From Psychrobacter aquaticus CMS 56 (GTDB lineage Bacteria; Pseudomonadota; Gammaproteobacteria; Pseudomonadales; Moraxellaceae), in NCBI RefSeq assembly GCF_000471625.1, contig NZ_AUSW01000019.1:1-64000 (forward strand): a stretch of DNA of 64,000 nt. Reading direction: 5' to 3'. Position 1 is the stretch's first letter, and each line of letters opens with the position of its first letter. The translations under genes were made by a program, and so were the position numbers. A model generated the notes under the pieces. It was not told where the DNA came from. It ran no database searches and worked only from the letters and a program-made list of their open reading frames with translations. Of this stretch, positions 1-64,000 are shown piece after piece.

Positions 1-5
1 AGCGT

Positions 6-827
6 TTAGGCCAAACGTAATAACTCATTGACGGATGTTTTGGCACGGGTTTGCGCGTCTACTTTTTTTACGATAATGGCAGCATATAAGCTGTGCGTGC
101 CGTCTTCTGACGGTAAGCTGCCGGGTACGACGACCGAACCTGCTGGTACACGGCCACGATGAATCTCACCAGTCTCGCGATCATAGATGCGCGTAGATTG
201 ACCGATATAGACACCCATAGAGATGACAGCGCCTTCTTCTACAATCACGCCTTCAACGATTTCAGAGCGTGCACCGATGAAGCAGTTGTCTTCGATAATA
301 GTAGGGTTGGCCTGTAATGGCTCTAATACACCGCCGATACCCACGCCACCTGACAGATGGACGTTTTTGCCGATTTGAGCACATGAACCAACCGTCGCCC
401 ACGTATCTACCATGGCACCTTGATCGACATAAGCACCGATATTGACATAAGATGGCATCAATATGGCACCTGCTGCGATGTATGAGCCTTTACGTGCTAC
501 GGCTGGCGGTACAACGCGTACGCCAGCTTCTTTGAATTGCGCTTCGGTCCAGTTGGCAAACTTAGTCGGCACTTTGTCATAAAACTGGATATGTTCGCCC
601 GCTGACATGACGTAATTGTCGTTTAAGCGGAAAGAAAGTAGAACGGCTTTTTTTGCCCACTGGTTCACGACCCATTCGCCATCCTTTTTTTCTGCAACGC
701 GCAGACTACCATTATCTAATTGCTCAAGCACTTGCTCGATGGCATCACGCACGTCTTGTGGCATGTTGCTTGGGCTGTATTCATTGCGATTTTCAAAGGC
801 TTGTTCGATGATTTGTTGTAATGACAT
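6..827 (-). CDS. dapD: 2,3,4,5-tetrahydropyridine-2,6-dicarboxylate N-succinyltransferase
   Basis: Cytoplasmic enzyme of the succinylase branch of lysine/diaminopimelate synthesis: it transfers succinyl from succinyl-CoA to tetrahydrodipicolinate. The protein is 273 aa, matching the E. coli family length. The middle third shows left-handed beta-helix hexapeptide-type repeats (segments such as [20 protein letters not shown] and [15 protein letters not shown]), typical of trimeric acyltransferases. An in-frame upstream start exists, but the ATG at 827 ([11 protein letters not shown]) is preceded by an AGGA Shine-Dalgarno and matches the family N-terminus, so I chose it. The stop lies six bases from the left window edge, so downstream partners cannot be seen. 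Identification is secure. Confidence 0.97.
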
Positions 828-975
828 AAAAATTCCTAAAGTAAATGAAAGGGAGAGAGTGCTCAATATTATAGTTAAAGGGCTGGTCTGATAGGTACGA
901 AAGACTTGCTTGCCATATTGTCGCTAATTTGGCGACTTTTAGCAAACAAGTTACACGCAAACCGTGACGCTGATC

Positions 976-1926
976 TTAATTAGCTGAAATATGACTCTTT
1001 ATCCACGCTAAGATATCTTGATAGACGGTTTGATTGTCTTTTTCATGTAATGGCTCATGGCGCATATTTGGATAGAGTTGAATGTCTATATTGTTAAAGT
1101 TTTGCTTATTGAGACGCTTGACAATCTTACGAATACTTTTACCCATATTACCAATGGGATCTTCTTTACCACTGATAAAGAACATCGGGAAATTTTTGGG
1201 TATCGTCGTCGCCCAGTTTTTATGCAAGCTCGCTTCCATCAACGTAAATAATGTCATAAAGCCATTGTTGGTAAATTCGAAACCTGTCATTGGATCGGCT
1301 TCAAAAGCAGTAATATTTGCAGCGTTTTCGCTCAACCAAGCAAATTGCGATGTAGAGGTGCGATTTTTAAGTTTGGTATTGAGTACTTTATTCATAGCCT
1401 TAGCGAGCATGGTATTTGGCTGTCTAGGCATTACGGTCGCCAGTATTTTATTAACAGGCAGTAGCACTTTGATCAATGGGTTGGCATCGGCTGTGCCCAT
1501 TAGAATGGCTCCTGTGAAATTGTGCGCATGATGCTTGAGCACGTTGCGTACAATAAAAGAACCCATGGAATGACCCATGACAAAATGCGGAACATTAGGA
1601 TGGCGTGCTTTTACGTTATCTGCCATGACAATGACGTCTTTTAAGAGAGACTGTACTGGATGTTCCTCACCAAAAAAACCAAAATCCACTTCTGTTTTAA
1701 CAGTCTGACCGTGACCAAGCTGATCATATGTTGCCACAGCGATACCATTGTTTGCCAAGAATTGAGCAAAATCTGCATAGCGACCGCTATGTTCTGCCAT
1801 ACCATGCACAATCAGTAAAGTCGCTTTTATAGTGATGTCTTTATTGCTTGGTTCAAAAAAATCATGATGCAAGTAGTGAGTGTTATCGGAGGAGAGAATG
1901 TGATCGTTACTTGTATCAGTGTTCAT
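976..1926 (-). CDS. alpha/beta hydrolase, monoacylglycerol lipase/lysophospholipase type
   Basis: A 316-aa serine hydrolase of the monoglyceride lipase/lysophospholipase (Hydrolase_4) type. The nucleophile elbow is GHSMG, the oxyanion region is LLIVHGMAEHSGRY, the acid is probably the Asp of GKEDPIG, and the His is in the MRHEPLHE segment near the C-terminus. No signal peptide is evident, so it is probably cytoplasmic and acts on acylglycerols or lysophospholipids (family knowledge; the substrate is not determined by sequence). The longer reading frame begins at 1998, but the ATG at 1926 has an AAGGA ribosome site seven bases upstream and is preferred. It is monocistronic as far as can be seen. 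Confidence 0.85.
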   Translation of the reverse strand: MNTDTSNDHILSSDNTHYLHHDFFEPSNKDITIKATLLIVHGMAEHSGRYADFAQFLANNGIAVATYDQLGHGQTVKTEVDFGFFGEEHPVQSLLKDVIVMADNVKARHPNVPHFVMGHSMGSFIVRNVLKHHAHNFTGAILMGTADANPLIKVLLPVNKILATVMPRQPNTMLAKAMNKVLNTKLKNRTSTSQFAWLSENAANITAFEADPMTGFEFTNNGFMTLFTLMEASLHKNWATTIPKNFPMFFISGKEDPIGNMGKSIRKIVKRLNKQNFNNIDIQLYPNMRHEPLHEKDNQTVYQDILAWIKSHISAN

Positions 1927-2580
1927 ATACAATTCCTTGAAAGGTTTTAATGGTGTGTGATCTTTATGAGTAAGATAAATCGTCATTTTAAACAGCATTT
2001 AAACAATTGGCTTATTATACGGCTGTCATCATAAGTGAGGGTATTTGATGCTGGTAAATCATTTTGTTTTTTTATCGTCGTAAGCCATGTGTATGAAAAT
2101 AGCACTTTTAAGGGAATAAACGTAGGAACAATTTAGCGACAAAGCCTTGTGGGGTCAATGCTATTTAAGATATTTACGTATTTTAAGAGATAGGCCGTTC
2201 AAAGTAAAAGAAACGCACCTTAAATAGCACTTCGCTGAGATAAATGTTTATCAAGAAATGAGTTTGTCGCTATTTGATTGCTGATAGAGGTTTACAACAT
2301 ACTTAAATTTTGCTTAAATGGTTTAACTAATGAAACTTTGTTTCGCATAGCAGAACGATATATCATAATTAAAACGATATATATTGCAATTAAATAGAGT
2401 AAATAAACGGCTATTTTCTGACGCAAATAACGTTAACTATTGGGGTTTGAGCGTAAAAAGAAAGTAGGTGAAGGTTTTTTTATCTAAAAAATTGCTATAT
2501 TATTACAGAATGTAACGTATCAATATTTACACATTGATACCGTTAGACATACTCAATCGATTACTTCAAGGATGAATGCA
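1927..2580. other. AT-rich divergent intergenic region with nested inverted repeats
   Basis: About 650 bp between the hydrolase and the TAXI binding-protein gene, with no convincing coding frame. It contains two nested inverted-repeat pairs: an outer TAGCGACAAA (2134-2143) with TTTGTCGCTA (2263-2272), and an inner GCTATTTAAG (2160-2169) with CTTAAATAGC (2219-2228). An AATAGCACTT direct repeat occurs near 2098 and 2224. The right end holds the TRAP promoter candidate. Confidence 0.5.
2493..2501 (+). promoter_or_regulatory. candidate extended -10 promoter of the TAXI-TRAP operon
   Basis: TGCTATATT fits an extended -10 (TGn-TATATT); the -35 region is only a T-run. Transcription would start near 2508 and leave a leader of roughly 70 nt before the ribosome site at 2567-2571. 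No experimental support; the call rests on motif match alone. Confidence 0.35.
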
Positions 2581-3591
2581 ATGATCAACTCTTTTAAATC
2601 CCCATTACTATTATCAGCACTGCTGAGTGCCACTTTAGGTCTCACAGCATGCTCCTCTCCAAGTTCAGAAAGCACTGACAGTACGTCAGCAGATAGTGCT
2701 GCCGCTGCCGATAAGCTGGATACCAAGTTTCTGACCATTGCCACAGGCGGAGCATCTGGCCCTTACAATATCATCGGTACGTCATTATCAGAAGTTTATG
2801 TCAAAACCTTTGGGGTGAATTCTAAAACACAAACCACAGGCGCTTCGGTAGAAAATGTCAACTTATTGACCCAAGGCAAAGTCGACATGGTGTTGGCATT
2901 GAGTGATGTGGTCACAGACGCGGTCGAAGGCAAAAATAACTTTGATCAACCGATAACCAATATTCAACAGATTGCGGTTTTGTATCCCAATGTGGTGCAA
3001 ATCGTCACGACCCAAAAATCCGGTATCAAAAATATTGAAGACTTAAGAGGCAAGCGTATTGCGGTAGGCGATCAGGGCTCTGGAACGGAAGTAAATGCTC
3101 GTACCCTGCTAGAAGGCTTCGGTATCACTTATGATGATGTGACCGTTGATTATTTGGGTTTTGCTGAAGCGGCTGATGGCATGAAAGCAGGCAAAATCGA
3201 AGCGGCATTCTTTAGTAGTGGTTTACCAAACTCGTCATTGATGGAGTTAGAACAGGGTTTAGACTTACAGATAGTCACGATTAACCAAGACAAACTAAAA
3301 GAAATCATTGCAACCAAGCCTTACTTTAAAACTTTTGAGATTCCTGCTGGCACGTATGGCAATGACGCTGCAATTCCAACGGCTGCTATCATGAATGCGT
3401 TATTGGTCAGCTCTGATTTGTCCGAAACAGATGGTTATAAGTTGACCAAAGCGTTATTTGATAACTTGGAAGGTTTAAAAACCGCTCACCAAGCGGCCAA
3501 TGATATCAGCTTAGCAACCGCTACTGAGGGCATGGTTGCGCCTATTCATCCTGGTGCGAAGAAATACTACGATGAACAAGCCGCCAAATAA
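2581..3591 (+). CDS. TAXI family TRAP transporter solute-binding lipoprotein
   Basis: A 336-aa substrate-binding component of a TRAP transporter of the TAXI type. It has a lipoprotein signal: a charged start, a hydrophobic stretch and the lipobox LTAC with Cys at residue 24, followed by a Ser/Asp/Ala-rich linker. The mature domain begins LTIATGGASGPYNIIGT, a hallmark of TAXI proteins, and later shows GKRIAVGDQGSGTEVNARTL. TAXI systems carry dicarboxylates or amino acids such as glutamate/2-oxoglutarate in characterised cases; the substrate here is unknown. ATG 2572 sits directly on the AAGG site, whereas ATG 2581 has nine-base spacing, so 2581 is preferred. It overlaps the next gene by 20 bp. 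Confidence 0.93.
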   Translation: MINSFKSPLLLSALLSATLGLTACSSPSSESTDSTSADSAAAADKLDTKFLTIATGGASGPYNIIGTSLSEVYVKTFGVNSKTQTTGASVENVNLLTQGKVDMVLALSDVVTDAVEGKNNFDQPITNIQQIAVLYPNVVQIVTTQKSGIKNIEDLRGKRIAVGDQGSGTEVNARTLLEGFGITYDDVTVDYLGFAEAADGMKAGKIEAAFFSSGLPNSSLMELEQGLDLQIVTINQDKLKEIIATKPYFKTFEIPAGTYGNDAAIPTAAIMNALLVSSDLSETDGYKLTKALFDNLEGLKTAHQAANDISLATATEGMVAPIHPGAKKYYDEQAAK

Positions 3592-4114
3592 GCGGGTATG
3601 GTTGCTCATTGGTGCAGCAATGATTGCTGCGCTGGTTGGTGTTATGTTATGGCAGCTCCTTGTCCGTCAGCCTGTGATTGAGGTGCGAGTTGCAGGCGCT
3701 GATGGAACGAGCGATCAGGTCTGTTATTTCAGTCAGCCTAACTTTCAATTGCGCTGGATGCATTCGGTAGAAAAGCAGTGGTGGGAGGAGCAGTACCAAC
3801 GTCAGCGTGATGGACTGCTGTTGACCACCACATATTTTGAAGCGTTTGGTGCAGGTACACCTTCCACCGAAACGCTTGCTCCCATACAAAAACCTGGCTA
3901 TCTGGGTTATCAAATCAATGAAAAGCTGCCCAGCCTCAATTGGGTGGTGTCAAGGCTGACTAAAGGCGAAATTGATTATGATAACTATCGAATTCTCATT
4001 CACCGATGGGTACCAGACTATTCTGAAGTAACGATCATACCCAAAGCGTATGGTTTCATTGATAGATTTCAAAAGGACTTGTGCCATGAACTCCCAAGTG
4101 ACGGATCACGGTAG
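3572..4114 (+). CDS. DUF1850 domain protein, TRAP-TAXI accessory
   Basis: A 180-aa protein with one N-terminal membrane segment (WLLIGAAMIAALVGVMLWQLLV, about residues 9-30) followed by an exported domain. The signature RWMHSVEKQWWEEQY and the Thr-rich FEAFGAGTPS region match DUF1850, a family found next to TAXI-TRAP permeases. It starts inside the end of the binding-protein gene (20-bp overlap) and ends inside the start of the permease gene (29-bp overlap), so translational coupling and a role in the same transporter are likely. Its ribosome site is poor, consistent with coupling. The biochemical role is not established; it may be a periplasm-facing accessory or small subunit. Confidence 0.8.
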   Translation: MNKPPNKRVWLLIGAAMIAALVGVMLWQLLVRQPVIEVRVAGADGTSDQVCYFSQPNFQLRWMHSVEKQWWEEQYQRQRDGLLLTTTYFEAFGAGTPSTETLAPIQKPGYLGYQINEKLPSLNWVVSRLTKGEIDYDNYRILIHRWVPDYSEVTIIPKAYGFIDRFQKDLCHELPSDGSR

Positions 4115-6125
4115 CGTGGCTACTCTGCCAAACGCTCATATTGATAAAGATGCTGAGGCTGACGCTGTCAATCGAGCAATATTAGAAAAATACGACCGAG
4201 AGTCAATTACGCGGCACATCACTCAAGGGCCAGTCAAATACATCATTGCTGGACTCTGCATTTTATATTCACTCTTTCATTTGTATATTACCTTCAATCC
4301 GATGCCAGCATTGCTACAGCGTTCTGTGCATGTGGGTATTGGTTTTGCCCTGATTTTTTTGATTTTTCCAGCAAGTAAAAAAAGCAGTCGTAAGCGGGTG
4401 GCATGGTATGACTGGCTTTGGTTTGCTTTTTCCTTATCAGGGATGGCTTATCTGATATACGAATACCAAGATATTGTCACCTCGCGTGGCGGTATGGCAA
4501 ATCAGGTTGATGTGATATTTTCACTGATTACCGTTATCTGTGTGCTAGAGGGCAGCCGCCGTATTACCGGTTGGATTTTGCCTATATTGGCAGGCATATT
4601 CTTGGCCTATCCGTTTGTCAGTCATTTGGATTTTATGCCAGATAGGCTACTGACACGCCCTTATGATATGGGAGATATCTTTGGTCAGTTATTTCTAAAG
4701 ACAGAAGGTTTATATTCTGTTGCGATTGGTGCGTCAGTAACGTTTATCTTCTTGTTCATTCTTTTCGGGGCGTTCTTAGCGCGCTCAGGAATGGGGCAGT
4801 TATTTAATGACTTAGCCCTGGCAATCGCTGGTCACAAAAAAGGCGGTCCTGCAAAAGTGGCTGTCATTTCTAGTGGCTTTATGGGCAGTATCAACGGTTC
4901 AGCGCTGTCAAATGTGGTGAGTACAGGCGCTTTTACTATTCCATTGATGAAAAAGGTCGGTTATCACAAAGACTTTGCGGGCGCAGTCGAGGCCAGCGCC
5001 TCGGTTGGTGGACAGATATTGCCACCGATTATGGGTGCGAGTGCTTTTATTATGGCAGAGACCACAGGACTGCCTTATAGCACGATTGCATTGGCGGCAT
5101 TATTACCCGCAATATTGTATTATCTGGGTGTCATTGCGCAGGTACATTTTCGTGCTGGACGTCGTGATTTGAAAGGTATCGCTAAAGAAAGCTTGCCCGC
5201 CGTCAAAGAAGTGCTCAAAGCGCGCGGTCATATGCTACTACCGATTGTCTTCTTGGTTTTCTTATTAATCCGAAATGTGCCAGTGGGTTATGCAGCGGCT
5301 TATACCATCGGCTTTACGGTTGTGATAAGCATGTTGCGTGCTGAAACCCGTATGAGCTTTTCTGATATTTTGGGCGCGCTAGAAGACGGGGCGCGTCAGT
5401 CATTGGCGGTGATGGCAGCTTGTGCGGTCGTCGGCATTATCATCGGGGTGGTGAGTCTGACCAGTTTTGGGACAGTGATGACATCATCTATTGTGACGCT
5501 TGGCGCAGGATCGCTGTTTTTCACCCTAATTTTAACCATGTTGGCATCTATGGTTTTGGGTATGGGATTGCCATCGATTCCAGCTTATATTATTACGGCT
5601 ACAATGGCAGCACCAGCCTTGGCAGGGTTTGATATTCCAATTTTATCGGCGCATATGTTTGTTTTCTACTTTGGTATTTTTGCCAATATTACACCGCCTG
5701 TATGTTTGGCAGCTTTTGCTGGCGCGGGTATATCTGGCGGTGATCCGATGAAGACAGGGTTTTTGTCACTCAAACTGGCACTCGCCGGATTTATCGTGCC
5801 GTTTATGTTTATTTACAATCCAACGATGCTGATGATCGATCCAACGGGTCTTGCGGTAACGGCGAAAGATTTCCCACTGCCCCCTATTTTAGACATCATC
5901 ACGGTAGTCGTAACGTCGGTTACTGGAGTCATCGCATTAAGCTCGGCATTAGAGGGCTATTTTAAAGGTGATATGAATCCACTGACGCGCGTTATCCTAG
6001 CTTTTGGCGCTTTGTTGTTGATCTATCCGGAGATCACTACTGGCATCGTAGGGGGCGTTATCGTCATTGCTATTGCTTTGTTCAATATAAAAACGAGTAA
6101 ATCGTCGCTGCCTTTGAATGCTTAA
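4086..6125 (+). CDS. TRAP transporter fused permease (DctQM-like, TAXI type)
   Basis: A 679-aa inner-membrane permease in which the small (DctQ-like) and large (DctM-like) TRAP subunits are fused, as is usual for TAXI systems. After a hydrophilic N-terminus of about 45 residues come many membrane segments. The large-subunit signature is visible as GMGLPSIPAYIITATMAAPAL and the GASVGGQILPPIMGASAF loop. ATG 4086 has an AAAGGA site ten bases upstream, better than the earlier in-frame start at 4050, and overlaps the DUF1850 stop. The system should be a secondary, ion-gradient-driven importer working with the lipoprotein at 2581-3591. The substrate cannot be read from the sequence. Confidence 0.93.
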   Translation: MNSQVTDHGSVATLPNAHIDKDAEADAVNRAILEKYDRESITRHITQGPVKYIIAGLCILYSLFHLYITFNPMPALLQRSVHVGIGFALIFLIFPASKKSSRKRVAWYDWLWFAFSLSGMAYLIYEYQDIVTSRGGMANQVDVIFSLITVICVLEGSRRITGWILPILAGIFLAYPFVSHLDFMPDRLLTRPYDMGDIFGQLFLKTEGLYSVAIGASVTFIFLFILFGAFLARSGMGQLFNDLALAIAGHKKGGPAKVAVISSGFMGSINGSALSNVVSTGAFTIPLMKKVGYHKDFAGAVEASASVGGQILPPIMGASAFIMAETTGLPYSTIALAALLPAILYYLGVIAQVHFRAGRRDLKGIAKESLPAVKEVLKARGHMLLPIVFLVFLLIRNVPVGYAAAYTIGFTVVISMLRAETRMSFSDILGALEDGARQSLAVMAACAVVGIIIGVVSLTSFGTVMTSSIVTLGAGSLFFTLILTMLASMVLGMGLPSIPAYIITATMAAPALAGFDIPILSAHMFVFYFGIFANITPPVCLAAFAGAGISGGDPMKTGFLSLKLALAGFIVPFMFIYNPTMLMIDPTGLAVTAKDFPLPPILDIITVVVTSVTGVIALSSALEGYFKGDMNPLTRVILAFGALLLIYPEITTGIVGGVIVIAIALFNIKTSKSSLPLNA

Positions 6126-6212
6126 CTTTTTTGTCCATTATTTTGTTTTTTGATGTGTTATGTTTGTACTATTGTATTTTTAATTGTGTGACTAACAGGG
6201 TTTTATACCACT

Positions 6213-7208
6213 ATGAAATCGACCATCGAATTACTTGAGCATACTGACTTTCCGGCTATCAAACGCCGTCAATTGACAATATTACAGGTCAATATGGGTT
6301 ACTTATGCAATATGTCTTGCGTCCATTGTCACGTAGCCGCCAGTCCTTATCGTACGGAAATGATGTCACGTGAGTTGGTTGAGCTGATCCCCAAAGTTTT
6401 GCAAGCGCAAAATATCGATACGCTTGATTTGACAGGCGGTGCGCCTGAGATGCATGAAGATTTTAAATATTTGGTTAAAGCAGCTCGCGCACTGAACGTC
6501 AAAGTAATAGACCGCTGCAACTTGACCATTCTTATGGAGGATGGTTATGAGGACATGGCGCAGTTTTTAGCAGACAATCAAGTCGAAGTAGTGGCATCCT
6601 TGCCATGTTATTCCTTAGAAAATGTAGACAAACAGCGTGGCAAGGGCGCGTTTGATGACAGTATATTAGGATTGCAAAAGCTTAATAACATGGGCTATGG
6701 CAAAGCTGATTCAAATTTGACATTAAATTTGGTTTATAACCCACAAGGTGCAACGCTGCCACCCAACCAGCAGCAGCTCGAAGCGGATTACAAGCGTGAG
6801 TTAAAAGCACACTTTGATATCGATTTTAACCAACTATTTGCATTGACCAATATGCCGATTCAGCGTTTTGGCGCGGTGCTCTTGGCTAAAAATCAATTCC
6901 ACTCGTATATGGATTTGCTCAAAGAAAACTATGTGGCATCCAATTTAGCTGAGGTCATGTGTCGCTCGACTATTAGTGTCAACTGGCTGGGCGAATTGTT
7001 TGATTGTGACTTTAATCAGCAGCTAGAAATTCCTGTACCCAATAAGTCACGGCGACACCTAAGTGATCTACTGACCCAAAACCCTTCTGGTGACGAGATT
7101 GCCATTGCTGACCATTGTTATGGCTGTACAGCAGGGCAAGGAAGTAGTTGTGGTGGGGCGCTAGAAGAAGAGTCGGCAGAGAAAACGATAGAAGACATGA
7201 CAGTTTAG
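6213..7208 (+). CDS. arsS: arsenosugar biosynthesis radical SAM protein ArsS
   Basis: A 331-aa radical SAM enzyme. The [4Fe-4S] motif is C32-x3-C36-x2-C39 (GYLCNMSCVHCHV), followed by LDLTGGAPEMH as the SAM-binding GGE-like motif. The C-terminal half carries the DUF3641-type Cys-rich features (CRSTISVNWLG, FDCDFNQQ, CYGCTAGQGSSCGG). Family knowledge: ArsS acts after arsenic methylation and builds 5'-deoxy-5'-dimethylarsinoyl-adenosine from dimethylarsenic and the adenosyl group of SAM. It begins 87 bp after the TRAP permease and heads a same-strand set with two small glycosyltransferases and arsM, which strongly supports the assignment. Confidence 0.92.
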   Translation: MKSTIELLEHTDFPAIKRRQLTILQVNMGYLCNMSCVHCHVAASPYRTEMMSRELVELIPKVLQAQNIDTLDLTGGAPEMHEDFKYLVKAARALNVKVIDRCNLTILMEDGYEDMAQFLADNQVEVVASLPCYSLENVDKQRGKGAFDDSILGLQKLNNMGYGKADSNLTLNLVYNPQGATLPPNQQQLEADYKRELKAHFDIDFNQLFALTNMPIQRFGAVLLAKNQFHSYMDLLKENYVASNLAEVMCRSTISVNWLGELFDCDFNQQLEIPVPNKSRRHLSDLLTQNPSGDEIAIADHCYGCTAGQGSSCGGALEEESAEKTIEDMTV

Positions 7209-7294
7209 TAGTTCATGTTAAGACGATGTAGATAGGTACACGCGTACAGAAGTAAGGTAAAATTTTAATCAATATCGGCTGACTGATACCTATT

Positions 7295-8020
7295 GTGACG
7301 GTGTATTCATTGAAACTCTCTATCATTATTCCATTACTCAATGAAGCAGATAACCTGCCCCAGCTAATTGCCCATGTCACAACACTTCAGCCAGCGCCGC
7401 AGCAAGTCATATTGGTTGACGGTGGGTCAATGGATGGTTCGGTTACTATCGCTGAAAATTTACTCAAAGCGTCATTAGAGACTGCTCAATCTGCGATTGA
7501 CTGGCAGGTTGTCGAATCCGCTGCTGGACGGGCTCGGCAAATGAATACAGGTGCAAAGCTGGCGACTGGTGACGTTTTATTATTTTTACACGCAGATACA
7601 CAGTTGCCGATGGATGCAATAAATGAGGTACAAGAGGCAATGCTTCAGTATGACTGGGGACGTTTTGATGTGCGCTTGGACAGTCCTCATCCATTATTAA
7701 AAATTGTTGGGATAATGATTAATAAGCGCTCACGCCTAGTGAGCATTGCAACTGGCGATCAAGCTATTTTTATCAAAAAATCTGTGTTCGAACGACTGGG
7801 TGGCTATCCCGACCAGCCATTGATGGAAGATATCGAGCTGTGCAAGCGTCTAAAAAAAATTGCTCGGCCTGCTTGCTTACATAGCAAAGTGACGACGTCA
7901 GCGCGGCGTTGGCAGCAACATGGCAATTTTCGTACGATTTTTTTGATGTGGCATTTGCGCTTTGATTATTGGCGCGGCGTAGCGCCTGACGTCTTAAAGC
8001 AGCGTTATTATAAGCATTGA
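7295..8020 (+). CDS. TIGR04283-type arsenosugar-cluster glycosyltransferase, family 2
   Basis: A 241-aa GT2-type (GT-A fold) glycosyltransferase. The N-terminal strand and nucleotide-binding region are LSIIIPLLNEADNLPQL, the acidic motif is VILVDGGSMDGS, LFLHADTQLP is the DxD-like site, and MEDIELCKRL is the acceptor/base segment. Proteins of this size next to ArsS and ArsM belong to the TIGR04283 family linked to arsenosugar assembly, where they would use an activated sugar to glycosylate the arsenoribose. The start is uncertain: GTG 7295 has no good ribosome site, and a TTG lies 15 bases downstream. It lies 86 bp after arsS. Confidence 0.85.
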   Translation: MTVYSLKLSIIIPLLNEADNLPQLIAHVTTLQPAPQQVILVDGGSMDGSVTIAENLLKASLETAQSAIDWQVVESAAGRARQMNTGAKLATGDVLLFLHADTQLPMDAINEVQEAMLQYDWGRFDVRLDSPHPLLKIVGIMINKRSRLVSIATGDQAIFIKKSVFERLGGYPDQPLMEDIELCKRLKKIARPACLHSKVTTSARRWQQHGNFRTIFLMWHLRFDYWRGVAPDVLKQRYYKH

Positions 8021-8078
8021 AGTTGTAAGTACTTAATATATTAATATCAAAAATAAGTCAGTAAAGAGACCTGTAATA

Positions 8079-8744
8079 ATGTATTCAAGCCCTTGCAAAG
8101 CGACAACTGAGCTACAAACGCGGTATAAAAGCACGTGTGTGATATTATTTGCTAAATATCCAGCACCTGATATGGCAAAAACTCGCTTACAGCCAGCACT
8201 GGGTGTGGAGGGTGCTGCGTATATGGCAAAGCGGCTATTATTGCATAGTGTCGAGCAAGCAGTCGCAACGGGTTTTACGATTGATCTATGCGTGAGTCCA
8301 GCGCCAATAGATCCCTGCTGGCAAACGCTCAAACTGCCTGACTCGCTCCAATGGTCTACTCAGGCAGAGGGCGATTTAGGCATGCGTCTACTCACTGCCA
8401 GTCATCATGCATTTAGAAAATATCAAAAAGTCGTATTGATAGGATCTGATTGTCCTAGCCTCACGACAGAACGTATTCAAACAGCGGTACAGGCGCTAGA
8501 ACAGCACGATGCGGTCATGATACCTGCTTCAGATGGTGGTTATGTGTTACTCGGATTCAAACAAGTTGATGAAAGTCTTTTTTTAAACATCAGCTGGAGT
8601 ACCGCTAGCGTAGCTGCAGTGACGCAGCAGCGTATTGCTGCACTAGGTTGGACACTAGCGCGATTAGCACCCTTACATGATATTGATGAGCCTGAAGATT
8701 TACAGCACTTACCAGTAAATTGGCTTGAGACTTCTGACAAATAA
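8079..8744 (+). CDS. TIGR04282-type arsenosugar-cluster glycosyltransferase (DUF2064)
   Basis: A 221-aa GT-A-fold nucleotidyl/glycosyl transferase of the DUF2064/TIGR04282 type. Recognisable segments are CVILFAKYPAPDMAKTRL (nucleotide-binding loop), GDLGMRLL, VLIGSDCPSLT (acidic site), and AVMIPASDGGYVLLGF. Members are encoded with TIGR04283 glycosyltransferases, often beside arsM/arsS, and are thought to make or transfer the sugar moiety of arsenosugars; the exact reaction is unproven. The first 17 residues are poorly conserved in feel, so translation could begin a little later. It lies 58 bp after the preceding glycosyltransferase. Confidence 0.85.
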   Translation: MYSSPCKATTELQTRYKSTCVILFAKYPAPDMAKTRLQPALGVEGAAYMAKRLLLHSVEQAVATGFTIDLCVSPAPIDPCWQTLKLPDSLQWSTQAEGDLGMRLLTASHHAFRKYQKVVLIGSDCPSLTTERIQTAVQALEQHDAVMIPASDGGYVLLGFKQVDESLFLNISWSTASVAAVTQQRIAALGWTLARLAPLHDIDEPEDLQHLPVNWLETSDK

Positions 8745-8839
8745 TTTTAATAAATAAATCAAACATATATCGCAGCATGGTTTTTTTACGCCCATTTACT
8801 AAATTTTAGCTGGATATTGCTATTAATAAGGATATTGTT

Positions 8840-9883
8840 ATGCATGACGTTGTGCAAAACTACTATGGTAAAGAGCTACAAGGTACTGATGATCTAAAGA
8901 CCTCGGCGTGTTGTGATATCAGCAATATGCCTGAGTGGCTAAAGCCGCTACTGGCAAATATTCATGATGAGGTATTAAGCCGTTATTATGGCTGCGGACT
9001 GGTATGTCCTGCGCTGCTTGAAGGTTGCCGAATTTTGGACTTAGGAAGTGGTTCAGGCCGAGATGTCTATGCACTTGCGCAATTGGTTGGCGCGACGGGG
9101 CACGTAGTCGGTGTCGATATGACCGATGAACAGTTGGCAGTCGCCAAACAGCATCAAGACTATCATATCGATAAGTTTGGCTATGATAATGTGACGTTTT
9201 TGCACGGTTATATCGAAAAGTTAGATGAATTAGATCTTGCTGCTGGTAGCTTCGATATTATTGTCTCCAATTGCGTCATCAATTTATCACCAGACAAAGC
9301 GGCAGTGATGGCGAGTGTGCAGCGCTTACTTAAGCCGGGCGGTGAGTTTTATTTTTCTGATGTGTATGCTGATCGCCGTATCCCGCAACATCTGATTGAT
9401 GATCCAGTATTGTATGGCGAGTGTTTGAGCGGCGCGTTGTACTGGAAAGACTTTATAAGGCTGGCACGAGGGGCAGAGTTTTCAGACCCACGTCTGGTCG
9501 AGGATCGACCGCTTGAAATTACAGACCCCATACTGGCTGCCAAAATCGGTAATATACAGTTTTTCTCTGCCACTTATCGTTTATTTAAGATTGCAGCACT
9601 TGAAGATGCCTGTGAAGACTATGGACAAGCGGTAATATATAAAGGATCTATTGAGCAGTCGCCACATCGTTTTGATCTCGATAAGCATCATGCTATTGAG
9701 GCTGGTCGAGTATTTCCTGTGTGTGGTAACACCTTTCGCATGCTACAAGAATCCCGCTTTGCCCCGCATTTTGAATTTATCGGTGATGACAGCCGCCACT
9801 ACGGCATTTTTGCAGGTTGCGGTGAGCTGATGCCATTTCATCAAACTATGATGCCAGCAACTGGCTTGGGTGTTTGTTGTTAA
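8840..9883 (+). CDS. arsM: arsenite S-adenosylmethionine methyltransferase ArsM
   Basis: A 347-aa class I SAM-dependent methyltransferase that methylates As(III). The SAM-binding motif I is ILDLGSGSGRD (residues about 65-75) with VVGVDMTDEQL following. Candidate arsenic-binding cysteines include TSACC (24-25), C52/C56 near the motif, and the Cys of IVSNCVINL. The C-terminal region resembles long bacterial ArsM proteins with VIYKGSIEQSPHRFDLD. It has its own AAGGA site nine bases before ATG. It closes the arsS-glycosyltransferase-arsM set; methylated arsenic would be the substrate for ArsS. No arsR-like regulator is visible in the window. Confidence 0.93.
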   Translation: MHDVVQNYYGKELQGTDDLKTSACCDISNMPEWLKPLLANIHDEVLSRYYGCGLVCPALLEGCRILDLGSGSGRDVYALAQLVGATGHVVGVDMTDEQLAVAKQHQDYHIDKFGYDNVTFLHGYIEKLDELDLAAGSFDIIVSNCVINLSPDKAAVMASVQRLLKPGGEFYFSDVYADRRIPQHLIDDPVLYGECLSGALYWKDFIRLARGAEFSDPRLVEDRPLEITDPILAAKIGNIQFFSATYRLFKIAALEDACEDYGQAVIYKGSIEQSPHRFDLDKHHAIEAGRVFPVCGNTFRMLQESRFAPHFEFIGDDSRHYGIFAGCGELMPFHQTMMPATGLGVCC

Positions 9884-9985
9884 ACTGGTATAAGTTTTTC
9901 TAGCTTGCTGTGCCTTCGCAAACAGAGGCTGCGAAAAATTCATTCCAGTCCCGCTGGCTCGTTTTTATACTGAACTCACTATATA
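9883..9985. repeat. dispersed intergenic repeat, copy A
   Basis: A ~103-bp unit beginning at the arsM stop codon with AACTGGTATAA and ending TTTTATACTGAACTCACTATATA. The same ends and the internal blocks GCTTGCTGTGCCT and CATTCC-GTCCCGC recur at 34697-34813. The outer GGTATAA and TTATAC blocks are partly inverted, as in a miniature mobile or REP-like element. Copy A is shorter than copy B by about 14 bp in the middle. Confidence 0.75.
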
Positions 9986-10058
9986 CGGCTTAACATTACA
10001 AAAAGTTTGGCTTGTTGTATTATTTTAGGCTGGTATCTATTAAAACAGGTTTTATTAT

Positions 10059-10952
10059 TTAGGTTAACAATGCAGCCAATCTGATTTTGGTATGCTCATC
10101 CATCGCCTCTATAGGCGTGACCAATGCTTGTGCTAAAGCATTATGAGCGATTGAATCAGGTGATTCAGCGGCAATCAAAGCAACTGCTTCCTTAATGACT
10201 TTTTGAGCGTTTTCTGCATTTTTCATTAGATTTTTTATGGCGTAGTCGGCACTAACCGCTTCTTCGGTAGGATGCCAACAATCAAAATCTGTCACCAAAG
10301 CCAATGTCGCATAAGCTATGCTGGCTTCGCGTGCCAGTTTGGCTTCTGGCATATTGGTCATACCAATGACATCCGCCTGCATTTGACGATACCACTTTGA
10401 CTCTGCACGGGTTGAGAACTGCGGCCCTTCGATACAAATATAGGTCGCCTGCGGATGACAGGTTCCCTCATCAATCTCGGCTTTGTCATAGGCGCGTGTT
10501 AGGATATTTGCGAGAGCAGGGCATAGCGGGTCTGCCATCGATATATGAGCCACTGCACCCTCGCCGAAGAATGTACTCACTCGCTGCTTGGTCATATCAA
10601 TCATTTGATCTGGAACGACCATATCTAATGGTTTGAGTGGTTCTTGTAGAGAGCCAACCGCTGATACTGAGACGATATAACGTACGCCCAACGTCTTTAG
10701 TGCGTAGATATTGGCGCGATAAGGGACTTCAGACGGGGTCAGTTTATGTCCTTGACCATGCCGCGTCAAAAAAGCGACCGTTACGCCCTCTAATTCACCA
10801 AGGACAATGTCATCAGATGGACTACCATAAGGTGTTTGTATCGTCACGCTGCGTTTATTGGTCAGTGCTTGGATTTGATAAAGACCACTACCGCCAATGA
10901 CAGCAATGTCAGCAGACAATGCTGTTGAGGGTTCTATTGTAGATATTGTCAT
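10059..10952 (-). CDS. mtnP: S-methyl-5'-thioadenosine phosphorylase family protein
   Basis: A 297-aa purine nucleoside phosphorylase of the MTAP type. Seen: the phosphate-binding VIGGSGLY, FLTRHGQGHKLTPSEVPYRANI, VSVSAVGSL, the substrate-site VIGMTNMPEAKLAREA, and TDFDCWH with Asp residues typical of 6-aminopurine (adenine) specificity. The reaction would be MTA plus phosphate to adenine and methylthioribose-1-phosphate, in methionine salvage. It faces the arsenosugar cluster convergently, across repeat copy A. Because the arsenosugar intermediate is itself a 5'-modified deoxyadenosine, a role there is possible (inference). Methylthioinosine specificity cannot be fully excluded. Confidence 0.88.
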   Translation of the reverse strand: MTISTIEPSTALSADIAVIGGSGLYQIQALTNKRSVTIQTPYGSPSDDIVLGELEGVTVAFLTRHGQGHKLTPSEVPYRANIYALKTLGVRYIVSVSAVGSLQEPLKPLDMVVPDQMIDMTKQRVSTFFGEGAVAHISMADPLCPALANILTRAYDKAEIDEGTCHPQATYICIEGPQFSTRAESKWYRQMQADVIGMTNMPEAKLAREASIAYATLALVTDFDCWHPTEEAVSADYAIKNLMKNAENAQKVIKEAVALIAAESPDSIAHNALAQALVTPIEAMDEHTKIRLAALLT

Positions 10953-11255
10953 AAGAGTTATCCAAATTTGGTCATAAAAGACAACGGTGCTTTTTCATAT
11001 AAGAAAGTATTTTTTGGCTTAATTAGAGTGCGTTTTATAGGACATGCTATTAAAGTTAAAACTGAGACAAAATATAGCAGAACTTGAATGGTAATAAAAA
11101 TCAATTGGAAAGTACAATTCAGTTCTGTTGTGTCAATCAACACACTCTCATTTTTAGGTATTGAGATTTTAACAGATCACAAAAAAGGGTGAGTAACAAT
11201 GTCTGTTATTCACCCTCTATATTCTTAGCTAATAGCTTAATAGTCAAACTATCAA
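10953..11255. other. intergenic region between mtnP and lipA
   Basis: About 300 bp upstream of mtnP (leftward) and downstream of lipA (leftward). It holds the lipA terminator at 11181-11216. Apart from that I see only AT-rich sequence and no coding frame of interest. Confidence 0.5.
11181..11216 (-). terminator. intrinsic terminator of lipA
   Basis: Stem GGGTGAGTAACA (11187-11198) pairs with TGTTATTCACCC (11204-11215) with a single G-U wobble; on the minus strand the stem is followed by a run of six T. It lies 40 bp past the lipA stop. Confidence 0.85.
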
Positions 11256-12299
11256 TTAACAGCCAAGTTTACCTTCAGCTTCCAATGCCTTTTTGCTACG
11301 GATTGGGGCTGGGCAATCTTCGCCATAGTACTGGCGATCAGCGAAGTAACTTGAGCGTACCATTGGGCCTGCCCAAATGCTAAAGAAACCAATCTTTTTG
11401 CCGTAATCCATATAACGCTGGAACTCGTCTGGATGGACATAACGATCAACGGGCGCGTGGTTTTTACTCGGTTGTAAATATTGACCAACCGTGATCATAT
11501 CAACGTTATGCGCCTTCAAATCATCAAGCAAAGCATAGATTTCTTCTTCAGTTTCACCAAGACCGACCATAAAACCGCACTTGGTAGCGATGTCAGGACG
11601 GCGCTCTTTATAAAGCTTGAGCAAATCGAGTGAATGCTGATAGTCAGAACCCGGACGGAAAGCTTTGTACAGACGTGGCACGGTTTCGATATTGTGGTTA
11701 AACACATCGGGCGGTGTTTCTGTCAGCAAATCCAAGGCGATATCCATACGACCACGGAAATCTGGTACCAGTATTTCAATCAAGCAGTTGGGGCTAAGGG
11801 CTCTTGATTCATTGAGTACTTCTACAAAATGGCCAGCGCCGCCATCTTTGAGATCATCGCGATCCACAGAAGTAATGACGGCATATTTTAGCTGTAAGCC
11901 TAAAATAGTCTCAGCAGTATGACGCGGTTCATCAGCATCTAGCGCGTTCGGGCGACCATGTCCGACATCACAAAATGGGCAGCGACGCGTACAGATATCG
12001 CCCATAATCATAAAGGTCGCCGTGCCATCAGCAAAGCACTGCGGCAGGTTAGGGCAAGCCGCTTCCTCGCAGACGGTATAAAGCTTTTGCTCACGCAAGG
12101 TGGCTTTGATACGTGCCACTTCAGCTGGTGACGACATTTTTACCCGAATCCAATCCGGCTTTTTCTTGGCCTCGACGGTCGGGATAACTTTAATTGGGAT
12201 ACGCGCAACTTTATCGTAGCCGCGTAGCTTTTCGCCTTGAATGGCTTTTTTCGGTTTGGCCTTAGCAGCAGGCACATGGGTTTGTACGGCAGTTGTCAT
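11256..12299 (-). CDS. lipA: lipoyl synthase
   Basis: A 347-aa radical SAM enzyme that inserts two sulfurs into octanoyl groups on lipoyl domains. The auxiliary cluster motif is [12 protein letters not shown] (C-x4-C-x5-C), the radical SAM motif is CTRRCPFC (C-x3-C-x2-C), and the C-terminal RSSYFAD carries the conserved Ser ligand. The length fits the family, with a longer Lys/Ala-rich N-terminus. No lipB is adjacent. The ATG at 12299 is preceded by AAGAGA, and a hairpin sits just upstream (12316-12337), which could affect initiation. It ends at a strong terminator. Confidence 0.97.
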
Positions 12300-12315
12300 A
12301 ATAGAATTATCTCTT

Positions 12316-12337
12316 AACCCTTTATGGTATAAGGGTT
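12316..12337 (-). promoter_or_regulatory. hairpin in the lipA leader
   Basis: AACCCTT and AAGGGTT arms with an 8-base loop lie immediately upstream of the AAGAGA ribosome site of lipA. It could occlude or stabilise the start region. There is no T-run, so it is not a terminator. Function is unknown. Confidence 0.4.
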
Positions 12338-12690
12338 TATGGAATTATCAGAATGTTTTATGAGTGGAAGTATTATAACAGAAATGTGGGCGTCAATTTT
12401 TAATCAATATTGTTAAGACTACTACGATTCGTCCGATGACCATAGTTTTAAATATCTATATCAATATTTAACTCATTCACTATATCTATGGCTGTGTGAA
12501 ATGCTTTTCGACTTTCTAGGACAATCGCACCGTTATGAATGACACCATGGATATAACCCCTAAAATCGGGTCACTAAGCCATGTTATCAAAACAGTGTTT
12601 GAGTGTTTTAGAGAAACATATAACCCTCATATGGTGTTTGCTTACGTATAAAGCAAGTTTTTATTGAGAAGAGCAAGGAGGGAAATACCA

Positions 12691-12738
12691 GTGATAATAA
12701 AATGTGCAATGATATTATTGATGGGACTATTTTTATAA
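12691..12738 (+). CDS. possible 15-codon hydrophobic peptide ORF with strong ribosome site
   Basis: AAGGAGG at 12675-12681 is one of the best Shine-Dalgarno sequences in the window, and nine bases later a GTG opens the frame VIIKCAMILLMGLFL followed by TAA (12736-12738). The peptide is almost entirely hydrophobic, like a truncated signal peptide or a small membrane peptide. It lies about 170 bp before acnB on the same strand. It could be a real small protein, an acnB leader peptide, or the preserved start of a decayed gene. Without conservation data this stays tentative. Confidence 0.3.
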   Translation: MIIKCAMILLMGLFL

Positions 12739-12910
12739 TAAATGTTGGATATGGCCTTACTATGAGCCTTTTCAGAGCTGAGCCATTAACATTTAGAACG
12801 TTTTACGCTATGATTGCAAGAATCATTATTTCATCTAGTACACAGACGCAGGCAGTCATGCTGACTACCCACGTAATGTGCTAAATCCCCAACTAACGAG
12901 GACGACTATT

Positions 12911-15514
12911 GTGTTAGAAGCTTATCGTAAACATGTCGAAGAACGTGCTGAGCTCGGAACTGTACCGCTACCACTGAACGAAAAACAAGTAGCAGAATTG
13001 GTTGAACTATTAAAGAACCCACCAGCAGGCGAAGACGCATTTTTGATGAACCTGCTAGAAAACCGTATTCCTGCGGGCGTTGACCAAGCGGCTTACGTTA
13101 AAGCAGCATTTTTGGCAGCTATCCTTAAGGGTGAAGCATCATCTTCCCTTGTTAGCAAGCAAAAAGCCGTTGAAATCTTGGGCACGATGCAAGGTGGTTA
13201 TAATGTTCAGCCATTGGTCGCTGCACTAGATGACGCCGATGTTGCACAAGACGCTGCTGAAGCATTGAAAAAAACGCTATTGGTATTTGATGCCTTCAAT
13301 GACGTGACTGAAAAAGCGGAAGCGGGCAATACGATTGCAAAAGAAGTCGTTCAATCATGGGCGGATGCTGAGTGGTTTTTGAACCGCGCTGCTGTACCAG
13401 AAAAAACTACTTACACAACTTTTAAAGTCACTGGCGAAACCAATACGGATGACTTGTCACCTGCGCAAGACGCGTGGAGTCGCCCTGACATTCCATTGCA
13501 TTCATTGGCCATGCACAAAAACTCTCGTGATGGCATCAATGCTGACGAAGAGGGCGTTGTCGGTCCAATGAAGCAGATCGAAGCGTTGAAAGAAAAAGGT
13601 CATCCGCTTGCTTATGTGGGTGATGTTGTTGGTACTGGTTCTAGCCGCAAGTCTGCGACCAACTCAGTACTCTGGCTCATGGGTGATGATATCCCTAACG
13701 TACCAAACAAACGTGGTGGTGGCCTAGTACTTGGTAACAATATCGCTCCTATCTTCTTTAACACCATGGAAGATTCTGGCGCATTGCCAATCGAAAAAGT
13801 AGCCGTTGATAACCTAAACATGGGTGATGTGTTTGATATCTATCCGTATGAAGGCAAAATCACCAAGCATGACTCTGACGAAGTGCTATCAACATTTACA
13901 CTGAACTCGCCAACATTGCTTGACGAAGTGCGTGCTGGTGGCCGTATTCCACTAATCGTTGGTCGCGGTTTGACCAATCGTGCTCGTGAATATATGGGTC
14001 TTGGACATTCTGACATCTTTGCTAAGCCAGAAGAGCCAGCTGATACGGGTAAAGGCTTCACCCTTGCACAAAAAATGGTTGGTAAAGCTTGTGGCCTTGA
14101 AGGCGTACGTCCTGGTATGTACTGTGAGCCTAAGATGACCACCGTTGGTAGTCAGGATACGACTGGTCCAATGACCCGTGATGAGCTAAAAGACTTGGCA
14201 TGTTTGGGTTTCCAAGCAGACCTAGTGATGCAGTCATTCTGTCACACGGCGGCTTATCCAAAGCCAGTTGACGTTGAAACTCAGCACACACTACCTGACT
14301 TTATTATGAACCGTGGCGGTGTAAGCTTACGTCCAGGTGATGGTATCATTCACTCATGGTTGAACCGTATGCTACTTCCAGATACTGTCGGTACTGGTGG
14401 TGACTCGCATACGCGTTTCCCAATGGGTATTTCATTCCCAGCGGGTTCTGGTCTGGTTGCCTTTGCCGCTGCGACTGGTGTGATGCCACTTGATATGCCT
14501 GAGTCTGTTCGTGTTCGTTTTGTTGGTGAGCGTCAAGCGGGTATTACGCTACGTGACTTAGTCCATGCGATTCCTTATCAAGCGATCAAAGAAGGTTTAT
14601 TGACTGTTGATAAGAAAGGCAAAATCAACGAATTCAACGGCCGTATTCTTGAAATCGAAGGTCTAGAAGACTTGACCGCTGAGCAAGCATTTGAGCTATC
14701 TGATGCGTCAGCTGAGCGTAGTGCTGCTGGTTGTACCATCACGCTATCTGAAGCGTCAGTGACTGAGTACTTAAACTCAAACATCACGCTACTAAAGTGG
14801 ATGATCTCAGAAGGATATGGCGATGCCCGTACGATCAGTCGCCGTATTGAGCAAATGCAAGAATGGCTAGCGAAACCAAGCCTACTACGTGCTGACGAAG
14901 ACGCTGAATACGCTATTGATATGACGATTGATATGAGCACGATTAAAGAGCCAATTCTTTGCTGCCCGAACGATCCAGATGATGCAAAAACCTTGGCTGA
15001 TGTCGCTGGTGATACCATTGACGAAGTATTCATCGGTTCATGTATGACCAACATCGGTCACTTCCGTGCCGCTGGTAAATTGCTACAAGACGTACCAGCT
15101 GGTAGCCTCAAGACTCGTCTATGGATTGCACCGCCAACCAAAATGGATGCGCGTCAGTTGATGGAAGAAGGGTATTACAACATCTATGCTCAAGCCGGCG
15201 CTCGTACTGAAATGCCAGGGTGTTCACTATGTATGGGTAACCAAGCACGTATCGCACCGAAGTCTACGGCGGTATCAACGTCAACTCGTAACTTCCCGAA
15301 CCGTCTTGGTCAAGGCGCCAACGTATACCTAGCGTCTGCCGAGCTTGCAGCCGTGGCAGCAGTACTTGGTAAATTGCCAACGAACGAAGAATATCAGCAG
15401 TATGCTGGCATGCTTAACAGCATGGGCGATGAAGTGTATCAATACATGAACTTCGACCGTATGGAAGACTATACTGAAGAAGCAGATAAGATTAATGTCG
15501 CTCAATTGACCTAA
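12911..15514 (+). CDS. acnB: bifunctional aconitate hydratase 2 / 2-methylisocitrate dehydratase
   Basis: An 867-aa aconitase of the AcnB type, interconverting citrate and isocitrate in the TCA cycle. The N-terminal HEAT-like domain (to about residue 160) is followed by the swivel domain and then the catalytic domains, the AcnB order. The [4Fe-4S] ligands are the Cys in [13 protein letters not shown] and the pair in [22 protein letters not shown] is the substrate region. The frame is open upstream to an ATG at 12878, but GTG 12911 ([15 protein letters not shown]) has AACGAGGA eight bases upstream and matches the AcnB N-terminus. A strong terminator follows. Confidence 0.97.
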
Positions 15515-15547
15515 TAGCTAATCTGAAAATGTTTTTAAGTTTTAAAG

Positions 15548-15580
15548 AAAACCCCGTATCGTCATGATGCGGGGTTTTTT
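15548..15580 (+). terminator. intrinsic terminator of acnB
   Basis: AAAACCCCG pairs with CGGGGTTTT around a partly palindromic loop, followed by TTTTTT. It sits 33 bp after the acnB stop and could also serve the convergent enoyl-CoA hydratase gene. Confidence 0.9.
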
Positions 15581-15620
15581 ATTATGATCTGCTATTTTTA
15601 AATGAAGCTATAATAACGTT

Positions 15621-16418
15621 TTACTTACCCTGATAGACTGGCTTACGCTTTTCTATAAAGGCGCTGACTCCTTCTATAAAATCATCAGTTTTTGCCATCA
15701 TGGTCTGTTGTTCAACCTCCATATCTAAGGCTTCGTTCAAACCGGCAAAAGCGTGTACATTGAACATATGCTTCATAGAAGCCAAAGCTTTACTTGGTAA
15801 TTGGCTTAATCGCAAGGCCAATGCTTGTACAGTGGCGTCTAGCTCATCAGCACTAACGACGTTATTCACAAGATTTAAGCGCGCCATATCGTCTGCTTTG
15901 AGTTTGTCACCTAGCATCACAAGCTCAGTGGCTTTTGCCGTACCAACCAGTTGATTTAACAAATAAATACCACCAGCATCTGGAATTAAGCCAATATTAA
16001 CAAAGGCTTGAACAAACTTTGCGTTGTCTGCTGTAATACGAAAGTCGCAAGTGAGCGCCAAGTTCATGCCCGCACCAGCGACCGCGCCTTCTAGTTTGGC
16101 AATGATCGGTTTATGGACATGACGCAATTTTAAACTGACTTCTCCTGCGCCCTCTACCATCCCTTTTAGTTTATTAGAAACAATGTCCTTGTCCAATCCT
16201 TCAGACAACATCTCTTTAATATCACCGCCACTTGAAAAATTACCACCAGACCCTTGTAAAATAATGACCCGTACCTGATCATCGGCTGCTGCTGCATCCA
16301 GCGCTTTTAATACGTTGTTTTTCAAAGGCGTCCCAAAAGCATTTAAGCTTTTTGGATCGTTAAAAGTAATGGTAGCAATGTGCTGGTCAACTTGATAATC
16401 GACTATAGGCTGTGACAT
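15621..16418 (-). CDS. enoyl-CoA hydratase/isomerase family protein
   Basis: A 265-aa crotonase-fold protein. Recognised are LNAFGTPLKNNVLKAL, the oxyanion-hole segments GSGGNFSSGGDIKEM and LEGAVAGAGMNLALTCDFRI, and FVNIGLIPDAGGIYLL. It most resembles the PaaG-like isomerase/hydratase group acting on acyl-CoA, including beta-oxidation and phenylacetyl-CoA routes. The position after AGGIYLL (Asp before AGG rather than Glu) may indicate isomerase rather than classical hydratase activity. The start has AAAGGA. It is monocistronic and convergent with acnB, so the context does not fix the substrate. Confidence 0.85.
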   Translation of the reverse strand: MSQPIVDYQVDQHIATITFNDPKSLNAFGTPLKNNVLKALDAAAADDQVRVIILQGSGGNFSSGGDIKEMLSEGLDKDIVSNKLKGMVEGAGEVSLKLRHVHKPIIAKLEGAVAGAGMNLALTCDFRITADNAKFVQAFVNIGLIPDAGGIYLLNQLVGTAKATELVMLGDKLKADDMARLNLVNNVVSADELDATVQALALRLSQLPSKALASMKHMFNVHAFAGLNEALDMEVEQQTMMAKTDDFIEGVSAFIEKRKPVYQGK

Positions 16419-16718
16419 TCTATATTCCTTTAATGGTTTATTATTTATGCTGATTACTATAGCAGCTTGCCATGATTATAAAAGCGGGTTTTGTGGGCGC
16501 TTAAGACATTTAGCGGTGCTGGTCATGTGCTTCAAATTGCAGTGTAAATCTGTAGTATGAGCTTAAGTACAAAATTATAATAATTGGCTCGATAAAGGTG
16601 GATGAGTCACAAAAAGGGTATTCGGTAGCGTATTAATGGATTATGCTAAGAGGCAAGCTGAGCGTGACAGAATGATATCATGCAATGCACAAATCTTTAA
16701 TCAAACAAGGAAGTGGTT
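16419..16718. other. divergent spacer with a perfect -10 hexamer
   Basis: About 300 bp between the enoyl-CoA hydratase gene and the alpha/beta hydrolase gene. TATAAT occurs at 16576-16581 on the plus strand, but no recognisable -35 lies at the right distance. Otherwise nothing specific is seen. Confidence 0.4.
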
Positions 16719-17531
16719 ATGCCAACGATAAAAATTAACGATGTCGATATCTATTATGAAGACAGCGCGCCAAATGATGTGCAAAAGCCAGTAATGGTGT
16801 TTGCCCATGGCCTACTATGGAACACGCGGATGTATGATAAGCAAGTTGCGCACTTTCAAGAAGACTATCGTTGTATTGCTTTTGACTTTCGTGGACAAGG
16901 GCAGTCGCAGATGACCAAGTCGGGTTATGACATGGAGACGCTCACTGAGGATACACTAGAGTTGCTTGATGCACTTAATATTGAGAAGTGTCACTTTGTC
17001 GGATTATCCATGGGCGGCTTTATCGCGCAGCGCATTGCAATTAAGCGTCCTGAGTTGCTGCTGTCGCTCACGCTTTTAGAAACGTCCGCTGACCCAGAAG
17101 ATCCCAAAAACGTGCCGCAATATCGCAAGCTGGTCAAAGCCATTCGCTGGTTGGGTATTAAGCGCGTGAGCAGCAAGGTTATGCCTATTATGTTCGGCAG
17201 TACTTTTTTAGCAGATAACTTGCGTAAATCTGATCGCAAACAGTGGCTCACGATGCTACAAGGCAATCGCAAAGGTGGGGTGGTGAAGGCGACGATGGGT
17301 GTCATTGAGCGGTCAGGCACTTATGAGCAGCTGGGTAATATCACCACACCGACCCTCATCATCGTGGGTGATGAAGATGCCGCCACGCCTTATGCAAAGT
17401 CTGAACGTATGCATTTTGCGATTGCAGGCTCAAAGCTTGCGGTTATCAAAGGCGCTGGTCATACGTCAACAGTAGAGGAGCCAGAACAAGTCAATCGAGT
17501 GATACGTCAGTTTTTAGAAAATTGTGTGTAA
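16719..17531 (+). CDS. alpha/beta fold hydrolase (3-oxoadipate enol-lactonase-like)
   Basis: A 270-aa alpha/beta hydrolase with nucleophile elbow GLSMGG, acid region VGDEDAATP and catalytic His in KGAGHTSTVEEPE. The overall pattern resembles the PcaD/RsbQ/haloperoxidase-like group. No signal peptide is evident. ATG 16719 is chosen because AAGGAAG lies at 16707-16713, leaving about five bases; the upstream GTG at 16713 falls on the ribosome site itself. Single-gene transcript ending in a strong terminator. No aromatic-degradation genes are nearby, so the substrate is unknown. Confidence 0.8.
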   Translation: MPTIKINDVDIYYEDSAPNDVQKPVMVFAHGLLWNTRMYDKQVAHFQEDYRCIAFDFRGQGQSQMTKSGYDMETLTEDTLELLDALNIEKCHFVGLSMGGFIAQRIAIKRPELLLSLTLLETSADPEDPKNVPQYRKLVKAIRWLGIKRVSSKVMPIMFGSTFLADNLRKSDRKQWLTMLQGNRKGGVVKATMGVIERSGTYEQLGNITTPTLIIVGDEDAATPYAKSERMHFAIAGSKLAVIKGAGHTSTVEEPEQVNRVIRQFLENCV

Positions 17532-17576
17532 AGTATTGAGTAATACTCCTTAGCTTTTAGCATTCAATACTGAATG

Positions 17577-17613
17577 AAAAGGCCGCTATCACATCATGAT
17601 GGCGGCCTTTTTT
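17577..17613. terminator. bidirectional intrinsic terminator
   Basis: GGCCGC (17581-17586) pairs with GCGGCC (17602-17607), flanked by AAAA on the left and TTTTTTT on the right. It separates the hydrolase gene from the converging end of the Ter biosynthetic operon and could stop transcripts from both sides. Confidence 0.9.
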
Positions 17614-17653
17614 TGCAAATTTTTTGTCAGTATAGAGGCTAATTATGGGATCG

Positions 17654-18739
17654 TTACAATAGTGAGCCGTAATCACTATTACCATCATCAATTGTCCCAA
17701 ACACTTCCGCTCGATTGACAATTTCTGCTGCCCAAGCGCGATGCGTGGCTGGTTCTAGCATGGTGTTGTTGTATTTGAATACTGCTTTAGCCTCGCTATG
17801 AAGTATCGCTTGCGCCTCATCCAAGGTACTTAATGGTACACAATACGCTTGTTGTACCAATGCGATTTGGCTGGGATGAATGACGGTTTTGCCGACCAAG
17901 CCCAAACTGACATCATGAGTCAATTCTTGCATAAATAACGTGGGTTGATCTAAGTATTCAAAAACTGGTGCGGTTAAATAAAAACCATGCGGCACAAAGC
18001 AGCCAAGTAGCTGATAGGCAAGAGTACCGATAGGGGTGTCATAGACGATGCTGTTTTTAGGACGTCGCAAACGTAGAGTAGCAAACAAGTCATTACCGCC
18101 AATACGCAGCGCAAAAATTGGCTGACTAAAGGCTTCTTTAAAGCCAATGGCCAGCTCTTGGTTGTGATGCGGATTAAAGAATGCAGCAGTTTCGAGTGTT
18201 GGCATTAGCAATTGATCAGTACTTAGGTTCTGACAAGCCATTCGCCAATCAGATAAACTACACATATCAACTTTTGGCATGACGAAGCCATCGATAAGAT
18301 CGATATGGTCATAGTCAGCCAGTTGCTGTAGCATCGCAGGATTGCGTGGGCGTATGAATACCAAGGGACGTATCGGATGTTGGGTTTGCTGCTCTGGCTG
18401 AAGTCCAGCTTTTCTCGATGGCACATTGATACTGTCGGCGTGATCGGCCCACGTATGAAGCAGCGTCTTTAAGCGCGCAAGTGCCAAATTGACATCATTA
18501 TGACTGACGGCATCTTCTAGACAAATAATAATGCTGTTGATCGTCGGAAGTTTGTCACGCTTAATGACTTGCCAAATATCTTGGCGAGTCGCAGGCATAT
18601 AAAGGCTGGCACCAAGCTGATAAGGATGATGAGTGTGCAGCTTGACCATCTCATGACGCTCAGTAATCAGATGTGCATAAGACTGAGTATAATGATAAAG
18701 GTTTGATTCGTGGTTTAGCATATCTGACATAATCGGCAT
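17654..18739 (-). CDS. HpcH/HpaI aldolase / citrate lyase-like protein of the Ter operon
   Basis: A 361-aa TIM-barrel protein of the C-C bond lyase type found in Ter operons. CitE-like features are IIICLEDAVSHNDVNLA (metal-binding acid), FIRPRNP, DGFVMPKVD, and GKTVIHPSQIALVQ near the C-terminus. It is the last gene of the leftward operon that starts with the ATP-grasp gene; the spacing to the StiP gene is 63 bp. Family analyses propose that this set makes or modifies a nucleoside-like metabolite, with this enzyme doing a carbon-carbon lyase or condensation step; the real substrate is unknown. Several in-frame ATGs lie near the start and none has a clear ribosome site. Confidence 0.85.
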   Translation of the reverse strand: MPIMSDMLNHESNLYHYTQSYAHLITERHEMVKLHTHHPYQLGASLYMPATRQDIWQVIKRDKLPTINSIIICLEDAVSHNDVNLALARLKTLLHTWADHADSINVPSRKAGLQPEQQTQHPIRPLVFIRPRNPAMLQQLADYDHIDLIDGFVMPKVDMCSLSDWRMACQNLSTDQLLMPTLETAAFFNPHHNQELAIGFKEAFSQPIFALRIGGNDLFATLRLRRPKNSIVYDTPIGTLAYQLLGCFVPHGFYLTAPVFEYLDQPTLFMQELTHDVSLGLVGKTVIHPSQIALVQQAYCVPLSTLDEAQAILHSEAKAVFKYNNTMLEPATHRAWAAEIVNRAEVFGTIDDGNSDYGSLL

Positions 18740-18802
18740 CGTGAATAGTGAGTGGTTATAAAAGGTAGGAGGTATGTATCATTGATTTTAATATAGCAAG
18801 AA

Positions 18803-19984
18803 CTAATGGTCTTTGGTACGCTGTTTGATAAGCGTGATGGCTTGATAAGGCAGTATTTTATCACCTAATACACTTATAGTGATGCTTCGCTGCGCACATA
18901 AATGTCTTAGCAGTATGGTATCGGGATGATTGGCAGTTGCCAGTAGGATACGTTCCGGATCGCGGCGTAATATTGCTCGTGTCGCCTCGGCAATGGTCGG
19001 CTTAATACGGTTGCGATTGGTGATATCGTATTCTGCTGCCAGCTTATCTATTAAGTCAGCGGTTTGGTAGCGTGGTTGCTTAAACATTGGCAAGCATTGA
19101 GGCGCTTTTGTTAAATTGCGGCGTGTTGCATCGATGTGATCGATAAAAGTTAAGCTATGATCTGCTTCAACTAAATTGTCGTAAAAGACACTGCGATGTA
19201 GCCCAGATTGTGGCTCAGTATATAAGCTGCGAGATATGAGTCCCGATACCGTACTATTTAGGAGTCCTGATGGTATCAACCAATCCTCCTCACTAGCAGC
19301 CAGCCAAGCGACGCCTGCTGGATCAGCAAGGGTCAATAATGGAATCGCGTCTGTGCCTTGATGAAAAATATTGGCAAAATTGCGGTGATCTGGGTCGCTG
19401 AATGCCTCTAGGCTACGAGCCAGCTCTTGATAAATGGCGCCCTTACCTGTCCAACCATCGACAAATACAATGGGACTGTTCGGATAAGCCTCTAGCAGCA
19501 TTTGTAAGGCAAGGGGATCAAGACCACGATCACGAATAATACTGATACCATAATGTACACTTGGTAAAGTATAGCCACTATTTGGATCGGATAATGCACG
19601 CTGTAACAATACGCCAATGGGTAAACCTGCTCGCACTAAGCTAACTAAGATTAGTGGATGCTCATCATTAACGTTTGTCTGAAAGACATGATGGAGCGTA
19701 TAAGCCAAATCAGCGATATCAGCCGCGGCTCTGATCGCGCCTTGTGCCAATGCCTGTGTATATAATTGCTCATGCATCGCACTTGGCGCATCTTCTAACG
19801 TCAACATATCTGAATAATGACGTTGTCCACTTTGGATGAGCGCTTCTTTTTGATTAACGGGTACGTCAGCCACGGCGTCTTTCTCGACAATATCGAGTAG
19901 CACAGTCACATCGCTGGCAAGATAGCTGCCTGAGCCATAATCTTCTAAATTCGCTCGTTTTATATTTATATTATTTAAAGTCAT
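18803..19984 (-). CDS. StiP-type phosphoribosyltransferase with PELOTA-like C-terminus
   Basis: A 393-aa protein of the family labelled 'cysteine protease StiP' in databases but related to orotate-type phosphoribosyltransferases. The PRPP loop is visible as IVFVDGWTGKGAIY near residues 172-185. The last ~60 residues (ILRRDPERILLATANHP to the end) look like the L7Ae/PELOTA-type domain fused to these proteins in Ter operons. I chose ATG 19984; GTG 19999 is also possible and neither has a clear ribosome site. It lies 48 bp after the HAD gene (49 bp upstream in the window) in a tight operon, suggesting it attaches ribose-5-phosphate to a base-like substrate. Confidence 0.85.
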   Translation of the reverse strand: MTLNNINIKRANLEDYGSGSYLASDVTVLLDIVEKDAVADVPVNQKEALIQSGQRHYSDMLTLEDAPSAMHEQLYTQALAQGAIRAAADIADLAYTLHHVFQTNVNDEHPLILVSLVRAGLPIGVLLQRALSDPNSGYTLPSVHYGISIIRDRGLDPLALQMLLEAYPNSPIVFVDGWTGKGAIYQELARSLEAFSDPDHRNFANIFHQGTDAIPLLTLADPAGVAWLAASEEDWLIPSGLLNSTVSGLISRSLYTEPQSGLHRSVFYDNLVEADHSLTFIDHIDATRRNLTKAPQCLPMFKQPRYQTADLIDKLAAEYDITNRNRIKPTIAEATRAILRRDPERILLATANHPDTILLRHLCAQRSITISVLGDKILPYQAITLIKQRTKDH

Positions 19985-20032
19985 AGTAGAAATATTCACA
20001 CTCGTTGTGATGACAGTTAGGTCATAGGTTTA

Positions 20033-20866
20033 TCAATGAGCATGACGCTGCTCGTGCAACTGACCATGATTGGGCATACCGTACCAGTCAAGCAGTTGTA
20101 GAAATGGTAAATCCGCTAGACTGTCACCAAAGCCAAAACTTGGGCGTTGACTGTCCAAATAGTTGTCTAATAAAAACTGCACTGCATTACGCTTGTGAAC
20201 GCCATGCGGTAATATCGCCAAATTATTGGCATTCACATGCACATAAAAGTGTTTATCAAAATCTGGTATGAGTACTGGCAGTTGCTTAGCCAGATCTGCC
20301 AGTATTTGATGGTCTTTTTGTGCGTGCTTGATAGCCAAATAGATGGTTAGTTCGCTCTCGTTAGAGCCATCATAGAAGATATCCATATGCGGTGCAAAAA
20401 CCAAGTCGTTATGCATATTTGCAGAATGACGTTTAATCAATTCTGACAGCTGGGATAATTTATCTTGTATAGGCGCAAGTGTATCGTACATATGCTGTTG
20501 CCACTCGCTTAATAACTGCCCATCAGACATCAAAATAATCGCACCGTGGGTTAATACTTGCCAGCTGTTAAAAGGCAGTTTAACGCGTTTGATTTCGCTA
20601 CGGTCACGGGCGGTGACCACGATTAAGTCAGTGCTAGCATGTAACCAATTAAAGAAGGTGGCTTGGCGCTGACTCATAAAGCTTAACGGCTCACCTTTTT
20701 TATTGACGGTCGCACAAACCAAGCTCTCAGGCTCAGTGGTCGGCAAATTCCATGCGTCAATTTTACGCTGGGTTTGGAATAGAGTGTCGTCCAAATCCAT
20801 AAGAGCATAGGGTCTGGTAATGTTTGGATTGGATGCAAAAAATGGGGTGTTCATAAAAGTGTCCAT
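20033..20866 (-). CDS. HAD family hydrolase of the Ter operon
   Basis: A 277-aa haloacid-dehalogenase-type phosphatase. Motif I is MDLDDTLF (Asp24 nucleophile, Asp26 acid), motif II is the VVTARDRSE segment, and motif IV is FGFGDSLADLPF. The arrangement fits Cof-like/sucrose-phosphatase-like HADs with a C2 cap. In this operon it would remove a phosphate from an intermediate made by the two phosphoribosyltransferases (inference from context). Spacing is 30 bp from the upstream PRTase/TRSP gene. A second ATG at 20854 is equally plausible as start. Confidence 0.85.
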   Translation of the reverse strand: MDTFMNTPFFASNPNITRPYALMDLDDTLFQTQRKIDAWNLPTTEPESLVCATVNKKGEPLSFMSQRQATFFNWLHASTDLIVVTARDRSEIKRVKLPFNSWQVLTHGAIILMSDGQLLSEWQQHMYDTLAPIQDKLSQLSELIKRHSANMHNDLVFAPHMDIFYDGSNESELTIYLAIKHAQKDHQILADLAKQLPVLIPDFDKHFYVHVNANNLAILPHGVHKRNAVQFLLDNYLDSQRPSFGFGDSLADLPFLQLLDWYGMPNHGQLHEQRHAH

Positions 20867-20896
20867 AAGTGATAGGTTCGAATATCAGAAAATGAT

Positions 20897-22189
20897 TTAA
20901 AGTGCAGCACCTACCACCAATACATTATCCAAGCCTTTCCACATGTCATCGACACTGTCTGCCGATGTTTCAACGCATAAGACGATCAAGTCCCATTCAT
21001 TGGGTTTAACATTATAAGCAAAATTGGTCATACCAAGCCCATAATTATCACTAAAGCTCAACATTGTGGTAATCGCCCCACCAAGTGCGATCGGCGAGCG
21101 GGTCAATGCGCTAAAGTTAACGACAGAGGTGGTTTCAGAATTTTGCTTTTGGGTATGTGTCTCAAGCCATTCAGCCAATAAAAAGGGCAACCAAACAAAT
21201 TCATTGCTTCCTAATACCAAAATTCGTTGAGGCAACTGCGCATCATTAAAATTTTCTTGACCACTAAATTTTTTAAATGCCGTCTGAAACTTTGCCAAAT
21301 AATTTGCAAGGCCCTCTGTGCTATCTAACGTTGGCAAACGTCCCCAATTACCTGTGTTACCAAGCGCTTGACTGCCAGCCTCGGTCGTGTCTACTGATGG
21401 CATGGTGATAGGCTCAGGATTGGCAGCATCCGTCCATTGCCAAGCGCCAGATAGTAGGTGATGCCGATGAAAGTCAATGCCAACTAAACGATCAGCCATG
21501 CGCTCAGGCATCATGCCATCTGATGTTTTGTCGGTATTTTCTTGATCTAATGACCAGTCAACCAACGTGGTTAAATGTACTTGCTCCAGTTGCGTCAGTC
21601 CAGCATGACGTAAGGCGGTCACGACATTCACGCAAGTATTGCCTGTGGACGCTTCATCATCGACCATAATCAGGGTTTTGCTGGCAAGTAATTGCGCTTG
21701 TGTGACTTTATCTTTACTTTGATAAATCAAATGCTGGCTAGCATGACTGTGATCTTCGCTAAAAGTGGTCAGTAGCATATCGGTACTATTGTCGTCATGT
21801 TGCGCATGACGAGTAGAGTTCAATAATAACGCATGTGGATAGGGCGTTTGTAGTGCTTGATGCACACCTGCGGATAAGCCAACGGCTGTTTCTGCCATAC
21901 CAATAACCAAAATTGGCTCAGGTAAATCACTGGGGACTAGGTTTGCCAAATCTGTAAAAGCGTGACGCATCGTGCACGGTGCGACGGGAATATGACGACC
22001 CAGTACTTTTGAGACGAATAAAAATGCCCGTTTCGGATTGATACGCTGCGCAAACCCAAGCAAGTCTTCTAGTTGATAGCCGTCATCTTTTTTTGAATCA
22101 TCGTTACTCGTTGGGGCATTAGTCTGATAGGTCAGATCAAGTGTACCGCGAGGCAGGGTGATGGTTGTGCTGTGTTGCTTGTTTGGCAT
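20897..22189 (-). CDS. phosphoribosyltransferase with C-terminal TRSP domain
   Basis: A 430-aa protein. The N-terminal half is a type I phosphoribosyltransferase with PRPP loop LIMVDDEASTGNT at about residues 173-185 and VIGMAETAVGLSAGVHQ before it. The C-terminal half, from about residue 300 (RILVLGSNEFVWLPFLLAE), matches the TRSP domain that accompanies it in Ter operons. The start has a clean AAAGGAA site. Together with the StiP-type protein it gives the operon two distinct PRTases, which underlies the proposal of a nucleoside-like product. The spacing to the TerD-protease gene is 43 bp. The substrate is unknown. Confidence 0.87.
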   Translation of the reverse strand: MPNKQHSTTITLPRGTLDLTYQTNAPTSNDDSKKDDGYQLEDLLGFAQRINPKRAFLFVSKVLGRHIPVAPCTMRHAFTDLANLVPSDLPEPILVIGMAETAVGLSAGVHQALQTPYPHALLLNSTRHAQHDDNSTDMLLTTFSEDHSHASQHLIYQSKDKVTQAQLLASKTLIMVDDEASTGNTCVNVVTALRHAGLTQLEQVHLTTLVDWSLDQENTDKTSDGMMPERMADRLVGIDFHRHHLLSGAWQWTDAANPEPITMPSVDTTEAGSQALGNTGNWGRLPTLDSTEGLANYLAKFQTAFKKFSGQENFNDAQLPQRILVLGSNEFVWLPFLLAEWLETHTQKQNSETTSVVNFSALTRSPIALGGAITTMLSFSDNYGLGMTNFAYNVKPNEWDLIVLCVETSADSVDDMWKGLDNVLVVGAAL

Positions 22190-22232
22190 TCATATTCCTT
22201 TGTACTTTTAATTTTATATAATTATCAGTTTT

Positions 22233-23462
22233 TTAACCCTGACATCCTACCAGCCATAGCGCCGCGCGGCTTTGTTTGCTCAATTGCGGTGTGGTCAGGG
22301 GTGCCGCTTTGGCGTGTGACGAATCTGATAAACTGTCTAAGCCAATCCCAGCGCTCGCGAGCAAGGCAGATAATAACTGAAATTTCACCGCGTAGTTCAT
22401 ATTTTGTGCATGCTCGTGGACAAGGCTGGAGGTCACCATACCGATCACTTCGCCAGTCGGCAGTAATAAAGGGCTGCCGCTAGAGCCGGGTTGAATGGGG
22501 GCTGTGAATTGCATGTAACGAATATCATCGCCAAACCCTGTCAGTCCTGAGATACAGCCCTGCGTGACTTGTAGCTGACTACTAAGTCCTGATAATGGGA
22601 ATCCTAACGTCGTAATGGTTTCACCCAACATATCAGAACATTGCTGCGCTAATGGCAAATAGCTTGGCAGAGGATCACTCACTCTAATAATGGCTGAATC
22701 GCTACCGATATCGCTGAGTACCACTTGCGCCTCGCGATCAGGCTGCGCTTGCTGCCGTACACCAATCATCGCCGCCGACTCAATGACATGGTAGCAAGTC
22801 AATAAATGATATGGGTCAATCGCAAAGGCCGTTCCTGTCCATGTTTCACCTGATTGCACTTGACGAGGTGGACGCGTCTCATTATTAGCATGTGTGCGCT
22901 GCTGTTGCTGTGCTGCTTGAATGAGCGCATGCGTATTCGGTGGACGGATATCAAGGCTGACTTGCACTCGATGCTCTAGGCTCGCTAATCCTTGGGTGGC
23001 TTCACCAAGGGCACGACATTTAAACTGACCATCACGTCGGTAGATCTCCAAAACAATTGCCGCTTTGATATGGCGCTCATTTGCTGTGAAATCATATTTA
23101 ATCGCGCCATTATTGAGTATCAGACTGACATTTTTTAGCTCAACAGCTGGCAAGTTAAGGGTTGGCTCGTGATAAACATATGCAATCAGCTGTAAAAAAC
23201 TAATCCCTTCTGTATCGAATAACTTGGGTAAATCCAGCTGCCAACTGCTTGGGTGATCCGCATTGTCTATTGTAGCCCAGTCCTTAGATTCATGAAGATA
23301 AGCAGGGCTGCAAACCGCCTTACGATGCTGGTCTAGCGGCAGCCAGATCAGTCCCAGTTGTTGACCAAATTTAAGATGATTTGTCGTAGAGAAAGCAACT
23401 GAACATAATGGTTGCGCGATAACCGTATTTGCCCCTAACACTAACATCGTTTGTGCTGTCAT
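22233..23462 (-). CDS. TerD-like domain fused to trypsin-like serine protease
   Basis: A 409-aa two-part protein. Residues about 90-165 (LIAYVYHEP, KAAIVLEIYRRDGQFKCRALGEATQGL) match the second half of TerD domains. From about residue 205 a chymotrypsin-fold protease follows with an apparently complete triad: His225 (TCYHVIE), Asp255 (GSDSAII) and Ser328 (PGSSGSP). There is no signal peptide, so it should act in the cytoplasm, possibly on Ter components or under their control. The N-terminal ~90 residues are divergent. It is second in the operon, with a GAGAGG ribosome site. A protease embedded in a small-molecule biosynthetic operon is unusual. Confidence 0.87.
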   Translation of the reverse strand: MTAQTMLVLGANTVIAQPLCSVAFSTTNHLKFGQQLGLIWLPLDQHRKAVCSPAYLHESKDWATIDNADHPSSWQLDLPKLFDTEGISFLQLIAYVYHEPTLNLPAVELKNVSLILNNGAIKYDFTANERHIKAAIVLEIYRRDGQFKCRALGEATQGLASLEHRVQVSLDIRPPNTHALIQAAQQQQRTHANNETRPPRQVQSGETWTGTAFAIDPYHLLTCYHVIESAAMIGVRQQAQPDREAQVVLSDIGSDSAIIRVSDPLPSYLPLAQQCSDMLGETITTLGFPLSGLSSQLQVTQGCISGLTGFGDDIRYMQFTAPIQPGSSGSPLLLPTGEVIGMVTSSLVHEHAQNMNYAVKFQLLSALLASAGIGLDSLSDSSHAKAAPLTTPQLSKQSRAALWLVGCQG

Positions 23463-23551
23463 CGTGCGCCTCTCATTGAATGTACACTCAGTAATTATCA
23501 GTCTAGTAGTTATCAGTCTTTGGTGGTTGTCCGTTCCTCAACATCACTTGC

Positions 23552-24703
23552 TTACTCGACGTCATTTTCTTCTATTTTTACACCCACCATAATTGAGCGT
23601 ACTTGGCAGGGTGTTATTTGTTGCGTGATGTCAGCCAGCTTGGGTTTATCGGTCAGTCCTAACCAATAGGCAAAGCCGATTTGTGTCAGATCCACACCGC
23701 TGTGAGTCGTGTAAGCAATGCCACCAGACGGGCGACTATTGATTTCGAGTACCCGATGCTGCTCGTTGTCATCGGCTTTGGTTTGGACACTGACGATGCC
23801 ATCACAGCCAAATGCTTTAATCAATGGAATGACGACATCCATGACGGCTTGCTCGTAGCCGATATGCTGAATTTTACCTGTTTTATAGCGAGTGACGGCG
23901 GCCAAAACTTCACCATATTCACAGACCACGTCGATAGAATATTCTTGTCCAGATAAATAAGGCATGAGTAGCATAGGAATAGGGCTCTCACGCACCATTA
24001 GGCTGTTTGCATAGGCACTTATAAATTGGGCAGTGTTAATCTTTTTTTCTTCAGTAAAGTACAGATGCTCAAAGCTATCGTATTGCTCGTCCGTTGCTCT
24101 TTCTGAATCCAGCCGCCAAAACCCTTGCGCAAAAATACCAGTAACTGGCTTGACACATAATGGCTGATGACCATGTTCGGTAAGTAAAGCTTCAAGTTCT
24201 GCAATATTGTCAAAGCGCCAAGCATCTGCTACGGGGATATTGTGCTGATGGCATTGTTGCATGAAGGCAAATTTATCATCGATCGTCTCTAACGCTGTGA
24301 CGCTGGTCGCACCTGTTAATAAACGGATACCAGCTGCAGCAAATATCTCACGATGCGCTTCATAGTCAACGCCATTGCGACCAGTCAGTAATACGTTAAC
24401 ATTGTTCTGCTGGGCGTGTTCCAAGACGAACTGCCAACGTGGCATCAATGGTATAACAGGTTCAAAAATGACTTGCTCATCACTGTCTACAACATTTGCA
24501 TATGGTTCATAATAGATGCGATCGGCAAACTCAAAAACTTCGGGTCTATCATGACGATGTGAGGCTATGATATTAAACGGCGTGTCAGATTGGACTTTTA
24601 ATGCTTGTAGGCTGGCTAACATATCGCGCTGGCTTGACTGACCTTCCGCTAACCAAGCGGCTGTCGATGTTGTATGATGGCTATCGTTAGCAAGGTTATC
24701 CAT
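23552..24703 (-). CDS. ATP-grasp ligase of the Ter operon
   Basis: A 383-aa ATP-grasp protein. Seen are the dinucleotide-binding-like N-terminal part, then DDKFAFMQQCHQHNIPVAD, PLCVKPVTGIFAQGFWRL (ATP-contacting Lys), YLSGQEYSIDVVCEYGEVLAAV and VLEINSRPSGG (metal-binding Glu/Asn), the order found in carbamoyl-phosphate-synthase-like ligases. It would join a carboxylate to an amine or similar nucleophile at the expense of ATP. It is the first gene of the six-gene leftward operon, with the promoter in the spacer shared with the terA-like gene. Family and context are firm; the substrate is unknown. Confidence 0.88.
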   Translation of the reverse strand: MDNLANDSHHTTSTAAWLAEGQSSQRDMLASLQALKVQSDTPFNIIASHRHDRPEVFEFADRIYYEPYANVVDSDEQVIFEPVIPLMPRWQFVLEHAQQNNVNVLLTGRNGVDYEAHREIFAAAGIRLLTGATSVTALETIDDKFAFMQQCHQHNIPVADAWRFDNIAELEALLTEHGHQPLCVKPVTGIFAQGFWRLDSERATDEQYDSFEHLYFTEEKKINTAQFISAYANSLMVRESPIPMLLMPYLSGQEYSIDVVCEYGEVLAAVTRYKTGKIQHIGYEQAVMDVVIPLIKAFGCDGIVSVQTKADDNEQHRVLEINSRPSGGIAYTTHSGVDLTQIGFAYWLGLTDKPKLADITQQITPCQVRSIMVGVKIEENDVE

Positions 24704-24844
24704 AATGCTCTCTTGTTATAAGTGTTAGATATAATTGGATAACTCAGTGTCGTCATCGCAACACTATTAGCAATGTAGGTAAGACCTAAATAGTGGTCAG
24801 TGAAGTTAAAAACCCAAGTCCCTGTACTGCTGATAGCAGAGACT

Positions 24845-24850
24845 ATTATA
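24845..24850 (-). promoter_or_regulatory. candidate -10 of the Ter biosynthetic operon
   Basis: TATAAT on the minus strand, with only a weak -35. Transcription would begin near 24838, leaving a leader of about 135 nt before the ATP-grasp start codon. Confidence 0.35.
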
Positions 24851-24971
24851 TACAAATGCTAGACGTTATAAATACTTCTAACAAAATAGCCTTAAGTATT
24901 TTTGAGATCATTATCTAGTTATTTTTCGCAAGTTACTGAATGGGCATGCTGATTAAAAAACAGGACATTCG

Positions 24972-24980
24972 TGCTACTAT
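24972..24980 (+). promoter_or_regulatory. candidate extended -10 of the terA-like gene
   Basis: TGCTACTAT fits an extended -10 (TGn-TACTAT). No good -35 is seen. The leader would be about 50 nt, ending in the AAAGGA ribosome site. Confidence 0.35.
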
Positions 24981-25038
24981 ATGACGATAGCTAGCATAAT
25001 AAACACAACGCCATAATACATTATTTAAAGGACATATG

Positions 25039-26331
25039 ATGAGCCAGGACCAATCTCAAAAATTAGTGGCAGGTGCCAATGCGCCACTCCCAACGGACAA
25101 CATCAGTATCCGTATCTTGAGCCAAAACGCGATCGATTGTGCCGCTTATCGTCTGACGAGTGATGGCAAGGTACGCGGCGATGGCGATATGATATTTTAT
25201 GGGCAGACGCGTAGTGATGATGGTAGTGTCAGCTTTCGTGGTCATGACAGTGATGGATTTTTTGATATCAATTTGCCGTCTCAACCTGCCAGTATCGAAA
25301 AGATAGCCCTAGCGTTTTCCAGTGCGCAGACGTTGGCTCAAGTCGGTGATGTGGATATTCAAGTATTGCAAGGCAGCCAAGTTTTAATGACTTGTCAATT
25401 AAGCGCTACTGGGCGTGTTGAGAAGGCGATTATTTTAGCCGAATGCTATCGTCGGCAGGGTAGTTGGAAGTTTCGTTTTATTGCACAAGGTTTTGAGGGC
25501 GGCCTAAAACCATTGTCTGAGCATTTCGGTGTTGAAATTGCTGATGAAGCGCCCAGTCAGACTCAAGCCCAGAATCAGTCACAAAGCCAAGCACAAAACC
25601 AGTCGCAATCCGTCAATACACAGCGTCCAATCAACACACAAAAAGCGGGCAATGCCTCTCAAGCGAGTACACCGCCACCGATTCCAGCCAACCCTTCAAT
25701 CAATTTGAGCAAAATTACCTTAACCAAAAACCAATCTAGTATCAATCTCAAAAAACGTGACGACTTTGGTAAAATTTCTGTCAATTTAAACTGGAATCAA
25801 CGTCCAGATATTGACAAACAGGCCCCCAAAAAAGGACTCTTAGGCGATCTTTTTAAGCAGCATAAGTCAGGCGGTATTGATCTTGATGTCGGCGCGATGA
25901 TTCATCTTAAAAATGGTGAAAAGACCCTCATTCAAGCACTAGGCGATCGTTTTGGTAGTCTGCAAACAGCCCCTTATGTTTGCTTGCGTGCCGATGATAG
26001 AACTGGGCAGGTTAGCGGCGGGGAATGGCTTGATATTAACGGTCAGCAGTGGGCACAGATTGAAGAAGTATTTATCTTTGCCTTTATTTATGATGGTGCA
26101 CCAAACTGGGCGCAAACGGATGGGGTAGTAACCATCAATGTGCCAGAGCAGCCACCAATTGAGACGCGCTTAACAGAAGGCACAGGAAATTTACCGATGT
26201 GTGCCATTGCGCGTTTGGTGAATCAGCAAGGCAGTATTAACGTTGAGCGCATCAACCAATATTTTAAAGGTCATCAAGAGATGGATAAAGCCTTTAATTG
26301 GGGATTTAGTTGGAAGCGTGGTCGTAAATAA
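25039..26331 (+). CDS. terA: two-domain TerD family protein, TerA-like
   Basis: A 430-aa cytoplasmic protein with two TerD-type domains. The first spans roughly residues 20-170 (IRILSQNAIDCAAYRLTSDGKVRGDGDMIFY and GSWKFRFIAQGFEGGLKPL). A Gln/Ser/Asn-rich linker follows (QTQAQNQSQSQAQNQSQS), then a second domain from about 225 (INLKKRDDFGKISVNLNWNQ, GGIDLDVGAMIHLKNGEKTLIQALG). This architecture and the larger size match TerA of ter operons, where TerD-type domains bind calcium. ATG 25036 and 25039 are adjacent; 25039 has better spacing from AAAGGA. It is transcribed away from the biosynthetic operon and converges on terZ. Confidence 0.8.
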   Translation: MSQDQSQKLVAGANAPLPTDNISIRILSQNAIDCAAYRLTSDGKVRGDGDMIFYGQTRSDDGSVSFRGHDSDGFFDINLPSQPASIEKIALAFSSAQTLAQVGDVDIQVLQGSQVLMTCQLSATGRVEKAIILAECYRRQGSWKFRFIAQGFEGGLKPLSEHFGVEIADEAPSQTQAQNQSQSQAQNQSQSVNTQRPINTQKAGNASQASTPPPIPANPSINLSKITLTKNQSSINLKKRDDFGKISVNLNWNQRPDIDKQAPKKGLLGDLFKQHKSGGIDLDVGAMIHLKNGEKTLIQALGDRFGSLQTAPYVCLRADDRTGQVSGGEWLDINGQQWAQIEEVFIFAFIYDGAPNWAQTDGVVTINVPEQPPIETRLTEGTGNLPMCAIARLVNQQGSINVERINQYFKGHQEMDKAFNWGFSWKRGRK

Positions 26332-26354
26332 ACGTTTTAATGCTATCATAAAAT

Positions 26355-26395
26355 ACAAAAAATCAGCCCTTCTATTATTGGTAGAAGGGCTGATT
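26355..26395 (-). terminator. terminator between terA-like gene and terZ
   Basis: A perfect 14-bp stem, AATCAGCCCTTCTA (26361-26374) with TAGAAGGGCTGATT (26382-26395). On the minus strand it is followed by a T-run, so it best serves the AIM24-terZ transcript; the plus side lacks a T-run but the hairpin also follows the terA-like gene. Confidence 0.85.
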
Positions 26396-26449
26396 GCTTA
26401 TAGACAGCTCATATCTTAAATAAGATGATTTAAACTCGACTTAAACTGC

Positions 26450-27055
26450 TTAGGCGTGCGGTGTAATTGAAGGCATCAAGTCATGGAAGGTACGACCAGA
26501 AGCAGTCTCACCAATGGCGTGCATTTTCCATTCGTTGTTGTGACGATAGACTTTTGCCATAATCATGGCCGTGTGTCCACCTTGCGCTGATAAATTATAG
26601 CGGGCGACCTCAGCGTTATTATCGGCGTTAATAATACGACAAAACGCGTTTGCTACGGTCTCAAATGTCTGACCAGTAAAGCTATTCACTGTAAAGACCA
26701 GCGAGACAACGTTGGCAGGGATTTTTGAGAGATCGACATTAATGACTTCATCATCGCCATCGCCGTCACCAGTGCGATTATCACCTGTATGAAGGATACT
26801 ACCATCTTTTGATTGAAGCTGATTGAACCAAATAGCATCGACGGCTTGTTTGTTACTATCAAACATAATGCATGAGGCGTCTAGGTCAATAGAGTCGCCG
26901 CTACCACCACCGAATAATTTACCTAGGAAACCACCTTTCTTATCTTGTGGTCCTTGTGCGACATCCCAACCTAAACCCAATTTTACTTGAGTAAGCTCGC
27001 CGCCAGCTTCTTTATTAAGCGATATTTTTTGACCTTTTTGTAAGCTAATTGCCAT
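26450..27055 (-). CDS. terZ: TerD family protein, TerZ-like
   Basis: A 201-aa TerD-domain protein. It has KGQKISLNKEAGGELTQVKLGLGWD, an inserted KKGGFLGKLFGGG stretch that is typical of TerZ, SIDLDASCIMFD, the calcium-site region [15 protein letters not shown], and NSFTGQTFETVANAFCR. Family members bind Ca2+ and are required for tellurite, phage and colicin resistance or general envelope stress in ter systems. The start has AAGGA. It follows the AIM24-like gene by 57 bp with no terminator between them, so the two are probably co-transcribed. Confidence 0.87.
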   Translation of the reverse strand: MAISLQKGQKISLNKEAGGELTQVKLGLGWDVAQGPQDKKGGFLGKLFGGGSGDSIDLDASCIMFDSNKQAVDAIWFNQLQSKDGSILHTGDNRTGDGDGDDEVINVDLSKIPANVVSLVFTVNSFTGQTFETVANAFCRIINADNNAEVARYNLSAQGGHTAMIMAKVYRHNNEWKMHAIGETASGRTFHDLMPSITPHA

Positions 27056-27112
27056 GTGATAATCCTTATAATAATTGTGAGTAGAGTATTGAATAATTTT
27101 TATAAAATGTAG

Positions 27113-27865
27113 CTACAACACATTGTTCAAAAATCCGTTGTTGCCGCCGCGTCCACCTGAGCTGGTACCTAAGATACTTTGCAGCCAGCCTTGATAACTA
27201 TCGCGATTGCGTGAACAGATAATGACTTTACCAGTACCTGAAAAGTTCAACACCATCCCTTCGCCACTGGTGACTGAATTAATAATGTTGCTCATGATGC
27301 CTTTTTTCTTACTGGTCGAAACAGAAAGCTTATAATCAAGCTCTGAATTCCAGCACACCACGTGTCCGTTGTCGATAATGACGTCTTTATCAGGTGTCAC
27401 ATCAATCTCAAACAGTGAACCAAAACCTGACACGACGACTTGGCCTTGCCCTTGTGTCTGCATAACCATAAAGCCGCCAGTATCACCAAACACCGCACCG
27501 CCCAAATTACGTTGAATTTTAGCTCTAATATCAACGCCTGTTTGTGCCGCCACAAAAGCACCATCGCTTAATGTATATTGGCATGTACCGACATCGATGA
27601 TTTGCATATCGCCATCCAGCGTTGGGGCAAGTAAGCAATCACCTTCACCATTGACGGCTTCGATCTGCTGCTGAAATAAGGATTCATCGTTTGCAAATCG
27701 GCGCATCAATGATTGTATGAAACCACCTTGCAACTTGCCTTTAAGCTCAAGATTAGACTCCATCATGACCATGGCATTGGCTTCGCAAAAGATTGACTCG
27801 CCTTTTTTTAAATGACAATGTAAAAAAGGCTCAATAGTACCGATTAAGCTGAATGTATCGGCCAT
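27113..27865 (-). CDS. AIM24 / TIGR00266 family protein
   Basis: A 250-aa beta-rich protein of the AIM24 (TIGR00266) family: GTIEPFLHCHLKKGESIFCEANAMVMMESNLELKG, GGFIQSLMRRFANDESLF, GGAVFGDTGGFMVMQTQGQGQVVVSGFG, and a Gly-rich tail GTSSGGRGGNNGFLNN. Such proteins recur in Ter and other stress islands and may associate with membranes or with TerD proteins; no enzymatic activity is known to me. Its own AAGGA site precedes ATG 27865. It lies between a terminator (27957-27999) and terZ, so it appears to head a two-gene transcript. Confidence 0.85.
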   Translation of the reverse strand: MADTFSLIGTIEPFLHCHLKKGESIFCEANAMVMMESNLELKGKLQGGFIQSLMRRFANDESLFQQQIEAVNGEGDCLLAPTLDGDMQIIDVGTCQYTLSDGAFVAAQTGVDIRAKIQRNLGGAVFGDTGGFMVMQTQGQGQVVVSGFGSLFEIDVTPDKDVIIDNGHVVCWNSELDYKLSVSTSKKKGIMSNIINSVTSGEGMVLNFSGTGKVIICSRNRDSYQGWLQSILGTSSGGRGGNNGFLNNVL

Positions 27866-27956
27866 AGGTTACAAATCCTTATTCTAATATTTCTCAGATA
27901 CGCGCTTGCTATGCTTCTTAGATAAGAGGTTTTTAATTTTAGTTGGCCAATTAAAT

Positions 27957-28000
27957 TAAAAGCCATCAAATGCTTTAAAAAATCGCACTTGATGGCTTTA
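27957..28000 (-). terminator. terminator of terD
   Basis: AAAGCCATCAA (27959-27969) pairs with TTGATGGCTTT (27989-27999). On the minus strand the stem is followed by TTTAATTT. It lies about 70 bp past the terD stop. Confidence 0.75.
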
Positions 28001-28065
28001 ATGTAGCGCAACCAGATGTCTGATTGCACCAGTTATCTTACTAGACGAGTAAGTTGATTCTGGCT

Positions 28066-28641
28066 TTAAACATTTACACCATAAGAGCCAGCTAATGGTC
28101 CAAGACCACCGCTGAAGCCTTGACCAACGGCACGGAACTTCCAGTCACCACTGTGACGATATAGCTCACCAAAAATCATTGCAGTTTCAGTGCTGCCATC
28201 TTCTGATAGGTCATAACGGGCAATTTCAACATCGCCATTATCATTCAAAACACGAATATAGGCATCACCAACTTGACCAAAGTTTTGGTTACGACCTTGA
28301 CCTTCATAAATGATAGCGCAAACTACTACTTTACTGACATCAGCGGGAACAGTAGCAAGGTTAATTTTGATTTTTTCATCATCGCCATCCCCTTCGCCCG
28401 TACGGTTATCACCAGTATGCTCAACCGCGCCGTTGTCTGACTTTAAATTATTAAAGAAAATGAAATCTTGGTCATTACGGACTTTTCCTGCTTCATTGAC
28501 CAAAAAGCCAATCGCATCCAAGTCAAAATCTTGACCGTCAGTAGCGCGTGGATCCCAGCCAAGACCGACTGTAATATTGGTTAAACCAGGCGCTTCTTTT
28601 GATAGGTTTACGTTGCCGCCTTTTGTTAAGCTAATAGCCAT
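28066..28641 (-). CDS. terD: TerD family protein, TerD
   Basis: A 191-aa canonical Ter[85 protein letters not shown] (calcium-binding acidic cluster) and [27 protein letters not shown] longer frame upstream exists, but ATG 28641 has AAAGGAT seven bases upstream and the family N-terminus. It is a paralogue of the gene at 31419-31994, with near-identical stretches even at DNA level around the acidic motif. It is bounded by terminators on both sides, so it is probably its own transcript. Confidence 0.93.
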
Positions 28642-28976
28642 ATAAATATCCTTTGGATTAATAATTAAGTGGATTGGGTGATACAAAAAATGATCTAAAA
28701 ATAGTGCAGTGTTGAATGTAGACGCATAGATGCTCAGTAAACCTAACCACCATGCCCTGCATATTGTTACGTTTTACTATACTAAGCGTTTGCCCAGTAA
28801 GCAAGTCGTATTTTGTGCATTGGCCATATGTTTACTAAGGAACATAATAAGCCTATATCTCTGATACTTTATAACACTTTTTCATACAAGAGGTAAGGTG
28901 CTGTTATGAAAAAATCAGCCAATTTAGCTATTAGACTAAAGGCTTCAGCCATTTACCAAAGCATTAAGATAGAGAT
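28642..28976. other. spacer between terD and glsA
   Basis: 335 bp that must hold the leftward terD promoter and, at its right end, the glsA terminator. I see no coding frame and no clear promoter motif. Confidence 0.4.
28909..28944 (-). terminator. intrinsic terminator of glsA
   Basis: AGCC and TTTAG (28917-28927) pair with CTAAA and GGCT (28936-28944) with a two-base bulge; on the minus strand six T follow. It lies 33 bp past the glsA stop. Confidence 0.65.
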
Positions 28977-29897
28977 TTATTGTGCAAAAACCGACCAGCC
29001 TGTTTCCTGTACAAACATCTCTAATGCTTTTAAACCCAGCTTAGAGTTTCCGATATGATCAAGCCCTGGCGACCAGACAGCGATAGAGCCTTTACCGGGG
29101 GCTATGGTTAAGATACCGCCACCAACACCACTTTTACCGGGTAAACCGACGCGATAGGCAAACTCACCAGACCCATCGTAATGACCGCACATCATCATTA
29201 GTGAGTTAATCCTTCTTGCCCTGTGCTCGTTGATCACACGTACCCCTGAGTGCTTATCAACTCCGTTAGAGACTAAATAGAGGCCGGCACTGGCTAATTG
29301 CTGGCAATTCATCGCAATCGAACATTGATGAAAGTAAGTACCCAACACCTTATCCACATCGTGCTTGAGGCGTCCAAAGGATTTCATAAAGTATGCAAGC
29401 GATGCGTTGCGGTCTTTGTGCTCCATTTCGGACGCTGCCACTTTGTGATCAAAACGGATAGACTCATCGTCCGTAATAAAGTGTACAAACTGAAGAATCT
29501 CACCCAATATTTCTTTGGGTTCGTGTCCCATCATAATCGCATCAACCACTGCAATAGCACCTGCATTGATAAATGGATTGCGTGGCCTGCCAGTCTCATG
29601 CTCTAGCATCACAATCGAGTTAAAAGGATCGCCAGATGGCTCACGACCAACGTGTGTCCATAAGCCGTCACCCAACTTGCCAAGACCGATGGTTAGGGTG
29701 AATACCTTAGAGATACTTTGGATTGAGAATAATGTGCTCGCATTACCTGCTGTATACATCTGTCCGTCAGGTGTCGCTACTGCAATACCAAACTGGTTTG
29801 GATCTATGTGAGCCAGTTGCGGGATATAATCCGCCACTTTTCCACGATCAGTCTCAAGTGCCATCTGTGCGGCAATGTTATCAAGAATTTGTTGCAT
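28977..29897 (-). CDS. glsA: glutaminase A
   Basis: A 306-aa beta-lactamase-fold glutaminase (glutamine to glutamate plus ammonia), the usual family length. The nucleophile motif is FSIQSISK (Ser-x-x-Lys), followed by [31 protein letters not shown] and the C-terminal [12 protein letters not shown]. It sits inside the Ter island, between terD and the TerC-family gene, but has its own terminator and 220-bp upstream spacer, so it seems to be an independent transcript. Linkage to the Ter functions (for example acid or nitrogen stress) is only positional. Confidence 0.95.
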
Positions 29898-30058
29898 ATA
29901 AGTTGTATAGCCGTATTTCTATGGTGATATGAAAAGGGACAATTTTAACTGAATAAAAGCCAATAGGGACAGAAAAATTATATTTTGCTTATGTGGTCGG
30001 TGGCTATGTGCCTATTTCAGCGCTTCAATCAATAATCAAAGAGGGAGTAGCACGGCGC

Positions 30059-30094
30059 AAAAAAGCAGATCATACCTGATGATATGACCTGCTT
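30059..30094 (-). terminator. terminator of the TerC-family gene
   Basis: AAGCAGATCATA (30063-30074) pairs with TATGACCTGCTT (30083-30094) with one mismatch; six T follow on the minus strand. It lies about 30 bp past the gene stop. Confidence 0.8.
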
Positions 30095-30125
30095 AGACAA
30101 ACAAAGTATCAACGGATGATACGTC

Positions 30126-31190
30126 TTAATTCAAACGTGCCGCTTCAGCCTTACGATGTTTCAGAGATGCCCATAACGCAAAACCAATAAAGGCGATACC
30201 GATAAGACCTGTAATCAGCTCAGGTACATGGAACTTCACTGATAACAACATGATGACAGAAAGTGCGCCGATGGCATAATGCGCCCCATGCTCAAGATAG
30301 ATAAACTCATCAAGCGTGCCTTTATCCACCAAAAAGATAGTCATAGAACGTACGAACATCGCACCAATGGCAAGACCTAGCATGATAACGATCACGTCAT
30401 TGGTAATAGCAAATGCCCCAATCACACCGTCGAAACTAAATGAGGCATCAAGTACTTCTAAGTATAAGAAACCAATAATACCGCCTTTCATAATAGCGCT
30501 AGTTACCTCACCAGTACTATTGCCCTGAGCATCAAGTTCTTCCTCGAGATCACCCTCAAGCATACCTGAGATTACTTGTACGCCAAGATAAACCAAGATC
30601 CCCCAAACGCCTGCGATCAATACCGCACCAGCTTGTTCAACTGGCGCCCAAGATACTGAAATCATCAAGACAATCAGTGCTACGAAGACGCTCATCGCAT
30701 CGACTTTGCCCAGTTTTGCTAAGCGACTCTCAAGCCAGTCAAACCAATGTACTTCTTTTTCATCAAAAATAAAGTTTAAGAAGACCAATAATAAGAAAAT
30801 ACCACCAAAGGCTGAAATTTCAGCATGATGCGCCATTAGTCTGGCTGAATATTCTTCAGGATCATTCAATGCCAAATCGATAACTTGCATCATACCAAGG
30901 TCAGCGGTAACGGCGACAATGACAATAGGGAATACCAAGCGCATACCGAATACAGCGATCAAAATACCAACAGTTAAAAATATCTTCTTCCAAAATTCGT
31001 CCCAGCCTTTAAGGACTGAGGCATTGACCACCGCATTATCAAACGATAATGAAATCTCCATGACGGCCAAAATAGCGGTAATAGATAGGGTGGCTATTAA
31101 GCCGCCGATACCACCATGTGAATATCCCCACCAGGCCGCTACCGCTAAGGCAATGGCAGTGAAGATAAAATCGAAATAAAAATGTCTCAT
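30126..31190 (-). CDS. TerC-family integral membrane protein (DUF475)
   Basis: A 354-aa polytopic inner-membrane protein of the DUF475 branch of the TerC/LysE-like superfamily. Several hydrophobic segments are visible, with the family's acidic membrane motifs MEISLSFDNAVVNA and LEVLDASFSFDGVIGAF, which resemble metal-ion binding or transport sites. TerC proteins are linked to tellurite resistance and, for relatives, to manganese export. ATG 31190 is chosen because AGGA lies six bases upstream; the frame continues to 31271 without support. It is flanked by terminators. Strict equivalence to TerC is not claimed, since the classical protein is a different subfamily. Confidence 0.88.
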   Translation of the reverse strand: MRHFYFDFIFTAIALAVAAWWGYSHGGIGGLIATLSITAILAVMEISLSFDNAVVNASVLKGWDEFWKKIFLTVGILIAVFGMRLVFPIVIVAVTADLGMMQVIDLALNDPEEYSARLMAHHAEISAFGGIFLLLVFLNFIFDEKEVHWFDWLESRLAKLGKVDAMSVFVALIVLMISVSWAPVEQAGAVLIAGVWGILVYLGVQVISGMLEGDLEEELDAQGNSTGEVTSAIMKGGIIGFLYLEVLDASFSFDGVIGAFAITNDVIVIMLGLAIGAMFVRSMTIFLVDKGTLDEFIYLEHGAHYAIGALSVIMLLSVKFHVPELITGLIGIAFIGFALWASLKHRKAEAARLN

Positions 31191-31245
31191 GACACATCCT
31201 GTCTGGTTGCGTAAAGCTAAGGTCGGTCTAGTATAGACACGCACC

Positions 31246-31273
31246 GCAAAAAAGTGGCTATTGCTAACCACTT
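31246..31273 (-). terminator. terminator-like hairpin upstream of the TerC-family gene
   Basis: AAGTGG (31252-31257) pairs with CCACTT (31268-31273), with inner TA/TA pairs; on the minus strand it is followed by a T-run. It lies only about 60 bp before the TerC-family start, so it may end the upstream transcript or act as an attenuator. Confidence 0.6.
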
Positions 31274-31351
31274 CTTAGGCATAAAATTAAATGAAACATA
31301 ACGCATTATTAGCCATTTGGCTATCAATAATTGTGACTATTTTGCAACTAT

Positions 31352-31380
31352 AAATGACTTACCTCTGAAGCAGGTCATTT
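31352..31380 (-). terminator. hairpin after the second terD gene
   Basis: AAATGAC (31352-31358) pairs with GTCATTT (31374-31380), with a bulged inner CCT/AGG extension. The T-tail on the minus strand is weak. It lies about 40 bp past the stop of the gene at 31419. Confidence 0.5.
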
Positions 31381-31418
31381 ATGCGGATAACCCTCTAAAT
31401 ATGAGTAGATATAACAAG

Positions 31419-31994
31419 TTAGATATCAACGCCATACTGCTGACACATGGCTTGCAAACCACCTGAATAGCCTTGACCAACGGCACGGAATTTCCACTCA
31501 CCGTTATGGCGATAAACCTCGCCAAAGACCATGGCCGTCTCGACAGAGTAGTCTTCCGCTAAATCAAAACGCACAACTTCAGTGCCAGTTTCTTCATTAA
31601 CGACACGGATAAAAGCGTTTGCCACTTGGCCAAAGTTTTGATTGCGAGCCGCTGCATCATGGATGGTGACAGTCACAACGATTTTGTCGACATCAGCAGG
31701 TACTTGAGTGAGGTTTACTTTGACCAACTCGTCATCACCATCGCCTTCGCCAGTACGGTTGTCACCTGTATGCTCAACCGCGCCATTGTCAGACTTTAAT
31801 TGATTATAAAATATAAAGTCGTGATCACCGCGTACTTTGCCCGCAGTATTTAACAAAAACACGCTCGCATCAAGATCGAACTCAGAGCCAGAAGTGGCAC
31901 GCTCATCCCAGCCCAAACCAATTAATAACTTGGTTAAATTTGGGTCAGTTTTGGTGAGTGATAAGTTGCCGCCTTTATTGAGTGATAAAGCCAT
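31419..31994 (-). CDS. TerD family protein, TerD/TerE paralogue
   Basis: A 191-aa TerD-domain protein: [86 protein letters not shown] and [20 protein letters not shown]. It corresponds to TerE or a second TerD of ter operons. The frame opens at 32087, but ATG 31994 has AAGGA seven bases upstream and the family N-terminus. It shares long near-identical DNA stretches with terD at 28066-28641, indicating duplication or selection for near-identical calcium sites. It is the right-hand end of the Ter island. Confidence 0.92.
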
Positions 31995-32114
31995 GAGGTT
32001 GTCCTTATTATTAGAGTCAATTGAAAATTTGAAGATACTTATAATCATAAAAAAAGCAACGTTGCGCCAAAAATGGCGCAAGACCATCGCTTAATGACGT
32101 TCTATCATAACAAC

Positions 32115-32148
32115 AAAAAATGACCCAATCAAAGCTGATTAGGTCATT
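32115..32148 (-). terminator. terminator of rlmKL
   Basis: AATGACCCAATCA (32119-32131) pairs with TGATTAGGTCATT (32136-32148) with one mismatch, and six T follow on the minus strand. It separates rlmKL from the Ter island. Confidence 0.85.
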
Positions 32149-32249
32149 GTTATGTTTTATCTGAATTGAGTACAAAAAAACTTTAGGTACTATATCTATC
32201 TTAGTGTCTGCTTTTAATCGTCTCTATGCTCTGATGTATAAGTATTTAC

Positions 32250-34556
32250 TTATAAACTCTGACGATGACGAATCTCAAAGCTCTGATGGATGGGTTTTTT
32301 GATATTAAAATCAAAACCAATCGTTTTTTGGGTGATATTGATGATGTCATAGCGCTCGGTCAATTGCTCATCTAACTCAAAGCGCGTAAAGTTATTAGAG
32401 AAATACAATACGCCGTCAGCGGTTAGACGGTTCATCGCACGATTGATGAGGGCAGCATGGTCACGCTGTACATCGAAAGTACCTTGAAACTTTTTGGAGT
32501 TAGAAAAGGTTGGTGGATCAATAAAGATAACATCAAATTGCTCAGTATTGTCCTTTATCCACTCAAAGATATCGGCAGCAACGAATTGATATTTATTGCG
32601 ACTGACATCCAAACCGTTAAGCACGAAGTTTTGCTTGCCCCAATCGAGATAGTTTTGTGACAAATCCACACTGACCACTTTTTTAGCGCCTGCCAGTGCC
32701 GCGTGTACGCTCGCTGTACAAGTATAAGCAAATAAGTTCAGTACCGCTTTGCTGCGACTGTTGTCTTTAATGCGGGCGCGCATATTGCGATGGTCAATAA
32801 ATAGCCCTGTGTCTAAATAGTCGGTAAAGTTGACGTAGAAATAGGCACCATCTTCACGCGCCACATGGAATTTGCCACGCTTTTCTGTGTTGCCCTGTTT
32901 GCTGTATTGATCGTTACCAGACTGGCGTGCACGGGTTTTGATAAAGATTTGTTCACGGTTAATGTCAAAAACTTCACGAATGCCCATTAATGCCAGATTA
33001 AACCGTTTCTTCGCCGTCTCAGGTGGAATGGTTTTTGGTGGTGCATATTCTTGCACATGCGCATAGTCTCCATACAGATCGATGGCTACCTTAAAGTCAG
33101 GCAAGTCAGCGTCGTATACACGGATATTACTTACGTTGTCTTTTTTCGCCAGTTTCTTGAGCTTGGTGAGGTTTTTTTGCAAACGGTTAATAAAGTCTTG
33201 ACCGTCTTCCGTTTCAATGTCGCGCTTTTCAAAGCGGCTAACGAGATTGCCAGTTTGTCCTGCAATCAACGTTCCGTATCGGAAATAAACCGTAATGGCA
33301 CCATTATGACAGCGCAACGTTTTTGGTTCTTTTATCGGCAAGATATCGACTTGTTCGACATGAGATGCCAAGATGCCAAGCATCGGGTCAATGCCACTAC
33401 CCGCAAAACTGTCTTGTAAAATAAGCCCAATCGCTTGATATAAAGGCTTAATCATCTCTTCATCACCCAAACGCTCACCATAAGGCGGATTGGTGATGAT
33501 TAGCGGGTTGCTCAATCTGCCATCATCGACCAAAGGCTTTAGAACGGAGCTTAGTTGATCCAGCGCACGGATTTCAATATCGAGTAGCGGTAGCAAATCT
33601 TGTAAACCTGCGGCGATTAGGTTTTTTTCTGTGGCCACAATCGCGCCACTATCGGCATCGAATCCCAAGATAAGTGGTAAGGTGTCTGGTTGTTCGTTGG
33701 CAATTGCTAACGCCTCACGAAAACGCGTTTGTGCGTCATCGATCATCTGTTGCCATAACATCTCGTCATGATGCTGCCATTGATAAAAACCAAATTGATT
33801 TGCCGCTTTATCAATACCCACAGCATAATCACAATGCATGAGTAGCGCTTCAATAATGAACGTTCCAGAGCCGCACATTGGATCGATTAGCGCATTATAA
33901 AAAGGTGCATCACCAGCGCCATTTTTCTTATGCCAACCTGCACTATAAAGCAAAGCTGCTGCCAAGTTTTCTTTTAATGGCGCTTCTGTCATCGCCACGC
34001 GGTAACCACGACGGTGCAAACTGGTTCCTGACAAATCTAGATATAGCTCGGCTTGTTTGTCATTTACAGTAGCAAAAATTGCAAAATCAGGAGACTTACT
34101 GTCCACATTTGGACGGCTGTCATAAACTTCGTTAAACGTATCCGCAATCGCATCTTTGATGCGCAGCATCGCAAATTGCTGACTGACCGCCACGCGCTTA
34201 TCGACGGATAGGCGAATGGCAAAAGTCTGCTCTAGGCTAAACTGCTCAGTCCAATTGACTGACTTTGCCAACCCATAAAGCTGCTCAGCCACATCGTATT
34301 CAGTATTGATGTTTTTGCGTTTGATGAGCATCAATACTCGCGAAGCCACGCGTGACCAAAGGCAAATCTTATATAGATCACGCAAAGAACCAGTAACTGC
34401 CAAACGGCCCGTACTCTTGATGTCGCTTGCAATACCAAAGCTTGTCAGCTCAGTCTGTAGCGGTGCTTCAAGCCCATCGGCACAGGTGATGATAAGATCA
34501 AGCGATACCTCAGGTGAAGAGGCTGCTGAAGATGTGGGCTTTGTTGTTACGGTCAT
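32250..34556 (-). CDS. rlmL: bifunctional 23S rRNA methyltransferase RlmKL (G2445 N2 / G2069 N7)
   Basis: A 768-aa fusion enzyme modifying 23S rRNA. The N-terminal THUMP-type RNA-binding region (about residues 20-170) precedes the RlmL methyltransferase, with DPMCGSGTFIIEAL and the catalytic NPPYGERLG. The C-terminal RlmK half has VLNLFAYTCTASVHAALAG (SAM site), VVSVDLSQNYLDWGKQNF and FIDPPTFSNSKK. The length is slightly above the E. coli protein (about 700 aa). It is a single-gene transcript ending in a strong terminator. The identification is clear from the double-methyltransferase layout. Confidence 0.95.
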   Translation of the reverse strand: MTVTTKPTSSAASSPEVSLDLIITCADGLEAPLQTELTSFGIASDIKSTGRLAVTGSLRDLYKICLWSRVASRVLMLIKRKNINTEYDVAEQLYGLAKSVNWTEQFSLEQTFAIRLSVDKRVAVSQQFAMLRIKDAIADTFNEVYDSRPNVDSKSPDFAIFATVNDKQAELYLDLSGTSLHRRGYRVAMTEAPLKENLAAALLYSAGWHKKNGAGDAPFYNALIDPMCGSGTFIIEALLMHCDYAVGIDKAANQFGFYQWQHHDEMLWQQMIDDAQTRFREALAIANEQPDTLPLILGFDADSGAIVATEKNLIAAGLQDLLPLLDIEIRALDQLSSVLKPLVDDGRLSNPLIITNPPYGERLGDEEMIKPLYQAIGLILQDSFAGSGIDPMLGILASHVEQVDILPIKEPKTLRCHNGAITVYFRYGTLIAGQTGNLVSRFEKRDIETEDGQDFINRLQKNLTKLKKLAKKDNVSNIRVYDADLPDFKVAIDLYGDYAHVQEYAPPKTIPPETAKKRFNLALMGIREVFDINREQIFIKTRARQSGNDQYSKQGNTEKRGKFHVAREDGAYFYVNFTDYLDTGLFIDHRNMRARIKDNSRSKAVLNLFAYTCTASVHAALAGAKKVVSVDLSQNYLDWGKQNFVLNGLDVSRNKYQFVAADIFEWIKDNTEQFDVIFIDPPTFSNSKKFQGTFDVQRDHAALINRAMNRLTADGVLYFSNNFTRFELDEQLTERYDIINITQKTIGFDFNIKKPIHQSFEIRHRQSL

Positions 34557-34874
34557 ACGGATACCTGTGGGCTAAATTAACAAAAAATTCGAATAATAAA
34601 AGAGGCGGTTTAACCAGTGATTTTACCATAATTCAGGATGGGATGGTTCAAACTGGTTGTGTTTAACAAAGTGAATTGACCATAATTTCAATGCGGAACT
34701 GGTATAATTTTTTTTGGCTTGCTGTGCCTGCGTAGCTTGATGCGGCGAAACTTCTCGTTTAAAGATAAGCATTCCTGTCCCGCCGTATCATTTTATACTG
34801 AAGTCACTATATAGATGCTTTGACTATGTTATCGCTACCGTTGAATGGCAAGTGCTCAACATGCTCTAGTGTCA
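34557..34874. other. spacer upstream of rlmKL holding repeat copy B
   Basis: About 320 bp between the rlmKL start and the mscS-like stop. Most of the right half is the dispersed repeat (34697-34813). I see no coding frame and no firm promoter. Confidence 0.5.
34697..34813. repeat. dispersed intergenic repeat, copy B
   Basis: A ~117-bp relative of the unit at 9883-9985: it begins AACTGGTATAATTTTTTTT, contains GCTTGCTGTGCCTGCG and CATTCCTGTCCCGCC, and ends TTTTATACTGAAGTCACTATATA. An additional internal segment (TAGCTTGATGCGGCGAAAC onward) makes it longer than copy A. Confidence 0.75.
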
Positions 34875-36077
34875 TTATTCATCACTCTTTGTAAGTGAGA
34901 CTTTTTCTGAGACTACTTTTTCTGAGATTACCTGCGTTGTCGTCGCAAACGGTTTGGTCGCAATGGGGTAATCAACATCTTTTGGCATAAGCAAACGCAT
35001 GTGTGGATAAGGCGTGGAAATATTGGCTTTATCAAAAGCGCGCTTGATATCTTCTCTTAATTTTTCTTTGATTTTGGGTATACGTGCAACGGCTGCTGGC
35101 TTGACCCAAAAACGAACGATAAAAAACACGCCATACTCACCAACTTCTGCTACAGAAGCTGACGTTTCAGGGCGATTGAGCACCATTTCGGTATCAGCAA
35201 GTACTTGTAAAATGGCTTGGCGTGCCGTCTCAATGTCATCTTCAAAAGCAATTCGTACGCTGATATCAAAGCGTATAAAGTTTTTGGAGGTCAGATTGGT
35301 CACTTCAGATGAGGCGACATTGGAATTTGGAATAATGATGGTAATGTTGTCTCGAGTCAAAATATGAGTGGTGCGTAAAGCAATAAGTACCACCCGGCCT
35401 TCATTTTCATTAATATGTATCCAGTCACCCACTTGAAAGGATTGCTCAAGTAAAATGGTGATACCAGCGATAAAATTGGCAAGCGTTGACTGAGCTGCAA
35501 AACCTACTGCCAGACCGACGATACCCAAACCTGCGACCAATGAGACAATATCAAAGCCAAATTGTGCCATGACGCTGGCAAGACCGAGTACCAACAGCAG
35601 CACCGATAAGATGTTTTGCAGTAATTGCTCTATCGAAGCGTTGAGACCATAGTGCTGCAAGATTCTATGAATGATTTGTCCTGAAGATGCCCAAAGTACG
35701 TAGTAAATACCAGCCCAAGTACTGGCTTTTGCAGTGGCCTTGATCGTCTCAGGCTCAAAATTAATTTGACTCATAATGGCTATTAAGCTGGCCACAATCC
35801 AGATGTAACGAAGTATAGAACGGACGATTTTGGCACGTCGTTCGTTCAGGCGGAGTTTCGTTCTGCTTTGTTTGAGAATGTAGATAGCCAACCAATAAAA
35901 AAATCCCAATACTGCAAGCAATATTAGGATTTTGATGCCAGTGCTGGCCAGCTCTACGGCTTGAGAAGACCAGTCGATAGACTCTTCATCTGCAGAGCCG
36001 CCAAGCGCTAGGTAGAGACTGGTATGGAGGTCACGGATGATCTCTTTAAAAAAATCAGTAATACTAGCGATTGGCAT
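34875..36077 (-). CDS. MscS-family mechanosensitive ion channel
   Basis: A 400-aa inner-membrane channel. Hydrophobic segments fall at about residues 30-70, 90-110 and 120-190. The pore-lining helix and beta-domain junction are seen in VAGLGIVGLAVGFAAQSTLANFIAGITILLEQSFQVGDWI, the MscS signature. The C-terminal cytoplasmic domain follows (RFDISVRIAFEDDIETARQ and the YPHMRLLMPKD end). It would relieve turgor on hypo-osmotic shock. The length exceeds E. coli MscS (286 aa) through extra N-terminal and C-terminal segments. It lies downstream of the dehydrogenase gene with a perfect inverted repeat in between. Confidence 0.92.
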   Translation of the reverse strand: MPIASITDFFKEIIRDLHTSLYLALGGSADEESIDWSSQAVELASTGIKILILLAVLGFFYWLAIYILKQSRTKLRLNERRAKIVRSILRYIWIVASLIAIMSQINFEPETIKATAKASTWAGIYYVLWASSGQIIHRILQHYGLNASIEQLLQNILSVLLLVLGLASVMAQFGFDIVSLVAGLGIVGLAVGFAAQSTLANFIAGITILLEQSFQVGDWIHINENEGRVVLIALRTTHILTRDNITIIIPNSNVASSEVTNLTSKNFIRFDISVRIAFEDDIETARQAILQVLADTEMVLNRPETSASVAEVGEYGVFFIVRFWVKPAAVARIPKIKEKLREDIKRAFDKANISTPYPHMRLLMPKDVDYPIATKPFATTTQVISEKVVSEKVSLTKSDE

Positions 36078-36164
36078 TTTTTAGTCCATGCAAATTTTTT
36101 TGAGTTGCCTCAATTTCTCTATATAATCACACAAAAAGCAAGCGACGATTGATACTAAGCATCC

Positions 36165-36215
36165 TAGGGCGTGTCCTCATTTTAAAAATGGTGATAAAAA
36201 TGAGGACACGCCCTA
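36165..36215. repeat. perfect 19-bp inverted repeat with IS-end-like sequence
   Basis: Left arm TAGGGCGTGTCCTCATTTT (36165-36183) and right arm (36197-36215) are perfect reverse complements around a 13-base loop. GGGCGTGTC resembles the terminal sequence of some IS5-group elements (family memory, not checked). No T-run follows on either side, so it is not a standard terminator. It lies between the dehydrogenase gene and the MscS gene. Confidence 0.8.
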
Positions 36216-36241
36216 ATTTGAAAGTGTAGCTGAGTGAATAA

Positions 36242-37738
36242 TTAAAAGCTATCTTGTTGTGTGTCATGGGACTGGTAAGGAATCTCCATTTTGTATTGAA
36301 CATCACGTAGCGCAGTCCGTAATCCTTCTAATATTGTGGGATGATAAAAAGGCGTATCAAGCATATCTTTAACACTCAGGTCATTGGTTATGGCAGTCGC
36401 CAATATATGACCAATATATTCGGCATCTGGTCCAACCATACTAGCACCCAGTATTCTATCGGTTTTTTTGCAACCATAAATATGTAGTAGACCGCAGTTG
36501 ACGCCCATCACACGACTGCGACCTTGATTGTCAAAACTTACGCGGCCGATCACGTATTCTAAGCTTGGATCTTGTTGAATTTCTGGCAAAGACATACCAA
36601 CGTTGACGATTTGTGGTGAGCAAAATACGATGGAGAACGGTGTGGCTGGCGGGCGAATATAAGCGGCTTTTTCGTTTTCGCAGACCATGCTTCCTGCACT
36701 ATAGCCTTCATCGCTGGCTACATGTAGCAGCGGAAGATTGGCATTGGCATCACCAACGATGTACACTTCTAAATCACCAATTTGCCCCGTTTTTTTGCTG
36801 AGATTCTTTGGGCGGTTTTTGTCATCTAGCTCAACCTCTAAGTTTTCAATACCCAGCTGCTTTATGTTGTTGCGGCGACCAGTTGCGACCAGCACATACT
36901 CACCTTGCCACTGTTGTGACTCACCTGCACTGTCTTCATAGTCAATAAATCCAGATGATCTTTTACCATCCGCATTTGCTTGGCTGCCGACATCATTGAT
37001 TGTGCTACCCAAATGCATGGTCAACTCATGACTCAAACAATCGATAGCCTTGTTGTTAATGTCATCATCTTTAAGGCCGGCCACGCGCTTAGCGCGATTA
37101 AAAACGGTCACTTCCACACCCAAACGTGTGAACGCTTGCGCTAGCTCTAAGCCGATAGCACCAGTACCAATGACTGCCATGGACTTTGGTAAATCTGTTA
37201 GTTCAAAAACGCTATCGGAGGTTAGCATGGTATCACCAAGTTTATCGGCCCAACTATCTGGAATAGAGGGAGAGCTGCCAGTGGCTACAATGATTTTACT
37301 GGCTTCAATCAGCTCATTATTGACTTCGATCAATCCTTGCTCATTGATACGAGCACGTCCTGCGATTTTTTTATGATCAGGCCAGCTATCGACTTGTTTT
37401 TTGATGTAACTCGCAAAATGGCTACGCTCATCACGCACGCGCTGCATGACCTGTTTGCCATCTATTTGCACAGTAGCATGAATGCCAAACTCAGCAGAAT
37501 TGTTGGCTTCGTGAGCGCGATCAGCGGCTGCAATCAATAGCTTACTAGGCATACAGCCTACAGCGATGCAGGTCGTTGTCCAAAATCCATCGTTAATAAT
37601 GACGATGTCATCATGAATTTTGCTGGCTTGCTGAAAGGCGTTTTGACCTGCAGTACCTGCGCCAATGATGGCGACAGAGACCTTGCGAGTGACTTTGGGT
37701 AGGGTATTAACAGCAGAAGAGCCAGACGGTTTGTTCAT
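36242..37738 (-). CDS. dihydrolipoyl dehydrogenase-like flavoprotein disulfide reductase
   Basis: A 498-aa FAD/NAD(P)H pyridine nucleotide-disulfide oxidoreductase. The FAD site is VAIIGAGTAGQNAF, the redox-active disulfide is CIAVGCMPSKLL, the NAD(P) site is MAVIGTGAIGLELAQAFTRLG, the second FAD motif is VYIVGDANANLPLLHVASDEG, and the catalytic base is in the C-terminal FYHPTILEG. The disulfide plus HPT dyad fits the dihydrolipoyl dehydrogenase group; no E1/E2 complex genes are nearby, so it may be a stand-alone paralogue. ATG 37738 is preferred over the ATG-like upstream start at 37765, which lacks any ribosome site. Confidence 0.85.
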   Translation of the reverse strand: MNKPSGSSAVNTLPKVTRKVSVAIIGAGTAGQNAFQQASKIHDDIVIINDGFWTTTCIAVGCMPSKLLIAAADRAHEANNSAEFGIHATVQIDGKQVMQRVRDERSHFASYIKKQVDSWPDHKKIAGRARINEQGLIEVNNELIEASKIIVATGSSPSIPDSWADKLGDTMLTSDSVFELTDLPKSMAVIGTGAIGLELAQAFTRLGVEVTVFNRAKRVAGLKDDDINNKAIDCLSHELTMHLGSTINDVGSQANADGKRSSGFIDYEDSAGESQQWQGEYVLVATGRRNNIKQLGIENLEVELDDKNRPKNLSKKTGQIGDLEVYIVGDANANLPLLHVASDEGYSAGSMVCENEKAAYIRPPATPFSIVFCSPQIVNVGMSLPEIQQDPSLEYVIGRVSFDNQGRSRVMGVNCGLLHIYGCKKTDRILGASMVGPDAEYIGHILATAITNDLSVKDMLDTPFYHPTILEGLRTALRDVQYKMEIPYQSHDTQQDSF

Positions 37739-37831
37739 ATCGTTCTCTAAAATATTGAGTGTCATTATTTGATGCTAAGTTTTTATCGTCACGGTTTTTA
37801 AGGCATTTTTTATGACTGATGACACGAGTGA

Positions 37832-38329
37832 TTAAGCGGTTAATATTTCAAGCAAACGCTCGGTATAGCCTTGAGCGCGTAGATTTCGCTGAGCGTGCGT
37901 CAGCTTGCCTTCTGTATCAAATACAAATGCCGAACGTACCAACCCTAGTGTCAACTTACCGTACATGTTTTTTTCTTTAATCACATCAAAGTATTGACAC
38001 AGCTTTTCGTCACTATCACTGATAAGCGCGATATGTAGATTGTGCTTGGCGATGAACTTTTCATGAGACTCAACGCTGTCACGCGAGACACCGATAATGT
38101 CATAGCCTAACTCATCAAACTCATTAAGGCGATCGGTGAACTCAACGCCTTGGGTGGTACAACCTGGCGTATCGTCTTTCGGATAAAAGTAAAGAATCAG
38201 TCCTTTATCGGTATGGGTCACCATCTCTTTGAGACTGATGTCATCATGAATAAAGTGGCCGTCCAATTCACGTACGATCGTTACTGGAAAATCAGGTAAA
38301 GTGATATTTTCTGTGGTTGGCTTTGCCAT
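37832..38329 (-). CDS. bcp: thioredoxin-dependent peroxiredoxin, BCP/PrxQ type
   Basis: A 165-aa peroxiredoxin. The peroxidatic Cys lies in YFYPKDDTPGCTTQGVEFTDRL, the BCP/PrxQ signature. A second Cys within five residues, common in some PrxQ proteins, is replaced by Gln (CTTQG), so it would act as a 1-Cys type or use the later Cys of KLCQYFDV. It reduces peroxides using thioredoxin. The start has AAGGA. It is on the same strand as the disulfide reductase gene and 93 bp upstream of it, which may indicate joint redox function. Confidence 0.92.
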   Translation of the reverse strand: MAKPTTENITLPDFPVTIVRELDGHFIHDDISLKEMVTHTDKGLILYFYPKDDTPGCTTQGVEFTDRLNEFDELGYDIIGVSRDSVESHEKFIAKHNLHIALISDSDEKLCQYFDVIKEKNMYGKLTLGLVRSAFVFDTEGKLTHAQRNLRAQGYTERLLEILTA

Positions 38330-38444
38330 GGTAGAATCCTTATGAATTTTAGTTATATAGGCAGATATGCGGGTCGTGTTGTTATTATAAGCAGATTAGC
38401 AGAGATTCATAATCAGTTTTACACTTTGTTCAGTCATTGGCAAC

Positions 38445-38472
38445 AAAAAAGACTGGCAATGACCAGTCTTTT
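38445..38472 (-). terminator. terminator of the small exported-protein gene
   Basis: AAGACTGG (38449-38456) pairs with CCAGTCTT (38463-38470); A-runs and T-runs flank both sides. It lies just past the stop at 38494 on the minus strand. Confidence 0.85.
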
Positions 38473-38493
38473 ATAGGTTAAACAGATTGCAGA

Positions 38494-38823
38494 TTAAGCT
38501 GGTTTTTGCGGCTGTTTTAAATTTAAGCCAACCGTGCACTGCTGTAAATCTTTTTGCATTTTTTTCACATAAGGTAGGCTTGAAGGGTCTTTTTTATCTT
38601 GGGCATAACTTTCAATTTCCCACATTTGACCGATGGTCATGTTGCTTCTAACCCCAATCGTACAATTACAGAGTTTGGTTGCATCGCCTTTGTCAGCGAC
38701 TTTATATTTGACCGCGCCCGTGACACAGGTGTTGATATTGTTTTGCTTGATGTCAGCAGCATTTGCTTGTGGCATCGCAAAAATAGCAGCTAGGGCTAGG
38801 GGTAATATCGGCAAAAACTTCAT
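38494..38823 (-). CDS. small exported protein of unknown function
   Basis: A 109-aa protein with a clear Sec signal peptide (MKFLPILPLALAAIFAMPQANA, cleavage after ANA near residue 22). The mature part of about 87 residues contains four Cys: TCVTG, LCNC and QCTVG, which could form disulfides in the periplasm. The pattern CNCTIGVRSNMTIGQMWEIE is a recurring motif in small exported proteins of Moraxellaceae in my recollection; no function is known to me. The start has a GAGGAT site. It is probably a single-gene transcript with its own terminator. Confidence 0.75.
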   Translation of the reverse strand: MKFLPILPLALAAIFAMPQANAADIKQNNINTCVTGAVKYKVADKGDATKLCNCTIGVRSNMTIGQMWEIESYAQDKKDPSSLPYVKKMQKDLQQCTVGLNLKQPQKPA

Positions 38824-39048
38824 AAATATCCTCTTACAGGTAGCATCAATTTCTTGAATTTTGTACTCAAATTAGTCATAGGTGATTGATTCATATCGCT
38901 GCTTATATCTGTCGATAAGTGCAATCGCTCATACCATAGCAAGTATAGAGCGTAAAAGACAACGTTAGCGTGCTGTGTTAATGCAAGCGAATGTTTCTCT
39001 AATGTTGAGTAGCTTCATTTTTTAATATACATACCCTTATATAATCTA

Positions 39049-39828
39049 TCAAGGCTGATAGTGGGTAGGATCAGTGACCCCAGCCTGTTCAAACCCTTGA
39101 CGGCGCAGCGCACAGCTATCGCAAACACCGCAAGCCAGACCGTTTACGTCTGCTCGGTAACAAGAAATCGTTTGACCATAATCGACGCCTAATGACAAGC
39201 CAAGTTCGATGGTTTTGGCTTTTGATAGCTGCTGCAACGGTGTTTGAACCGTCAAGTGATGACCTGTGACGCCAGCCTTTGTGGCAAGATTGGCCATATG
39301 CTCAAAGGCGGCAATATATTCTGGACGGCAATCAGGATATCCAGAATAGTCGACTGAGCTGACGCCAATGACGATATGATTGGCATCGGTCACTTCGGCA
39401 ACTGCCAAGGCATAAGATAAAAATATCGTATTACGCGCTGGCACATAAGTATTGGGGATGGCATCGTTATCAATCTCATCGCGTTTTTTATTGGGGAATT
39501 TATCCGTATCACCGTCAGGCACAATCATACTATGATCGGTTAGTGAAGAGCCACCAAGTTGAGCGATATCAATATCGATGATTCTGTGATTGACTTCGGC
39601 AGCCTGAGCGATGGCCTGTGCCGCAACAAGCTCACTATTATGACGTTGACCATAGTTAAAGCTAACCGCAGTCACAGAAGCATAACGCGCCTTTGCCCAA
39701 TACAAACAAGTCACCGAATCAAGTCCGCCTGACAGTAGCACAACAGCATTTTGGCTTTTATGAAGAGTGGTTAAGGTAGCATCGGATTGTTGATTGCTGA
39801 AAGTGCTTTGCGTAGTAACATTGGTCAT
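39049..39828 (-). CDS. queC: 7-cyano-7-deazaguanine synthase
   Basis: A 259-aa ATP-dependent enzyme making preQ0 from carboxy-deazaguanine in queuosine biosynthesis. The PP-loop is LLSGGLDSVTCLYWA, the C-terminal zinc site is CYRADVNGLACGVCDSCALR, and TYVPARNTIFLSYALA is a family signature. The N-terminus is longer than usual, with 20-30 poorly conserved residues. ATG 39828 has only a weak ribosome site, and the frame continues to 39933. It is divergent from ttcA, another PP-loop tRNA-modification gene. No other queuosine genes are visible here. Confidence 0.95.
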   Translation of the reverse strand: MTNVTTQSTFSNQQSDATLTTLHKSQNAVVLLSGGLDSVTCLYWAKARYASVTAVSFNYGQRHNSELVAAQAIAQAAEVNHRIIDIDIAQLGGSSLTDHSMIVPDGDTDKFPNKKRDEIDNDAIPNTYVPARNTIFLSYALAVAEVTDANHIVIGVSSVDYSGYPDCRPEYIAAFEHMANLATKAGVTGHHLTVQTPLQQLSKAKTIELGLSLGVDYGQTISCYRADVNGLACGVCDSCALRRQGFEQAGVTDPTHYQP

Positions 39829-40062
39829 AGTGATATCTATTATTGGTTTACGAAAATTGGTTATTTTAGCAAAAATACGACCATTACAGAACCATATAGC
39901 GATGATAAAAATGCCTTTATAATTTAATGTCATCTTTTCAATCTGTTAGCAATATTTGTTATAATCGCTGCTTTTAAAGCATCCGTGGTAAGACATCATT
40001 GACTTTGCTTTATCGCAAAGCGCTTTATTGCAAACCATCCTTGTAAAGATATTGAGTAATTT

Positions 40063-41196
40063 ATGACTGAAGCGACCTTGTTTACGCCAAAAATCACACC
40101 TGATTTTGATGATACGTCTGCCGAGACTAGATTGGACAGCCATGCGTTAGATGCTGATAGTGATGACAGTATGGATGGAGACACAGTGGCTGCTGAGCAG
40201 TCAATGCCTACTAAATCGGCAGAGTTGCAAAAGCTACAAAAAAAGCTACGTAGACAAGTCTCTTGGGCGATCCGTGATTTTAATATGATTGAAGATGGTG
40301 ACGTGGTAATGGTTTGCGTGTCCGGAGGCAAAGACAGTTACACCTTACTGGATATTTTACTGCTACTAAAGCGCATCGCGCCGATTAATTTCGATATCGT
40401 TGCGGTCAATCTCGATCAAAAGCAGCCCGGTTATCCTGAAGATATTTTGCCCGCGTATCTAAACGAGCAGGGCATTGCTCACTATATCTTAGAAAAAGAT
40501 ACCTATAGTATTGTCAAAAGCGTGGTGCCCGAAGGTAAAACTTATTGCTCAGCCTGTTCACGCCTACGCCGTGGCTCATTGTACGGTTTTGCCAAGCAAA
40601 TTGGCGCAACCAAAATTGCACTTGGTCATCACCGCGACGATATGTTGGCGACTTTCTTTTTAAATCTATTCCACGGCGGTACGCTCAAATCGATGCCACC
40701 TAAATTGCTCAGTGATGATAAACAAAATCTTCTCATTCGTCCGCTAGCCTATGTTGAAGAAAAAGACATCATTGAATATGCTCGTTTAAAAGCGTTTCCA
40801 ATTATCCCCTGTAATTTATGCGGTAGTCAAACCAATTTACAACGCGCCATCATCAATGACATGCTACGCGAGTGGGATGATGCCCATCCACAGCGTTTGG
40901 CTTCCATTTTTAAAGCCATGCAAAACGTGGCACCGTCACAATTGGCTGACCGTGAATTGTTTGATTTTGAACAGTTAAGCCTTGATCGTGATGATAGTGA
41001 GCGTATGTTTGAAGGTGATAATATTCAAGCAGGGCAGACCGATAGTTTGGCCGAGATTGGGTTGCCAGTATCGCCAAAAACCCAGACTTTCAATCCGAGA
41101 TTTGCTAGCGATAAACCGTCTTCGGCAAATACAGATCAAGCATCAGAAAATCCTCGTCCAGCGCAGAAAATCCCAACGATTAATCCTGTTCTTTAG
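40063..41196 (+). CDS. ttcA: tRNA 2-thiocytidine(32) synthetase TtcA
   Basis: A 377-aa enzyme thiolating cytidine 32 in tRNA. The PP-loop motif is [13 protein letters not shown], the first iron-sulfur cysteine pair is [11 protein letters not shown], and the second site is [10 protein letters not shown]. Compared with the ~310-aa E. coli protein it has an acidic N-terminal extension of about 50 residues ([14 protein letters not shown]) and a Pro/Ser-rich C-terminal tail of about 60. The stop codon overlaps the TAGGGCGTGTC sequence that resembles one arm of the 36.2-kb inverted repeat. A terminator follows at 41231. Confidence 0.94.
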
Positions 41197-41208
41197 GGCG
41201 TGTCGTCA
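41194..41208 (+). repeat. single IS-end-like sequence at the ttcA stop
   Basis: TAGGGCGTGTCGTCA, with TAG being the ttcA stop codon, matches 14 of 15 bases of the arm at 36165-36179. No partner arm is seen downstream, so it may be a solo remnant of the same element family. Confidence 0.5.
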
Positions 41209-41230
41209 ATTAGATTGTATTTTTGATAAA

Positions 41231-41266
41231 AAACCAGCGCATTATTCATGAATGGCTGGTTTCTTT
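41231..41266 (+). terminator. terminator of ttcA
   Basis: AAACCAGC (41231-41238) pairs with GCTGGTTT (41255-41262), with an inner ATTCATGAAT palindrome; CTTT follows. The tail is short. Confidence 0.65.
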
Positions 41267-41296
41267 ATATGTTTAGACAGTGCAATTTGAATGAAA

Positions 41297-41878
41297 TTAA
41301 CTTTTGGCAAAAACTGGTAATGGATTGAAGTTAACCTCTGAGCGTGGCAGTTTTGCCACATGTTGCATTCGCCAATCATCTTGACCGTCGTTACTTACTT
41401 GTAAGTAGTATTTGGCTTTTACGGGATCCATATCTACTTGCGCGCTGTATTTATTGCCCTCAACATGCTGTAGTACCACATCACGATCTTTTTTGATGTC
41501 GGTTGCATGCGAGATAGACAACTCTAGCTTTTCAGGATACGTAAGCGGCGTGCCATTCAGCAGTTTGCCTGATTGCAAACTTTGCTCAGGATAGTTCAAA
41601 TAAAACACAATATCGCCATTATCAGCAAGCTGCATTTTGCCGTGCAAATCTAAATCATGAGTGAGCTTGTCACGTGATACATCGTGATAAAGTGTCTTGC
41701 CATCCATATACCAGTCGTCACGTACCACGCTATCGCGGATTTGGTAAGAGTAATAAACAAACCAAATACAAGCAACCACTACGAAGGCTGGCAACCCAAT
41801 AACAAAAATAACCACCATATAGTTCTTATACCATGGCTGAGTATCTTGATGTTTAAAGTTCTGTGTTGGAGTAGACAT
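41297..41878 (-). CDS. FixH family protein
   Basis: A 193-aa membrane-anchored protein with a single transmembrane helix (about residues 20-45, NYMVVIFVIGLPAFVVVACIWFVYYS), followed by a periplasmic beta-rich domain beginning DSVVRDDWYMDGKTLYHD. This matches the FixH/CcoH family, which aids assembly of cbb3-type cytochrome oxidase, possibly in copper delivery. It follows ccoG on the same strand with a 146-bp spacer and completes the accessory part of the ccoNOQP-GH block. The usual ccoI (copper ATPase) and ccoS genes are not present next to it. Confidence 0.9.
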   Translation of the reverse strand: MSTPTQNFKHQDTQPWYKNYMVVIFVIGLPAFVVVACIWFVYYSYQIRDSVVRDDWYMDGKTLYHDVSRDKLTHDLDLHGKMQLADNGDIVFYLNYPEQSLQSGKLLNGTPLTYPEKLELSISHATDIKKDRDVVLQHVEGNKYSAQVDMDPVKAKYYLQVSNDGQDDWRMQHVAKLPRSEVNFNPLPVFAKS

Positions 41879-42024
41879 AACATACCTATTAATCGGATAC
41901 CTACTAATGGTATCAACGGATAATTTGACGGCTAAATGCTGCCAATTTAATAATCAATCGTACACCCGCCAATCACGGATTAGCGGATAAAATATAATAC
42001 ACTATCTAGCTAAACTCTTGTAAC

Positions 42025-43434
42025 TTACTGACCTTGAGTGGTAAAGATGTTTTGCTTACTAACCTTATACTTACCATCTTCACTGACCACATTTAAGGTT
42101 ACGGGTGTTTGACCAAACTCGATAACATCAGGATCACCATAAATACTTACAGGCATATCAAAGCTTTCACCTGCTGCTAGTGGTACATCGTTAAATCGTA
42201 GCTCTAAACTCAAACCATCTTGCGGTGCAAGCGTTATATTATAGGTATGAGCATCCTGCGTTTTATTGGTCAGCTTAACGATGTAACTGTTTTCAATCAT
42301 GCCTTGATTGTTCATCGAAGATAACTGATTACGGTCACGACGAATATCAATCTCTAAGGGCACACGGTCAGTTAGCGCATATATGACGCCACCACATAAT
42401 ATTGCCAATAAGGCCAAATAGGCAAATAAACGTGGGCGTAATAATCGGCTTGGCTCTTTTTCAGCCAATTGGCGCTCGGTTGTGTAGCGGATAAGACCGC
42501 GTGGGTAGCCGACCTTATCCATGATTTCATTACAAGCATCGATACATGCCGCGCACTGGATACATCCAACCTGTAGACCATCACGAATATCGATACCAGT
42601 GGGGCAGACCTGTACGCACATAGTACATTCGATACAGTCTCCTAAATTATCAGGATGGGTGCCTTTTTTGCGGGCGCCGCGCGGCTCACCGCGTTCGTAA
42701 TCATAGGAAACAATCAGCGTGTCTTTATCAAACATCACACTCTGGAAGCGGCCATAAGGGCAGATCTGTATACACATTTGCTCACGCATGTACCCAGCAT
42801 TGGCATAGGTTGCAAACGTAAAAATAAACATGGACACCCATATCCATGTTGGCCAGTCGGGGATAGGCATAAAACCTATTGTCTGCCAACTCTGATACAA
42901 ATAATCTGTCCCAGCGACATAGCTTACAAAAGTCGCTGCTGTAACCACAGAGAGTAAAAACCAAATAAAATATACCACAGAGCGCTTAAGAGCTTTGGTT
43001 GCACTCATTGGTGCTTTATCAAATTTAATTCGTTTATTACGATCGCCAATCACCCATTTTTCAACATACTGATAGAGATGTGTCCAAATCGTCTGAGGAC
43101 AAGCATAACCACACCATACGCGACCCGCATAGACCGTCACCATAAATAAAGTGAAAGCGGCAATAATGGCAAACGCAGCAATAAAATAAAAATCTTGGGT
43201 CAAAAATGTCATGCCAAAAATATAGTAATGCTGTGAAGGGACATCAAACCATATTGCTTGTCTGCCATTATAACGTAGCCACGGCAAAAGCAAAAAAGCA
43301 GCCAAAAGCGCATACATCGTGATGACACGAATATTTTGATAAAAACCTGTGACAAATCTAGGATGGACGCGGTGTTTGGTCGCATCAAGATCAATCTGTT
43401 GTACAGGAATTTTATTGGGTTGTTGTGCTGACAT
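42025..43434 (-). CDS. ccoG: cytochrome c oxidase accessory protein CcoG (FixG/RdxA)
   Basis: A 469-aa integral-membrane ferredoxin-like protein required for maturation of cbb3 oxidase. Membrane segments precede the conserved CPQTIW and CPYGRFQSVMFD sites, followed by two [4Fe-4S] ferredoxin-type clusters, CIECTMCVQVCPTG and CIQCAACIDACNEIMD. The C-terminal periplasmic immunoglobulin-like domain (from about residue 350) is also typical. The family is linked to copper reduction for CcoN. ATG 43434 is preceded by AGAGG. A candidate ANR/FNR promoter lies about 150 bp upstream. Confidence 0.95.
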   Translation of the reverse strand: MSAQQPNKIPVQQIDLDATKHRVHPRFVTGFYQNIRVITMYALLAAFLLLPWLRYNGRQAIWFDVPSQHYYIFGMTFLTQDFYFIAAFAIIAAFTLFMVTVYAGRVWCGYACPQTIWTHLYQYVEKWVIGDRNKRIKFDKAPMSATKALKRSVVYFIWFLLSVVTAATFVSYVAGTDYLYQSWQTIGFMPIPDWPTWIWVSMFIFTFATYANAGYMREQMCIQICPYGRFQSVMFDKDTLIVSYDYERGEPRGARKKGTHPDNLGDCIECTMCVQVCPTGIDIRDGLQVGCIQCAACIDACNEIMDKVGYPRGLIRYTTERQLAEKEPSRLLRPRLFAYLALLAILCGGVIYALTDRVPLEIDIRRDRNQLSSMNNQGMIENSYIVKLTNKTQDAHTYNITLAPQDGLSLELRFNDVPLAAGESFDMPVSIYGDPDVIEFGQTPVTLNVVSEDGKYKVSKQNIFTTQGQ

Positions 43435-43579
43435 AAACGTGCCTCTTTAAAAAAAGAATCAGTCTGCTGGCATGATGAACAAACACCTTTAATAATCAGA
43501 TGTATGAGTGTGCAATGTTATCAATGTCAGTAAGTAGTGGAAGGTCGTTAAAAATAATAACGTCTACTCCATCTACCAA

Positions 43580-43593
43580 TTGATCGATCGTAA
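43580..43593 (-). promoter_or_regulatory. candidate ANR/FNR box upstream of ccoG
   Basis: On the minus strand TTACGATCGATCAA matches the right half (ATCAA) of the TTGAT-N4-ATCAA consensus exactly but only two of five bases in the left half. TATTAT at 43554-43559 lies 30 bp downstream centre to centre, which is the class II FNR arrangement. Plausible because cbb3 genes are commonly oxygen-regulated; weak as a match. Confidence 0.35.
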
Positions 43594-43791
43594 ATAACTT
43601 AATGAGAATCAGTAATAGCCTCTAAATCAGCAACGAGCGAGCTGTTTTTAGGCGTCCCCATTTTAGCATTCTCCCTACTATAAATGGGGTGATAATGGTA
43701 AAAAGCAATCGATGCATAAGAACAATTATCGATGTGCCAGTCACGAAATATGCCACATTCATATTAAATAATGACGCTAATATAAATGTAT

Positions 43792-43830
43792 AAAAAAGGG
43801 AGAACTGCAATAACAGTTCTCCCTTTTATT
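43792..43830 (-). terminator. terminator of ccoNOQP
   Basis: AAAGGGAGAACTG (43795-43807) pairs with CAGTTCTCCCTTT (43814-43826), flanked by A and T runs on each side. It lies about 55 bp past the ccoP stop. Confidence 0.9.
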
Positions 43831-43881
43831 GAATTTCATCCATTTATAACATAGTGACTAACTAGGACCCGCCCCAAACTA

Positions 43882-45024
43882 TTAGTTAGCAGTCGCTGCC
43901 GCAGTTACTGGAACAGCGGTGGTAGCAGGGGATGCCTTAGCAGCTGGTTGAGCCGTTCTATCTGATAGTGAGTAAACATAAGCAGCAAGAAGCATAATGC
44001 GTTCATTACCTAACTTAGTTTGCCACTCAGGCATCACACCAGCACGACCATAACGCAAGGTCTCACGAACAGTTTCGCGATCACCACCATATAACCAAAT
44101 ATCATCAGTTAAGTTTGGTGCGCCAGTTGAAATCATCCCTTTGGCATCACTACCATGACAAAGCACACAGTTGGTCGGCTCGTTAAAAATTACTTTACCT
44201 TGAGCGACCATGGTTTGATCAAGATCATACCCTTCTTGATTACCAGATATAGACAGGACGTACTCGGATACCGCACGTACTCCATCTTCACCTATCTGAT
44301 CACGCCATGCTGCCATACCGCCAACTCGACCATTATGCAATGTGGTTAAGATGTTGGCAGCTTCGCCACCATATAACCAGTCGTTATCAGTCAAGTTAGG
44401 ATAGCCCACAGCTCCTTTAGCGTTTGAGCCATGGCAAACAGAACAGTTCTGTAAGAACAAGCGGCTACCAACTTTCAAAGCATTTGGGTTTTCAGATAAC
44501 TTTTCAACGTAAGGCGAAAGCTCTGCAACTTTTTCATCGATCTGAGCTTGCAAATCTGCTGGTGGAGTCTCGCTATGACGCATTGTCGCTTGCATATCTG
44601 CAAGTGTTGCTAAAGTCGAGGTAGCACCACTGGCATCAGCTTTTGCCAAGATATTTTGTTCAAAGTTATCAGTAAATACTTTGTTGTTGCTCTCAAGCTC
44701 ACTATACAGCTCGTTTTTAGAGCTCCACGGTACTGTCTCACCATCGACTTCGACCGTCGCAAGGCCATCCCAATGTTTTGGAAACATAGCAGGGAAAAAT
44801 ACCCAGTATGCAACACCCCAAACAATAGAGCCAAAGAATATTACTAACCACCACTTAGGAAGTGGCTTATCGTACTCCTGAATACCATCGTAAGTGTGGC
44901 CAGTGGTGCCGTCCTCTTCTAGTTTTGGCTTGTACTTTAATACCATTAGTAAGATGGCAAGGATAAACGCCCAGCACATGAAACTTAATATGGTAATCCA
45001 AGAACTCCAAAAAAATGTCATCAT
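43882..45024 (-). CDS. ccoP: cbb3-type cytochrome c oxidase subunit III (CcoP)
   Basis: A 380-aa dihaem subunit. Two membrane helices lie near the N-terminus (FFWSSWITILSFMCWAFILAIL and WWLVIFFGSIVWGVAYWVFF), then a periplasmic part with haem sites CSVCH and CVLCH plus Met ligands (VGGMAAWR and GVMPEWQ). It receives electrons from soluble cytochromes and passes them to CcoO/CcoN. The C-terminus has an Ala/Thr-rich tail. ATG 45024 overlaps the ccoQ stop (ATGA), which indicates coupling; ATG 45021 is an alternative with slightly better ribosome spacing. Confidence 0.96.
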   Translation of the reverse strand: MMTFFWSSWITILSFMCWAFILAILLMVLKYKPKLEEDGTTGHTYDGIQEYDKPLPKWWLVIFFGSIVWGVAYWVFFPAMFPKHWDGLATVEVDGETVPWSSKNELYSELESNNKVFTDNFEQNILAKADASGATSTLATLADMQATMRHSETPPADLQAQIDEKVAELSPYVEKLSENPNALKVGSRLFLQNCSVCHGSNAKGAVGYPNLTDNDWLYGGEAANILTTLHNGRVGGMAAWRDQIGEDGVRAVSEYVLSISGNQEGYDLDQTMVAQGKVIFNEPTNCVLCHGSDAKGMISTGAPNLTDDIWLYGGDRETVRETLRYGRAGVMPEWQTKLGNERIMLLAAYVYSLSDRTAQPAAKASPATTAVPVTAAATAN

Positions 45025-45200
45025 TTATCCTTATTGCGCTGCTCTTCAGACAAAGATTTTATATCTTCGTCATCAAGCGCAAGTTGTGCATCTTCTTCGA
45101 AGCGTTTTTTGTTTTTTGGCGAATACGCCCACCATGCAACACCTACGAAGGCAACAAAGGCAGAAACGGTCGCAATTGTTTGTAATTCACCAATACCCAT
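45021..45200 (-). CDS. ccoQ: cbb3-type cytochrome oxidase subunit CcoQ
   Basis: A 59-codon gene too short for most ORF filters. The translation starts [15 protein letters not shown], continues with a hydrophobic helix through VAFVGVAWWAYSPKNKKRF, and ends in an acidic tail (FEEDAQLALDDEDIKSL). One transmembrane helix followed by the WWAYSPKNKKRFEE boundary is the CcoQ pattern. Its ATG overlaps the ccoO stop by one base (TAATG), its stop overlaps the ccoP start (ATGA), and AAGGA lies nine bases upstream. It stabilises the cbb3 complex. Confidence 0.92.
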   Translation of the reverse strand: MGIGELQTIATVSAFVAFVGVAWWAYSPKNKKRFEEDAQLALDDEDIKSLSEEQRNKDK

Positions 45201-45838
45201 TAGCGCTGTCCTTCCATCGCGGTGCCTAACTGTTGTAGATAAGCAACCAAAGCATCAAGCTCAGTGGCCCCAAGAACAGCATCAGGTGCTCCCTCTATAT
45301 CTTCTTCAGTATAAGGCACACCAAAGCGATCACGGAATAGACGCATTTTATTTTGAACGTTTACTCCATTTACCTCATTGGTAGCAAGCCATGGGAAACC
45401 AGGCATTACTGATTCAGGTACTAGTGAACGTGGGTCAATCAAATGCTGTTTTTGCCAATCTTCAGAATAGCGTCCACCAACACGTGCCAGATCAGGCCCT
45501 GTACGTTTTGAACCCCATAAGAATGGATGATCCCACGTTGATTCAGCAGCACGTGAGTATGGACCATAACGTTCAACTTCGGCACGTAACGGACGAATCA
45601 TTTGGGTGTGACAAACATGACAGCCTTCACGAATGTAAATATCACGACCTTCAAACTCTAGTGCAGTCCATGGCTCCATAGAAGGAAGGGGAGCGTTCAC
45701 CCCACCTTCTTCAGGACCTTTGTTATCATATATCAATGGTACGATTTCAACTAGCGTTGCAAAGCTAATAGCAATAACGATACCGATGACCAACAAGCCT
45801 GTATTTTTTTCAATAATCTCATGCGGTGTACCAGCCAT
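45200..45838 (-). CDS. ccoO: cbb3-type cytochrome c oxidase subunit II (CcoO)
   Basis: A 212-aa mono-haem subunit. An N-terminal membrane anchor ([23 protein letters not shown]) precedes the periplasmic haem domain with [12 protein letters not shown], the CcoO signature, and [31 protein letters not shown]. It carries electrons between CcoP and the CcoN catalytic subunit. AAGGAG lies six bases before the ATG. It begins ten bases after ccoN and overlaps ccoQ by one base, all in one operon. Confidence 0.97.
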
Positions 45839-45847
45839 GATCGCTCC

Positions 45848-47329
45848 TTATACGTTAGCTGTCGAGGGTTTTTCGACACTAGGTTCATGATCTGTTGGAT
45901 CAGCGACATCTACTGGCTTACCTTCTGGCATCTTGAGTGTTTTATAGCAGTTGTAAGCCATAATAAACATACCCGATACATATAAGAATCCACCAAAAGC
46001 ACGACCAATATACGGGAAATGCGAGAATTCAACAGTATCAACAAAACTATATACCAAAGTACCGTCTGGATTGGTAGCAAGCCACATCATGCCTTGGCCA
46101 ATGCCCGAGATCCACATAGATACAATGTAAAAGATAGTCCCTGCAGTCGCTAGCCAGAAATGCGTCGTAATTAAACTAATAGAATACATTTTTGGTTTGT
46201 TATAAATACGCGGTAGCAGTACATATAGCGAGCCAATGGTAATCATACCTACCCAGCCAAGTGCACCTGAGTGTACGTGTCCAATCGTCCAATCCGTATT
46301 ATGCGATAAGGCATTCACGGTTTTGATAGACATCATTGGGCCTTCGAACGTCGACATTGCATAGAACGACAATGCAACAATCATAAAGCGAATGATTGGA
46401 TCGGTACGTAACTTATCCCAACTACCTGACAACGTTAGTACACCGTTAATCATACCACCCCAAGACGGTGCGAATAGAATGATCGAGAACACCATAGCCA
46501 GTGATTGCGTCCAATCTGGAAGCGCTGAATAATGTAAATGGTGACCACCAGCCCACATATATGAAGCAATCAATGCCCAAAAGTGAACGATAGACAAACG
46601 GTAAGAGTAAATAGGACGACCAATCTGTACAGGAACGAAGTAGTACATCATTCCGAGGAACGCTGCCGTTAGATAAAAACCTACCGCATTATGCCCGTAC
46701 CACCACTGCACCATCGCATCGGTTGCACCACCAAATAACGAGTAAGACTTAAACGCGCTAACAGGAATCGCCATACTGTTTACGATATGCAATAGAGCAA
46801 TCGTAATAATAAAAGCGGCAAAGAACCAGTTAGCCACATAAATATGTGAGGTTTTACGTTTGATGAGCGTACCAAAGAAGACAATGGCATAAGATATCCA
46901 TACCAAAGCAATCAAAATATCGATTGGCCACTCAAGCTCAGCGTATTCTTTAGACGAAGTCAAACCTAAAGGAAGCGTAATAACGGCTGATACGATAACT
47001 GCCTGCCAGCCCCAAAAGGTGAACCAAGCCAAATAAGGAGCAAATAATCTGGTCTTACAGGTGCGCTGAACAATATAATAAGATGTGGCGAACAGGGCAG
47101 AGCCACCGAACGCAAAAATAACCGCATTGGTATGTAGCGGTCTTAGACGGCTAAAAGTCAGCCATGGTATATCGAAGTTAAGTGCTGGCCATGCTAACTG
47201 TGAAGCAATGAACACACCAATACTCATGCCGACGATGCCCCATACTACGGCCATTGTCGTAAAGAATCTTATGACAGTAATTTCGTACTCACGGTCCACT
47301 GGGGCGACTGCTGTGTTTTGTAAACTCAT
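45848..47329 (-). CDS. ccoN: cbb3-type cytochrome c oxidase subunit I (CcoN)
   Basis: A 493-aa catalytic subunit of the high-affinity terminal oxidase, with about 12 membrane helices. Features of the haem-copper family include [22 protein letters not shown] (haem His region), [25 protein letters not shown] (copper/haem His region), and [19 protein letters not shown]. It reduces O2 to water and pumps protons at low oxygen. AAAGGAA precedes the ATG. It is the first gene of ccoNOQP, and the long upstream spacer should contain the promoter. Confidence 0.97.
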
Positions 47330-48183
47330 TGGATGATTCCTTTACAGCCCGAATTATCAACAGAATTAACTAACTCTCCGCGTCATCTGCATCATAAAAA
47401 ATAATCAGACAAGGATTGCGGTACATGCTGTTTTTTGACTTGTTTATTACCGTAACGTTATTAACTATCAATCTCAGCTTTTGCTTCATATCCGCTAGCA
47501 TTCATAGATAGAGGGGCGTTTCAAACGCCCTGCGCTCATAGCTAATCGATAGTGGGATTGTTAAAAGTCGTTAAGGTAAATGAGAAGATGCGCCGTTTTT
47601 GAGCATTAAACATCTTATGAGGCTAAGTATTTATCTTCATTATTAACAAAAAACAGCACTAACGAAGATAGATACCAATGTCCATAGAGTCGTAAAAACG
47701 TACGAACCCTAGACGTATGCTAGCGGCGGCTGACAAAAAAACATGTTTACGTAATGTTTAGTTAAAACTCCCGACTCTGTTTAAGGGTATTGTAACGCAA
47801 TCTTAATCAAATATCATCAGAACTATGCGTCAAAATACAAACTCTTTGGTAAAAATCTTAGCAAGCAACTTATTATCACGCTGCTATTTTTCTATTTTAT
47901 ACCCAATTTTTCTACTATTCTAGAGAAAGGTTTGGGTCATAAAACAACAGCAATTACTGATCATACTGACAGAGGTTTGAAGAGTTTTTGTAACAATTGC
48001 AGCTTTAGTCATGTAAATAAGTTTTACTTATCATCGGGCCGACCTTTATAATAAGGCTGAATATGGTTGGTGGTAGCGTTTTTTTATACCGCTATTATCA
48101 ATAATTATTTTATAATTTGGTATCTAGTTAAGTGAGGGTGCCAAAAAACTTAGCCTAATATAATACGAATTAAGGACAACAAT
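47330..48183. other. long divergent spacer upstream of ccoN
   Basis: About 850 bp with no supported gene, between ccoN (leftward) and the SCP2 gene (rightward). It contains a 17-bp perfect palindrome (47514-47530), an imperfect 11-bp inverted repeat (47632-47670) and several AT-rich segments, including a TATAAT at 48111-48116 without a matching -35. I found no good full ANR/FNR box here. Confidence 0.5.
47514..47530. promoter_or_regulatory. 17-bp perfect palindrome upstream of ccoN
   Basis: GGGCGTTTCAAACGCCC has 8-bp arms around a single central base, too short a loop to fold as RNA, so a dimeric DNA-binding protein is the likelier reader. It lies 185 bp before the ccoN start. The regulator is unknown. 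Confidence 0.5.
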
Positions 48184-48573
48184 ATGGCAGTATTTTTGAC
48201 AGATGAATGGTTTGAACAAGTTGAGAAAATGGGTAGCGAAGCGGGTGAGCTTAACTTACCACCAGCACTGGCTAATATGATCGTCAACTTAAAAGTGTCT
48301 GACACTGAGCAAGATATCGAAGCCAATTTCGCTGATGGTTTATTGCATCGTGGCTTAAACAATTCGGCAACGACCACTTTGTTACTTGACCGCACTATTT
48401 TACAATCTATCATCACAGATTTTGATACCAATCAAATTATGGGTGCATTTATGAGTGGTAAAATTCGCGTTGAAGGCGATATGTCACAGTTGATGGCGGT
48501 ACAAACTGCGCGTCCAAGTGCTGAACAAAAAGAGCTGTATACCCGTATTAAGTCAATGACGACGATGGCTTAA
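48184..48573 (+). CDS. SCP2 sterol-binding domain-containing protein
   Basis: A 129-aa soluble protein of the SCP2 fold. It shows the pattern of alternating beta-strands and helices seen in bacterial SCP2 proteins: ANFADGLLHRGLNNSATTTLLLDRTILQSI and a segment near the C-terminus, QIMGAFMSGKIRVEGDMSQLMAVQ, which is typical. Such proteins bind lipids or other hydrophobic ligands; the bacterial role is unclear. AAGGA lies seven bases upstream of the ATG. A bidirectional terminator follows. Confidence 0.8.
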   Translation: MAVFLTDEWFEQVEKMGSEAGELNLPPALANMIVNLKVSDTEQDIEANFADGLLHRGLNNSATTTLLLDRTILQSIITDFDTNQIMGAFMSGKIRVEGDMSQLMAVQTARPSAEQKELYTRIKSMTTMA

Positions 48574-48614
48574 CGGAATAGTTTTTTGGTCCTATCTAAC
48601 CGTTAGGATTAACA

Positions 48615-48648
48615 GCAAAAAGCCCCTAATTCATATTAGGGGCTTTTC
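48615..48648. terminator. bidirectional terminator between SCP2 gene and uncharacterised gene
   Basis: AAAAGCCCCTAAT (48617-48629) pairs with ATTAGGGGCTTTT (48634-48646) around a four-base loop, with A/T runs on both sides, at a point of converging transcription. Confidence 0.9.
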
Positions 48649-48690
48649 GTTTATTGATAAGCTTCAGAGTAGAACATTTTTCTTATTTGA

Positions 48691-49656
48691 CTAATTGGCT
48701 TTTGATGGCTTCTGCTGGTTTTCCTTATAGATCGCAGCTTGTAACCAGACGTTAGCTTGCACATAGTCTTGCACGTTGATGGTGGCCGTCTCTGGCATGT
48801 TGAGTGCACCAATACGTATGACAAAGGGATCAGCATCTTGTTCGCGCAGTATTACTACATCGAACAGAATAATGGATTGACCATTAAACTCAGTCTCTTG
48901 CTTGCCAAGTACTTGACCTTGACACCATGCCTCATCTTCTTGCCCCAAAGTGTCACCGAACAGATAGGCACACATATGACCCAGATTAATCTCTACAGGA
49001 GCCATTTGTTCCTTGGTTTCTGGTTTCCATTCTTTGATTTGCTCTTGTAGGTCATCTGGTATTTTTCCGTCATTGGCCGCCACGATATCGTTAAATGCAC
49101 GGTGGTAGCGGATGGCTTCTTGATCCTCAACCATAATGACTTCGTGCTGATCACTCAGTTTAATCTCATGCGCCCAAGCACTTAAATTTACAAAATAAGA
49201 GATGTCTCGCTGATATAAATGGCGATTGGGAGTATAAAGCTGATCAAAAGCATAGATGATACTGCCATCAGCGGTGCGCAAGCGTAACACTGCATCGTGT
49301 GAGTTGTCATTGGCGATGATGCGCTCAATTTTACAATTAAGTCCATAAGGACTATCGATACAAGGATAGGCATTGATAAAGCATTCAGGCTTGCCATCTT
49401 TCATCGCGAGCACTTGATTGATATGACACGGCTGGTCTTCTGATAGCAGCAGGCAGCTATCCTGAGCACTCACATTACTATTGAGGCCTTTGGGCATTGC
49501 CGCCTTTTCAATCATTTTCTGTAGCCATTCTGGCACATCATGACTCATGTCATCGGTCAGAATGCTCCAATGGTCGGCATGACCGGCAGATTGCTCGTCA
49601 GTTAAAGTGATCTTAGTGGGGGACTGGATGTTTTTATATTGATAATTAATGGTCAT
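48691..49656 (-). CDS. uncharacterised protein
   Basis: A 321-aa protein I do not recognise. No signal peptide and no long membrane segment are visible. It has several Cys (DSCLLL, QPCHIN, ECFIN, PCIDS, LNCKIE, HMCAYL, AWCQG), and the C-terminal third (GQVLGKQETEFNGQSIILFDVVIL to IRIGALNMPETATINVQDYVQANVWLQAAIY) reads like an OB-like or other small beta-barrel strand pattern. The reading frame extends to a TTG at 49668, but ATG 49656 is the better start. It is monocistronic, divergent from the lol genes. Probably a conserved family of related bacteria; function unknown. Confidence 0.6.
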   Translation of the reverse strand: MTINYQYKNIQSPTKITLTDEQSAGHADHWSILTDDMSHDVPEWLQKMIEKAAMPKGLNSNVSAQDSCLLLSEDQPCHINQVLAMKDGKPECFINAYPCIDSPYGLNCKIERIIANDNSHDAVLRLRTADGSIIYAFDQLYTPNRHLYQRDISYFVNLSAWAHEIKLSDQHEVIMVEDQEAIRYHRAFNDIVAANDGKIPDDLQEQIKEWKPETKEQMAPVEINLGHMCAYLFGDTLGQEDEAWCQGQVLGKQETEFNGQSIILFDVVILREQDADPFVIRIGALNMPETATINVQDYVQANVWLQAAIYKENQQKPSKAN

Positions 49657-50101
49657 GAAGATACTCAAAATTAAGTCAGCGTGAGGTTTGGACCTAAAAC
49701 TGTTGTTATTTACGTATCAGCCAATATTTAACACTATTGGTGAATGACAGTAAGCAACGTTGTCATCAGCGAAGGGTCAACAAACAACAATGAATGGTGA
49801 ATGACAATTGTCCTTAGCATACAATATATAGGTATTGACGCAGGTAATAGCAAGCCCCGTATAAAAAATAGTAACAAAACCTGAGTTTTTATCAAAAAAA
49901 CACAGCCAGTTTGTGCTAATAACTGGCATATATCAGCCAAATTGTGTCAAACTAGCTCCCTTTTGACAGCTGTCTTTAGCATGTCTGAAACCCTATTGTT
50001 GTGTTCGATTTATGTGTGAGTATGGCAAAAATAAGTGCATTTATTGTTGCTTATTTATCACATATACAAAGTCGCACGTAGATAAGATAAAGAGTTTGAA
50101 T
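49657..50101. other. divergent spacer upstream of the lol genes
   Basis: About 445 bp with no supported gene. GACAATTGTC is a 10-bp palindrome at 49803-49812, and GGTGAATGACA occurs twice (near 49739 and 49793). No firm promoter is identified. Confidence 0.4.
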
Positions 50102-51337
50102 ATGTTTCGTCCTTTAGCGTTATTTATCGGCTTACGATACACCCGAGCAGAGCGTAGTAATGGTTTTATCTCCTTTATATCGCTCATTTCAATGATTGGT
50201 CTGACTCTTGGGGTGGCCGTGTTGATTACGGTGCTATCGGTCATGAATGGTTTTGATCGTGAGTTAAAAACCCGTATTCTGGGTATGGTGCCACAAGCAA
50301 CGGTCGTCTCAACTGAGATTATCAGTGATTGGAAGCAATTGGCCGATAAAATCAAAGAAGATCCAGAAGTGGTAGCGGTAGCGCCCTTTATTCAACTGCA
50401 AGGTATGTTGACATCAAATGGTCAAGTCGCAGGAATTATGGTAACTGGTGTTGATCCTGAGTATGAGAAAAACGTCTCTATCATTAATGAGCACATGATT
50501 GAAGGTAGTATCGATACCTTACAAAATGGTGATTTCAGTATAGTATTGGGTGAGGAGATGGTGCAGTCGTTAGGTCTGCAACTGGGCGATAAAGTGACTC
50601 TGGTGTTGCCAGAAGCCTCTCCTTCACCAGCCGGCGTAATCCCAAGATTTAAACGTTTCACCCTAACAGGTATCTTTACGATCAGTCCTGAAGTAGATAG
50701 TCTTATGGCCTTTATTCCAATGGGTGATGCCGCCAAACTGCTACGTCTTCCGGAGGGCGCGCAGGGCGTGCGTATGAAGTTGAATGACATCTTTACAGCG
50801 CCAATAGCAGCAGAAAAAGCAGCGGCGATAGCACCTCAGCAGTTATATCCCAATGATTGGACGCAGACGCATGGTAATTTATTCGGCGCTATTCAGATGG
50901 AAAAAGCCATGGTAGGGTTATTGCTATTCCTTATTATCTTAGTCGCTGCTTTTAATATTGTCTCCAGCTTAGTTATGCTTGTTACCGATAAAAAGGCAGA
51001 CATTGCGATTTTAAAAACCTTTGGTGCATCTCCTCGTCTGATTACTCAAGTCTTTATGGTGCAAGGTGTGGTCATCGGTGTTATCGGGACGATTGCTGGG
51101 ACGATATTGGGCATTATATTTGCACTCACAGTCAGTGATATTTTGGGCTTTATTAATCAAGTCTTTAATCTAAATCTGTTTGATGCGTATTTTGTGAATT
51201 ATCTGCCATCGCAACTGCGTTGGGTGGATGTGGTATTGGTTACTGGCGCATCGTTTATACTGAGCTTTTTGGCCACCATCTATCCTGCCCGCCGAGCGGC
51301 TAAAATTCAGCCAGCACAAACGCTACGTTATGAATAA
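50102..51337 (+). CDS. lipoprotein-releasing ABC transporter permease LolC/LolE
   Basis: A 411-aa permease that releases outer-membrane lipoproteins from the inner membrane. It has the layout of LolC/E: an N-terminal membrane helix (FISFISLISMIGLTLGVAVLITVLSVMNGF), a large periplasmic domain (about residues 45-260), then three membrane segments, LLLFLIILVAAFNIVSSLVMLV and the C-terminal pair. The frame opens at 50012, but ATG 50102 (MFRPLALFIGLRYTRAER) is the family start. It is followed 44 bp later by lolD. Only one permease gene is present, so it may act as a homodimer or its partner is elsewhere. Confidence 0.93.
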   Translation: MFRPLALFIGLRYTRAERSNGFISFISLISMIGLTLGVAVLITVLSVMNGFDRELKTRILGMVPQATVVSTEIISDWKQLADKIKEDPEVVAVAPFIQLQGMLTSNGQVAGIMVTGVDPEYEKNVSIINEHMIEGSIDTLQNGDFSIVLGEEMVQSLGLQLGDKVTLVLPEASPSPAGVIPRFKRFTLTGIFTISPEVDSLMAFIPMGDAAKLLRLPEGAQGVRMKLNDIFTAPIAAEKAAAIAPQQLYPNDWTQTHGNLFGAIQMEKAMVGLLLFLIILVAAFNIVSSLVMLVTDKKADIAILKTFGASPRLITQVFMVQGVVIGVIGTIAGTILGIIFALTVSDILGFINQVFNLNLFDAYFVNYLPSQLRWVDVVLVTGASFILSFLATIYPARRAAKIQPAQTLRYE

Positions 51338-51381
51338 TCTAAACGCATCAATACCGAAATAAATAAGATAAAGGAAGCGCC

Positions 51382-52062
51382 ATGTCTGCCATTTTAGAGG
51401 CAAAAAATATCAACAAGATATATGATGAAGGGGCAGTGAGTACGCAAGTATTGACTGGCCTAGATTTGGATGTCTATGCTGGCGAGCGCATCGCTATCGT
51501 TGGCACCAGTGGTTCAGGTAAAAGCACCTTGCTACATTTGCTTGGTGGACTTGATACACCAACCAGTGGTGAAGTCTGGCTGCATGGTCAGCTATTGAAT
51601 AGTATGAATGAGACTGAGCGCGGCGCGATGCGCAATAAGCATTTGGGCTTTATTTATCAGTTTCATCATCTATTGGCTGAATTTACGGCTGTGGAAAATG
51701 TCGCTATGCCGTTACTGATGCGCCCAAAAGTATCAACGACACAAGCACGTCAACAAGCAATTGATATTTTAAACAGTGTCGGTCTTGAGCACCGTTTGGC
51801 GCACAGACCAGGTGAGTTATCAGGTGGTGAGCGTCAGCGTGTGGCGATTGCTCGTGCCCTCGTCACCAAACCCTCGCTTATTTTGGCTGATGAGCCGACG
51901 GGTAACTTAGATTATGACAATGCCCAAAGCGTGTTTGGGCTGTTGTCAGAGTTGCAAAGTACCATGCAGACAGCATTGCTCATGGTAACGCATGATCGCA
52001 ATTTGGCGGCACTTGCAGATCGCCAATTATTATTACGTAATGGTCATTGGGAGCAGTATTAG
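51382..52062 (+). CDS. lolD: lipoprotein-releasing system ATP-binding protein LolD
   Basis: A 226-aa ABC ATPase of the LolD/MacB class. Walker A is GTSGSGKST, the signature is LSGGERQR, Walker B is [12 protein letters not shown], and VMLMVTHD-like switch His is in LLMVTHDRN. It powers the LolC/E permease encoded just upstream. The ribosome site AAGGAAG precedes the ATG. The pair is typical, with the gene order permease then ATPase. Confidence 0.96.
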
Positions 52063-52158
52063 GGCTTCGACCTGACTATGAGTAAGAAAAGAATAGTCAA
52101 TAAAATATAAAAAAGGGCGACAGCCTTTAGCCTTACTTACTTTATGAGGATAGATACC

Positions 52159-52476
52159 ATGAACGAAAATGATGATCCAATTGCTGCTTTTGGTAGTGCT
52201 GAAGAAGGTGTTGAACCATTAAAGCCCTACATGGATTCGACACTGTTCGATACGATTGATAAACAGGCACAAATAGAGCTGTTAACGCCTGTTTTTGATG
52301 CCATCACTTTGGCTGGGGCAGATTACAATCTAAAAGCGCAAGATAGTGCAACAGGTAAGCGCTATACGCTACTTAAAGATGATAAAGTGATTGAGGTTTT
52401 CGTAATGGATACTAACCTTGGCGATAACGTTAAGGCAGCTATAGATAATCATAAAGAGCAAAACGGATTGTTATAA
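52159..52476 (+). CDS. small uncharacterised protein downstream of lolD
   Basis: A 105-aa acidic, soluble protein without signal peptide or membrane segments: DDPIAAFGSAEEGVEPLKPY at the N-terminus and KRYTLLKDDKVIEVFVMD in the middle. It is not recognised. ATG 52159 is preferred over 52144 because GAGGA lies eight bases upstream. It follows lolD by 96 bp on the same strand and could be in the same transcript. It may be a conserved small protein of Moraxellaceae. Confidence 0.65.
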   Translation: MNENDDPIAAFGSAEEGVEPLKPYMDSTLFDTIDKQAQIELLTPVFDAITLAGADYNLKAQDSATGKRYTLLKDDKVIEVFVMDTNLGDNVKAAIDNHKEQNGLL

Positions 52477-52576
52477 ATAAAAGTGATGCCTTTAATTCAC
52501 AAGACCTTATTAATGCCAGAGGGTATCGATAAAAAACAAAGCAATGAAGGGTAGGTTCTACCTCGTTAGTATCGTT

Positions 52577-52608
52577 AGCGAGTCAGTACTAATAAACACT
52601 GATTCGCT
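52577..52608. other. inverted repeat downstream of the small gene
   Basis: AGCGAGTCAGT (52577-52587) pairs with ACTGATTCGCT (52598-52608) with one G-U wobble and a 10-base loop. There is no T-run, so it may be a factor-dependent or stabilising 3' hairpin. Confidence 0.45.
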
Positions 52609-52648
52609 GAGCTTGACCTGTTAGTGAGTTAATAACAGTTTGACTCTA

Positions 52649-53224
52649 TTAAGATTCGGGCGGTTTGTTAGATGATTCTTGCTGTCGTTTTTGCCAGCTG
52701 ATAACGGTTCTATAACGCCAAACTGCCTTAAATACCAAACCACAAATAATGCTGGTTATAATTGCTAAAATGGTTAGTCCTATACAAAATGCAGCAATTG
52801 AGACAGTGCCACGGTAGGTAATGAATGGATTGGCACCATCTGATAGTGCCCATAAACTAAAGTCAGCAATCATTCTACCGATGAGTCGTAGACTAATCAT
52901 CGGGACATCAATGATTTTGGCACCTATATAGTAGCCTGCATAAAAAATAGGCAGGCTAGTGAGGGGATTGGTAATCCAAGTCAGACCAATTGCCAATGGA
53001 ACATTGGCGCGAAAAATTAATGATCCGATCAGTGCCAATAGCATCTGTCCTGGTAATGGAAAAAATGCACTAAGCACTCCAATGTATACGGCTTTATTTA
53101 GACTATGACGATTAAAGTGCCATAATCGTGGATCAGCCAAATGCGGTGCGAACAATTTTAAGGTGCGGCTTTCTAGGATTTTCTCTGGTGTAGGAAGCAG
53201 TTCTTTTAGACGTTTTTGGGGCAC
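52649..53224 (-). CDS. DUF2062 domain-containing membrane protein
   Basis: A 191-aa protein of the DUF2062 family. The core FFPLPGQMLLALIGSLIFRANVPLAIGLTWITNPLTSLPIFYAGYYIGAKII matches the family, with two to three membrane segments and a basic C-terminal tail (WRYRTVISWQKRQQESS). The family is often adjacent to comEC or glycosyltransferase genes, but its function is unknown. The start is GTG with AAAGG seven bases upstream. It is divergent from comEC across 310 bp. Confidence 0.85.
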   Translation of the reverse strand: MPQKRLKELLPTPEKILESRTLKLFAPHLADPRLWHFNRHSLNKAVYIGVLSAFFPLPGQMLLALIGSLIFRANVPLAIGLTWITNPLTSLPIFYAGYYIGAKIIDVPMISLRLIGRMIADFSLWALSDGANPFITYRGTVSIAAFCIGLTILAIITSIICGLVFKAVWRYRTVISWQKRQQESSNKPPES

Positions 53225-53534
53225 AGGATCGCCTTTAATCGTTAACCAGTCAGCTCAATCGTATTGGTGGGCTGGTGTGGAATGATATTGTTAGTAAAAT
53301 ACGGTTATAAGGTATCTGGGGTAATAGTGTTAGATTATCGTCATAGCGATATTTCTAATCAGTATAGGGTAATATAAATATAAATGCTATTGCCTGACGT
53401 ATCAGTTGCTGTGTCTGATTTGGGCATATGTTGGTGCTCAGATACTTATTTGCGATAATAAATAACAGCTCATGATAATAAGTTGCTCTATCTAACAGTA
53501 TTATAAGATATAAATCATCAAGTAAGGAGCGTTG
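53225..53534. other. divergent spacer between DUF2062 gene and comEC
   Basis: About 310 bp with no reading frame and no clear promoter motif; simply AT-rich. Confidence 0.35.
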
Positions 53535-56516
53535 GTGTACTGGTTGATTGGTGGTTTGATTATTGTTTTTATGATGGGCGTGTTGGCAGTCGCGGATAGT
53601 ATGGCGATGCCCATTAGTGCGATGATAGATATTGCCAATACTGCTGTTCTGCCTCTATCACTGGTGACGCTCGCCATCATTCTGATTGTTCTTACCCAAT
53701 TCAATATACCTGCCATACATACCACAAATGCTTCTAGCGCTTCCTCTCGTAACGCTAAACCTGTTTTTCGTATTTTTAACCATATCCTGATAGCAATAAT
53801 AGCCATCGGGCTAATTACTGGTAGTGCCCTGCAAGCTCTGGTTAGCCATCAACGGGCGGAAGCGACCAAAGTCACTGAACCCATGCGTGTGCAAGCATTG
53901 GTGACTATTGATGGGATAGGTGATAGCGTCTATGATGTCGCTACAGACAGTGGCTATAGACAAGTTGCTACCATTAGCCATATATCACCTTTAGTATCTG
54001 CGTTAACCACTGAAGATTTGGATAGGATGACAGTTGCTGATTTAGACAAAGATAAGCATAATGATAGAAAATATCGTGTGTTACTTAATGCTTACCCAAA
54101 ACAATCATCAAAGCCATCATCTAAAAACCCTTCGAATAACAGCCAACTTGCCCGCTTAAATCATCTGCAACCAGGCGCTCAGCTGTTTATGAGCTTAACC
54201 CTTGCGCCTCTTGCCACTTCTGAGCAAGCGATAAACAATCCGACTGGTTTTGACAGCTATCGCTGGCTACGAGGTCGTCACATTGATGGGGTGGCGAATA
54301 TATTGGTGACCAGCACATCGCCTCTTAATAATGTCCATTCATCAGCATTGGTATCTTCCTCTGACTCATATTTCAAGCGTTTTCGTACCCGCATAGACCA
54401 AGGTCGTTGGCAATTACGACAGTACTTTTATCAGAATTGGTCAGCGCAGACCACCGCAGCACAGCAAGCAAAGGCTGTCACACTAAGCTTGCTCACAGGT
54501 GACCGCAGTTTAATCAATCGTGATACTAAAGACCTCTATCAACTGGCTGGTATCTCGCATTTGCTTGCTATATCAGGTACACATGTTTTGTTTTTGGCGA
54601 TTGTGCTGGCTGGTATGGCTGCATTGCTTTTTGATCGACTGTGCCCAAAGGTTTATCGTTATATTCCACGTTGGCAAGTACGCTGGTGGGTAATGATTGG
54701 GGCTGCTTTTATTTATGCGCTGTTTACTGGCTTCGATGTGCCGGCTGCCCGTACTGCATGGATGTTGTTAGCGATAGGTTTGGTACGCCTAACGTTATTG
54801 CCTATCAGCACTATGCGGGTTTTGTTTGCGTTGGCAGTGTTGATGGCATGGCAGGATCCTTACGTACTATGGCAGGCAGGTTATTGGTTATCCTTTATTG
54901 CAGTGGCATTATTACTCAAGTATGACGATACGGCCTACAAGTATTCGCAACCCACTGTCACACCTCTAGCGGCATCTATCCATAAAACCAGTACAGTAAA
55001 TGCTGTTGCTCAGCGTCTTTGGACAATTCTTAAACGTCTTTTTAAGTTACAGTTTTGGTTATTTATTACCTTATTGCCCATCACGCTATTATTGTTTGGC
55101 AAAGCGTCGCTGTGGGGTTTGCTTATCAATCTGTTTGCCATTGGTCTGTTTGGCTGGGTGATTGTGCCGCTTAATCTATTGGCTGGGCTGTGTTATCTTT
55201 TATCACCTGCGCTAGCCAATAGTATTTGGACGCTCGTTATTGCCATAGTGGCTGGCTTGCATGAGCTGATAATATGGCTAACGTCAGCAGCAGCGTTATC
55301 AAAAGCATGGCTATATACACCCGTAAATACAGCCATGCTGCTCATGGTATTATTAAGCATATTGCCTTGGTTATTACCACGAGGTTTTATCAGTCGCTGG
55401 CTGACCCTTCCGCCTCTAACCTTGTTAATGATGACGATATATGCCAATCAGCAATCACTAGTTACGATACCAACGTTATATGTTTTGCCAACGGGCGACC
55501 GTTATGTGAGTGCTGTCTTGTTGCAGTATCCTATTGTGGGTAATGATAAGGCCAGTAAAGATAATAATGGACAATCATCAGTGACAGACAATAATAAGAA
55601 AAATACCAGTTGGTTGTTTCTAGCCGATCACAGACCTACCACCACACGTACGATGCCAAGTACTCTGACAGCAGACAAACTTGCTACGACACTAGAGCAG
55701 CAATTGGGCAGCTTATCGGTTGATAGATTAGAAGGCATCATCGTACAGAGTAGTAGTGTTGGCTTAACGGCTACGCTTACTACTGATAATAAGCGCACTG
55801 CCTCTCATGCTCTTACTTCTGAGCTACTACCGGTGACAGTTGCCCATTTAACTCAGCGGTTACCAATCAGTCAATATTGGCAAGCAGGGCGCTCTGATCG
55901 GTGGCCTGACCTTCAGCGAGCTTATAGAGTTGTCAGCCAATATAAGGGTAAGTCAAATATTAGCGCACAGCATTGCGAACAAGGCAAAATATGGCAATTG
56001 CCGACTGGCGATTTATCCATACAAGCATTGACAGGCTGGCGCAAGATAGGCGATGCCAGTATCTGGGATTGCACCGTGGCTATCGATACACGCTTGCCCA
56101 TACGTGTGTTAAAATACAATGCTGCTGAGCCACTCAAGTCAGCACCTATCACCGCTCAAACGCTTATGTCAAAGACTCAATCGACGGCACCTCAAGCAGA
56201 AGAGTCTTTGGCACGCATTATTTTAAATGCAGATACGCATCAGCGCGTTTGGCAAATGTGGTCATTGCTGTGTTTGGCCGAGCCACTCTATGAAAAGCCC
56301 GCGTATAGTGAGGCTACATGGCTTGGTCATAGTGCATCGCGTATTACGGCTGATGTGATAAATCGGCAGAGAATACATGAAATCATCACTTATGATGATA
56401 AAGCGTTAGAATTGGCGTTATCTCTAGAAACTATTGCTAAAAATGCTATTACCAACAACGCTATCACCGAAAATGCTATCACTGACACTGGCGATATTGG
56501 CAATGCGCCGCCTTAA
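53535..56516 (+). CDS. comEC: DNA internalisation competence protein ComEC/Rec2
   Basis: A 993-aa polytopic protein that should carry single-stranded DNA across the inner membrane during natural transformation. Domains: a membrane and OB-like N-terminal part (to about 290), then the Competence domain from about 300 with LLAISGTHVLFLAIVLAGM and ALFTGFDVPAARTAWMLLAIGLV, and a C-terminal region after about 640. In most ComEC proteins that region is a metallo-beta-lactamase domain with a HxHxDH motif; I see none here. AAGGAG supports the GTG at 53535. The last residues contain NAIT-type tandem repeats. Confidence 0.88.
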   Translation: MYWLIGGLIIVFMMGVLAVADSMAMPISAMIDIANTAVLPLSLVTLAIILIVLTQFNIPAIHTTNASSASSRNAKPVFRIFNHILIAIIAIGLITGSALQALVSHQRAEATKVTEPMRVQALVTIDGIGDSVYDVATDSGYRQVATISHISPLVSALTTEDLDRMTVADLDKDKHNDRKYRVLLNAYPKQSSKPSSKNPSNNSQLARLNHLQPGAQLFMSLTLAPLATSEQAINNPTGFDSYRWLRGRHIDGVANILVTSTSPLNNVHSSALVSSSDSYFKRFRTRIDQGRWQLRQYFYQNWSAQTTAAQQAKAVTLSLLTGDRSLINRDTKDLYQLAGISHLLAISGTHVLFLAIVLAGMAALLFDRLCPKVYRYIPRWQVRWWVMIGAAFIYALFTGFDVPAARTAWMLLAIGLVRLTLLPISTMRVLFALAVLMAWQDPYVLWQAGYWLSFIAVALLLKYDDTAYKYSQPTVTPLAASIHKTSTVNAVAQRLWTILKRLFKLQFWLFITLLPITLLLFGKASLWGLLINLFAIGLFGWVIVPLNLLAGLCYLLSPALANSIWTLVIAIVAGLHELIIWLTSAAALSKAWLYTPVNTAMLLMVLLSILPWLLPRGFISRWLTLPPLTLLMMTIYANQQSLVTIPTLYVLPTGDRYVSAVLLQYPIVGNDKASKDNNGQSSVTDNNKKNTSWLFLADHRPTTTRTMPSTLTADKLATTLEQQLGSLSVDRLEGIIVQSSSVGLTATLTTDNKRTASHALTSELLPVTVAHLTQRLPISQYWQAGRSDRWPDLQRAYRVVSQYKGKSNISAQHCEQGKIWQLPTGDLSIQALTGWRKIGDASIWDCTVAIDTRLPIRVLKYNAAEPLKSAPITAQTLMSKTQSTAPQAEESLARIILNADTHQRVWQMWSLLCLAEPLYEKPAYSEATWLGHSASRITADVINRQRIHEIITYDDKALELALSLETIAKNAITNNAITENAITDTGDIGNAPP
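56440..56486 (+). repeat. short tandem repeats at the 3' end of comEC
   Basis: Three imperfect 15-18-bp units encode NAITN-NAITE-NAITD near the C-terminus of the ComEC protein. They look like a recent in-frame tandem expansion. Confidence 0.65.
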
Positions 56517-56629
56517 AAGTTTCAGTGTCTTGTACGATTATAATATGGTGATATTTCACAGTTATACTATTGAACCATGATGGAAATGCGACCATACTTA
56601 GCAGCCTATTAATACAGATGATGGATAAG

Positions 56630-56652
56630 GCTAGAGGATATTTTCCTCTAGC
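56630..56652 (+). other. hairpin between comEC and sppA
   Basis: GCTAGAGGA (56630-56638) pairs with TCCTCTAGC (56644-56652) around a five-base loop. The T-run is not immediate, so it may be a weak terminator of comEC or a leader structure of sppA. Confidence 0.5.
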
Positions 56653-56710
56653 TGTAGCTATTAATATCATCTTTTTACTGTTTTAGATTGTTTCTGACTT
56701 AGGAAGTTAT

Positions 56711-57766
56711 ATGCCCAACTGGCCACCAGACCCTAACAAACGTCCTGATAATTCGCCAAATCAGCCAACGCCAAATCAGCAACCAAACGCGCCGAGTGGC
56801 CAAGAATGGCGAGTGCTGGAAAACACTTTATTGGCAAGTGTGGTTGAGCAACGCCGCGCCCGTCGCTGGAGTATCTTTTTTAAACTATTGACCTTTGGTT
56901 ATATCTTACTAATATTTTTGCTGCTGGGTCGTGGTTGCACCAGTCAAGCGCCAACAGGTTTAGATGGGGTCGATACCAGCAGACCACATTTAGCCGTGGT
57001 TGAGCTGCAAGGTGTCATTAGTAGCGGCGATGTGGCCAATGCTTATGATGTCAACGAGGCATTGACTCGGGCCTTTGAAAATAGTAATTCAAAAGCGGTG
57101 GCGTTAGATATTAACTCTCCCGGTGGTTCACCTGTACAGTCTGATGAAATTTGGCAGACCATGATGGACCTTCGAAAAGAGTATCCAGACAAAAAGCTTT
57201 ATGCAGTTATCGGTGATATTGGTGCGTCAGGCGCCTATTATATTGCTTCTGCAGCAGATGAGATTTATGTCAATCCATCAAGTTTGGTCGGTTCTATTGG
57301 TGTCATTATGCCAAGCTACAATATTGAAGGCTTAATGGATAAGGTTGGCGTAGAAGATCGCACCATCACGGCTGGCGAATACAAAGACATCTTGAGCTTG
57401 TCGCGCCCATTGACCGATTATGAAGAAAATCATGTTGAAGGTGTGCTTGCCAATACGCACAAGCATTTCATCAATGCCGTAAAAGAAGGCCGCGGTGATC
57501 GTCTAAAAAATCCTGAGCAAAACAAACTGTTTTCAGGTTTATTTTGGACAGGTGAGCAATCTATAGAGCTAGGTTTGGCAGATAAGAAGGGCAGCATCGC
57601 AAGCCTAGAAAAACAGCTAGAGATTGATACTGTGGTGAATTATAGCCCAACAGATCCGTTCCAAATGTTTATGGATCGCTTTGCTGTTAAATTGGGTGCA
57701 GGCATTGGCTCTAGTGTCAGTCTTGATGTCTTACCGCAAGAAGAGGGTAATGCGCAGATGCGCTAG
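56711..57766 (+). CDS. sppA: signal peptide peptidase SppA, S49 family
   Basis: A 351-aa membrane-anchored serine protease that degrades cleaved signal peptides. A Pro/Asn/Gln-rich cytoplasmic N-terminus of about 40 residues precedes one membrane helix (FKLLTFGYILLIFLLLGRG). Family motifs follow: AVALDINSPGGSPVQSDEI, the nucleophile region GDIGASGAYYIASAADEIYVNPSSLVGSIGVI, and the Lys in TAGEYKDILS. The Ser-Lys dyad is complete. AGGAAG lies upstream of the ATG. The short single-domain form fits bacterial SppA. A strong terminator follows. Confidence 0.94.
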   Translation: MPNWPPDPNKRPDNSPNQPTPNQQPNAPSGQEWRVLENTLLASVVEQRRARRWSIFFKLLTFGYILLIFLLLGRGCTSQAPTGLDGVDTSRPHLAVVELQGVISSGDVANAYDVNEALTRAFENSNSKAVALDINSPGGSPVQSDEIWQTMMDLRKEYPDKKLYAVIGDIGASGAYYIASAADEIYVNPSSLVGSIGVIMPSYNIEGLMDKVGVEDRTITAGEYKDILSLSRPLTDYEENHVEGVLANTHKHFINAVKEGRGDRLKNPEQNKLFSGLFWTGEQSIELGLADKKGSIASLEKQLEIDTVVNYSPTDPFQMFMDRFAVKLGAGIGSSVSLDVLPQEEGNAQMR

Positions 57767-57802
57767 GCATTTTATGTTTTAGATTTAGAGTGTATGATTG
57801 TT

Positions 57803-57836
57803 AAGGCTGAGCGTTTGATTATGCTCAGCCTTATTT
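57803..57836 (+). terminator. terminator of sppA
   Basis: AAGGCTGAGC (57803-57812) pairs with GCTCAGCCTT (57823-57832), followed by ATTTAT. It lies about 35 bp past the stop. Confidence 0.8.
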
Positions 57837-57909
57837 ATATGTAAAAAAGTATATGTAAAATTGAGCAACCATAAGAATACCTATAATAGTGAGTCAATGA
57901 GAATTTGTC

Positions 57910-58800
57910 ATGAGTGATAAAATAATTTTGCAGACCTTTGCTGCGCTACCTGTTTCTAAAATAACCAAAAAACCTGTTATTCATTTTGCCCACGCCAATG
58001 GTATGCCAAGTGCCGTTTATCAATCATTTTTTGACAGTTTGGCGGAATTTTTTACGATTGAATATATTGCGATGTTGGGTGCTACGCCTGATTATCCGGT
58101 GGATGACCATTGGCGTAGTCTCACGCAGCAAATCATCGATAGCGTAAAAAACACCTGCGAGAAGCATGGAGTCACTCAAGTAATAGGGGTTGGTCATTCG
58201 CTTGGTGCTATGTGTACGTTGCAAGCTTTGTACCGTGCGCCCAAATACTTTGCCCAAGCGGTATTGATGGATCCGCCTTGGATTTATGGTAAAGTCAGCT
58301 TGCTATGGCATTTGGCCAAGACAGCGGATAAATTGCCATGGATGAATAACCGTTTGATAGATAAATTATCACCAGCTGGCGTGTCTAAGTATCGCCGTGA
58401 CGTGTGGGATAGCTGCGCAGAAGCTTATGAAAAAATGCGCCACAAAGGGTTTTTTAAAAATTTTGATGAGCGCAGTTTCCAAGGATACATCGATCATGGT
58501 TTACATACGCGTGCAGATGGTAAGGTGACATTGGCCATTCCTAAGGATAACGAAGTGGCGGTGTTTCGTACCAATCCTTCTTGGTATTGGCTTGCTCCAA
58601 ATCGTGCGCCTAAGTCGCCTGTGACATTGATTATTGGCGAAGATAGCCTCTTTTTAAAACGTCGCTTTCCTCAGCAAGTCAAATCACGATTGGGTATTCC
58701 TTATCAGACTCATGCTGGTGGCCATATGTTTCCGCTTGAGCATCCAGACTCTGTTGCGCAGCAAGTACTGACAGTGATTAAGCAGCAATTGCCAAATTAG
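57910..58800 (+). CDS. alpha/beta hydrolase
   Basis: A 296-aa serine hydrolase. It begins with PVIHFAHANGMPSAVYQSFFDSL, a variant oxyanion motif, with nucleophile elbow GVGHSLGAM and an acid in LIIGEDSLFL; the His is in AGGHMFPLEHPD. The overall pattern resembles the esterase/lipase family related to haloperoxidases and carboxylesterases. No signal peptide is evident. It is followed 70 bp later by the CPBP protease gene on the same strand. Substrate unknown. Confidence 0.82.
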   Translation: MSDKIILQTFAALPVSKITKKPVIHFAHANGMPSAVYQSFFDSLAEFFTIEYIAMLGATPDYPVDDHWRSLTQQIIDSVKNTCEKHGVTQVIGVGHSLGAMCTLQALYRAPKYFAQAVLMDPPWIYGKVSLLWHLAKTADKLPWMNNRLIDKLSPAGVSKYRRDVWDSCAEAYEKMRHKGFFKNFDERSFQGYIDHGLHTRADGKVTLAIPKDNEVAVFRTNPSWYWLAPNRAPKSPVTLIIGEDSLFLKRRFPQQVKSRLGIPYQTHAGGHMFPLEHPDSVAQQVLTVIKQQLPN

Positions 58801-58870
58801 TCATCGATTATTTATGGTTCACGTTTATGATAGACATGGACTGATAGAGCACTTTTTGAGTTACGATATT

Positions 58871-59659
58871 ATGCTAAAAGACGTTATCGCTTCACATAAT
58901 TTGACGACGACAGCTAAGACAGCCCCACTATTTTCACGTTTGGGGGCATTTTTACTGACGGTAGGCATGGTGATGGTGTTTTTTGTCAGTCAGTTGCTAG
59001 GAGTGTATGTTGCTGGCAAATTGGTATTACCAGCGACTAAAAACGCAACAGTCGCCGACATATTCTTTTTTGGTAGCAACGATGGCACCGTGGTGAGCTT
59101 ATCTATCATTATTGGTTGCGTGCTCTTAGTAGCGATTAGCATTTTAGTGATTCGGTTAAGAGGCGGCAATAGTCGTCAGTATCTGGCGCTAAAGCCTTTT
59201 TCCTTTGCAGTAGGCATGGGCATGCTTGGGTTGCTATTGATATTTATGATTGGCAGTCAGGCGTTGACTTATTTGCTTGATGAGACACCACTGGTATTCG
59301 TAGATCCGTTGTATCAGTCTGTTAGTTCAGTATGGCTGCTGGTCTTTGCCATGGTGATTGTCGCACCACTATATGAAGAATTGATCTTTCGCGGTATCTT
59401 GTGGTCGGCTATTGCAGAGCAGTTTGCTGTGCCATCATCTTCAGAATATCGCGGTGCAGTCGTCGCAAGTATGGTGACGAGTTTGATCTTTGCAGTGATT
59501 CATGTTCAGTACGGTATCTATGAAATCAGTACCATTGTGGTATTGGCACTGATATTTTGCTATGCGCGTGTCAAATCGGGTTCGTTATTACTGCCCATGT
59601 TATTACACATTGTCAATAATGGCGCAGCTATGTGGCTGTATATCACGCAAGTCGCTTAG
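58871..59659 (+). CDS. CPBP family intramembrane metalloprotease
   Basis: A 262-aa polytopic protein of the CPBP/Abi (CAAX protease) family with about six or more membrane segments. The catalytic motifs are YEELIFRGILW (EExxxR) and, later, FAVIHVQYGIYE (His) and MLLHIVNNGAAMW (HxxxN). In bacteria these proteins act in membrane proteolysis, bacteriocin immunity or unknown roles. The upstream ATG at 58814 gives a longer N-terminus with no ribosome site; 58871 is a guess. It may be co-transcribed with the hydrolase gene before it. Confidence 0.82.
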   Translation: MLKDVIASHNLTTTAKTAPLFSRLGAFLLTVGMVMVFFVSQLLGVYVAGKLVLPATKNATVADIFFFGSNDGTVVSLSIIIGCVLLVAISILVIRLRGGNSRQYLALKPFSFAVGMGMLGLLLIFMIGSQALTYLLDETPLVFVDPLYQSVSSVWLLVFAMVIVAPLYEELIFRGILWSAIAEQFAVPSSSEYRGAVVASMVTSLIFAVIHVQYGIYEISTIVVLALIFCYARVKSGSLLLPMLLHIVNNGAAMWLYITQVA

Positions 59660-59719
59660 GAATAATTACTCGTGACGCTCAACACGTCCTTATGGTCATC
59701 TCAATGTTTATACATGTGA

Positions 59720-60697
59720 TTAGGCATCAGGATTTAACAGTAACACCTCATCGGCCGCCCGTTTGATATCATTGATCGTTAGCTGAGGCTTACCACTCAA
59801 AGCCTGTCGCCATTTGCGTGCCCCCATGAGTCCTTGAAATAGCCCCAAATAGTGTCGTGTCATCGTTGGTAGCGCTTCTCCTTTAGCAATTTGCTCTTCT
59901 AGATAAGGATAGAGTTGCTCTAAAATGTCTGAACGTTTGGGCACAGGCTCGCCCCATAATCGATTCGCTTCTGCTAACAGATAAGGGTTGTGATAAAAGG
60001 CGCGGCCAATCATCACCCCATCGACATGTTGCAAATGCGCCTCAATATCAGCGATAGTATCAATACCACCGTTTATCTCAATCTCAAGTTCAGGGAAGTC
60101 TTGTTTAAGGCGGTAAACATCCTCATAACGCAGCGGTGGTATCTCGCGGTTTTGCTTGGGGCTAAGCCCTTGCAGCCACGCAGTTCGTGCATGGACGATA
60201 AATCGCGTACAACCAGCAGCAGCCACCGTTTGTACAAAATCTACCATAAACTCATAACTGTCAAAATCATCAATACCAATACGATGTTTTACCGTTACTG
60301 GGATATCGACAGCCGCTTGCATGTGTTTTACCAAGTTTGCGACAATATTTGGCTCTGCCATGAGGCAAGCCCCAATTTTATTGTGCTGTACACGGTCAGA
60401 CGGGCAACCAACATTGATATTGACCTCGTCATAGCCATGCTGCTGAGCAAATTCAGCACATTGAGTCATCTCAGCAATATCTGCTCCGCCAAGCTGCAAC
60501 ACAATAGGGTGTTCGCTTGTATCAAAGCGCAAATGCCGCGCTCGATTGCCATGTATCAGCGCGCCAGTACTAATCATCTCGGTATAGAGATACACATGAG
60601 GATTAAAAAGCCGCGCAAAATAACGGTAATCTGTCGTTGTCCAGTCAATCATAGGCGCAACTGAGAGGCGCTTATTGGTCATATCAACCATGGTCAT
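59720..60697 (-). CDS. dusA: tRNA-dihydrouridine(20/20a) synthase
   Basis: A 325-aa flavin enzyme reducing U20/U20a in tRNA. Seen are RLSVAPMIDWTTTDYRYFARLF, QLGGADIAEMTQCAEFAQQHGYDEVNINVGCPSDRVQ with the catalytic Cys, VKHRIGIDDFDSYEFM, HARTAWLQGLSPKQNREIPPL and INGGIDTIADIEAHLQHVDGVMIGRAFYHNPYLLAE, all DusA hallmarks. ATG 60697 has AAGG five bases upstream; the family start MTNKRL lies 15 bases further in. It is convergent with the CPBP gene and monocistronic. Confidence 0.96.
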   Translation of the reverse strand: MTMVDMTNKRLSVAPMIDWTTTDYRYFARLFNPHVYLYTEMISTGALIHGNRARHLRFDTSEHPIVLQLGGADIAEMTQCAEFAQQHGYDEVNINVGCPSDRVQHNKIGACLMAEPNIVANLVKHMQAAVDIPVTVKHRIGIDDFDSYEFMVDFVQTVAAAGCTRFIVHARTAWLQGLSPKQNREIPPLRYEDVYRLKQDFPELEIEINGGIDTIADIEAHLQHVDGVMIGRAFYHNPYLLAEANRLWGEPVPKRSDILEQLYPYLEEQIAKGEALPTMTRHYLGLFQGLMGARKWRQALSGKPQLTINDIKRAADEVLLLNPDA

Positions 60698-60852
60698 TAA
60701 GCCTTAATCTTTGAATGTTTGAATCTTAGCTCGAACGTTTTATGTCAAATAAAAGTATAAGATGCAATGAATACAAGATACGGTTGCACCTACATTTAAT
60801 CGATATCACCAGTGCAACATAAAAAAAGTCGCTCATAGTCATGTACTATTGG

Positions 60853-62154
60853 CTAGATGACGTGATCGATTTTTTTGAATTCAGGCAAATTATAAAAGTA
60901 AATGCCCATGATGATGCCAATAAAACCGATGAAAGCAATATACAGTGCAGGTGCAAAACTTACATATAGAGTGGCGTAGCCAAGCCCGAAAGGGACGAGT
61001 ACACCCACAATACCGTAGGCCATATTATAACAAAAAGCCATTCCAGTGAGTCGTACATTGGTTGGAAATAACTGAACAAGGATAGCGGGTATCATACCGA
61101 CGATGCCGGCACAAAAACCCAAAAGCGCATACATAATCAAAATGTAGTCACCGCTTCCCTGCAAATGGTAAAAAAACGCAAATATTTGAACGATTAATAA
61201 AATAGAACCAATCGCCAGAATTTTTCCGAAGTTTTGATGATTGGATATTATTCCGTAGAATACACAGCCAAAAATCATAAATACAATACCTAAGCTGTGC
61301 GAAAAATCAAACAAATCACCGTCCAGCGTAAAGCGTAATTCAATTAAATCAGGTAACAAAAGCACAATAACAGTGGTAATACTAGAAATGATAACAGTGA
61401 GTACCATTCCGATAAATATTGAGTGTTTGCAATGCTTAAGTAGCAGGCGAAAAGGCTTAGCAACATAGTCACTCGGTTTGGATTTTTTCATTTCAATAAA
61501 AAATGGTGATTCATCGATCCATCGCCATGCTAATAGCGGCAACAGACTCAAAACAGCGGCAACCAAGAAAGGCAAGCGCCAACCGTAATCAGCTAATTGT
61601 TCAGTAGTCATGGAGTTCGTTAGCCAAAGAAAAAAGGCATTAGAAAACAGTACGCCCACATAAAAGCTGGCTGTAACATAGCTACAGGCTACCGATAGGT
61701 ATTGACGCGGAACATGCTCTGCCACAAAAACCCAAGCGAGTGGTACAAACAGCCCAAATGCGACGCCTTGTATAAGCCTTAACGTAATAAATAGGACTGG
61801 CGCGAGCCATCCCCATTGTGCATACGTCGGCAGACAGGCCATAGCCAATAAGCTACCTATTGTCACTAATAAGCTGATTAAAAGTATGGGTTTTCGGCCC
61901 TTAATATCACCATACCGACCAAATACGATGCCGCCAAAAGGACGTGCCAAATAACCAATCGCAAAAACCCCAAGACCCTGTATTTTTGTGATATCAGGAT
62001 TGATATTGGTAGGAAAGAAAGCGGCTGCCACAACGTCTGAGAGATACAAATAAATCAAAAAATCAAAAAACGCGACGGCACAACTAAAGCATATAAACAG
62101 GACTGTATTTCTGTCTTTAGAAGACATTAAAGCATATTGAGAACGAGAAGGCAT
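60853..62154 (-). CDS. MFS transporter, metabolite:H+ symporter type
   Basis: A 433-aa 12-helix major facilitator protein. The MHS-family loop GRYGDIKGRKPILLISLL (with the GxxxDRxGR-like motif) and the upstream GYLARPFGGIVFG are visible, as in ProP/CitA/KgtP-like proton symporters for carboxylates or osmolytes. The central loop carries IEMKKSKPSDYVAKPFRLLLK. No ribosome site is obvious at 62154; an ATG at 62127 is an alternative. The flanking genes do not indicate the substrate. Confidence 0.85.
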   Translation of the reverse strand: MPSRSQYALMSSKDRNTVLFICFSCAVAFFDFLIYLYLSDVVAAAFFPTNINPDITKIQGLGVFAIGYLARPFGGIVFGRYGDIKGRKPILLISLLVTIGSLLAMACLPTYAQWGWLAPVLFITLRLIQGVAFGLFVPLAWVFVAEHVPRQYLSVACSYVTASFYVGVLFSNAFFLWLTNSMTTEQLADYGWRLPFLVAAVLSLLPLLAWRWIDESPFFIEMKKSKPSDYVAKPFRLLLKHCKHSIFIGMVLTVIISSITTVIVLLLPDLIELRFTLDGDLFDFSHSLGIVFMIFGCVFYGIISNHQNFGKILAIGSILLIVQIFAFFYHLQGSGDYILIMYALLGFCAGIVGMIPAILVQLFPTNVRLTGMAFCYNMAYGIVGVLVPFGLGYATLYVSFAPALYIAFIGFIGIIMGIYFYNLPEFKKIDHVI

Positions 62155-62426
62155 AATAAGTGCGTATCCACATATAAAAGTGCTCGTTAAGACGGTTATT
62201 ATCTAGATAACTGGCTATAATAAAAAACGACAAATCAGTATAAATAAATAATGATTTGCCGAAAAAATAAAGGTATTTGCGCTAAACATTAATTTAGTAA
62301 TAATTTTTGTAATAAACATATAAATTAAAAGCATTTAAGTTAAAAGCAGTTCATTAAACAGTTTTGCTGATATTTCAATGTCAATGACTAAGTCTTTTGA
62401 CGACTTTTTAGACGCTGTCATCATAG

Positions 62427-64000
62427 TCATAGTAGCCAATCAATCGGCAGCCACGACATGATAGTAAGCCAAACATGATCACTGATATCGACACGTGGTT
62501 CTGAATCGTAAACCACTTTTTTATCTTCTTCCATGGTGTGCCACTGTAGCTTGCCATTGTCCAATAATTTGACTTCGTAAGCTTGGTTTAACAAGTCATC
62601 GCTAAGCGCACCATGCAACTGTTTTGCCAGCTCATTATCATTGATAATCACGCCCATCTCGGTATTGATATTGGCGGAACGCGGGTCGACATTGTATGAG
62701 CCAATGAAAACTTGATAGTCATCAACGGCGAAAGTTTTTGCATGTAAGCTGGTGGAGGATTGACTGCGGGCTTTCCATAGTTTGTTTTCCCGTTGCTCTT
62801 CAGACGCGGTCGATTTTAACTCATAAATTTTGACACCGGATCGCAACAGTTTAGGACGCCACTGGCTGTAGCCAGAATGCACAGCGGTCACATCAGTGGC
62901 ATCAAATGAATTGGTTAAAATTTTGATGTCAATACCAGCCTCAGCTAACTGCACTAAAGTATCGACGCCATCCTTGGTTGGCACAAAATAAGAGGAAATA
63001 ATGGTCAGCTGTTTGGTGGGTCGGCCTAATAAGGTGCGGAGTTGATGCACCAAATTGGTCTCAGTTGGAACGGTTTTGGTTAATTTACCCACATCGTCAC
63101 TCAAAAACTGCATGTCTGCCCAGCGAAAGGGCACGCGCTTATTAAGTAAGTCACTGTCTATCGTCGAGTCTTTGATAGCGGCTTTATATACAGCCAAGTT
63201 GCTATTATTATTGGCGTTTTCTTCTTGGTCGAGCTTGTCTAATGCTGCTAAAAAGTCAGATGTGCTGCTATTAGATGTGACTAGCGTTTCGATATCAAAT
63301 GATAAAGGTGATGACCAATAACTTGCAAAGCTGTTATCGATATCTGCGACCACTTTACCAATGAGCAAGACATCCAAATCTGCGAATTGGCTATTTTGAT
63401 CGTTACTGAGATATTCATTGCCGATATTACGTCCGCCAATGATAGTGATTTGTTTATCAAAGGTCATGCTTTTATTGTGCATGCGGCGATTGATACGCGG
63501 CAAACCAGTAACATAGTTCAACGCCTGAAACTTACGGTGCATTAATGGATTGATGATACGTACGGCAATATTAGGATGGCTAGAAAAACGCAATAAATGC
63601 TGATCAAGTTTGGCGTCATTATTGAAATCATCTATTAGTAATCGTACAATCACGCCGCGCTCAGCAGCTTGCCACAGAGCTTTTAATAATAGTTGACCAG
63701 CTTGATCATTGTGCCAAATGTAATACTGGGCATCGATATTGCGTGTGGCCATATCTGTTAAAATACTGCGAGAGGCAAACGCATTGGCACCCGTTACGAT
63801 GGGGTGATAGCCTGATAAATCAGGATGGATGTCATTTTGCTCACTAATGGCTGCAACCAGATCCACACTATTAGCAGTAGTTGTTAAAGCTTCACTTTGT
63901 CCGATTTTTTGGCCAGTTTCTGATTGGTATAAGGCATTTACTCGCGCTGATAAAGCTTGGCTTTCAGGCAGGTGTGGCTGCTTAGGTAAACTCTGACAGG
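62427..64000 (-). CDS. phospholipase D family protein, cardiolipin synthase C-like (5' end cut by window)
   Basis: The frame remains open to the right window edge, so the start lies beyond 64000 and at least 524 codons are present. Two HKD motifs are complete: HNKSMTFD with GGRNIGNEY, and HAKTFAVD with GSYNVDPRS. The layout fits ClsC/YmdC-type cardiolipin synthases of the PLD superfamily. The visible N-terminus reads CQSLPKQPHLPES, so the Cys at the window edge is probably the lipidated residue of a lipobox, although the signal peptide is outside. A GTG at 63866 would make a shorter protein but is unnecessary. Confidence 0.88.
   Translation of the reverse strand, partial: CQSLPKQPHLPESQALSARVNALYQSETGQKIGQSEALTTTANSVDLVAAISEQNDIHPDLSGYHPIVTGANAFASRSILTDMATRNIDAQYYIWHNDQAGQLLLKALWQAAERGVIVRLLIDDFNNDAKLDQHLLRFSSHPNIAVRIINPLMHRKFQALNYVTGLPRINRRMHNKSMTFDKQITIIGGRNIGNEYLSNDQNSQFADLDVLLIGKVVADIDNSFASYWSSPLSFDIETLVTSNSSTSDFLAALDKLDQEENANNNSNLAVYKAAIKDSTIDSDLLNKRVPFRWADMQFLSDDVGKLTKTVPTETNLVHQLRTLLGRPTKQLTIISSYFVPTKDGVDTLVQLAEAGIDIKILTNSFDATDVTAVHSGYSQWRPKLLRSGVKIYELKSTASEEQRENKLWKARSQSSTSLHAKTFAVDDYQVFIGSYNVDPRSANINTEMGVIINDNELAKQLHGALSDDLLNQAYEVKLLDNGKLQWHTMEEDKKVVYDSEPRVDISDHVWLTIMSWLPIDWLL

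Follow-up and report, generated by a model that had tools for sequence, protein, structure and literature searches.

A Psychrobacter copy of the predicted Ter-associated biosynthetic module, with four core and two accessory genes

The Psychrobacter operon described here is a well-preserved copy of a Ter-associated biosynthetic module that has already been predicted. Its core comprises PRTase_2/TRSP, StiP, a HAD phosphatase and a lyase, while an ATP-grasp ligase and a TerD-linked protease are accessory. On balance, we lean toward a pathway that uses PRPP to make a ribosylated small molecule, which TerD proteins would then read. The window, meaning the whole 64,000-nucleotide stretch of Psychrobacter aquaticus CMS 56 DNA that was analyzed, contains the following features (coordinates, strand, identity and supporting match):

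17654..18739, minus: CitE-like C-C bond lyase with a TIM barrel, closing the operon and usually part of the core; PF15617 (C-C_Bond_Lyase) 2.6e-96
18803..19999 (likely start 19984), minus: StiP, core, a predicted phosphoribosyltransferase plus L7Ae/PELOTA_1 RNA-binding domain; PF11202 7.2e-80 and PF15608 (PELOTA_1) 3e-23
20033..20866, minus: HAD phosphatase, nearest IIB/Cof type, core; PF08282 (Hydrolase_3) 1e-7
20897..22189, minus: PRTase_2 phosphoribosyltransferase with C-terminal TRSP, core; PRTase_2 1.2e-52, TRSP 5.3e-16
22233..23462, minus: TerD-like domain plus trypsin-like serine protease, in a variable slot; Trypsin_2 2.4e-21, TerD 3e-4
23552..24703, minus: ATPgrasp_Ter ligase, accessory, heading the operon; PF15632 7.9e-34
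24704..25035, no strand: intergenic region between the operon and its divergent neighbor, with the operon's conserved promoter-like element at 24872-24845 (minus); alignment of genus loci
25036..26331, plus: TerA-like TerD-domain protein, divergent neighbor; TerD 1.2e-27
26450..27055, minus: TerD paralogue; TerD 3.3e-56
28066..28686, minus: TerD paralogue; TerD 1.1e-83
30126..31271, minus: DUF475/TerC-like membrane protein; PF04332 3.4e-113, TerC 2e-15
31419..32087, minus: TerD paralogue; TerD 9.9e-88

Operon, neighborhood and relation to known Ter systems

Judged by their shared direction and short gaps, the six genes form one operon. All six open reading frames are intact on the minus strand across 17654-24703, free of internal stops, and the gaps from the lyase to the ATP-grasp end measure 63, 33, 30, 43 and 89 bp. 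The StiP frame opens with GTG, and an ATG at codon 6 (19984) aligns with the start assigned mechanically to several orthologues. A sequence-only reading had described a packed six-gene operon with gaps of 30-90 bp, assigned a domain to each gene and tied the set to Ter genes; coordinates and spacing (30-89 bp) are confirmed, Pfam matches to all six genes bear out the domain calls, and the neighbors within 8 kb include four proteins that match TerD and one TerC-like protein. For TerB of the canonical terZABCDEF set, the 99.99% complete genome gave no family match at E<=0.001. Upstream, the promoter-like site at 24872-24845 falls on a stretch conserved among aligned genus loci (ATTTGTATATAAT); the region holds 15 promoter-like sites against a shuffle mean of 17.4, that is, no enrichment.

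The same reading had proposed an undescribed pathway, which does not hold: the module was predicted by Anantharaman, Iyer and Aravind in 2012 (Mol BioSyst 8:3142), as cited in the available text of PMC8115787, PMC7824862 and PMC5571608, and Pfam already names families after it, one being ‘ATP-grasp in the biosynthetic pathway with Ter operon’. Shared with the 2012 module are the ATP-grasp, PRTase_2-TRSP, HAD, StiP-PELOTA and C-C lyase genes beside TerD genes, the middle three and the lyase occurring here together in one operon. The Psychrobacter locus differs in carrying a TerD-trypsin gene between ATP-grasp and PRTase_2 and no TerB, features that the full 2012 study may itself list. Enterobacterales loci share the core gene order, and the Klebsiella cluster is predicted to yield a nucleoside-like metabolite (available text of PMC8115787). 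The Klebsiella/enterobacterial cluster is, however, also plasmid-borne (StiP matches occur in 2568 of 72,556 plasmid records from all hosts), whereas StiP is found in 33 of 37 Psychrobacter genomes, which suggests vertical inheritance. A further, phage-borne relative belongs to the jumbo-phage Ter system of Acinetobacter phage vB_AbaM_ME3, whose StiP relative is 32.5% identical and whose Ter synthesis genes are noted in the accessible part of PMC7824862.

Core and accessory genes

StiP and PRTase_2-TRSP are near-obligate partners. Above cut-off, both occur in the identical 12 of 398 genomes of the phylum, and likewise in an identical 33 of the 37 genomes of the genus. We then took the best 80 of 584 confirmed candidate loci with StiP as query, a set biased to close relatives, in which some contigs stop inside the operon, so that absences may be overstated. 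These loci contain StiP in 80 (as query), HAD in 78, PRTase_2/TRSP in 76, the lyase in 76, ATP-grasp in 55 and the TerD-protease in 27. Taxon groups were assigned from record titles, and two loci that are apparently one contig (L130 and L052, both 54,017 bases) were counted once. Gene order is usually that of the window in an 88-row map of these 80 loci, seven regions from other genomes and the window.

Strict obligacy of the pair was rejected, since four of the 80 loci lack a nearby PRTase_2 and one of their genomes has no match at all. In two of the four genomes, genome search picked up a long PRTase_2 match away from the locus, covering positions 1-187 and 1-161 of 188, and in a third, G557, it found partial matches only. 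The fourth, G559, returned no PRTase_2, and its locus contig begins 0.95 kb before StiP. An obligate HAD was rejected as well: none was found in one locus (L122), where PRTase_2 abuts StiP. HAD and lyase nonetheless usually accompany the pair. Strong ATP-grasp matches (>100 bits) occur in 8 of 20 StiP-positive genomes and are missing in 12. TerD genes occur in 19 of the 20; the exception, G379, has PRTase_2, StiP and HAD and no TerD protein at all, and because of this Ter sensing is inessential to the core. The locus and genome counts make the six genes unequal, four being core and two accessory.

Between ATP-grasp and PRTase_2 lies a slot that is filled by the TerD-protease here and by NYN-LOTUS-TerD proteins in some relatives; within the best 80 of 584, it is empty in Enterobacterales loci with ATP-grasp, and the TerD-trypsin gene occurs in 0 of 23 Enterobacterales loci. 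Residues H225, D255 and S328, which from trypsin motifs we take to be the catalytic triad, are present in 28/28 rows. The Pfam TerD match (3e-4) is below cut-off, but profile comparison of the N-domain with TerD confirms it, at hhalign P 98 and E 1.6e-13, aligning over the C-terminal half of TerD. The protease domain matches the PADLOC models RT-Protease_XI (6e-18) and HamA (2e-4), but assignment of the operon to a known defence system was rejected, its five enzyme genes matching no PADLOC model at E<=0.001. By analogy with cyclic-nucleotide defence and its swappable effectors, the operon could tentatively be cast as a signal-and-responder circuit, although we rate this as rather improbable: the core would make a ribosyl signal, and the slot would hold interchangeable, signal-gated TerD-linked effectors. 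Such effectors would be the TerD-trypsin protease here and, with the same reserve, the predicted NYN-LOTUS-TerD RNases of some relatives. A search of open-licence PMC literature for TerD with NYN or LOTUS found nothing relevant among the matches listed.

Enzyme families and the nature of StiP

Alignment indicates that the enzymes keep intact catalytic residues. Rows retained after a minimum-length filter, window included, number 81 for the lyase, 87 for StiP, 84 for HAD, 80 for PRTase_2, 55 for ATP-grasp and 28 for the TerD-protease. ATP-grasp K144, K185, E254, E320 and N322 occur in 54-55 of 55 rows, HAD D24, D26, T85, K180, D248 and D252 in 84/84, and lyase R130, E183, D217, K284, H288 and P289 in 81/81. 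The HAD protein lies above the PF08282 cut-off; its best NCBIfam models are of Cof/IIB type, though below cut-off (TIGR01484 HAD-IIB, 6e-7). The nearest PDB sequence to the lyase is 3qll (‘Citrate lyase’, 3.8e-5), while searching the PDB with the StiP, PRTase_2 or ATP-grasp sequence on its own turned up no usable relative. Type I phosphoribosyltransferases carry the PRPP loop motif DD-x-x-(S)TG, and PRTase_2 has both this loop (alignment) and the fold, structural matches to the PRTase_2-TRSP model mainly spanning residues 25-262. The two phosphoribosyltransferases (PRTases) belong to different families. Compared directly by profile, their PRTase domains match weakly (P 9).

On the evidence of model and profiles, StiP combines a phosphoribosyltransferase with a predicted RNA-binding domain of L7Ae type in one fused protein. 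Its AF2 model (pLDDT 93) has a PRTase fold, with HPRT and PyrR as structural matches to the PRTase part and Snu13 to the C-domain; Foldseek gave a best E of 2.5e-3 and nothing at <=0.001. Against 15 Pribosyltran proteins, hhalign gave P 95 and E 3e-8, with other-family controls at 0.1-0.2%; these 15 had been retrieved by the StiP family profile itself, so this test is not fully independent, while the folds are. PRTase_2 reached only P 50 against the same proteins. StiP residues R123, G125, D181, W183, T184, K186 and G187 are invariant (87/87). The usual PRTase PRPP loop has two adjacent acidic residues, and because the second is absent from the StiP loop DGWT[G/A]KG (D181 in 87/87 rows, G182 in 86/87) we call it non-canonical. 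The proposal that degenerate PRTase or ATP-grasp residues might undo the assignment was checked in these alignments, and the residues are near invariant, the StiP loop being conserved in its non-canonical form.

The StiP tail, earlier called PELOTA-like, is more exactly an L7Ae-type domain: its profile compares with L7Ae at 7e-4, and Foldseek retrieves Snu13 and L7Ae chains (E 3e-3 and above, probability 1.00). The L7Ae/eL8 k-turn binders share the RNA contact motif N-E-x-x-K. StiP does not show this motif in full: E338, T340 and R341, aligned with E, T and K of L7Ae GANEVTK, are invariant in 87/87 rows, and the asparagine is replaced by A in 80 and G in 7, giving A/G-E-A-T-R. PELOTA_1 has already been linked to k-turn binding in PMC5571608, the relevant match, in its available text, to an open-licence PMC search for L7Ae with PRTases or tellurite.

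Two other readings of StiP bear on these data. The Pfam description and the name on 10 of 12 StiP plasmid rows among the matches listed make it a cysteine protease, a label we reject as very improbable and regard as misleading on plasmid records. Both the modeled PRTase fold and the profile comparison contradict it, no cysteine stands at positions conserved in >=95% of the 87 rows, all 15 sub-cut-off matches to the StiP profile are Pribosyltran proteins above the Pfam cut-off, and other Pfam-based tables give PF11202 as PRTase_1 (PMC13109261, in part). Less remote, though still unlikely, is a PyrR-like regulator, in which a PRTase fold would sense PRPP or product and the L7Ae domain would act on RNA to control expression, with little catalysis. 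PyrR is itself an RNA-binding attenuator with a PRTase fold, it is among the best structural matches, and the non-canonical PRPP loop and invariant C-domain residues agree with such a role. The replaced asparagine argues against it, catalysis would explain the seven invariant PRTase-domain residues equally well, and no conserved RNA partner for the L7Ae domain appeared: none of the Rfam families reached its gathering score anywhere in the window, and the genus-loci alignment of the 332-bp upstream region shows promoter-like elements and no recognizable RNA.

Candidate chemistry and implications

In the pathway we favor, whose step order is a guess, PRTase_2 would transfer phosphoribose from PRPP to an acceptor and the HAD enzyme would take off the 5'-phosphate. 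StiP would perform a second phosphoribosyl transfer onto the product of the first or its precursor, with RNA perhaps holding or regulating it. The CitE-like lyase would make or break a C-C bond, and ATP-grasp may attach an amino acid or another carboxylate, a decoration specific to certain lineages. TerD-domain proteins would read the ribosylated molecule, the TerD-protease being one responder here. In their available text, PMC7159879 raises TerD as a possible reader of specialized nucleotide derivatives and PMC7824862 a signal-synthesis model for Ter systems. Speaking for this pathway are the family and gene-order matches, the near-obligate PRTase_2/StiP pair, the near-invariant catalytic residues, the PRTase folds and the TerD genes of most StiP-positive genomes. 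Against it count the non-canonical StiP loop, the weak profile scores (P 9 between the two PRTase domains, P 50 for PRTase_2 against the 15 PRTases) and the TerD-free genome G379. A further point against is that terZ-F alone confers tellurite resistance on E. coli MG1655 (PMC8115787, in part), so the module is not needed for that phenotype.

The two PRTases, phosphatase, ligase and lyase fit the published prediction of a nucleoside-like metabolite, but the nucleoside identity of the product is not borne out here. The earlier statement that the product has never been named agrees with our search of open-licence PMC literature, which returned prediction only among the matches listed. Nor is a nucleoside the sole possible chemistry, since PRTase and HAD pairs are proven to O-ribosylate glycans: Bcs3 CriT-CrpP and Cj1432, in the accessible accounts, combine PRPP-dependent O-ribosylation with a HAD phosphatase. 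One or both PRTases here might similarly link ribose-5-phosphate to a glycan, polyol, lipid or RNA, with HAD stripping the phosphate and no nucleoside pathway, which we hold to be a minority possibility. The PRTase fold paired with HAD is common to both systems, and CriT is the top row in the structural comparison of the StiP model, tied with HPRTs. CriT-CrpP and Cj1432 differ, however, in their glycan acceptor and fused domains, and the accessible accounts mention no L7Ae domain. Their HAD has an alpha-helical cap; for the HAD here, the best NCBIfam models, below cut-off, point to the Cof/IIB type.

Within the literature searched, the Ter role and the predicted metabolite have stood open since 2012. 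The dependency pattern ranks targets for study, with PRTase_2 and StiP ahead of HAD and lyase, and ATP-grasp last, while glycan ribosylation by PRTase-HAD pairs broadens the chemistry worth screening. With a chromosomal copy in the majority of its genomes, this environmental genus offers a tractable system for that work.

Setting of the operon and its precedents

The operon runs on the minus strand from 24703 down to 17654 in the order ATP-grasp, TerD-protease, PRTase_2/TRSP, HAD, StiP/PELOTA and CitE-like lyase, confirming the six reading frames proposed in the sequence-only reading; the gaps between these co-directional genes are 89, 43, 30, 33 and 63 bp. Its divergent neighbor encodes a TerA-like TerD protein, beyond which lie more TerD paralogues, a glutaminase and two further genes:

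window 27113-27865: AIM24/TIGR00266 family protein, amid TerD genes
window 30126-31271: DUF475/TerC-like membrane protein, DUF475 match far stronger than TerC match

No TerB family match occurs in the window's genome (3.2 Mb, 38 contigs).

The suggestion that this was an undescribed pathway does not survive, as the Ter-associated module is already known and named in Pfam. The prediction of a nucleoside-like metabolite is repeated in PMC8115787 and restated for the Ter module in PMC7824862. PMC5822837 covers Psychrobacter ter genes and a reversed terA; a term search of the main text of this last paper finds no mention of "phosphoribosyl", "ATP-grasp", "TRSP" or "citrate lyase". Among the open-licence papers listed, which do not include the 2012 prediction paper, none was found to name the product.

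Recurrence and interdependence of the genes

A scan of genome_contigs with an alignment of eight StiP sequences returned at least 594 candidate loci, of which at least 584 were confirmed and the best 80 kept; many Psychrobacter records match the window's StiP at 79-86% identity, which makes Psychrobacter the very probable host. Among these best 80 of 584, all carry StiP (the query), 78 HAD, 76 PRTase_2/TRSP, 76 the lyase, 55 ATP-grasp and 27 TerD-protease; a TerD-matching protein other than TerD-protease is found in 71, and an AIM24/TIGR00266 relative in 22. Our map of 88 rows comprises these 80 loci, seven further regions and the window; on it the arrangement ATP-grasp, (TerD-protease), PRTase_2, HAD, StiP, lyase is seen repeatedly, with Psychrobacter, Pseudomonas and Enterobacterales among the groups that have it.

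Across a phylum-wide set of 398 genomes, StiP and PRTase_2 each exceed their family cut-offs in 12, and these are the identical 12. The lyase scores above 250 bits in eight of them and nowhere among the remaining 386; the next match down has 99 bits. Within the genus, StiP is present in 33 of 37 genomes (32/36, plus genome G129), and the same 33 carry PRTase_2; these 33 also have ATPgrasp_Ter matches above 100 bits. Of the genomes behind the four loci lacking a nearby PRTase_2, two hold a long match elsewhere (out of 188 positions, one spans 1-187 and the other 1-161; that in the window spans 1-166), one holds only partial matches and one none; because two genomes carry a distant long match, the pairing does not stem from linkage alone. 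Among 20 StiP-positive genomes, ATPgrasp_Ter exceeds 100 bits anywhere in eight; the best match in the remaining 12 is at most 42.3 bits, and many such matches lie in long frames that, judged by size, are probably carbamoyl-phosphate synthase. TerD is found in 19 of the 20, the exception being G379, whose whole genome contains no TerD match and whose locus holds PRTase_2, StiP and HAD, with the lyase absent. This co-occurrence over phylum, genus and StiP-positive genomes suggests that the PRTase pair is the heart of the module, HAD and lyase its usual partners, and ATP-grasp a decoration.

Several arrangements depart from this order. The PRTase_2, StiP and HAD trio stands in loci without lyase or TerD in Mesorhizobium (L096), Rhizobium (L108) and G379 (L121). 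In three genus genomes (L125, L126, L127), five co-directional genes separate PRTase_2 from HAD; the L126 set, the only one scanned, resembles a dipeptide ABC transporter of DppA/B/C/D/F type.

StiP also occurs outside chromosomes, with relatives on 2568 of 72,556 plasmids. Among the matches listed, 10 of 12 are named "cysteine protease StiP", an annotation contradicted by the StiP fold. A relative with 38% identity lies in an unannotated 15-kb faecal phage record (MT836648.1:7367-8275).

The variable interval between ATP-grasp and PRTase_2

TerD-protease occupies this slot in the window. Its N-terminal domain is a TerD relative (profile comparison P 98, E 1.6e-13) corresponding to the C-terminal half of TerD only. 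By group, map loci with TerD-protease number 16 of 20 for Psychrobacter, 11 of 15 for Pseudomonas/Azomonas, 0 of 23 for Enterobacterales and 1 of 30 for the others; two more of these others encode a trypsin-like protein that has no TerD domain. Where an Enterobacterales locus has ATP-grasp (20 loci), the distance from that gene to PRTase_2 is -49 to 60 bp.

Psychrobacter slots may instead, or additionally, hold an NYN-LOTUS-TerD protein (L045, L128, L129 and L055, where TerD falls just under cut-off), an NYN-LOTUS protein without a Pfam TerD match (L052, L038), or a LOTUS-TerD piece (L051). NYN relatives occur in 4 of the 20 Psychrobacter map loci and two further genus regions (duplicate L130 excluded). 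L128 has the NYN protein and lacks TerD-protease; in the other NYN-bearing loci, either TerD-protease is also present or the NYN protein lacks TerD. Four of the 20 have neither. Further slot genes encode a DnaJ-domain protein (L047), MFS (L037) and MHYT genes (L039). Many slot genes look like ordinary insertions; none but those with a TerD fusion speaks for function.

Two inverted genes were also observed: an Mrr-type restriction endonuclease in the slot of L052 (3511-4689), matching a PADLOC type IV model, and, in the slot of L126, a protein of three Rid (L-PSP) domains adjoining TerD-protease (6023-7288).

Conserved residues and the proposed chemistry

Degenerate catalytic residues in the PRTases or ATP-grasp, which the sequence-only reading held would count against a pathway, were not found: the residues are intact and near-invariant over the aligned map rows.

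Conserved residues over aligned map rows
PRTase_2: D177-D178-E179 and G183, 80/80; T182, 79/80
HAD: D24, D26, T85, K180, D248, D252, 84/84
ATP-grasp: K144, K185, E254, E320, N322, 54-55 of 55
Lyase: R130, E183, D217, K284-x-x-x-H288-P289, 81/81
TerD-protease: H225, D255, S328, 28/28
StiP: D181, G182, W183, T184, K186, G187, 86-87 of 87

At StiP position 185 the StiP alignment shows either G or A. In the aligned rows the StiP loop has no counterpart to the second acidic residue typical of PRPP loops. The function of each conserved residue is presumed from its enzyme family.

The module's genes, folds, conservation and co-occurrence are observations; every reaction, and the reaction order, is what we infer. 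In the most likely scheme, PRPP would be the donor for both PRTases, and the HAD enzyme would dephosphorylate a phosphoribosyl compound. StiP may add or exchange a second phosphoribosyl group, perhaps under RNA control, the CitE-like lyase would work on carbon skeletons, and ATP-grasp could attach a carboxylate. PRTase-HAD pairs elsewhere are proven to attach O-linked ribose to glycans, and a non-nucleoside riboside is therefore kept as a possible product. Whichever compound is made, it would be read by TerD proteins.
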